Below are positions 1 to 33,650 of a DNA stretch of 33,650 nt, piece after piece. The notes under the pieces were generated by a model. That model saw only the letters and a list, made by a program, of their open reading frames with translations, did no database searches and had not been told where the DNA came from. The translations under genes and the position numbers were made by a program. Within the stretch, counting starts at the first letter, position 1. Each line of letters starts with the position of its first letter. Source of the DNA: an uncultured bacterium (GTDB lineage: Bacteria; Patescibacteriota; Minisyncoccia; Phycocordibacterales; UBA9973); the NCBI GenBank assembly GCA_903834665.1, contig CAILJY010000078.1, positions 1 through 33,650 of the forward strand. The letters are read 5' to 3'.

Positions 1-3000
1 AACTGACATCACAACAGTTGCAATGTCGGGAAGTGGAACAGTATATACTTATTCATACACAGTAGTCGCAGCTAATGGAAGTACATATGTTGATGGAGTT
101 GCAACAGTTAGTTTATCTACAATAGTTGATACTGCAGGGAACTCATCAAGTGCTCCAACAGAAAATACTTTTACAATAGATACCGTAGGACCAAGTACAA
201 CAATTTCTACAATAGAAATTGATCCAACAAAAAATTCTCCAATTCCAATTACTATTACATTTGAGGATTCAGTAACTGGATTTACTACAGCAGATATAAT
301 AGTAACTGGAGGTACAAAGAGTGTTTTATCTGGAACAGGTGCATCTTATAGTTTTGACTTAACACCAACTGGTGATGGTTTATTAACTGTAGATATAGGT
401 CCAGGTGTAGCATTTGATACTGCAAATAATGGAAACGTTATTGCTACACAACTCGCTATAAATTATGATGGAACTAGTCCATCTTCTGAAATTACAGCAA
501 TTTGTTCAACTGGGACAAATGGATGTACTTTGGTTGGAGAAAATACAAATCCTCAAGAGTCTTATAATGTACAGTCTATAACAGGTAATGCTTCAGATGT
601 TGTAGGAGGTTCAGGTCTTGACGTGGTAGTTATATCTATCAAAGATGTGACTGCCAATAAATGGTACAGTGGGTCTAGTTTTATAAATGACGTTGAAACA
701 TTTTTAGATACAACAGGAACTGATACTTGGTCATTTAATTCATCTGCTGTAGCCTTAACAATTGATCATACTTATATGATTAATTCAAAAGCTATAGATA
801 TTGCAAACAATGAACAAAGTTTATTAGGATCTTTGTCTTTTAAATTTACAAATGCTCCACCAACCGTTTCTTCTGTTACTGCTTCACAAGAAGCAAGTGG
901 TGTTGTTAATGTTACTTATGATGTTGATGATATTGAATCATCCGGAACAACCAACTATCTATTTTATGGAGTTGAAGCTACTTTAAATGGAACTATTTCT
1001 GATTCAGTAAATTCTTTGACAGTTTCTAGTGGAACAAATTTTCCCTTATCAGGAACCATCTTGATTGATGATGAGATAATTAGTTATACAAGTAAATCTG
1101 GTAATGTTTTACAAGATCTAACAAGAGGAGCTTTAAGTACAACAGCTTTTTCTCATGATACAAGTACTCAAGTATATATAAAAGCTAATAATGTGACTGG
1201 TAATGGTATTGGTTTATCTGGTATTGGCCCCAACAAAACTATTGCATGGTCAGCAAGAGATGATGCCTATGGTTATTATAGTAGTAATGGAGTTATTAAA
1301 GTAGTCGCAAATGACGGATCAACTGGTTCAATGATTGGGTCACTTTCTTCTCCGGTTTTTGCTATTGATGCAGCAAGACCTTTAACAGATTCTTCTACTT
1401 TATTAATCAATGATTCTGCCACTAGTATTTTTGGTGCTTCTCCTGAAGTTGTTTTAAAAATTCAAAATGTTACTGGTCAACCAGAAAATGAAAATATATT
1501 TGTTCAATTTTCAAGAAATGCAGGTGGTACATGGTATGGAGCAAATGAAAATGGGACACTTTCTGGAGAAGGAACTCTAGGCTCAGGGTTTGCCTCAAGT
1601 TTAGCAAATACAGGATCTATTTCTTGGCCATGGACGATGCAATCAAGAGCAGAAACTTTAGTGGTTAGAATTACTGATAGTTTTCAAAATACTTCAATAG
1701 AAGATATGAATACTACAGAGTATAATGCTCCTCCAGAATTTAATATTAATTATCCAGCAACTGGAAATGGAGGTTTGACGGTATCTCAAATATCAGATCC
1801 AGATGATATAAATTTTGGAAAAGTTAAAATTCAATATTCAATTAGAAATATAGATACAGAAGGAGATGTGGTTCCTTATTTTGTCACACCTTCTTTTAAT
1901 TATGATACTGGAAGTGGTTGGAACTTAATATCACAAGGGGATATAACTTATGGTGATGTTCCTTTGGGAGGACAAGTTGTAGATCAAAATACTGATGGAT
2001 TATTAGATAATAAAGTTTCGTCATCTTCATTTCATATTTATACAGCTTATTGGACAATTCCACTTGGAGTTGAAACAGAAGCTGGTCAATTTAAAATAAC
2101 CTTAAACGATCTTGGCTCAAGTAATAATATTTCTAGTAATACAGTTTCTAATTTGATTTTTGATACCGAAGAACCTGATGGTGGAGTTGTTTATTTTGAC
2201 GCAGGAGTTGCAGGTTCTGTTGGTACAGGATTGGTTACCATCCCATTACCAACAGACGTATCAAATGTTTTTTACCGAATCAGTGATGATATTACAACTA
2301 ATTCATCAGTAGAAGATACAGGCTGGGTTAGTATGACTAGTAGTACAACTATTCCTTGGACTTTTGATATCGATACAGAAATAAAAACTTTGAAATATCA
2401 ATATAGAGATTCATATGGAAATACAACTAATGAGATAACCCTAGCAACCCTTGCTCCAATTTCTGGAACTTCATTTTTAGTTCAAGATGCGTCTAACCCA
2501 AATATTCCTTCTTATGATATGTATATCGGATGGGAATCAGTAGCTAGTTCAACTGGGTTTGCTTCTTATAAATTAGAATTTGCTACGTCAACAGATAATT
2601 CCACGTATACAGCATATAGTTCTGTTGGTGGTGGTGGAATGTCTGATACAATGACAAATTATTATGTTCATAGAAATTTAAACTCTAGCTGGTATTATAA
2701 ATATCGTTTAGGTGTTACTGGGACAGATGGCAATACTTCTATTCGTGCTGGTTCACCAGTTACAGCAAAACCTGATGGAATTCAAAATTACGGAGAGGGT
2801 GGTGGAGGTGGAGGAGTTGCGACTGCTTCTCAAGTTGAGAATGTTGTTCCATCTCAAGATCCTACAACAAAAAATGTTACGGTAAATTATCGTTTAACAG
2901 ACGGATCATTTTCTAAAAAAATATCTCCTTCTTATGAAGCCCGTCTTTTCTATAATATCGGTGTAACTCTACCAGCAAATGCATATGGAGATAATACTCT

Positions 3001-6000
3001 TGCTGTTTCTGATGCTTCCAAATTGAAATCTTCAGGTTACATTCAAATTAATAATGAAGTTATCGCTTATAGTGGAAAAACAGGAAATGTTTTAACTGGA
3101 TTAACTAGAGGCACTTGGCCGACATCTCCTCGAGGAACTAGACAAAATTCTATTTTCTTCCAAGGTACACCTGTTTGGATAATGGCTTCGACCGTAGCTC
3201 CAACAACTATTACAAATTCTTCAATACCTACAGGTCAAAACAGTTCTATTGTTTGGACTACCTACGATGAGTCTAGTCTTGCCGGAGGAAATTATAGTAA
3301 TGTCGGAATAAGAGTTTTAGTTCATGATAATCAAAGTGCAGGATCTGGTCCATTATCAACTCAATCTGATTATTCTGAAATTGGAACATTGGATTCTTTG
3401 AATTTAACTGCTCCAACTATTTCTTTTGACGCATTATCTTCAAATGGAGATGAAAATGTTTCTTCGGTTGATATTCCGTTAACTCTAGGAAGAGCTTACG
3501 TCATTAATTCTACTGTTGATTATACAGTTACAGGTACAGCTACAGGAGGTGATGTAGATTTTACTTTAATAAATGGCACTGCAACAATAATAGCAGGAAC
3601 TACAAGTACAAATATTTCATTAGCAATAATTGAGGATTTGTTGAATGAAGTTGATGAAAACATTGTTATAACATTATCAAATCCAACAGGATCTATTTTG
3701 GGAACCAATACGGTTTACACTTATACCATCAATGATAATGACAATGATCCAGAGATTCAATTTACTTCTACAAGTTCAAGTGGCCAAGAAAATATAACGC
3801 CTATTGATATAAATGTTTCAATACCTAGTATTTCAAGTTCAGACGTAACTGTTGATTATACAGTTACAGGTACAGCTACAGGAGGTGATGTAGATTTTAC
3901 TTTAATAAATGGCACCGCTACTATAACAGCAGGAAATACGAGCACCAATATTTCTCTTGCGATTATAAATGATAGTATTTATGAATCAAATGAAGATGTT
4001 GTAATTACTTTATCAAACCCAAATGGAGCAATATTAGGAGCCAATACTATTTACACTTATACAATTACAGACAATGATACAACTCCAATAATTAGTTTTA
4101 CTAATACAAATGAAAGTGGAGTAGAAAGTGTTACTTCTGTTGATTTACCTATCAGTATTTTATTTGCATCTTATCAAGATACAACAGTCTCTTATACTGT
4201 CACAGGTGGGACAGCAACGAGTACTGATGACTTTGTTCTAGCCTCTGGTACTGCAACAATAACTGCAGGAACTACAAGTACAAATATTTCATTATCTATA
4301 ATTGATGATACCCTCAAAGAAATAAATGAAACTGTTATCGTAGAATTATCATCTCCCGTAAACTCAACTCTTGGAGTCAATACTATTTATACTTATACAA
4401 TTACAGATAATGATTCTCTTCCAACTATTGCTTTTACAAACACAACAGGCTCTAATCTTGAAGATGTAACTTCTATTAATATACCTGTAAGTATTTCAGG
4501 AATTTCTGGAATAGAAGCAGTTGTTTCTTATGCTGTCACAGGTGGAACAGCAACGAGTACTGATGACTTTGTTCTAGCCTCTGGCACTGCAACAATAATA
4601 ATAGGTCAGACAAGTGTAGATATATCACTTTCAGTTGTGGATGATTTACTTAGTGAAGCAACTGAAAATATTGTTATAACATTATCAAGTCCAACTGGAG
4701 CAACACTAGGAACAAATACAGTTTATACTTATACAATTACAGACAATGATACTGACCCAACTATTGCATTTACTAATACTACAGGGAATGGATTAGAAAA
4801 TGTTTCCTTGGTTAATATTCCAGTTTCTTTGCCTTCAGTTTCTGCTAAAAATTCAACAGTTGGATATTCTATTAAAGCAGGAGGAACTGCAACTTCAGGA
4901 GTCGATTATATTCTTTCTTCTGGAACTGCAACAATAAATGCCGGACAAATGAGTACAAATATTTCATTAGCTATAATTGATGATACACTCAAAGAAGCAA
5001 ATGAAACTGTTATTGTAGAATTATCATCTCCCGTAAACTCAACTCTTGGAGTCAATACTATCTACACTTATACAATTACAGATAATGAACCTAATCTAAA
5101 TGTTGCTTTTGTAAGTTCTAATTCTTCTGGTTTTGAAAGTATTACTTCAGAAGGAATTAATTTAACTTTGGCTTCTGTCTCATCTCAAGATGTAACTGTT
5201 GATTATACAGTCACAGGAGGAACAGCAACAGGAGATGGAACAGATTTTACTTTAGCAAATGGTACTGCCACAATTACAGCTAATACAACTACCGTTGAAA
5301 TTCCTTTCACTGTTGTAGATGATTTATTAATTGAATCAAACGAAACAATAATTGTAACATTATCTAATCCTACAAATGCATCTTTGGGGACAAAAACTAT
5401 TCATACTTATACTATTATAAATAATGATACAGATACGGTATCTCCGACAGTAACGTTAAATGGAGATGCAACTATTTCAGTTACAAGAGGAGATTCTTAT
5501 ACAGAATTAGGATCAATCGTAACAGATAATGTCGACGTAGGGTTAACGGCGACTATTACTGGATCTGTTAATACTAGTTTAATTGGCTCTTATGTATTGA
5601 CCTATACAGCGACAGATAGTTCTAATAATATCGGGACGGCAGAAAGAACAGTAAATGTTGTACTTGCTTTGGCTTATGATATTACATCAACTGCGGGAGC
5701 AGGTGGAACAATTAGTCCACTTGGCATTACTGCTGTGACTTCAACTGCGAATCAAGCTTATACTATAACTCCAGAGGCTGGGTATGGAGTAGATACTTTA
5801 GTTGTGGATGGAGTACCTTTGGCTTCAGCTCTTACTTATACATTTACGAATGTAGTGACTACTCATACTATCGATGTGACGTTTTCTCTTGATCCAGATG
5901 TTACTCCTCCAGTTATAACACTACTTGGAGATAATCCTATGACTGTTATAAAAGGAGAAACATATGTTGAGCCAGGAGTAACAGTTCTTGATGGTATTGA

Positions 6001-8314
6001 TGGAGTAATTGTTCCTGTTATAACTGGATCGGTTAATATAAATAGTATTGGTTCTTATACAATAACTTATACCGCGACTGATTCATCTCATAATAAATCT
6101 ACAGAAACAAGAATTGTTAACGTTGAATATGCTTCTAGTTATATAATAAGATCATCCTCTGGTTCTAATGGAACTATTGACCCATTAGGAGAGACAGCTG
6201 TTCCTTCCACGACTAGTCAAACTTACACAATTGCTCCTAACGAAGGATTCAAAATAGCCACTCTTGTAGTTGATGATGCAAACCTAGTTGTAGAATCTAG
6301 TTATACATTTACAAACGTTGTAGGACCACATCAGATAGATGTGACATTTTCTCCTGTTGATGGTTTACCTCCTACTATAACCATCTTAGGAGATAATCCA
6401 ATGACGATTAATACAGGGGAAGCCTTTGTTGATCCAGGAGCAACTGCTGTTGATTCTACTACCAATGAAGCTTTAGTTGTTACAACTGTTGGTAATGTAA
6501 ATAATTCAACAGCTGGAACTTATCAGATAACTTACTTTACAAGTGATTCATTAGGAAATACTGCAACAGCTGAAAGAACTGTTAATGTTGTAGATATATC
6601 TCCTCCAATTATTTCTGGGATAGAAACTCCTGTTAAATCAGCCAATGCTGCTGTTATAGTTTGGCAAACAAATGAACCAGCAACTTCTCAAGTTATTTGG
6701 GGAACAGCAACAGGTAATTTAACAAGAAATACTGTTATAGATGAAGTCTTATCTGTTTATCATGTTATATCACTTAGTTCAGGTACATTTGATTTAGATG
6801 ATTCTTCTAATATTTTGGAACCTACAACTAATTATTTCTTTACAGTTAAATCTGCTGATAATGCTGGAAATGAAACTGAATCCACTGAACAAACATTTAC
6901 AACTACAGCAGATGGACAAGTTGTCGTAGTAAGTTCTTCCTCTAACAATAACGATAATACTTCTAATCTAATTCCAGATATTACTGCTCCTTCTATCTCT
7001 AATGTAAAAGTTTCAGACATAAATGCTTTTGGAGCAACTATTTCTTTTGATACAAATGAAGAGACAATGTCATTTGTGGAATATGGAAAAGAAACAACTT
7101 ATGGAGATACTATGGGTAGTAGTAAATGGTTAACTTCTCACTCAATAAAATTAAGTGGGCTAAGAATAGGAACAGATTATCATATGAGAGTTACGGTGGT
7201 AGATAAATCTGGTAATTCAACAACAACAGAAGATGAAGTATTTAAAACAAAATATTTCAATGAAGTAACTGACAGTCTTAAAACTATTGATAATCTTGAA
7301 CAATTTCAAGCTGAGATAGAAGCAACAATTGAATCAATTCTTCCATCATTAATTCCTCCATTTATTGAAAAACCAAACATCGTTAATATTACAGAAAATG
7401 GAGCAATGGTAACATATCGTACAAATATTAAAGCTTATCCAGCTGTAAGCTTCTCGACTGATGAGTTCTATAATAAAACAAAAGATAAACCTTATGATGG
7501 AGAAATATCAGATACAACAGCAGAAAAAAGTTTTTCTCATAGTTTAGTTCTTTCAGGTTTGAAAGCAAATACTAAATATCATATTATGGCAAAAGCTTTC
7601 TCTCTCCCTCAAGTAGTTGGACAGTCTGATGATATAGTCTTTACAACTTTACCTTCAAAAATTTCAGGAGCAATAATAGATAAAAAGAAAGATTCATTTA
7701 CTGTTGTGTGGACGACAGATGAACCTACTACTTCTATTGTTGATTACAAAAACACAATTACAGGTAGAGCTTCTAGAACAATAGATAATAGCCAAAATAC
7801 TTCTCACTCTATAAAGATAGAAAATCTAACTCCTGGAACTTCGTATCAAGTCGATATCTCTGGTCTTAATAAAGAGGGCAATATATTTGAAGCAGCCGCA
7901 TCTTTATTTGTGACAACTTCTGTGGATGTTATCGCCCCAGTAATTAATAATGTGAAAGTTGATAGTGCTTTAGTTCTCGGACGTACAGATAGAATTCAAA
8001 CAATAATCTCATGGCAAACAGATGAACCTTCTACTTCAATTGTTTATTATGAAGAAGGATCTGGAATTTTGAGTAAAGAATTAGCAAATAAACAAGAGGA
8101 TCTAAATACATTTACCACAAATCATTCTATCGTCTTAACCTCATTAAAACCAGGAACAGTTTATCGTTTCCAAGTAGCTTCGACAGATAGTGCCAATAAT
8201 ACCGTTAAACCTCCTATACGTACTATAATTACCCCTCGTAGAACTGAATCTATCGTTGATGTTATCTTTAAGAACTTCAATGAAACGTTCAATTTTATAA
8301 ATAATTTCAAATAA
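1..8314 (+). CDS. Giant repeat-rich surface/adhesin-like protein, 5' truncated (Ig-like, Calx-beta, DUF5011-like and fibronectin-III-like modules)
   Basis: ORF is open from base 2 in the same frame, so the ATG at 23 is probably internal. About six repeats of the type 'VDYTVTGTATGGDVDFTLINGTATITAG...NISLAIIDD...E..E.VVITLSNP.GA.LG.NT.YTYTI.DND' (Calx-beta-like), then 'SVTRGDSYTELGSIVTDNVD...GSYVLTYTATDSSNN' (DUF5011-like), then 'VVWTTDEPTTSIVDY' modules (FnIII-like). Confidence 0.9.
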   Translation, partial: TDITTVAMSGSGTVYTYSYTVVAANGSTYVDGVATVSLSTIVDTAGNSSSAPTENTFTIDTVGPSTTISTIEIDPTKNSPIPITITFEDSVTGFTTADIIVTGGTKSVLSGTGASYSFDLTPTGDGLLTVDIGPGVAFDTANNGNVIATQLAINYDGTSPSSEITAICSTGTNGCTLVGENTNPQESYNVQSITGNASDVVGGSGLDVVVISIKDVTANKWYSGSSFINDVETFLDTTGTDTWSFNSSAVALTIDHTYMINSKAIDIANNEQSLLGSLSFKFTNAPPTVSSVTASQEASGVVNVTYDVDDIESSGTTNYLFYGVEATLNGTISDSVNSLTVSSGTNFPLSGTILIDDEIISYTSKSGNVLQDLTRGALSTTAFSHDTSTQVYIKANNVTGNGIGLSGIGPNKTIAWSARDDAYGYYSSNGVIKVVANDGSTGSMIGSLSSPVFAIDAARPLTDSSTLLINDSATSIFGASPEVVLKIQNVTGQPENENIFVQFSRNAGGTWYGANENGTLSGEGTLGSGFASSLANTGSISWPWTMQSRAETLVVRITDSFQNTSIEDMNTTEYNAPPEFNINYPATGNGGLTVSQISDPDDINFGKVKIQYSIRNIDTEGDVVPYFVTPSFNYDTGSGWNLISQGDITYGDVPLGGQVVDQNTDGLLDNKVSSSSFHIYTAYWTIPLGVETEAGQFKITLNDLGSSNNISSNTVSNLIFDTEEPDGGVVYFDAGVAGSVGTGLVTIPLPTDVSNVFYRISDDITTNSSVEDTGWVSMTSSTTIPWTFDIDTEIKTLKYQYRDSYGNTTNEITLATLAPISGTSFLVQDASNPNIPSYDMYIGWESVASSTGFASYKLEFATSTDNSTYTAYSSVGGGGMSDTMTNYYVHRNLNSSWYYKYRLGVTGTDGNTSIRAGSPVTAKPDGIQNYGEGGGGGGVATASQVENVVPSQDPTTKNVTVNYRLTDGSFSKKISPSYEARLFYNIGVTLPANAYGDNTLAVSDASKLKSSGYIQINNEVIAYSGKTGNVLTGLTRGTWPTSPRGTRQNSIFFQGTPVWIMASTVAPTTITNSSIPTGQNSSIVWTTYDESSLAGGNYSNVGIRVLVHDNQSAGSGPLSTQSDYSEIGTLDSLNLTAPTISFDALSSNGDENVSSVDIPLTLGRAYVINSTVDYTVTGTATGGDVDFTLINGTATIIAGTTSTNISLAIIEDLLNEVDENIVITLSNPTGSILGTNTVYTYTINDNDNDPEIQFTSTSSSGQENITPIDINVSIPSISSSDVTVDYTVTGTATGGDVDFTLINGTATITAGNTSTNISLAIINDSIYESNEDVVITLSNPNGAILGANTIYTYTITDNDTTPIISFTNTNESGVESVTSVDLPISILFASYQDTTVSYTVTGGTATSTDDFVLASGTATITAGTTSTNISLSIIDDTLKEINETVIVELSSPVNSTLGVNTIYTYTITDNDSLPTIAFTNTTGSNLEDVTSINIPVSISGISGIEAVVSYAVTGGTATSTDDFVLASGTATIIIGQTSVDISLSVVDDLLSEATENIVITLSSPTGATLGTNTVYTYTITDNDTDPTIAFTNTTGNGLENVSLVNIPVSLPSVSAKNSTVGYSIKAGGTATSGVDYILSSGTATINAGQMSTNISLAIIDDTLKEANETVIVELSSPVNSTLGVNTIYTYTITDNEPNLNVAFVSSNSSGFESITSEGINLTLASVSSQDVTVDYTVTGGTATGDGTDFTLANGTATITANTTTVEIPFTVVDDLLIESNETIIVTLSNPTNASLGTKTIHTYTIINNDTDTVSPTVTLNGDATISVTRGDSYTELGSIVTDNVDVGLTATITGSVNTSLIGSYVLTYTATDSSNNIGTAERTVNVVLALAYDITSTAGAGGTISPLGITAVTSTANQAYTITPEAGYGVDTLVVDGVPLASALTYTFTNVVTTHTIDVTFSLDPDVTPPVITLLGDNPMTVIKGETYVEPGVTVLDGIDGVIVPVITGSVNINSIGSYTITYTATDSSHNKSTETRIVNVEYASSYIIRSSSGSNGTIDPLGETAVPSTTSQTYTIAPNEGFKIATLVVDDANLVVESSYTFTNVVGPHQIDVTFSPVDGLPPTITILGDNPMTINTGEAFVDPGATAVDSTTNEALVVTTVGNVNNSTAGTYQITYFTSDSLGNTATAERTVNVVDISPPIISGIETPVKSANAAVIVWQTNEPATSQVIWGTATGNLTRNTVIDEVLSVYHVISLSSGTFDLDDSSNILEPTTNYFFTVKSADNAGNETESTEQTFTTTADGQVVVVSSSSNNNDNTSNLIPDITAPSISNVKVSDINAFGATISFDTNEETMSFVEYGKETTYGDTMGSSKWLTSHSIKLSGLRIGTDYHMRVTVVDKSGNSTTTEDEVFKTKYFNEVTDSLKTIDNLEQFQAEIEATIESILPSLIPPFIEKPNIVNITENGAMVTYRTNIKAYPAVSFSTDEFYNKTKDKPYDGEISDTTAEKSFSHSLVLSGLKANTKYHIMAKAFSLPQVVGQSDDIVFTTLPSKISGAIIDKKKDSFTVVWTTDEPTTSIVDYKNTITGRASRTIDNSQNTSHSIKIENLTPGTSYQVDISGLNKEGNIFEAAASLFVTTSVDVIAPVINNVKVDSALVLGRTDRIQTIISWQTDEPSTSIVYYEEGSGILSKELANKQEDLNTFTTNHSIVLTSLKPGTVYRFQVASTDSANNTVKPPIRTIITPRRTESIVDVIFKNFNETFNFINNFK

Positions 8315-8323
8315 TATTGAAAC

Positions 8324-8359
8324 AACATACAAGATGGTGCAAGAGCCATATTGTATGTT
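8324..8359 (+). terminator. Hairpin between the giant gene and the response regulator
   Basis: AACATACAA-ga-TGG-tgcaagag-CCA-ta-TTGTATGTT; its 3' base touches the TATATT -10-like box at 8359-8364. Terminator/attenuator role not proven. Confidence 0.45.
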
Positions 8360-8372
8360 ATATTAAAAGAAT

Positions 8373-8816
8373 ATGGATAATAAAGAAAAGAAAATAAAAA
8401 TCCTTCTTATTGATAACGATGAGATGATGTCTATCTACTTTCGTGATATTTTTTGGGTACATGGTCATAATAATAAATATGAAATTTCTGTTGTATCTTC
8501 TTTATTAGGAGCTCGTAAAAGAATAACAGAAGAGGAAACCCGTCCAGATATAATATTTCTTGATGCAATGATTCCTACGGAAGGAGGAAATAGTAATTCA
8601 GAATCACACATAAAGGCATCTTTAGAATTTATAAAAGAAATCAAATCGCATCCCGAATTATCTAAAATAAATATAGTTATTTATTCAGGACATATACATA
8701 AATCTTTAGAAAAAGAAGCTTATGATTTAGGAATAAATGGTTACATTATAAAAGGGGAATTTACCCCAAAAGAGATAATTGCTTATACAGATAAACTTCA
8801 TGGATCCAATAATTAA
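8373..8816 (+). CDS. Single-domain response regulator (receiver domain)
   Basis: 'KILLIDNDEMMS', 'PDIIFLDAMIPTEGG' (phospho-acceptor Asp), 'IVIYSGH', 'GINGYIIKGEFTPKEI' (conserved Lys). Confidence 0.85.
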   Translation: MDNKEKKIKILLIDNDEMMSIYFRDIFWVHGHNNKYEISVVSSLLGARKRITEEETRPDIIFLDAMIPTEGGNSNSESHIKASLEFIKEIKSHPELSKINIVIYSGHIHKSLEKEAYDLGINGYIIKGEFTPKEIIAYTDKLHGSNN

Positions 8817-10131
8817 ATTAGAAAAAGTTAATCTCTGGTATGAATTAGGAAAACCGAATGAAGTTCATGCCTTAAAAGATATTAATCTTGAGATAAATAA
8901 GGGAGATTATGTAGCCTTTTTTGGCTCATCTGGTTGTGGTAAAACAACCATGCTTTATGCTATTTCTGGTATTGATCGTTTTCAGGATGGTAAAATTTTT
9001 ATAAATGGAGTAGATATTTCAGGTTTTACAAATCAAGAATTAGCAATTTTTAGACAGACAGGTATTGGTATTGTTTTTCAACAATTTAATCTTGTTCCTT
9101 CTTTAACTGTTCTTAAAAATGTTGCATTACCAATGCTTTTCGTTGGAGTATCATCAGAAAAAGCAGATGAGGAGGCTCGTAAACTTCTCGAGAGATTAAA
9201 TCTTACTTCTTTAGCTGATAGATACCCATATGAACTTTCAGGGGGCCAACAACAAAGAGTTGGAATTGCGAGAGCTTTAATAAATGATCCCCCAATTATA
9301 ATTGCCGATGAACCTTTAGGTAACCTGGACTCTGTTAATGCAAAAAAGGTTTTAGAATTTTTGAAAGAATTAAATGAAAAAGATGGACGAACTGTCATCA
9401 TGGTTACTCACGAAGCTTGGAGTTTAAGAGATGTGAAAACTATTTTTCATTTAAAGGATGGAGTAGTTACTGATGTTGAGAAAATAAATCCAAAGACAGT
9501 GGCAGAAACACTTTCTGGTCATTTATATAAACAATTATCAAAAGAACTTTCAGAATCTGATAAACCTGTTGATGTTAAAACAGCCCAACTTTCTTCTCGA
9601 GTCCTTGCTAGCTTCTTATTGCGAGGATATTCTTCTGATGAGATAAAACGTTTTGAAGAAATTATTAATCAAAGATTAGAAGAAAAGATTGATCCAATAA
9701 CTTTAACTGATTTGTTGCATAAACCATTTAAAGATGGAGGAGTTGGTTTGTGGAAGAAAAAAGCCGAAAGAGTGGTTCATTATTTAGATGAAATTATTGA
9801 TAAAAGAAAAGATATTGAAGCTGTTTATAATGTTATAGAGAAACATCCTGAATTAACTATTTCTGAAGAAGTTCGTCGTATTCGTGATTGGTTATTAGAA
9901 GAACATAAATTAAAACTTTCCTCGGCTCAAATCATGTCTATTGATCAACTGATTTCAGATCGATTAAGAGGATTTGTTTCTCCTGAAAAATTTATTGAGT
10001 TACTTGATCTTTCTAAAAACAAATTTGGAGCTGGTTTAACATTTCGTACTTCTCACCAGATGGGAGAAAAATTTGAATCTATTTTAAGCGGAGGAAGAAG
10101 TATTGAAGATGTATTCCAAAAAAGTTTATAA
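8800..10131 (+). CDS. ABC transporter ATP-binding protein (LolD/MacB type) with a ~200-aa C-terminal extension
   Basis: Walker A 'GSSGCGKTT', signature 'LSGGQQQRVGIARAL', Walker B 'IIIADEPLGNLD', H-loop 'VTHE'. ATG at 8800 is the likely start, overlapping the response-regulator end by 17 nt. Confidence 0.92.
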   Translation: MDPIIKLEKVNLWYELGKPNEVHALKDINLEINKGDYVAFFGSSGCGKTTMLYAISGIDRFQDGKIFINGVDISGFTNQELAIFRQTGIGIVFQQFNLVPSLTVLKNVALPMLFVGVSSEKADEEARKLLERLNLTSLADRYPYELSGGQQQRVGIARALINDPPIIIADEPLGNLDSVNAKKVLEFLKELNEKDGRTVIMVTHEAWSLRDVKTIFHLKDGVVTDVEKINPKTVAETLSGHLYKQLSKELSESDKPVDVKTAQLSSRVLASFLLRGYSSDEIKRFEEIINQRLEEKIDPITLTDLLHKPFKDGGVGLWKKKAERVVHYLDEIIDKRKDIEAVYNVIEKHPELTISEEVRRIRDWLLEEHKLKLSSAQIMSIDQLISDRLRGFVSPEKFIELLDLSKNKFGAGLTFRTSHQMGEKFESILSGGRSIEDVFQKSL

Positions 10132-10140
10132 TTAAAAAAC

Positions 10141-11355
10141 ATGCTTAACCATAAATTAAAATTTCATGAATTAATAATACTTTCTCTTAGAACTTTTAAA
10201 ACTAAGCCACAGAGAGCTTTTTTGACGATTATGGGCATGTCAGTAGGTATTGCAACAGTTCTTCTTTTGGTTTCGTTGGGTTATGGTTTCCAATATATTT
10301 TGATAGGGAAGTTGATGACAACAGAAGATTCACTTGTTACTATGGAAGTTTCTTATCCTTCAGAAAGTAATTTATTAATTAAAAAAGATACCTTAGATCT
10401 TTTAAAAAATTCATTAGATGTAGCAGAAGTTAGTCCTATAGCTGAATTCCCGGGAGAGATTAGAATAGATGGAACGACAGGAGGTCTCTTGATTGATACT
10501 CGTATTGTTGAACCTTCTTATTTTAGGCTTGCAGGTTTATTGCCAGACATAGGAACAATCCCCACTGAAGAAAATCCAGGGTTGGTATCTTCTAGTCAAA
10601 TGCTTGTTCCTATTAACTTAACTGTAGATGAATCATCTTTAAATAAATTACTTAATTTTAAAATATTTTATCAAGATCAAATAAGCATGGTTGCAGATGA
10701 AGCCGATTCTACTGCTCCAGTTCCTATTAAAGGAATTATAACTGACGATTCTATTTCTCCTACGGCAATTATTTTTAATAACACTCTTTCCAAAGAGCCA
10801 CCTTTTTATAGTAAAGCTTTAGTTAAAGCTCAAAGTATTGAAGTTATAGAAAAGCTTCGAGATAGACTTTTAGGAGAAGGATATTTAGTTTCTGCTCGTA
10901 TTGATTTGGTGAATCAAGCTCGTAAGATAACAAATATAATTACTATTATATTAGGAGTTTTTGGAGTTACAGCTTTAGTTGTTTCAGCGATTGGAATGTT
11001 TAATACAATGCTTGTCGGTTTCCTTGAACGTATATATGAAGTTGGTATTTTAAAATCATTAGGAGCAACAGATAGTGATGTTAGAAATTTATTTTTAGTT
11101 GAAGCTTCAATCATGGGATTTCTAGGAGGAGCAGGGGGGATATTAATTGGATTTGGTATTGGTAAAATTTTAAACTATGTTTTGAGTTTGGTGGCAACTA
11201 GATTCGGAGGGAAAGCAATCGATTTATTTGTCTCACCAATTTGGTTTATCTTCCTTATTTTAGGATTTTCAATAGTTATTGGTTTCGTTTCTGGATGGTG
11301 GCCAGCCCACCGTGCCGCCGGACTTTCTCCTAAAGAGGCCTTCACTAAAAAATAA
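10141..11355 (+). CDS. FtsX/MacB-like ABC transporter permease
   Basis: N-terminal TM 'RAFLTIMGMSVGIATVLLLVSLGYG', C-terminal 'GMFNTMLVGFLERIYEVGILKSLGATDSDVRNLFLVEASIMG...HRAAGLSPKEAF'. Confidence 0.88.
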   Translation: MLNHKLKFHELIILSLRTFKTKPQRAFLTIMGMSVGIATVLLLVSLGYGFQYILIGKLMTTEDSLVTMEVSYPSESNLLIKKDTLDLLKNSLDVAEVSPIAEFPGEIRIDGTTGGLLIDTRIVEPSYFRLAGLLPDIGTIPTEENPGLVSSSQMLVPINLTVDESSLNKLLNFKIFYQDQISMVADEADSTAPVPIKGIITDDSISPTAIIFNNTLSKEPPFYSKALVKAQSIEVIEKLRDRLLGEGYLVSARIDLVNQARKITNIITIILGVFGVTALVVSAIGMFNTMLVGFLERIYEVGILKSLGATDSDVRNLFLVEASIMGFLGGAGGILIGFGIGKILNYVLSLVATRFGGKAIDLFVSPIWFIFLILGFSIVIGFVSGWWPAHRAAGLSPKEAFTKK

Positions 11356-11378
11356 AAATATTTATTATCATATATTTT

Positions 11379-11407
11379 CCCAGATAGGCCTTAAGGGCCT
11401 ATCTGGG
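11379..11407. terminator. Perfect hairpin after the permease gene (no T-tract)
   Basis: CCCAGATAGGCC-TTAAG-GGCCTATCTGGG; 12-bp perfect stem. Confidence 0.5.
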
Positions 11408-11429
11408 TGTAAAGAACAATTTTATAATT

Positions 11430-11457
11430 TTACATCTACGCTATAGCTGAGATGTAA
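11430..11457. repeat. Imperfect palindrome directly after the stop of Cys-rich paralog 1; related to 27546-27583
   Basis: TTACATCT-ac-GCTATAGC-tg-AGATGTAA; shares GCTATAGCTGA and the TTACAT...ATGTAA arms with the palindrome after paralog 4. Confidence 0.7.
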
Positions 11458-13245
11458 TTAATATACTTCTTGCTGATAACACTTCTCACAATACACTATC
11501 TCAGGTCTTTCTGGAGAGTATGATGTGTCAAATTCGTTTTGACATTTTTCTTTTCCATGAGAATGTTCAATAGTATTACTATACTTACTATTTGATGAAT
11601 GATCTCCACTACAACAACACTGTCTTTTATAGAGTTTACTTTTATTTCTTTGAGAAATGCGTTCTTTGTGACGACAATCAACACAATAACGTGGAATTGG
11701 TAATTTGCTATACCTTAAAAATTGTAATTCATTAGGAATTATTTTATAGGCACGTTTACATTTATCACAAGAAATAATCTCTTTTAAAATATCGTCAGAT
11801 ACATCTATTATATCGTCAGATATATTGATAGAATTTATTGAGACAGTATATTCATTTTTAGGAACCTCATACCAATTAGCACCATAAGATAGTATTTCTT
11901 CTTTTGATAAAGGAAATTGTTCAGGAGTTATTGTATCATTGTATGCAAACGGAGAGAATTCGGGTGGGAAAAACTCACCATATTTATAAACTCTACCCTT
12001 ACTATCTATATATGGCATATCATTCATATGTTTACGTATTTCATCTCTCAATTTATAAAATTCTTCTTTATTGTATTTTTTATTTAAAATAACATAATCT
12101 CCACTGTTAACACTAACACTTCCAAAAATATGATTAGCCTTTTTACCACAAAACATACTATATTCAAAATCTATTCCTCCATCCCAACACTCAAAAGAAA
12201 AACGTACCTGTGAGGAATTCCAACCACAAGTCATGCTCTCATATATCTGTTCACTATTATAACCACTTACAGTCGCATCAAAACAGTCTTTACTCCCTGG
12301 TGTTTGGCTATAATGCACATATTTTAAATCCTCTCCTCCTCTAATTAAGTAACTATTTCTAACATTCTTAGAATTTGATATATATTCACCTAGGCAATTA
12401 TAATTTTTAACTCCCTGAGTATATTTTACAGGAAAATTTAACCAAAAATTATTAGCTTTTTCTTTTATTTCCTTAAGGTTAGACCATTTTGATATATTTA
12501 AAGATTTTATTTTTTCATTATATTTTTCTTTAGATAGTTGTTCATTAAAATAACAATAGGATTTATTCCTTAAATTTACACAACCAAAACAATTAGAACA
12601 TCCGGTACAATTCTTAGAAAAATAAACAGATACACATTCGTCACATTGTGATGAAAAATGAGTATCAAAACATTTATTTAACCAAAATGATTCATAACAT
12701 CTTTCTGATGAGGTTATATGAGAATTATCAAAACAATTTTTACAAAAATCTATAGCATTACCGTAAGCTGAATCCTCATCAGTTGATGCATTAAAAATTA
12801 AATAACAATTCTTTAAATTATCAGCATTGCCAGAATAATCGCTTTTTACCATGTTTGTAGCATCTAATTGACGGTGTGGAACTTTTAAACTCAATTCATG
12901 AAGTTGAAATAGAAAGGGTTTTGATCTATCAAAATCTATTCCATAAGAAAATGGATCCCAATTATCGCTAAACCAATAACTGTCTTCATATATTGGGAAT
13001 TTAGCTTCGGGAGGGAAAAGAGCAAGTATCGGGTTGCCAGTAACACCATCTACATTTCTAAAAAGTTTTCTCTCATTACGGAAAAGACATCTTCTTTGGA
13101 ATCTACATTCCGAACACCAAGTGGGTGCTGGTATTTTATATTTAGCAGAAATTGAAATTTTCTCATAGAATAGAAAATCATCCGGCTCGATGATAAATTT
13201 AAGTTTGCAATTCTGACATATTCTAGTTTCTTCTTTATATTCCAT
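11458..13245 (-). CDS. Cys-rich double-zinc-ribbon protein, paralog 1
   Basis: Start set at 'MEYKEETRICQNCK' because the longer ORF start lies inside a palindrome. N-module 'RICQNCKLKFIIEPDDFLFYEKI...PTWCSECR', C-module 'ISCDKCKRAYKIIPNELQFLRYSKLPIPRYCVDCRHKERISQRN', end 'PERPEIVYCEKCYQQEVY'. Confidence 0.9.
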   Translation of the reverse strand: MEYKEETRICQNCKLKFIIEPDDFLFYEKISISAKYKIPAPTWCSECRFQRRCLFRNERKLFRNVDGVTGNPILALFPPEAKFPIYEDSYWFSDNWDPFSYGIDFDRSKPFLFQLHELSLKVPHRQLDATNMVKSDYSGNADNLKNCYLIFNASTDEDSAYGNAIDFCKNCFDNSHITSSERCYESFWLNKCFDTHFSSQCDECVSVYFSKNCTGCSNCFGCVNLRNKSYCYFNEQLSKEKYNEKIKSLNISKWSNLKEIKEKANNFWLNFPVKYTQGVKNYNCLGEYISNSKNVRNSYLIRGGEDLKYVHYSQTPGSKDCFDATVSGYNSEQIYESMTCGWNSSQVRFSFECWDGGIDFEYSMFCGKKANHIFGSVSVNSGDYVILNKKYNKEEFYKLRDEIRKHMNDMPYIDSKGRVYKYGEFFPPEFSPFAYNDTITPEQFPLSKEEILSYGANWYEVPKNEYTVSINSINISDDIIDVSDDILKEIISCDKCKRAYKIIPNELQFLRYSKLPIPRYCVDCRHKERISQRNKSKLYKRQCCCSGDHSSNSKYSNTIEHSHGKEKCQNEFDTSYSPERPEIVYCEKCYQQEVY

Positions 13246-13250
13246 ATTTT

Positions 13251-13294
13251 TAATTTGGTACAAACTCTGCACGTGCAGAGTTTGTACCAAATTA
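13251..13294. repeat. 44-bp perfect palindrome between paralogs 2 and 1
   Basis: TAATTTGGTACAAACTCTGCAC/GTGCAGAGTTTGTACCAAATTA, no spacer; fills most of the 58-bp gap between the stop of paralog 2 and the start of paralog 1. Confidence 0.95.
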
Positions 13295-13303
13295 TTTATT
13301 TAA

Positions 13304-15025
13304 TTAATATACTTCATTTTGATAACACTTCTCACAATACACTATCTCAGGTCTATCTGGTGCATAAGAAGTTTCAAAGGTGTTTGTACATCCTTCTTTC
13401 ATACAAGAGCGATGCCACAATTTCATAGGGTTTCTTTGAGATAAGCGTTCATAGTGTCTACAGTTAGGACAAAGATGTGGTAATGGTAGATTCATTCGTT
13501 TATAGAAAGATAGTTCTTCAGGGATGATCCTGAAGGCTTCTGTACACTGTTGATTGCATTCTCCCTTATGATCACATTCTATTATTTTGGTGGTTATATC
13601 ATCATTTACATCATTAATATCATCTGGTATGTCTTTACTATATATATCTATATTGTAATTACGTTCTTCTTTGTCTTTCCACTTATATCCTTGTTCTATG
13701 GCTTGTTCTTTGTTTAATGGAAAATATTCTTGAGCTACTGTCTCATTGTAAGCAAATGGGGATAATTCACTTGGGAAGAATTCTCCGTATTTGTATACTC
13801 TACCACAACTGTCTATGTAGGGCTGATCTGACATATGTTTGATGATTTTGGGGACTAGTTCTTCGTATTGTTCCTTGGTGTATTGTTTATTGAGGATGCA
13901 GTATTGTTTGGAATTGAGTCCGACACAACCAAAGAGATTTCTGGAATTAGACACGCAACTATAAATAAAAGAAGAGTCTGATGTATTACTAATCGCGACT
14001 CCAAATTTTGTATTACTGGCTGATCCTGGTCCATTACATTCATAACAGAGTTCAGGACTAGTAGCAGTAGTAATATCATAATTATCTGAGCCTCCTCCTT
14101 TTAAGAAACGCCAAACATATTTTGAATTATTTGTTTCATAAATATCAAATGAATTATGACAATTATGAGAATGTTCAATACTGTTACCAGAAACATCTTT
14201 AGAGTTTGTGATATCAGCAAATTTTCTAATTGATTTTAATAATTTGTTTTTATAAATACCTTTTATTTTTTCGAGATTAATAAATGAATTTAATTTTAAA
14301 GATTTTATTTTTTCAAAGTATTCTTCTTTTGTGTATTTTTCATTAAAAATATAATACTGTTTATTTCTTAGATTCCAACAACCAAAACAATTTGAACAAT
14401 TTTTACAATTATATAAAAACATAGAATCAATACAGATACTTGCTTTTATACTCAAATAAACATTAAAACAATTATTACAATCAATGCATTCATATAATAA
14501 ATCACTATTACGTGAAGAAAGTAAGTCTAAAGAATTTTTACAATCATTTATACCATCTGAGTAACAGCAATTTTCATTTCTATTTGCAGAAAAGACAAGA
14601 TAACAATTTTTTGAGTCAATCGTCATATTAGTGTAATCACTATTTATCATATTTATTCCACCAACATTAGGAAGTGGTACTTCTTTAAAGAGATCAAAAA
14701 ATTGGATAAAAAATGGTTTAGAAAAATCATAATCTTTTCCGTAAACTAAAGGATCAAACTTATCAGACCACCAAAATTCTTTATCTGACACTTTTAGATC
14801 TTTATCGTTAGAATAGACGGAAATAACCTTTTCACTATGACCTTCTATTGAACAATTAGTTTTATATAGATTTCTAACATTTCTCCAAATCATTCTTCTT
14901 ATCATTCTACATTCCGGGCAAAAGGTTGGAGGGGGGACTTTGATTTTTTCATAGAAAGAGAAATCATTAGGCTCAATAATGAAATCATTCTTACAATTCT
15001 GGCATATTCTAGTTTCGGGATTCAT
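13304..15025 (-). CDS. Cys-rich double-zinc-ribbon protein, paralog 2
   Basis: 'ETRICQNCKNDFIIEPNDFSFYEKIKVPPPTFCPECRMIRRMIWRN' ... 'CSNCFGCWNLRNKQYYIFNEKYTKEEYFEKIKSL' ... 'RIIPEELSFYKRMNLPLPHLCPNCRHYERLSQRNPMKLW' ... 'APDRPEIVYCEKCYQNEVY'. Confidence 0.92.
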   Translation of the reverse strand: MNPETRICQNCKNDFIIEPNDFSFYEKIKVPPPTFCPECRMIRRMIWRNVRNLYKTNCSIEGHSEKVISVYSNDKDLKVSDKEFWWSDKFDPLVYGKDYDFSKPFFIQFFDLFKEVPLPNVGGINMINSDYTNMTIDSKNCYLVFSANRNENCCYSDGINDCKNSLDLLSSRNSDLLYECIDCNNCFNVYLSIKASICIDSMFLYNCKNCSNCFGCWNLRNKQYYIFNEKYTKEEYFEKIKSLKLNSFINLEKIKGIYKNKLLKSIRKFADITNSKDVSGNSIEHSHNCHNSFDIYETNNSKYVWRFLKGGGSDNYDITTATSPELCYECNGPGSASNTKFGVAISNTSDSSFIYSCVSNSRNLFGCVGLNSKQYCILNKQYTKEQYEELVPKIIKHMSDQPYIDSCGRVYKYGEFFPSELSPFAYNETVAQEYFPLNKEQAIEQGYKWKDKEERNYNIDIYSKDIPDDINDVNDDITTKIIECDHKGECNQQCTEAFRIIPEELSFYKRMNLPLPHLCPNCRHYERLSQRNPMKLWHRSCMKEGCTNTFETSYAPDRPEIVYCEKCYQNEVY

Positions 15026-15127
15026 GGGGTAATTATAACAAAAAAAATTAAAATGCTACAGGACTCTCGGTCAAACAAGACCGCGAGTACATATTATGGT
15101 GTTAAGTCTATATTTATATAGCAAAAA

Positions 15128-15145
15128 ACAGCACGAAGGTGCTGT
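15128..15145 (-). terminator. Intrinsic terminator-like hairpin for the 15169-15519 gene
   Basis: ACAGCAC-gaag-GTGCTGT; on the minus strand followed by TTTTTT. Near copy of the hairpin at 15856-15879. Confidence 0.75.
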
Positions 15146-15168
15146 CTTTCTTAATATTATTAGTTTGG

Positions 15169-15519
15169 CTAAAGTAAAAGTTGTTCATTAAGGAAACCTT
15201 TACCTTTTTTTCTTAAAGAATCAGGATAATGTTTAATTAATAATAATTTACATTTTTTACTATTAATAACATCCTGATATTCTTCTTCTTCAAGAGCGTC
15301 TAATTGACGGGTTGATTCTTTTGGGAACACCATGTCAAACATATTTTCATAATCAAAAAATAAACGCCCTATCCATGAATCAAGAGTCTCTCCATAGATA
15401 AGACAAAGATGAGGTATAGGATAAATAGGTTTTCCCAACCCCAAACCATGAGTTGCGGTTATTGCCATTTTAAAACAAAAATTAACCCCAATAAATTCTA
15501 TTCTGTCCTTGGCTGTCAT
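15169..15519 (-). CDS. Hypothetical protein
   Basis: 116-aa ORF with stop TAG and a terminator hairpin just downstream; family not recognised. Confidence 0.55.
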   Translation of the reverse strand: MTAKDRIEFIGVNFCFKMAITATHGLGLGKPIYPIPHLCLIYGETLDSWIGRLFFDYENMFDMVFPKESTRQLDALEEEEYQDVINSKKCKLLLIKHYPDSLRKKGKGFLNEQLLL

Positions 15520-15855
15520 AAAAATTATTTTAAATTATTTTTTTATCACATTATCACTTCTAATACCCAGTGTCAATTACTGATATACGCAAAAATCATT
15601 ATCAAATAATATTATTTTAAGCAGTGGGGACTACAGGACTCTTCCATTACATGGACAGTATACCTTTCGTATTTTCTATAATTATTAAATTCCAGAAAAT
15701 ATACTCAAGGTCTTCTCGTCCTGTACGAAAAGTAAAGAGGTTTGGAGTCTAATTGTGGTCAGGAATATTTTTGTTGTCGCCACAACAAAAATTTCACGAC
15801 CCTGGCTCATTAGTTTCGTCTGGTAACGAAACATAACTCCGCCTTCCACAGCTAA

Positions 15856-15879
15856 AAAACAGCACGCAGGTGCTGTTTT
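15856..15879 (-). terminator. Intrinsic terminator downstream of tRNA-Ala
   Basis: AAAACAGCAC-gcag-GTGCTGTTTT; minus-strand read-out ends in a T run. Confidence 0.8.
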
Positions 15880-15889
15880 CTTAACGCTG

Positions 15890-15962
15890 TGGACCCTACA
15901 GGACTCGAACCTGCCACCCCCTCATTGCAAATGAGGTGCTCTACCAGATGAGCTAAGGGCCC
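15890..15962 (-). tRNA. tRNA-Ala (anticodon TGC)
   Basis: Minus strand GGGCCCTTAGCTCATCTGGTAGAGCACCTCATTTGCAATGAGGGGTGGCAGGTTCGAGTCCTGTAGGGTCCA; complete cloverleaf, G3:U70 present, CCA not encoded. Confidence 0.96.
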
Positions 15963-16042
15963 ATGACAATTAATAATTACTAATTAAGAATTAATAATTA
16001 AGATATTCATATATTACTATATTTATATTTTTTTGCAATAGT

Positions 16043-17389
16043 CTAAAACATTGAAATTATTGCGGCGATTGCTGTGATACTCATCAGTACTGTCGTTACC
16101 CATCCTATTATTTTTGTTGTTAATGAATTTTTAAATTCTCCCATAATTTTTTTACTACTACTTATTTTCACAATAAATACAAGTATTACAGGAGCGATAA
16201 TCCCATTGGCAATAGCGGAATATAAAAGAGCCTTTATTGGATCGATACCAATAAAATTAATTAAGATACCAATAATTATTGAGACAGCTATAACTCCATA
16301 GAAAGCATGAGCAGTTTTAAATTTACGATATAGACCTTCTTTCCACCCGAAACTTTCAGTTATTGCATATGCGGCAGATCCTGCAAGTACAGGGATTGCC
16401 AATAATCCTGTACCAATAATTCCTATTGCAAAAAGAAGAAATGCCCATGATCCAGCAAGAGGTTGTAATGCTCGAGCGGCATCAGCGGCTGTTTCGATAT
16501 TTGTAATTCCATTTGCAAAAAGAGTGTGTGAACATACTGCGATTATAAAAAACATTACAAGATTAGATAGAAACATTCCAACCCATATATCTATCCGCAT
16601 TTCTTTTATTTCAGCATGATTTGTATTTTTACGAGAGAGAATAGTTTTTTTACCCATTGATATTTCTTCTTCTATTTCTTGCGAAGTCTGCCAAAAAAAC
16701 AAGTAAGGGGATATGGTTGTTCCTAGAATCCCCGTAATGAGAAGGATTTGGCTCTTAGAGAGGGTAATTTGGGGTATAAATCCATCTTTCAATAATAAAA
16801 GCCAATCCATGTTTATAATCAATCCTGTTACAATATATGCGAAAACAGCAATAACTAACCACTTAAGATATTTTGTATATATTCTGTATGGGACAATTAT
16901 TTCTAACAGTAATCCAGCTAACCCCGTAAAAATAACTAAAAATATAAAAGAAAATTTTGGAGCAAGGAGTTGAATAGCTTTTGCCATCGCTCCTAAGTCT
17001 GCTCCGATATTTAGAGTATTAGCAAAAAATAAAAGTATAGTACAAACATAAAGTATCTTCTTAGAATAATTGTGTTTTATATTAGAGGCTAAACCACGAC
17101 CAGTAACAAGAGCAATTCGAGCACACATTTCTTGCACCGTTGCTACAAGTGGATATACCCAAGCAGCCATCCAAATTAAACCATTACCGTACTGAGCACC
17201 AGCTTGTGAGTAAGTTGTAATTCCAGAAGGGTCGTCATCAGCTGCCCCGGTTATAATTCCGGGTCCGAGTTTTTTTAAATAGTTTTCTCCTTCTTTAATT
17301 AAATTTTCTCTTTTATTAATTTCGGGAGGCGGAAAAGATTGAACTTGTGGTATTGTTTCTAAAGGGGATATTGTTTCTTCTTCGTTCAT
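16043..17389 (-). CDS. NRAMP-family divalent metal transporter
   Basis: 'LGPGIITGAADDDPSGITTYSQAGAQYG' (NRAMP TM1 DPSG-type motif), multiple TM helices, 'NTLNIGADLGAMAKA'. Confidence 0.88.
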   Translation of the reverse strand: MNEEETISPLETIPQVQSFPPPEINKRENLIKEGENYLKKLGPGIITGAADDDPSGITTYSQAGAQYGNGLIWMAAWVYPLVATVQEMCARIALVTGRGLASNIKHNYSKKILYVCTILLFFANTLNIGADLGAMAKAIQLLAPKFSFIFLVIFTGLAGLLLEIIVPYRIYTKYLKWLVIAVFAYIVTGLIINMDWLLLLKDGFIPQITLSKSQILLITGILGTTISPYLFFWQTSQEIEEEISMGKKTILSRKNTNHAEIKEMRIDIWVGMFLSNLVMFFIIAVCSHTLFANGITNIETAADAARALQPLAGSWAFLLFAIGIIGTGLLAIPVLAGSAAYAITESFGWKEGLYRKFKTAHAFYGVIAVSIIIGILINFIGIDPIKALLYSAIANGIIAPVILVFIVKISSSKKIMGEFKNSLTTKIIGWVTTVLMSITAIAAIISMF

Positions 17390-17442
17390 GATAAATCTAT
17401 TATACTTTTTATTATAATTTGATACAATGTATAAGTAACATT

Positions 17443-18930
17443 ATGTCTTTAAATAAACCGAATAAAATTCAAATAATTAAATATGCTCCTCCACCTCCTG
17501 ATTTACCCACACTTGGCAAATCAGATTCGAGTGAGGTTGTTTTTATTGGCAGAACAAATTATGTCGCAGCTCTTGAAGAAAAGAAGTTTGTCTTTGGGAT
17601 CAAGCGTATTGATCGTAGACGCCATATGTATATCATTGGTAAATCAGGAGTTGGTAAATCTAAACTTCAAGAATTGATGATTCGTCAAGATATCGCTTAT
17701 GGGCATGGTATTTGTATTATTGACCCACACGGAGAATTGATTGAAGATATTTTAAATTTTATTCCTGAAGAAAGAATCGAAGATGTTTGTGTTATTGATC
17801 CGGGTGATATTGAATATCCCTCATCATTTAATCCACTTGCTAATATTGATCCTACTTTCAAACATCAACTCACTCAAGGATTGATAGAAGTTTTACGTAA
17901 ACAATTTGGAGCAAATTGGACACCACGTCTTGAGCACGTTTTTCGTTTTACGGTTTTAGCTTTACTTGATTATCCTCATGCGACAATGAGGGGGATGATC
18001 TCAATGCTGACTGATCGTAATTATCGTCAAAAGGTTGTTGAGTATATAGAAGATGACATGGTAAAACGTTTCTGGGCAATAGAATTCGCTGATTGGTCTG
18101 AAAAGTTTGATACAGATGCTATTATTCCTTTGGTTAATAAATTAGGACAGTTTCTTTCTGATCCAATGCTTCGTAATATTTTTGGACAGAAACAAAATAA
18201 AATAGATATAGAGCAATTGATGAATGAACAAAAGATTCTTTTGATTAATTTATCAAAAGGAAAAATAGGGGAGGAAAATTCTTCTTTCTTTGGAGCTATG
18301 TTTTTGACTAAGATTAAACAAGCTGGTATGGCTCGTGCCAAATTAGAACCCAAAGATCGTCATGATTTTTATTTATATGTAGACGAGTTTCAAAATATAG
18401 TGACAGATACATTTGAAAATATTCTTTCTGAAGCTCGTAAATATGGGATCAATCTTATTGTGGCACATCAATACGTAGGTCAATTATTGCCGAAAGTGCA
18501 ACAAGCTGTTCTTGGAAATATTGGATCAATTATTTCGTTCCGTGTTGGTGGAGATGATGCGACCAAGCTCAAGCCAGAATTTGCTCCGGTTTTTGATGTT
18601 AAAGATATGATCAATCTGGGAGTTGGAGAATTTTATATAAAAATGACAATAGATGGAGAGAGTTATGATCCATTTTCAGCTGAGACTCTTAAAGTGCTTC
18701 CTGCTACTCATCCTTCCTACCGCAAGCAAGTTATGGATGCTTCTCGTCGTAAATACGCAATTCTAGCAGATGAAGCTCAGAAATTAATCGCGGAAGAAGA
18801 AGCAACTATTATCCGAAGTGCTCAAGAAAAGGCCGCTATAACTGGTAATAAAACAAAAGAAGAAGATACTGATAAAGAGCAAGAAGATAAAATAGTCAAA
18901 GAAGAAAAAGGTGGAGAGCCACTAATTTAA
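17443..18930 (+). CDS. HerA/TraG-like type IV secretion / DNA-translocase family ATPase (copy 1)
   Basis: 'FGIKRIDRRRHMYIIGKSGVGKSKLQELMIRQD' (Walker A), 'GHGICIIDPHGELIEDIL', 'DFYLYVDEFQNIVTDTFENILSEARKYGINLIVAHQYVGQL'. ATG at 17443 preferred over TTG at 17419. Confidence 0.88.
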   Translation: MSLNKPNKIQIIKYAPPPPDLPTLGKSDSSEVVFIGRTNYVAALEEKKFVFGIKRIDRRRHMYIIGKSGVGKSKLQELMIRQDIAYGHGICIIDPHGELIEDILNFIPEERIEDVCVIDPGDIEYPSSFNPLANIDPTFKHQLTQGLIEVLRKQFGANWTPRLEHVFRFTVLALLDYPHATMRGMISMLTDRNYRQKVVEYIEDDMVKRFWAIEFADWSEKFDTDAIIPLVNKLGQFLSDPMLRNIFGQKQNKIDIEQLMNEQKILLINLSKGKIGEENSSFFGAMFLTKIKQAGMARAKLEPKDRHDFYLYVDEFQNIVTDTFENILSEARKYGINLIVAHQYVGQLLPKVQQAVLGNIGSIISFRVGGDDATKLKPEFAPVFDVKDMINLGVGEFYIKMTIDGESYDPFSAETLKVLPATHPSYRKQVMDASRRKYAILADEAQKLIAEEEATIIRSAQEKAAITGNKTKEEDTDKEQEDKIVKEEKGGEPLI

Positions 18931-18953
18931 TTAAGAATTAAAGATTAAGAATT

Positions 18954-20603
18954 ATGGATAGAAAATGCGAACACTGCCAGAAAGAATTCCACATTTCAGT
19001 AGGGGAACTTTCTATGTATGAAAAGGTTGGGATAGAGATACCGATACAGTGTTTTTTGTGTAGAATAAAACACCTATTATATTTTTGGACATTTGGAAAG
19101 TTTAGAAAAGGAACATCTGATTTATCAGGAGAAAGTTTAATTACAGTTCTTCCTGTTAATAGTAGATATCCAATTTATACTCTACATGAATGGTATAGTG
19201 ATAATTGGGATGCAATGGATTTTGGGGTTGATTATGATCCGATGCAACCATTTTTTAAACAGTTGCAAAATTTACAAGAAAAAATTCCACGTCCACATCA
19301 AAATGGAGCGAAGAGTACTAACTGTGACTGGTGTGATGATGTTTGGAGTTGTAAAGATTCTTATCTATCTCGCTCAATGGTTGATTGCGAAAATTTATTC
19401 TATTCATACAGAAACATAAAAGTAAAGAATTCAATTGACCTTGTTGTTTGTTTTGATTCAGAAAGGTGTTTTGAGTGTTTTAATTGTTATAATTCTTACA
19501 AACTTTTTTATTCTAGAAATTCAAAAGATTGTATAGAATCTTACTTCTTGGGAGATTGCCGTAATTGTCAAAACTGTTTTATGTGTTGGAATTTAAGAGG
19601 GAAATCATATTGTATAGAAAATATTCAATATACCAAAGAAGAATATTTTGAAAAGTTAAAATCTTTTAATATTGATTCATATAATTCGGTTAAAAATTAT
19701 AAAAAAATATTTGAAGAAATTGCTCAAAAAGAAATAGTGCACAAGGAGAATTTTAATTTAAGATCTTATAATTGTAGTGGAAATTATTTATTAGATACAA
19801 AAGATTGTAGCAATTGTAATACAATATCAGGATCTGAAGATTGCTATAATTGTGTTCGTAATGGTTGGTTAAAATCTTCTATTGATATTGTAGGGTGTAT
19901 GAATTTGGAATTATCAGGGAATTGTAGTTCTTGTCAACCAAGCGGTTATTCTCTAAAGTACTCTAGTTGGTCACCATCAAGATTCTCTGAATATCTTGAC
20001 CTATGTGTAGAATGTGAATATTGTTTTGGTTGTGTTGGATTGAAAAAGAAGAAATATTGTATTTTAAATAAACAATATGAAAAAGATGAGTATGAAAATC
20101 TAAAAAATAAAATAATAGATGATATGAAAATGCGGGGTGAATATGGACAGTTCTTACCATATTCTATGTCAACTGGGCCTTTTAATTTTTCGACAAGTTT
20201 TTTATATTTTCCTAAAACCAAAAAAGAGGATGTTTTGAAACTTGGTGGTTATTGGGAAGATTTGGATGAAAGTCACATTGAAGGGATACCGACTAGTCAT
20301 TTGCCTGATTCGATTAATGATGTTGATGAAAAAATTTGCTCCCAAGCCTTGATTTGTCCGGAGACAGGTTGGCGTTTTAATATTGCTCAAAATGAATTAA
20401 TTTTTTATAAACAAAATAATATTCCCTTACCCAGGTATCATTTTGATGTTCGAATAAAAGAATTACTTAAATATTCAACTGTTTTAGATACATCATTGTA
20501 TGAATGTTGTTATTGTAAGAAAGAAATAGATGCTTATTATCCGAAAGATTGGGGATATAAAAATATTGCTTGTGAAAATTGCTATAAGCAAAATCTAAAC
20601 TAA
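18954..20603 (+). CDS. Cys-rich protein, paralog 3 (C-terminal zinc ligands partly lost)
   Basis: 'MDRKCEHCQKEFHISVGELSMYEKVGIEIPIQCFLCR', 'CRNCQNCFMCWNLRGKSYCIENIQYTKEEYFEKLKSFN', 'CFGCVGLKKKKYCILNKQYEKDEYENL', C-module 'LICPETGWRFNIAQNELIFYKQNNIPLPRYHFDVRIKELL'. Confidence 0.9.
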   Translation: MDRKCEHCQKEFHISVGELSMYEKVGIEIPIQCFLCRIKHLLYFWTFGKFRKGTSDLSGESLITVLPVNSRYPIYTLHEWYSDNWDAMDFGVDYDPMQPFFKQLQNLQEKIPRPHQNGAKSTNCDWCDDVWSCKDSYLSRSMVDCENLFYSYRNIKVKNSIDLVVCFDSERCFECFNCYNSYKLFYSRNSKDCIESYFLGDCRNCQNCFMCWNLRGKSYCIENIQYTKEEYFEKLKSFNIDSYNSVKNYKKIFEEIAQKEIVHKENFNLRSYNCSGNYLLDTKDCSNCNTISGSEDCYNCVRNGWLKSSIDIVGCMNLELSGNCSSCQPSGYSLKYSSWSPSRFSEYLDLCVECEYCFGCVGLKKKKYCILNKQYEKDEYENLKNKIIDDMKMRGEYGQFLPYSMSTGPFNFSTSFLYFPKTKKEDVLKLGGYWEDLDESHIEGIPTSHLPDSINDVDEKICSQALICPETGWRFNIAQNELIFYKQNNIPLPRYHFDVRIKELLKYSTVLDTSLYECCYCKKEIDAYYPKDWGYKNIACENCYKQNLN

Positions 20604-20704
20604 AAATACCAATAAGTCCGTCTTAGTTATATGTTATTAACAAATTTATATATAATGTTATAATTAATTTGTAAAGGTCGTAATCTAATATATCTATATA
20701 TTTT

Positions 20705-21010
20705 ATGGTATTTATATATACAACATGCAAAAATATGGATGAAGCAGAAAAACTCGGGACTCTAATTGTAAGTAAAAAAATAGCTGCTTGTGTTGATTTT
20801 TGGCCTATCTCATCTTGTTATGATTGGCAAGGATCTTTTCAGTGTGTATCTCAAGCAATGCTTTTAATTACAACTTTTGAAGCTAAATTAGAAGAAGTCA
20901 ATCAAATTATTTCTGAGAATCATACTTATAGTATTCCACTTATTGCAGGAGTAGATGTTCGTCGTATTAATCACCCATATAAAGAATGGATGATGGAAGT
21001 TATAGAATAA
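20705..21010 (+). CDS. cutA: CutA-like divalent cation tolerance protein
   Basis: 'VFIYTTCKNMDEAEKLGTLIVSKKIAACVDFWPISSCYDWQGSFQCVSQAMLLITTFEAKLEEVNQIISENHTYSIPLIAGVDV'. Confidence 0.88.
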   Translation: MVFIYTTCKNMDEAEKLGTLIVSKKIAACVDFWPISSCYDWQGSFQCVSQAMLLITTFEAKLEEVNQIISENHTYSIPLIAGVDVRRINHPYKEWMMEVIE

Positions 21011-21012
21011 TT

Positions 21013-21378
21013 ATGCCTAATAAAAAAGTTGTAATTTTTGGAGTCTTTGATGGTATTCATGAAGGACATTTAGCTTTTATAAAAGAAGCAAAAAAGCAAG
21101 GCAATAATCTTGTGGCTATTGTCGCACGTGATGAAATGGTTCAGAAATTAAAAGGTAAAATTCCAAAATATAATGAGGTTGAAAGAATTAATTCACTTTT
21201 AGAAATAGAAGATATTGATTTAGTTCGATTGGGAGATCTTTATATTGAAACATATAATACACTTATGGAAATTAATCCAGATATTATTTATCTTGGTTAT
21301 GACCAACAAGATCTTTCTAATAATTTAAATAAAGTAATAAAAAAAGGAATTCTTAAAAATATAAAAATTATACACTGA
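21013..21378 (+). CDS. Cytidylyltransferase-like (RibL/TagD-type) nucleotidyltransferase; coding similarity continues past TGA to TAA at 21430-21432
   Basis: 'VVIFGVFDGIHEGHLAFIKEAKKQGNNLVAIVARDEMV' with HxGH-type motif. After the TGA the same frame reads NPYKPEIFHSSILNKDK*, resembling the usual family C-terminus. Confidence 0.82.
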   Translation: MPNKKVVIFGVFDGIHEGHLAFIKEAKKQGNNLVAIVARDEMVQKLKGKIPKYNEVERINSLLEIEDIDLVRLGDLYIETYNTLMEINPDIIYLGYDQQDLSNNLNKVIKKGILKNIKIIH

Positions 21379-21446
21379 AATCCATATAAGCCAGAAATTT
21401 TTCATTCATCAATTTTAAATAAAGATAAATAATCATTATAAAATTA

Positions 21447-21480
21447 AAATAACCGAACACATTGGGACGGTTATTTTTTT
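21447..21480 (+). terminator. Bidirectional terminator between convergent genes
   Basis: AATAACCG-aacacattggga-CGGTTATT followed by a T run. Confidence 0.75.
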
Positions 21481-22082
21481 AAAATATTATTTTCTTTTTC
21501 GTTTCTCCATTTTCTAATTAATGGAATTAAAATTACAGATGATAAAATCATTTCAGAGACAGCAAAGCCAACTTCTGCTATTGTCCATGCTTTTGTGAGA
21601 ATTATTGATATGAAGCTAACAATGACAAAAAATATATACCCAGTCAGATTATATTTAACTTTAGGGTATTTAAATGTTTGTATTATTAAATATACTCCAA
21701 TAATAGTTTCTGACGAAACTGAAAAAATAAAAGTTACATATGAACCTAGTATTACCCATACAATAAGACAAATGCTTATGAGTATTATTGTAGTGATTTC
21801 AATGATGGTACATTTTATAAATCGTCTTTGGTAAAAAAGTATCGAAGACATAATAAGTGAACCAACAGTAAAACCAAAAGCCATAGGATCCATTTCAATT
21901 CTAATTTTGCCACCAGAGAACATTGTTATTCCGTCTAGTATTAAATATAGAATCCAGGTTAAAAATGTATGACTTTTGTCTTCTGGCTCTTTTACCAACC
22001 CTACTATTAATGGGGTGTAAGGGAATAGGGCTATTACAAATGTCAGTCACCATGTAAATGAATAGGGAATCATTGCTTCCAT
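21471..22082 (-). pseudogene. Multi-TM membrane protein interrupted by an in-frame TGA (22047-22049)
   Basis: Minus strand from the ATG at 22082: MEAMIPYSFTW*LTFVIALFPYTPLIVGLVKEPEDKSHTFLTWILYLILDG...; frame is continuous with the listed ORF 21471-21998. Confidence 0.7.
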
Positions 22083-22125
22083 TGTTTGTAAATTATAGGT
22101 TTTCTCTTTAAGATAATCCTATAAA

Positions 22126-22154
22126 TTGATATTGTCAATCGATTAATATATAAT
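22126..22154 (+). promoter_or_regulatory. Sigma70-like promoter for the second HerA/TraG-like ATPase
   Basis: TTGATA (22126-22131), 17-bp spacer, TATAAT (22149-22154), ATG at 22166. Confidence 0.65.
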
Positions 22155-22165
22155 ATATATAATAT

Positions 22166-24403
22166 ATGGGAACTGAAATTCCACACAATCGAGATATAAC
22201 TTATTTTGGGAAGACGAACTTTCGTAATAGTGAAGATGTTTTTGGTATAAAAAGAAAAGATCGTCGTCAGCATATGTATATCTTAGGAAAATCTGGTACA
22301 GGTAAATCTGTACTCCTTTCTAATCTAATTGTTCAAAATATTCAAAACGGAGAAGGTGTTTGTGTGGTTGATCCACACGGGGAGCTTGTAGAAGAAATAT
22401 TACATTTAATTCCAGATCATAGGGTTAAAGATGTTATTTATTTTAATCCAGCCGACTCCGATTTTCATATAGGTTTTAATGTTATTCAATTAGATGATCC
22501 AAAATATAAGCATCTAGTGGCTTCTGGTCTTATGGGAATTTTTACAAAGATTTGGGCTAACGCTTGGAGTTCTCGTATGGAATATATTTTAAATAATGCA
22601 ATTTTAGCTTTACTTGATACTCCAGGAACAACTCTTTTAGGTATTCCAAGATTGTTAGTGGATAAAGATTATCGTCAAATGATAATAGGGAATTTAAAAG
22701 ATCCTGTTGTTAAGGCTTTTTGGATTCATGAATATGAACAATGGAGAGAACAATTTAGAAATGAAGCGATTGCTCCGATTCAAAATAAAGTTGGACAATT
22801 CCTTTCAACTTCAATTATTAGAAATGTCGTTGGTCAGCCAAAATCAACAATTGATATTTTTAAAATAATGAATGAAGGAAAAATTTTCTTGGTCAATGTT
22901 TCGAAAGGACGTATTGGAGAAGATAATTCTGCTCTGTTAGGAGGAATGATAATTACTAAGATCCAGCTTGCAGCAATGGAGCGTGTTCGTATTCCTGAGG
23001 ATGAAAGAAAAGATTTTTATTTATATGTTGATGAATTCCAAAATTTTGCAACAGATTCATTTGCCAATATTTTATCTGAAGCTCGTAAATATAGACTCAA
23101 TCTAACTATTGCTCACCAATATACAGCTCAGCTTGAGAATAAAGATGGGTCTAAGGTTCGTGATGCTGTTTTTGGGAACGTTGGGACAATGATTATTTTT
23201 CGTGTGGGGGCTGATGATGCAGATTTTCTAGAAAAAGAATTTGAACCAGAATTTACAGCTCAAGACTTAGTGAATCTTCCAAACTTTTATGTTTATTTAA
23301 AATTAATGATTGACGGAGTCACTAGTCGTCCTTTTTCAGCGACAACACTTCCTCCTATTAAAGTTGATTTATCTAAAGGGGTAAAAGATAAGATTATAGA
23401 ATCATCTCGTAAACTTTATACTCGTTCAAGAATAGAAGTTGAAAATGAAATATCTAAATGGAGTGGAATGCTTCAAGTTGGAGAAGGTGAAGCAAAATAT
23501 AAAGCAGATTGTTCTAACTGTAAAAAATCCACAATGGTTCCTTTTGAGCCGAAAGAAGGAAGGCCAGTATATTGTAAAGAATGTATGTTTAAAATTAAAA
23601 CTGGTGATTTGAAACCAGAACAGGGATTTTTGGCTTCCCGTTCTTCAAATCAAGAAGAAAAAGCTTCCAATGAGGCTTTAGCTATCTTAGGGATTGAATT
23701 TAATCAATCAGATTCAAAAAATAATGGTTTTCAGAAGAATAAATCTTCCGATTTGAGAGATTCGACAAAATCATCATTTAAAGATAAACCTCAATTTACA
23801 CCATCTAATAATACTAATAAAGTTAATCAACCAAATTTTATTGAGAAGAAGAAACATTTAGGACCATCTCCTTTACTTAAGGGATTGTTACAAAAAATTG
23901 CCTTAGGAAATAAAAAAGAAAAAGAAGAAAAAAATAATTTTGAAGTAAAAGAAGTAGTTACTCATCCTAAAGAAGTAATGTCTTTATCAAAATTGAAAGA
24001 AAATAATAATCATACTGTTAAAATCGAAACAAACGCTCCAGTAAAAGAGGCTTCAGAAGAAAAAAAAGCTTCCTTAAAAGACGCATTTTCTAAAATGATT
24101 ATGCATTCAAATCACATAGAAGAAAAAAAAGAAGAAGCTGTCATTGTAAAAGAAGAAATTAAATCTGATTTTGTAGAATCAAAAAAAGAAGAAGTTATAA
24201 AAATAGAAGAAAAACAAGAAGAACAAACAAAAGAGCAGGTTACCCCTTCTAAAGATGAAATTAAAAAACCAATAGAAGCTGAAAATATTGATAATAAAGA
24301 AGAAATTATATTAGATGATATAAAAAGTAAAGATGTTTCTTGGAAAAAACGTAAAGCACAAAAAGAGGTGCCAGAGGATATTTTATTAAAGGTCTTAGAA
24401 TAA
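22166..24403 (+). CDS. HerA/TraG-like ATPase (copy 2) with C-terminal zinc ribbon and Lys/Glu-rich tail
   Basis: 'FGIKRKDRRQHMYILGKSGTGKSVLLSNLIVQNI', 'DFYLYVDEFQNFATDSFANILSEARKYRLNLTIAHQYTAQL', zinc ribbon 'CSNCKKSTMVPFEPKEGRPVYCKEC', long K/E-rich tail. Confidence 0.9.
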   Translation: MGTEIPHNRDITYFGKTNFRNSEDVFGIKRKDRRQHMYILGKSGTGKSVLLSNLIVQNIQNGEGVCVVDPHGELVEEILHLIPDHRVKDVIYFNPADSDFHIGFNVIQLDDPKYKHLVASGLMGIFTKIWANAWSSRMEYILNNAILALLDTPGTTLLGIPRLLVDKDYRQMIIGNLKDPVVKAFWIHEYEQWREQFRNEAIAPIQNKVGQFLSTSIIRNVVGQPKSTIDIFKIMNEGKIFLVNVSKGRIGEDNSALLGGMIITKIQLAAMERVRIPEDERKDFYLYVDEFQNFATDSFANILSEARKYRLNLTIAHQYTAQLENKDGSKVRDAVFGNVGTMIIFRVGADDADFLEKEFEPEFTAQDLVNLPNFYVYLKLMIDGVTSRPFSATTLPPIKVDLSKGVKDKIIESSRKLYTRSRIEVENEISKWSGMLQVGEGEAKYKADCSNCKKSTMVPFEPKEGRPVYCKECMFKIKTGDLKPEQGFLASRSSNQEEKASNEALAILGIEFNQSDSKNNGFQKNKSSDLRDSTKSSFKDKPQFTPSNNTNKVNQPNFIEKKKHLGPSPLLKGLLQKIALGNKKEKEEKNNFEVKEVVTHPKEVMSLSKLKENNNHTVKIETNAPVKEASEEKKASLKDAFSKMIMHSNHIEEKKEEAVIVKEEIKSDFVESKKEEVIKIEEKQEEQTKEQVTPSKDEIKKPIEAENIDNKEEIILDDIKSKDVSWKKRKAQKEVPEDILLKVLE

Positions 24404-24419
24404 CTTATTTATTATTTTT

Positions 24420-25847
24420 ATGAATAAAAAAATAATCAAACTACAAATTGTATTTGTCGTTATGTTTTTGTTTGGTATAAATTTTGCAGACGCTAGTGTC
24501 GTAATTAATGAAGTTCAATTAAGTCCGACAGAAAATAGATTTATTGAATTATATAATAATGGAAGTTCATCGGTTGATCTTACCGATTGGTATATTCAAA
24601 GAAAAACAATAGGAGGAAGTACTTTTGGGTCTTTAGTTTCTAAAACATATTTTCAAGGTAAAAATATTCAATCAAATAGTTATTTTGTAATTTCAAGGAG
24701 TGATATGAATGAATCAGATATTATTTATCCAGGGTTAACTTTAACTGAATCTAATACAATACAATTAAAAAATTCTAACCAAGAATTGGTAGATAAAATT
24801 GGATGGGGAGATGTAACTGATTGTGGAAAAATTTGTGCCCCAAATCCAATTGATTCTAAAAGTATTCAACTTGTAGAGGGTAGTTGGGTTACTAATACTC
24901 CAACTCCTGGTGAATCAAATCTAACTGAGAGTAATACTTCTGATCAAGATATAGAAGAAAATGAAAACAATAATGAAAAGGATCAACCAGAAATATTAAA
25001 AATATCATCTAAAATAATATCACCTAAAATAGCAATAGCAGGGATTCCTTTTTATCTCAATTCTTTGACGACATCAAATAGAGGCAATACTTATGCTGTT
25101 GGAAAATTTGTTTGGAATTTTGGAAATGGGACTTCTAGAACTCTAAATACATCAGAACCATTTTTGTCCTCGTATGAATATGAAGGTGAATATATGGCCA
25201 CTTTGTCATATTTTAGTAGTGTCTTTAGTAAAGTTCCTGATGCAACTGATAAAATAATAATTAAAGTCGTACCATCTGAGATTTACATAAATTCTGTTGG
25301 AGATATTAGTGATCCATTTATTGAAATTGGGAATAAATCAAATTATGATATTGTTTTATCAAACTGGGTAATTATGGCCGGAATTCATTATTTTTTGATT
25401 CCAGATGGGACTGTTATTATGTCTGGAAAGAAAATTAAATTATCACCAAAAGTTACTGGATTTACTAAAGAAGATCTTTCTTTTATAACTATTACAAACC
25501 CCAATAAAGAGATAATTGTAACTTATCCGCAATTGAATAAAAAGTTAATTTATAATACAAATTCGGTATCTAAAAATACAAATAACAATTCAATATCTTC
25601 CATTACAAAAAATGAGCTTGATCCTATATTGGCTGATTCTAAAATTATAAATTTAAATGATTTAAGTGCCAATGCCTTAGATTCTAGTAAAAATATTCCA
25701 AAATCAGCTTATCCACTTATTGGGTTACTTGTGATTATTGGTATTGGGATCACTTCTTTTTTTATAGTTAAACAAAAAACTAATACAAATGAGATTAATT
25801 ATAAAGAAAGTGGCATCAGAGCCGAAGATATGACAATAGTGGAGTAA
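24420..25847 (+). CDS. Lamin-tail-domain (LTD) surface protein with PKD-like segment and C-terminal TM anchor
   Basis: Signal-like N-terminus, 'VVINEVQLSPTENRFIELYNNGSSSVDLTDWYIQR', 'KFVWNFGNGTSRTLNTSEPFLSSYEYEGEYMATLS', C-terminal 'YPLIGLLVIIGIGITSFFIVKQ'. Confidence 0.82.
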   Translation: MNKKIIKLQIVFVVMFLFGINFADASVVINEVQLSPTENRFIELYNNGSSSVDLTDWYIQRKTIGGSTFGSLVSKTYFQGKNIQSNSYFVISRSDMNESDIIYPGLTLTESNTIQLKNSNQELVDKIGWGDVTDCGKICAPNPIDSKSIQLVEGSWVTNTPTPGESNLTESNTSDQDIEENENNNEKDQPEILKISSKIISPKIAIAGIPFYLNSLTTSNRGNTYAVGKFVWNFGNGTSRTLNTSEPFLSSYEYEGEYMATLSYFSSVFSKVPDATDKIIIKVVPSEIYINSVGDISDPFIEIGNKSNYDIVLSNWVIMAGIHYFLIPDGTVIMSGKKIKLSPKVTGFTKEDLSFITITNPNKEIIVTYPQLNKKLIYNTNSVSKNTNNNSISSITKNELDPILADSKIINLNDLSANALDSSKNIPKSAYPLIGLLVIIGIGITSFFIVKQKTNTNEINYKESGIRAEDMTIVE

Positions 25848-25883
25848 TGGACAAAATAATGCTAAAAATGTAAGATTCTTATT

Positions 25884-27548
25884 ATGGAAACAAAAAATTG
25901 TCAAAAATGTAGGCAGAATTTTACTCTTGAACAAGATGATTTTTCTTTTTATGAGAAGATGAAAGTGTCAGTACCAAACATTTGTCCAGACTGTCGTTTC
26001 AAAATGCGAGCAATGTGGAGGAATGAAATGACTTTATATTCTGGTCAGGAATGTGAAATGTGTGGGAAGAAGGTTATAACTATTTATAATCCTAAATCAT
26101 CATATATTAAATATTGTCATGATTGTTTTTATTCTGAAAAGTGGAGCCCCAAAGATTATACTAAACCATATGATAAATCAAAAACTTTTTTTGATCAAAT
26201 GGGAGAATTTTTAAAAGAAGTTCCAAAGAATTGCTTGGGTATTTCTACTGGTGATGGTCAAAATATAAATAGTGATTATATAAATATGGCTTCTGGTTGC
26301 AAGAATTGTTATCTTGTTTTTAACACAAGTCCTGCTGAAGAATTATTATACTCAAGAGGTGTAAAAAATGGAACTTTTTCTTCTGATGTATATTTTGGAG
26401 TGAAATTTGAGAATTGTTATGATTGTGTCAGTGTTCAAGAATCAGCTAATGTCTTCTGGGGGCAAAATGTTACAGGTTGTGTTGAATCCTATTTTATATT
26501 AAATGGTAGTGGACTTACAAACTGTTTTGGCTGTGTAAATTTAAGGAACAAAAGTAATTGTTGGTTCAATGAACAATTAACATCAGAAGAATACAAAAAA
26601 AGATTGAGTGAGGTAATGGGTAGTTATACAAAAATTGTGGAAGCTCAGAAAAAGTTTCAAGAATTTTGTTTACAGCATCCACATAGAGAGAATAATAATT
26701 TAAAAACAGTAGATTGTGTAGGAGATTATCTAACAGAATGTAAAAATGTTGTTAACTCTTTTGAAGTTTCTAAATCAGAGAATTGTCGTTATCTTTTTTC
26801 TTCAAAAGTGATAAAGGATTCATTAGGCACTACAGGTTTTGGAACAAAATCAGAACAATTATTGGAAGTAGTTGCCACTGGGTATTGTAGTAATGTAATA
26901 GGTTCATATTGGGCAGAAAATTCTAGTAATATAATGTATTCTTTTGATTTGAGAAATTGTCAGGATTGTATTGGTTGTGATGCATTAAGAAATGGTAAAT
27001 ACTCTATTTTTAATAAAGAATATACAAAAGAAGAATATGAAGAACTTAAAAATCATATAGTGAAAGAACTTATAGCTTTGGGTATTCATGGATTAATGAT
27101 GCCACCAGAGATTGCTCCATTTGCATATAATGAAACAATAGCACAAGATAATATACCCTTAACTAAAGAGGAATCATTATCTCAAGGCTTCAGATGGGAA
27201 GATGACATACAAATGACTAAAGGCAAAGAGACTATACAGTCAAATGAAATAGAAGATAATATAAAAGATATTAAAGATTCTATAACAAGTGAAATATTGA
27301 AATGTATAAATTGTGAGAGGAATTATAAAATTATAGAACAAGAATTATTATTTTATCGAAAGATGAATTTACCAATTCCAAGAAGATGTTTCTATTGTCG
27401 TCATCAAGATAGAATTAAAAGACGAGGGCCTTATAAATTCTGGGATCGCAAGTGTGATCATTGTGATAAAGATATAAAGACAAATTATTCTCCAGAAAGA
27501 AAAGAAATAATTTATTGTGAAAAATGTTATCAACAAGAAGTAATATAA
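25884..27548 (+). CDS. Cys-rich double-zinc-ribbon protein, paralog 4
   Basis: 'METKNCQKCRQNFTLEQDDFSFYEKMKVSVPNICPDCRFKMRAMWRNE' ... 'CFGCVNLRNKSNCWFNEQLTSEEYKKRL' ... 'CINCERNYKIIEQELLFYRKMNLPIPRRCFYCRHQDRIKRRGPYKFWDRKC' ... 'ERKEIIYCEKCYQQEVI'. Confidence 0.92.
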   Translation: METKNCQKCRQNFTLEQDDFSFYEKMKVSVPNICPDCRFKMRAMWRNEMTLYSGQECEMCGKKVITIYNPKSSYIKYCHDCFYSEKWSPKDYTKPYDKSKTFFDQMGEFLKEVPKNCLGISTGDGQNINSDYINMASGCKNCYLVFNTSPAEELLYSRGVKNGTFSSDVYFGVKFENCYDCVSVQESANVFWGQNVTGCVESYFILNGSGLTNCFGCVNLRNKSNCWFNEQLTSEEYKKRLSEVMGSYTKIVEAQKKFQEFCLQHPHRENNNLKTVDCVGDYLTECKNVVNSFEVSKSENCRYLFSSKVIKDSLGTTGFGTKSEQLLEVVATGYCSNVIGSYWAENSSNIMYSFDLRNCQDCIGCDALRNGKYSIFNKEYTKEEYEELKNHIVKELIALGIHGLMMPPEIAPFAYNETIAQDNIPLTKEESLSQGFRWEDDIQMTKGKETIQSNEIEDNIKDIKDSITSEILKCINCERNYKIIEQELLFYRKMNLPIPRRCFYCRHQDRIKRRGPYKFWDRKCDHCDKDIKTNYSPERKEIIYCEKCYQQEVI

Positions 27549-27583
27549 TTACATATATCAGCTATAGCTGATATATGTAATTA
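27546..27583. repeat. 38-bp perfect palindrome containing the stop codon of paralog 4
   Basis: TAATTACATATATCAGCTA/TAGCTGATATATGTAATTA. Confidence 0.92.
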
Positions 27584-27592
27584 ATAAAAAAT

Positions 27593-28396
27593 ATGATAAA
27601 AAAACAAAAACAAAATAAAGATACTTCTTGGAATAAAGTTGCAGATTGGTATGATGAGTTATTAAAAAATGATGATAGTTATCAAGCTAAGGTTATATTA
27701 CCCAATTTACTCAGAGTGCTTGATTTAAAAAAGGGGGAGAAGGTTTATGATCTTGCTTGTGGACAAGGTTATTTTGCTAATGTTTTTGCACATATGGGGG
27801 CAGATGTTGTGGCTTCTGATTTATCTAAAAAGTTGATTGAAAAAGCCAAAGAAGAAGTAAAATTTACTTCGCATAGGTCTGACCTAGGCGAAGGGGGAAT
27901 AGCTTTTTATATTACACCCGCTCATCGTGCACAATTTTTGAAAGATAATTCTGTAAATACAGTTGTAATTGTTTTAGCAATTCAGAATATTGAAAATATA
28001 AATGAAGTTCTAGTTGAATGTAAAAGAATTTTAAAAAAAGATGGACGTATAGTTATGGTTTTAAATCATCCAGCTTTTCGTGTGCCACAGGCTAGCGACT
28101 GGATTTTTCAAGATGGAGTACAATCACGAATCGTCTCAAAATATTTATCGGAATCAAAACTTTCAATTGATATGACTCCAGGAGAGAAAAATCTAAAAAA
28201 GAAAATTTCAACTATTTCTTTCCATCGATCACTTCAGTATTATGTTAAATTATTTGCTAAAAATGGTTTTGCAATTACTCGACTCGAAGAATGGATCTCA
28301 CATAAACAAAGTGGTACTGGTCCTCGCCAGCTTGCCGAAGATAAAGCCCGTAAGGAAATCCCAATGTTTATGTGTATAGAAATTAAAAATATTTAA
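27593..28396 (+). CDS. SAM-dependent class I methyltransferase
   Basis: 'GEKVYDLACGQGYFANVFAHMGADVVASDLSKKLIEKAKEE', 'DNSVNTVVIVLAIQNIENINEVLVECKRILKKDGRIVMVLNHPAF'. Confidence 0.9.
   Translation: MIKKQKQNKDTSWNKVADWYDELLKNDDSYQAKVILPNLLRVLDLKKGEKVYDLACGQGYFANVFAHMGADVVASDLSKKLIEKAKEEVKFTSHRSDLGEGGIAFYITPAHRAQFLKDNSVNTVVIVLAIQNIENINEVLVECKRILKKDGRIVMVLNHPAFRVPQASDWIFQDGVQSRIVSKYLSESKLSIDMTPGEKNLKKKISTISFHRSLQYYVKLFAKNGFAITRLEEWISHKQSGTGPRQLAEDKARKEIPMFMCIEIKNI
27867..27893. repeat. 27-bp palindromic insertion inside the methyltransferase CDS
   Basis: CTTCGC-A-TAGGTC-T-GACCTA-G-GCGAAG, 27 nt (9 codons), lying in 'KFTSHRSDLGEGGIAF'. Confidence 0.75.
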
Positions 28397-28403
28397 AAAT
28401 AAT

Positions 28404-28438
28404 AAAAAACTGCACAGGTCAGACCTGTGCAGTTTTTT
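28404..28438. terminator. Bidirectional intrinsic terminator between convergent genes
   Basis: AAAAAACTGCACAGGTC-a-GACCTGTGCAGTTTTTT; perfect. Confidence 0.9.
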
Positions 28439-29948
28439 ATTTTAAAATTTTAATATCAGCTCCAATAGAATTTAATCGTTCGGCGATTTCTTCATAGCCA
28501 CGATTAATCATATAAACATTGCGTAAAATTGAGGTACCAGGTGCTCCAAGCATACCGATTAGTATTATCATCGCAGGACGGAGAGCGGGAGGGCAAACAA
28601 CTTGAGCTGGCTTTAAGGGTGTCCCACCTTGAATGTAGACCCGGTGTGGATCAGCGAGAGTAATACTCGCTCCGAGCCGATTTAATTCTGTAAAATAAAT
28701 TGCACGATTTTCATAGACCCAGTCATGAATCATTGTCTGACCCTTGGCTTTTATTGCAATTGGAACAAAGAATGGTAGGTTGTCCATATTTATTCCAGGA
28801 TATGGATTTGCATGAATCTTATCTTCAAGAGCTTTTAGTTTTGATGGAAATATTTTTATATCAACGAGATTTGTTCTTTCGTTATATGATTTATATTTTC
28901 GTAAAATTTTATATTTTAATCCCATCCTTTTTAATTTTTCAAGTTCTAAAGATAGAAAATCAATAGGAGAGCGAGTTATTGTGAGTTCAGAATCAGTTGT
29001 TATAGCTGCGGAAATAAACATCATTGATTCTATTGGGTCTTCACTATTATAGTATTCAATATTTTGATTTAAATCTTTTAGTCCATGAATAGTAAGAGTG
29101 CTTGTCCCTATCCCTTCAATTTTAACCCCAAGTTTTTCTAAGAAAAAACATATTTCTTGAACCATATAATTTGCACTCGCAAATTTTATTGTTGTTATTC
29201 CATTTATTTTAGAAGCGGCTATTAAAATATTTTCGCAAGCAGTATCTCCTGCTTCATACATAACAATATCAGCTCTTTTTAGATTAGGAGTCTCAATTAT
29301 ATATTCATTATTTGTAGTTTTTATTTTTACTCCAAAATCGGAAAGAGCATAAGTGTGAGCACTGATAGTTCTTTTTCCAAGCTTACATCCAGAAACATGC
29401 GGAATAGAAAATTTAGGAAGTAAATGTATAAGTGGTCCAATAAGCATTATAACAGAACGGGTTTTAATAGCTGACTCAATATTTATTTTATCGAGAGCTA
29501 ATTTTTGAGGAGGAATTATTTGAACTGAATTTTTATCTATCCATTTTACTGACACCCCAATACTTTCCAAAATTTCAATCACACGGTTTACTTCCTCGAT
29601 GCGAGCAATACCATGAAGAGTTGTTGTTCCTTTATTTAAAAGGGAAGCACAAAGAAGACCAACCGAGCCATTTTTAGAAAAATTTGTTTTTATTGTCCCA
29701 CTTAATTTTTTACCACCCTTAACTTCAAAATCAATTGAACTATTAACTGAAACAATTTTATGGTCAAGAACATTGCTTATTTTTAATAATAATTCTGTGG
29801 TGAAGTTTTGTTCACCTTTTTCCATGCGGGGGATAGAGCTTTGGGAAGTCTCAAGAGCTTTAGCAAAAGCTTCTTGGGTCATCCCGCGACGTTCACGTAA
29901 TTCTTTTATAAAATAACCAATTTTTTGTTGCTCTGTTTGTTTTTTCAT
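28437..29948 (-). CDS. murA: UDP-N-acetylglucosamine 1-carboxyvinyltransferase (MurA) with N-terminal XRE-type HTH domain
   Basis: N-term 'IGYFIKELRERRGMTQEAFAKALETSQSSIPRMEKGEQNFTTELLLKISNVL' (XRE HTH), then MurA-like 'SGTIKTNFSKNGSVGLLCASLLNKGTTTLHGI', 'PHVSGCKLGKRTISAHTYALSDFGVKI' (Cys-loop), 'HANPYPGINMDNLPFFVPIAIKAKGQTMIHDWVYENR'. Confidence 0.9.
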   Translation of the reverse strand: MKKQTEQQKIGYFIKELRERRGMTQEAFAKALETSQSSIPRMEKGEQNFTTELLLKISNVLDHKIVSVNSSIDFEVKGGKKLSGTIKTNFSKNGSVGLLCASLLNKGTTTLHGIARIEEVNRVIEILESIGVSVKWIDKNSVQIIPPQKLALDKINIESAIKTRSVIMLIGPLIHLLPKFSIPHVSGCKLGKRTISAHTYALSDFGVKIKTTNNEYIIETPNLKRADIVMYEAGDTACENILIAASKINGITTIKFASANYMVQEICFFLEKLGVKIEGIGTSTLTIHGLKDLNQNIEYYNSEDPIESMMFISAAITTDSELTITRSPIDFLSLELEKLKRMGLKYKILRKYKSYNERTNLVDIKIFPSKLKALEDKIHANPYPGINMDNLPFFVPIAIKAKGQTMIHDWVYENRAIYFTELNRLGASITLADPHRVYIQGGTPLKPAQVVCPPALRPAMIILIGMLGAPGTSILRNVYMINRGYEEIAERLNSIGADIKILK

Positions 29949-29960
29949 ATTTTAATTTAA

Positions 29961-30057
29961 AGAGTTTCATATATTAAAATTTTACTCATTTATCCCTACC
30001 TCGCTTCGCTCGGCGCGCGCCCACACCTATTCGTAAAATTTTAATATATGAACCTCT
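29961..30057. repeat. Long inverted repeat with GC-rich central segment between murA and murB
   Basis: AGAGTTTCATATATTAAAATTTTAC ... GTAAAATTTTAATATATGAACCTCT: 20 bp exact (29966-29985 / 30033-30052), ~25 bp with one mismatch; ~47-nt loop with CTCGCTTCGCTCGGCGCGCGCCC. Confidence 0.92.
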
Positions 30058-30075
30058 TCTCTTGTTAATAATATA

Positions 30076-30105
30076 TTGTATATTTTATCTCATATATGAT
30101 ATAAT
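30076..30105 (+). promoter_or_regulatory. Sigma70-like promoter of murB
   Basis: TTGTAT (30076-30081), 18-bp spacer, TATAAT (30100-30105), ATG 8 nt further at 30114. Confidence 0.65.
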
Positions 30106-30113
30106 TGCAATAT

Positions 30114-31145
30114 ATGGAAATACAAGAATATGTGGATATCAAAAATTATTCAACTTTTAAAATAGGAGGCCAGTTTCGCTATTTTGTAGTTATTTCATCC
30201 ATAGAAGAACTTTCACAAATCTACGTTATCGCGCGTGAAGATGTAAAATATAAAAACACTCCAATTTTTATATTAGGGGGAGGATCTAATATTGTTTTTT
30301 CTGATGGAGTTATAAATGTTGTAGCTTTAAAAATTGAAATTAAGGGTTTTGAAATTATAAATGAAACAGATGAATATCTTGATATAAGGGTAGGAGCTGG
30401 TGAAAATTGGGATGATTTCGTGAAGAGATCAGTAGAGATGAATTTATCTGGGGTAGAAGCAATGTCTATTATTCCTGGCACTGTGGGGGCGGGCCCAGTC
30501 CAAAATGTCGGGGCTTATGGGGTAGAAGTCAAAGATATTATTTTGAACGTTGAAGTCTTTGATAAAAATATAAATGAATTTAAGATTCTTTCAAATCTAG
30601 ATTGCAAATTTGGATATAGGGATAGTATTTTTAAAAATGAAGAAAAAGATAGATATATTATAACTTATGTAATTTATCGTCTTTCTAAAAAAGAACCAAG
30701 GATCCCCAATTATCCAGATGTTCTTAAATATTTTGCAGATAAAAATCTTTTAAATCCAAGCTTAGAAAACATAAGAGAAGCTATTATTTTTATAAGGAAT
30801 AGTAAATTACCAGATTTTAGAAGATTACCTAACGTTGGATCTTTTTTTAAAAATCCAATCATTGAAAATATCTTAGCAGATAAATTAAAGGAAAATTATT
30901 TAAATATTAAAATTTTTCCAATAGACGAGAATTATTCGAAAATTCCTGCTGGCTGGCTTATTGAGAATGCTGAGTTAAAAGGGAAGTCATTTGGCAATAT
31001 TTCTGTTTATGATAAAAGTGCGCTTGTTCTAGTCAACAACAATAATGCTAGTTTTGATGACTTAATTTATGCAAAGAATGAAATAATCAAAATAGTTTTT
31101 GATAAATTTAAAATAACCTTAGAACAAGAGCCTGAGATTGTATAA
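30114..31145 (+). CDS. murB: UDP-N-acetylmuramate dehydrogenase
   Basis: 'NYSTFKIGGQFRYFVVISSIEEL', 'FILGGGSNIVFSDG', 'VEAMSIIPGTVGAGPVQNVGAYGVEVKDII', 'FGYRDSIFK', 'LPNVGSFFKNPII'. ATG 30114 preferred over TTG 30105. Confidence 0.94.
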   Translation: MEIQEYVDIKNYSTFKIGGQFRYFVVISSIEELSQIYVIAREDVKYKNTPIFILGGGSNIVFSDGVINVVALKIEIKGFEIINETDEYLDIRVGAGENWDDFVKRSVEMNLSGVEAMSIIPGTVGAGPVQNVGAYGVEVKDIILNVEVFDKNINEFKILSNLDCKFGYRDSIFKNEEKDRYIITYVIYRLSKKEPRIPNYPDVLKYFADKNLLNPSLENIREAIIFIRNSKLPDFRRLPNVGSFFKNPIIENILADKLKENYLNIKIFPIDENYSKIPAGWLIENAELKGKSFGNISVYDKSALVLVNNNNASFDDLIYAKNEIIKIVFDKFKITLEQEPEIV

Positions 31146-31164
31146 TTGATTTTAAGTTAAAAAA

Positions 31165-31229
31165 TTACAATTTAGAAATGGCCGTTTCTAAATTGTAAAA
31201 TGACTAAATTTAAAAATTTAGTCATTTTA
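31165..31229. terminator. Two overlapping perfect hairpins between murB and tRNA-Leu
   Basis: TTACAATTTAGAAA-tggccg-TTTCTAAATTGTAA (31165-31198) and TAAAATGACTAAATTT-aa-AAATTTAGTCATTTTA (31196-31229). Confidence 0.8.
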
Positions 31230-31234
31230 GTTTG

Positions 31235-31316
31235 TGCCGGAGGAGGGACTCGAACCCTCAAGTCTTACGACACGCGATTTTGAGTCGCGCATGGTTACCA
31301 ATTTCATCACTCCGGC
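31235..31316 (-). tRNA. tRNA-Leu (anticodon CAA)
   Basis: Minus strand GCCGGAGTGATGAAATTGGTAACCATGCGCGACTCAAAATCGCGTGTCGTAAGACTTGAGGGTTCGAGTCCCTCCTCCGGCA; class II variable arm. Confidence 0.95.
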
Positions 31317-31368
31317 AAATACATGGCTAGTATACCAAATTTCTGCCAAAATGCTAGAATACTAAAAT

Positions 31369-32505
31369 ATGCAGAAAAATTTACCGCTTTCATATATAGA
31401 GATTTCGAAAGAAAATTTGATCCATAATATCAAACAGTTTAGAAGTTTGGTAGGGGAAAAGACAAAAATTGCTTCTGTAATAAAAGCCAATGCTTATGGT
31501 TATGGGGATTGTGAGGTTGCTCGCATAATCGCTCCTTATACTGATTATTTTCAAGTAGATAGTATCGAAGAATTGGAAAGAGTGAGAAATGTAACAAAAA
31601 AACCAATTTTAGTTTTTGGTTATTTAAATGAGGATGGAATAAAAAGAGCAATAAAATTAAATGCAATTATTTCAGCTTTTGATCTTATTCACCTTTTAAA
31701 AATAAATTATATTTCTGGACTTTTGAAGAAAAAGACAAAAGTTCATGTTGCGATAGATTCATATCTTGGACGAGAAGGAATTATGCCTTCACAAATTGAA
31801 AATTTTATAATTGAAATTAAAAAATTAAAGAATATTGAACTTGATGGGGTTTATTCTCATTTTGCCAATATTGAGGATACAATGAATTTTACTCATGCAG
31901 AGAAACAAATTGATATGTACCATAAATATGTAGAAATCTTTAGACAGAATGGATATATAAATATAAATACTCATATTTCTGCTACCTCTGGAATTCTTGT
32001 TTATGAAAAAGGAAATAGTTTACATAATATTGTTCGTCTTGGGATAGGTCTTTATGGTATGTGGCCAAGTGAGCATTTACAATTTTTAAATAAAAAGAAA
32101 ATAGTTTTAAAACAAGTGATGAAATGGATTACTCATGTTGCTCAAGTTAAAATTCTTCCAGCCAATCATCCAATAGGTTATGGGTTAACTTTCATAACAA
32201 AAAAAATCACAAAGATTGCAGTAATTCCACAAGGTTATGCTGATGGCTTGCCTAGATTATTGTCTAATAATGGTGAAGTTTTAATAAAGGGTAAGAAAGC
32301 AAAGATTTTGGGGCGTGTAGCCATGAATATGATTGTGGTGGATGTTTCAAATATAAAAGATATTATGCCTGATGATGAAGTTGTGATTTTAGGAGAACAA
32401 GGGAAAGGTAAGATAACTGCTGAACAAATAGCTAAAGAGTCAAATACTATAAATTATGAGGCCACAACGCGCATAAGTGCCTTATTGCCAAGGGTTATAA
32501 AATAA
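31369..32505 (+). CDS. alr: Alanine racemase
   Basis: 'SYIEISKENLIHNIKQFRSLVGEKTKIASVIKANAYGYG' (PLP Lys), 'VHVAIDSYLGREGI', 'HISATSGILVYEKGNSLHNIVRLGIGLYGMWPS', 'VAVIPQGYADGLPR'-like 'IAVIPQGYADGLPRLL', 'VAMNMIVVDVSN'. Confidence 0.95.
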   Translation: MQKNLPLSYIEISKENLIHNIKQFRSLVGEKTKIASVIKANAYGYGDCEVARIIAPYTDYFQVDSIEELERVRNVTKKPILVFGYLNEDGIKRAIKLNAIISAFDLIHLLKINYISGLLKKKTKVHVAIDSYLGREGIMPSQIENFIIEIKKLKNIELDGVYSHFANIEDTMNFTHAEKQIDMYHKYVEIFRQNGYININTHISATSGILVYEKGNSLHNIVRLGIGLYGMWPSEHLQFLNKKKIVLKQVMKWITHVAQVKILPANHPIGYGLTFITKKITKIAVIPQGYADGLPRLLSNNGEVLIKGKKAKILGRVAMNMIVVDVSNIKDIMPDDEVVILGEQGKGKITAEQIAKESNTINYEATTRISALLPRVIK

Positions 32506-32543
32506 GGTTGCTTTTTTAGGTCTTTTATAGTATTGTATATGAC

Positions 32544-32708
32544 ATGTCACAAGATAGACTTTTAAAACTTAAGTGTACTACTTGCAAGAATGGTAATTAT
32601 TTTACAAGTAAAAATAAAAAATTAGTTACAAAAAAACTTGAACTGAAGAAGTTTTGTAAAACTTGCAAAAAGAACGTTAAACACAAAGAAGCAAAAATTA
32701 CAGGTTAA
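32544..32708 (+). CDS. rpmG: Ribosomal protein L33 (not in the supplied ORF track)
   Basis: Translates to MSQDRLLKLKCTTCKNGNYFTSKNKKLVTKKLELKKFCKTCKKNVKHKEAKITG*; L33-like with two CxxC pairs and 'KKFCKTCKKNVKHKE'. Confidence 0.92.
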   Translation: MSQDRLLKLKCTTCKNGNYFTSKNKKLVTKKLELKKFCKTCKKNVKHKEAKITG

Positions 32709-32742
32709 ATTTAAAAATCCCCAATTGGGGATTTTTAAATTT
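32707..32742 (+). terminator. Intrinsic terminator after rpmG
   Basis: AAATTTAAAAATCCCC-aatt-GGGGATTTTTAAATTT, overlapping the rpmG stop codon. Confidence 0.85.
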
Positions 32743-32778
32743 TGAATTCATTTGATATAATGTTATGTAGCCCTTTAT

Positions 32779-33447
32779 ATGGGTTCTATTATGAAAAAGG
32801 AATTAGAGAAAAAAGCAAAAGAATTAAGAAAAGAAGGATATTCGATAAATGAGCTAAAAGGAACACTAAATGTATCAAAGAGTACAATTTCTAGATGGGT
32901 TGCTGATATAAAACTTTCCAATGAAGCTCAAGTTAGAATTGATAAAAATTATTCAAAAGGTCAGTTGGCTTCTCAAAAAACAATTAAAGAAAAAACAAGA
33001 TTAAAAAATTTTGAAGCTGATAATTTTGCAATTAATAAACTTAAGGATTTAAATATAAATTCGGATTGCTCACTACTTCTGTGTTCTATGTTATATCAAT
33101 GTGAAGGAAGTAAATATATAAAAGATCCTGTTACTTTTACAAATTCTGGCCCTGAACTAATAGGAACATTTTTACATTTATTTAGAAAAAGTTTTGTTTT
33201 AGAAGAAGATAAATTTAGGGTTTTAATGCATTTACATGGTTATCATAATGAAAAGACACAAAAGAAATTTTGGTCTAAAATTACAGGAATTCCGATGAAT
33301 CAATTTTTAAAAACATATAATAAACCAAATACAGGTATTTATAAAAAAGATGGATATCAGGGTTGTATTCAGGTTAGATATCATAATGTTAAAATTGGTA
33401 GAATTATTAATGCAGTTGCAAAAAAGTTTATGGAAAGGTATAAATAA
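32779..33447 (+). CDS. HTH-containing, LAGLIDADG-homing-endonuclease-like protein
   Basis: N-term 'ELRKEGYSINELKGTLNVSKSTISRWVADIKLS' (resolvase-like HTH), then 'LLLCSMLYQCEGSKYIKDPVTFTNSGPELIGTFLHLFRKSF...KFRVLMHLHGYHNEKTQKKFWSKITGIPMNQFLKTYNKP'. An ATG at 32791 is an alternative start. Confidence 0.7.
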   Translation: MGSIMKKELEKKAKELRKEGYSINELKGTLNVSKSTISRWVADIKLSNEAQVRIDKNYSKGQLASQKTIKEKTRLKNFEADNFAINKLKDLNINSDCSLLLCSMLYQCEGSKYIKDPVTFTNSGPELIGTFLHLFRKSFVLEEDKFRVLMHLHGYHNEKTQKKFWSKITGIPMNQFLKTYNKPNTGIYKKDGYQGCIQVRYHNVKIGRIINAVAKKFMERYK

Positions 33448-33453
33448 GGCTAT

Positions 33454-33524
33454 GGGCGATTAGTATAGTGGTAGTACAATTCTCTCCAAAAGAATTGGCG
33501 AGGGTTCGATTCCTTCATCGCCCG
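33454..33524 (+). tRNA. tRNA-Trp (anticodon CCA)
   Basis: GGGCGATTAGTATAGTGGTAGTACAATTCTCTCCAAAAGAATTGGCGAGGGTTCGATTCCTTCATCGCCCG; discriminator G, CCA tail not encoded. Confidence 0.94.
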
Positions 33525-33629
33525 CAATTGACAGCTAGCACGAGATGTGTTAATTATAAAAATATTTTATTAGTTCTAAATTTATAAAATTTCTTTTATT
33601 CTAAGTAATTTTTTGTTATAATAATTAAT

Positions 33630-33650
33630 ATGACACCACAAGAACAAGCT
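33630..33650 (+). CDS. Start of a CDS truncated by the window end (MTPQEQA...)
   Basis: ATG at 33630 preceded by TATAAT (33617-33622); only 7 codons visible. Confidence 0.4.

What the first reader, a model, noticed from the sequence alone, without database searches (positions are those of the whole stretch)
28437..29948. MurA fused to an N-terminal XRE-type HTH domain
The first ~65 aa form a Cro/CI-like HTH joined to a full MurA-like enzyme that keeps the KN motif (SKNGSV) and the Cys-loop (SGCKLGKR). MurA is normally a stand-alone enzyme. The HTH could bind the inverted repeat upstream and tie peptidoglycan precursor synthesis to transcription of murA/murB.
Basis: partly seen in the sequence, partly recalled or inferred. 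Interest (0 to 1): 0.6.

Follow-up and report, generated by a model that had tools for sequence, protein, structure and literature searches.

The report
Cell-wall enzyme doubling as gene repressor
In many tiny Patescibacteria the enzyme that starts cell-wall building (MurA) carries a DNA-binding domain, and a matching DNA target sits exactly at its own gene's promoter, so the enzyme very probably switches its own gene (and often the next one, murB) down when there is enough of it.

Summary
The fusion is real: 28437-29948 (-) encodes an XRE/HTH_3 domain (residues 14-62) joined by a short linker to a complete MurA with all checked catalytic residues. It is the only EPSP-synthase-fold gene found in this 96%-complete genome. 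The same fusion occurs across Patescibacteria, including a named Saccharibacterium. Of 166 distinct fused genes, 148 carry an 18-bp palindrome (TATATCATATATGATATA and variants) just upstream; 1 of 54 HTH-less MurAs of the same clade does. Across phylogenetically independent contrasts the palindrome follows the HTH (11-12 of 14 pairs, never against, p about 0.0005). Half-site changes track the recognition helix of the same protein (TTQ with TATAGC: 29/1/3/114). In the window the palindrome (30086-30103) fills the -35/-10 spacer of the murA promoter and overlaps a divergent murB -10. Best explanation: HTH-MurA is a dimeric autorepressor of murA and, where adjacent, murB, comparable to group II biotin ligase BirA. 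Binding, repression and metabolite sensing are untested. New variant of a known kind (enzyme-repressors); I found no paper describing it.

The parts
28437..29948 (-). HTH-MurA fusion gene (503 aa)
   Evidence: conserved full length in the genus
29763..29948 (-). N-terminal XRE/HTH_3 domain, residues 1-62 (HTH_3 match 14-62)
   Evidence: Pfam; AlphaFold helices 6-20, 25-32, 38-43, 51-61; invariant R18 Q25 Q36 R41 E43 G45 Q47 N48 in 96 sequences
29820..29849 (-). recognition-helix region, residues 34-43 (TSQSSIPRME)
   Evidence: varies with the operator half-site across relatives
29733..29765 (-). linker, residues 62-72
   Evidence: pLDDT about 70 between two well-predicted domains
28440..29732 (-). 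MurA enolpyruvyl transferase domain, residues 73-503
   Evidence: K92 N93 R164 C188 R193 D389 R415 R457 present in all 165 fused and 54 unfused relatives aligned, R483 in all where the alignment reaches it
30086..30103 (.). palindromic operator TATCTCATATATGATATA (other strand TATATCATATATGAGATA)
   Evidence: only perfect site in the genome
30082..30110 (-). murA promoter: -35 TTGCAA (30110-30105), 17-nt spacer that holds the operator, -10 TAAAAT (30087-30082)
   Evidence: same layout conserved in relatives
30076..30105 (+). divergent murB promoter-like site: -35 TTGTAT (30076-30081), -10 TATAAT (30100-30105) overlapping the operator
   Evidence: read directly from the sequence; not reported by the consensus scan, so inferred
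30114..31145 (+). murB, divergent neighbour sharing the operator (ATG at 30114; ORF list starts at TTG 30105)
   Evidence: divergent murB next to murA in 41 of 166 fused and 1 of 54 unfused loci
29960..30058 (.). large inverted repeat in the murA leader; specific to this genome, not the operator

Best explanation
The gene product is a bifunctional protein: the cell's housekeeping MurA (UDP-GlcNAc + PEP to enolpyruvyl-UDP-GlcNAc) and a transcriptional repressor of its own gene. Two HTH domains bind, as a symmetric dimer, the two TATAYC-type half-sites of an 18-bp palindrome placed in the -35/-10 spacer of the murA promoter, blocking RNA polymerase. Where murB is divergent and adjacent, as here, the same palindrome overlaps its -10, so one site controls the first two steps of peptidoglycan-precursor synthesis. 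As MurA accumulates it shuts off its own supply (negative feedback on enzyme level). Shown here: the fusion, the sole-MurA status in this genome assembly, intact catalytic residues, the operator, its coupling to HTH presence and HTH sequence. Inferred: DNA binding, dimer, repression rather than activation, feedback. That the ligand state of the MurA domain modulates binding is only a guess.
For: Operator score >=15/18 in 148 of 166 distinct fused genes and 1 of 54 unfused genes of the same MurA clade; 0 of 166 in a same-size stretch inside the coding region and 0 in shuffled upstream DNA. Of the 18 fused exceptions, 2 (L094, L182) have the operator ahead of a two-gene operon, 3 are at contig starts or have foreign-looking upstream DNA (L080, L207, L013), one has a decayed recognition helix (L097), 5 keep degenerate or partial half-sites at or near the usual place, and 7 form one divergent clade. 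Genome-wide, 49 of 119 genomes of the family have the site, nearly always one per genome, control 0, every one of them a genome with fused MurA. Phylogenetic control: 14 independent contrasts, operator follows HTH in 11-12, never opposite, p about 0.0005. Recognition helix TTQ vs half-site TATAGC: 29/1/3/114, Fisher 3e-26 (the single TTQ miss, L304, has an AGC half-site that the scoring overlooked); QSS[IV]P vs symmetric TATCTC: 10/10/1/126. Symmetric changes in the two half-sites (T-A to G-C in 9 distinct sites) exceed slid and shuffled controls, as expected of a dimer-bound site. The site lies in a 16-17-nt -35/-10 spacer, the classical repressor position. PF00275 occurs once in this genome and once in each fused relative searched.
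Against: No binding or expression data. The TTQ/TATAGC coupling rests on about 7 changes on the tree and only 3 well-supported contrasts (2 agree, 0 oppose; not significant alone). Part of the right half-site (GATATAAT) could be conserved simply as a -10 box. One clade (L269, L271-L276) keeps an intact HTH but only that right half; L306 keeps the operator without the HTH. MurA is generally described as monomeric (own knowledge), so the dimer must come from the HTH or from DNA.
Confidence: 0.83

Rival explanations
1. The HTH binds the operator but activates murA/murB transcription, or both activates and represses as restriction-modification C-proteins do.
For: The nearest natural solved relatives by sequence include C.AhdI, C.BclI and C.Esp1396I; C-proteins are concentration-dependent switches involved in activation and repression (PMC3115060 abstract).
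Against: One site only, within a normal 16-17-nt spacer between good -35 and -10 hexamers, which should block polymerase rather than recruit it; no second upstream site in the conserved layout.
Confidence: 0.08
2. The HTH is a regulatory or oligomerisation module of the enzyme only, and the palindrome is bound by another regulator or is just a promoter feature.
For: L306 keeps the palindrome without the HTH; a TrpR-like regulator elsewhere has a similar palindrome before its gene.
Against: Palindrome presence and half-site sequence track this very HTH; decayed HTHs (L097, L230, L277) come without a palindrome; the site occurs essentially only at this gene.
Confidence: 0.06
3. Fusion without regulatory function: a neutral relic, the working MurA starting downstream of the HTH.
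For: HTH presence changes at least 28 times on the tree, so it is dispensable in some lineages.
Against: pN/pS of the HTH is like that of the enzyme; invariant HTH residues in 96 divergent sequences; promoter and operator abut the HTH start codon.
Confidence: 0.02

Closest known systems
Group II biotin protein ligases (BirA of E. coli and B. subtilis)
   Same: Biosynthetic enzyme with an N-terminal HTH that represses pathway genes; related enzymes exist with (group II) and without (group I) the HTH (PMC4016012 abstract), just as here.
   Different: Different enzyme and different HTH family; BirA senses biotin demand through biotinoyl-AMP (own knowledge), no such signal is shown here; the operator here lies at the enzyme's own promoter.
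PutA (proline dehydrogenase / repressor of put; a 'trigger enzyme')
   Same: Metabolic enzyme that directly represses its own operon (PMC6978683).
   Different: Catabolic enzyme; different DNA-binding domain (own knowledge).
M.SsoII / M.Ecl18kI C5-DNA methyltransferases
   Same: N-terminal 71-residue region modelled on phage 434 repressor, joined by a flexible linker to an enzyme, represses its own gene (PMC3978073): same layout and size.
   Different: DNA-modifying enzyme of restriction-modification systems, not a housekeeping biosynthetic enzyme.
C-proteins (C.AhdI, C.Esp1396I, C.BclI)
   Same: Among the closest natural solved relatives of the HTH by sequence; regulators of their own systems on symmetric sites.
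   Different: Stand-alone, with no enzyme attached.
Ordinary MurA (E. coli and others)
   Same: Fold and catalytic residues.
   Different: No HTH; the position of E. coli D369 is Ala throughout this clade, fused or not (one Gly).

Membership tests
MurA (UDP-GlcNAc 1-carboxyvinyltransferase) | EPSP-synthase fold and curated MurA model | tested here: met
   PF00275 over cut-off; NF006873 312 vs 297; Foldseek to solved MurAs TMt about 0.9. The stricter equivalog model TIGR01072 is not reached (301 vs 392.7).
MurA (UDP-GlcNAc 1-carboxyvinyltransferase) | Catalytic residues K22 N23 R91 C115 R120 D305 R331 R371 R397 (E. coli numbering; mapping from motifs by own knowledge) | tested here: met
   K92 N93 R164 C188 R193 D389 R415 R457 R483 present; invariant in the clade where aligned
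MurA (UDP-GlcNAc 1-carboxyvinyltransferase) | Enzyme activity | not testable with these tools
   sole candidate in the genome makes it likely
XRE / HTH_3 (Cro/CI-like) DNA-binding domain | Model match and helix-turn-helix fold | tested here: met
   HTH_3 46.9 bits vs 23; helices in the high-confidence full-length model. A single-sequence model of the HTH alone was poor and gave no significant structure match.
Self-repressing enzyme (BirA/PutA-like trigger enzyme) | Enzyme fused to a DNA-binding domain with a cognate operator at its own promoter | tested here: met
   comparative evidence
Self-repressing enzyme (BirA/PutA-like trigger enzyme) | Shown to bind the operator and repress | not testable with these tools
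   needs EMSA and reporter assay
Self-repressing enzyme (BirA/PutA-like trigger enzyme) | Repression depends on metabolite or catalytic state | not testable with these tools
   no sequence evidence either way
Regulon beyond murA/murB | Operator before other cell-wall genes in several genomes | tested here: inconclusive
   one exact site before a murC-like ligase (G315), one before a NUDIX-nucleotidyltransferase pair (G343) and a one-mismatch site before a PgeF-like/NUDIX/nucleotidyltransferase run in this genome; not conserved in homologous loci

The most novel reading that the evidence does not exclude
MurA acts as a metabolite-gated repressor: binding of UDP-GlcNAc/PEP in the catalytic domain changes HTH-DNA affinity, so a minimal, host-dependent cell senses precursor supply with the very enzyme it regulates and adjusts murA, murB and in some lineages further precursor genes.
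Probability: 0.35. Interest if true: 0.85.

Novelty: new variant of a known kind. Interest (0 to 1): 0.72.

Why it matters
It would make the first committed enzyme of peptidoglycan synthesis a direct transcription factor, a role I found described nowhere, in a very large radiation of tiny, mostly uncultured bacteria whose gene regulation is almost unknown. It also supplies a predicted operator in many genomes, a natural experiment with repeated HTH presence/absence changes, and a specificity switch (TSQ/TATATC vs TTQ/TATAGC) that can be tested at once, including in Saccharibacteria, some of which can be grown with a host and manipulated.

Tried and rejected
Rfam scan: only three tRNAs in the window, no known riboswitch in the leader. 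Broad regulon: homologues of the murC-like and nucleotidyltransferase genes were fetched from relatives and show no operator, so only sporadic extension is noted. One-mismatch sites in G353/G377 lie before a TrpR-like regulator, those in G387/G395 near unrelated genes; not counted. G284's second site between recJ-like and RNase H-like genes: unexplained. Structure of the HTH alone from a single sequence: poor, matches not meaningful. Laying the whole genome in the Python box was not available. Literature searches for HTH-MurA fusions found nothing relevant; the library lacks most subscription journals, so absence is weak evidence. L230 and L277 were classed 'unfused' or left out by my score cut-off but carry degenerate HTH-like N-termini.

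Full report
OBSERVATION. The ORF at 28437-29948 (-) is a 503-aa protein with an N-terminal HTH_3 domain (residues 14-62) and a complete MurA domain (76-492). A profile search of the whole assembly (687 kb, 96% complete) finds this as the only EPSP-synthase-fold gene; relatives with a hit also have one each, except G028 (unfused), which has a second, marginal fragment match. It is therefore most likely the housekeeping MurA and not a spare copy.

CONSERVATION OF THE FUSION. Same-genus genomes encode the whole fusion at 76-87% identity. Searches in family, order, class and phylum show the fusion in many families, some in other classes; named records with it are mostly Candidatus Nomurabacteria/Paceibacterota and one Candidatus Saccharibacteria bacterium (49-20). 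Close relatives without the HTH also exist, even within one genus code (g14: G306 and G284 fused, G292, G073 and G268 not). On a FastTree tree of the MurA part alone (220 sequences) the trait changes 28 times at minimum; the split into gains and losses depends on rooting with a single outgroup and is uncertain. Codons of the HTH are about as constrained as those of the enzyme, and eight HTH residues (R18 Q25 Q36 R41 E43 G45 Q47 N48) are invariant in 96 sequences down to 50% identity. All catalytic residues checked are invariant in fused and unfused members (R483 where the alignment reaches it); the site of E. coli D369 is Ala in both (one Gly).

THE OPERATOR. Reading the upstream DNA of the relatives revealed an AT-rich palindrome directly before the fused genes. 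Scored against two consensus forms, 148 of 166 distinct fused genes have a site of at least 15/18 within 330 nt; 1 of 54 unfused genes of the same MurA clade does. The same score is reached in 0 of 166 equal stretches inside the genes and in 0 shuffled upstream regions. A genome-wide scan of 119 family genomes with an IUPAC pattern gave 49 positive genomes, nearly always one site per genome, control 0, and all positives are fused-MurA genomes. Most exceptions are informative: in G362 and G390 the site stands before a phosphatase-like gene that precedes murA in an apparent operon; in G393 it is at the very end of one contig while murA begins another; L097, with lost Gln residues in its HTH, has none; L230 and L277, with decayed HTHs, have none; L306, which lacks the HTH, still has the palindrome. 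One clade (L269, L271-L276) has an intact HTH but only a GATATA half overlapping the -10 box and, in some, another palindrome (ACACTATATATAGTGT type) further upstream: unexplained, perhaps a changed operator.

CONTROL FOR RELATEDNESS. Among 14 independent, well-supported contrasts that differ in HTH presence, the operator goes the same way in 11-12 and never the other way (median two-sided p 0.0005).

SPECIFICITY. The half-site letters follow the recognition helix: TTQ helices go with TATAGC half-sites (29 of 30; the odd one, L304, does have an AGC half-site that the scoring missed), other helices with TATATC or TATCTC and similar (114 of 117), and symmetric TATCTC sites occur almost only with QSS[IV]P helices (10 of 11). 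In L235 (family code f188) both the helix and the half-site differ from those of its family relatives. The contrasts on the tree agree but are too few to be significant alone. The two half-sites change together beyond shuffled and slid controls, as expected for a site read by a symmetric dimer.

THE WINDOW. The palindrome 30086-30103 is the only perfect match in the genome. It fills the 17-nt spacer between -35 TTGCAA (30110-30105) and -10 TAAAAT (30087-30082) on the murA strand, a layout conserved in relatives, and overlaps a TATAAT (30100-30105) on the murB strand (read). In 41 of 166 fused loci murB is divergent from murA, usually starting 7-14 nt from the site; this is so in 1 of 54 unfused loci (some loci are too short to show the neighbour). 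In most relatives the start codon of the fusion lies a median of 11 nt after the palindrome; in this window it is about 137 nt away, with a roughly 100-nt inverted repeat (29960-30058) that was found in no other genome among the fetched loci lying between.

MECHANISM. Position in the core-promoter spacer, dyad symmetry and co-variation with the HTH of the adjacent gene's own product lead to autorepression by a dimer. Which of enzyme level or ligand state sets the output cannot be told from sequence. The predicted linker (residues 62-72, pLDDT about 70) would let the HTHs pair on DNA while the MurA domains work.

KNOWN RELATIVES. It works like group II biotin ligases, which likewise come with and without an N-terminal HTH (PMC4016012), like PutA (PMC6978683), and in layout like M.SsoII (PMC3978073). 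By sequence the HTH's best solved match is a designed protein (DBP48), followed by restriction-modification C-proteins and other XRE regulators. I found no paper that mentions a MurA with a DNA-binding domain, within the limits of an open-access library.

LIMITS. All evidence is comparative; no binding, expression or activity data exist. Genomes are mostly MAGs. The consensus forms used for scoring were learned from part of the same data; the fused/unfused contrast, the genome-wide scan with its reversed-pattern control and the covariation guard against that but do not remove it. The tree is a FastTree tree.

Noticed in passing
29960-30058: Large inverted repeat with GC-rich loop in the murA leader, strong RNA hairpin (z -6.3), present in no other genome among the fetched loci; looks like a recent insertion of a small repeat element.
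   Followed up: partly
L201:845-3205 (own genome C83:11844-14205): One-mismatch operator before a PgeF-like gene, a NUDIX hydrolase and a sugar nucleotidyltransferase; in G343 (L192:2008) an operator stands before a NUDIX-nucleotidyltransferase pair of the same type.
   Followed up: partly
L194:1982-3417 (G315): Exact operator 8 nt before a MurC/Mpl-type Mur ligase, on a different contig from murA in that genome.
   Followed up: partly
L251:1081-1513, L252:1021-1450: TrpR-like regulator genes with a palindrome (TCTATCATATATGATATA) resembling the HTH-MurA operator, one of them in a genome with unfused MurA.
   Followed up: no
L272, L274, L275, L276: Fused MurAs of one phylum-level clade lack the usual palindrome; a different one (ACACTATATATAGTGT type) lies 130-250 nt upstream.
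   Followed up: partly
L222 and L285 (G494): A genome with two fused HTH-MurA genes on different contigs, both with similar operators.
   Followed up: no
29948-28437, residue A455 of HTH-MurA (codon at 28584-28586): The residue at the place of E. coli MurA D369 is Ala in essentially all members of this MurA clade, fused or not.
   Followed up: partly
11458-13290, 13304-15025, 18954-20603, 25884-27548: Four similar 550-610-aa proteins with repeated Cys motifs (weak treble-clef zinc-finger match at the C-terminus of the one scanned), otherwise unassigned.
   Followed up: no
23-8314: Giant 2763-aa repetitive, surface-protein-like ORF.
   Followed up: no
32779-33447: 222-aa protein with a weak N-terminal HTH match next to a tRNA gene; no family reaches its cut-off.
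   Followed up: no
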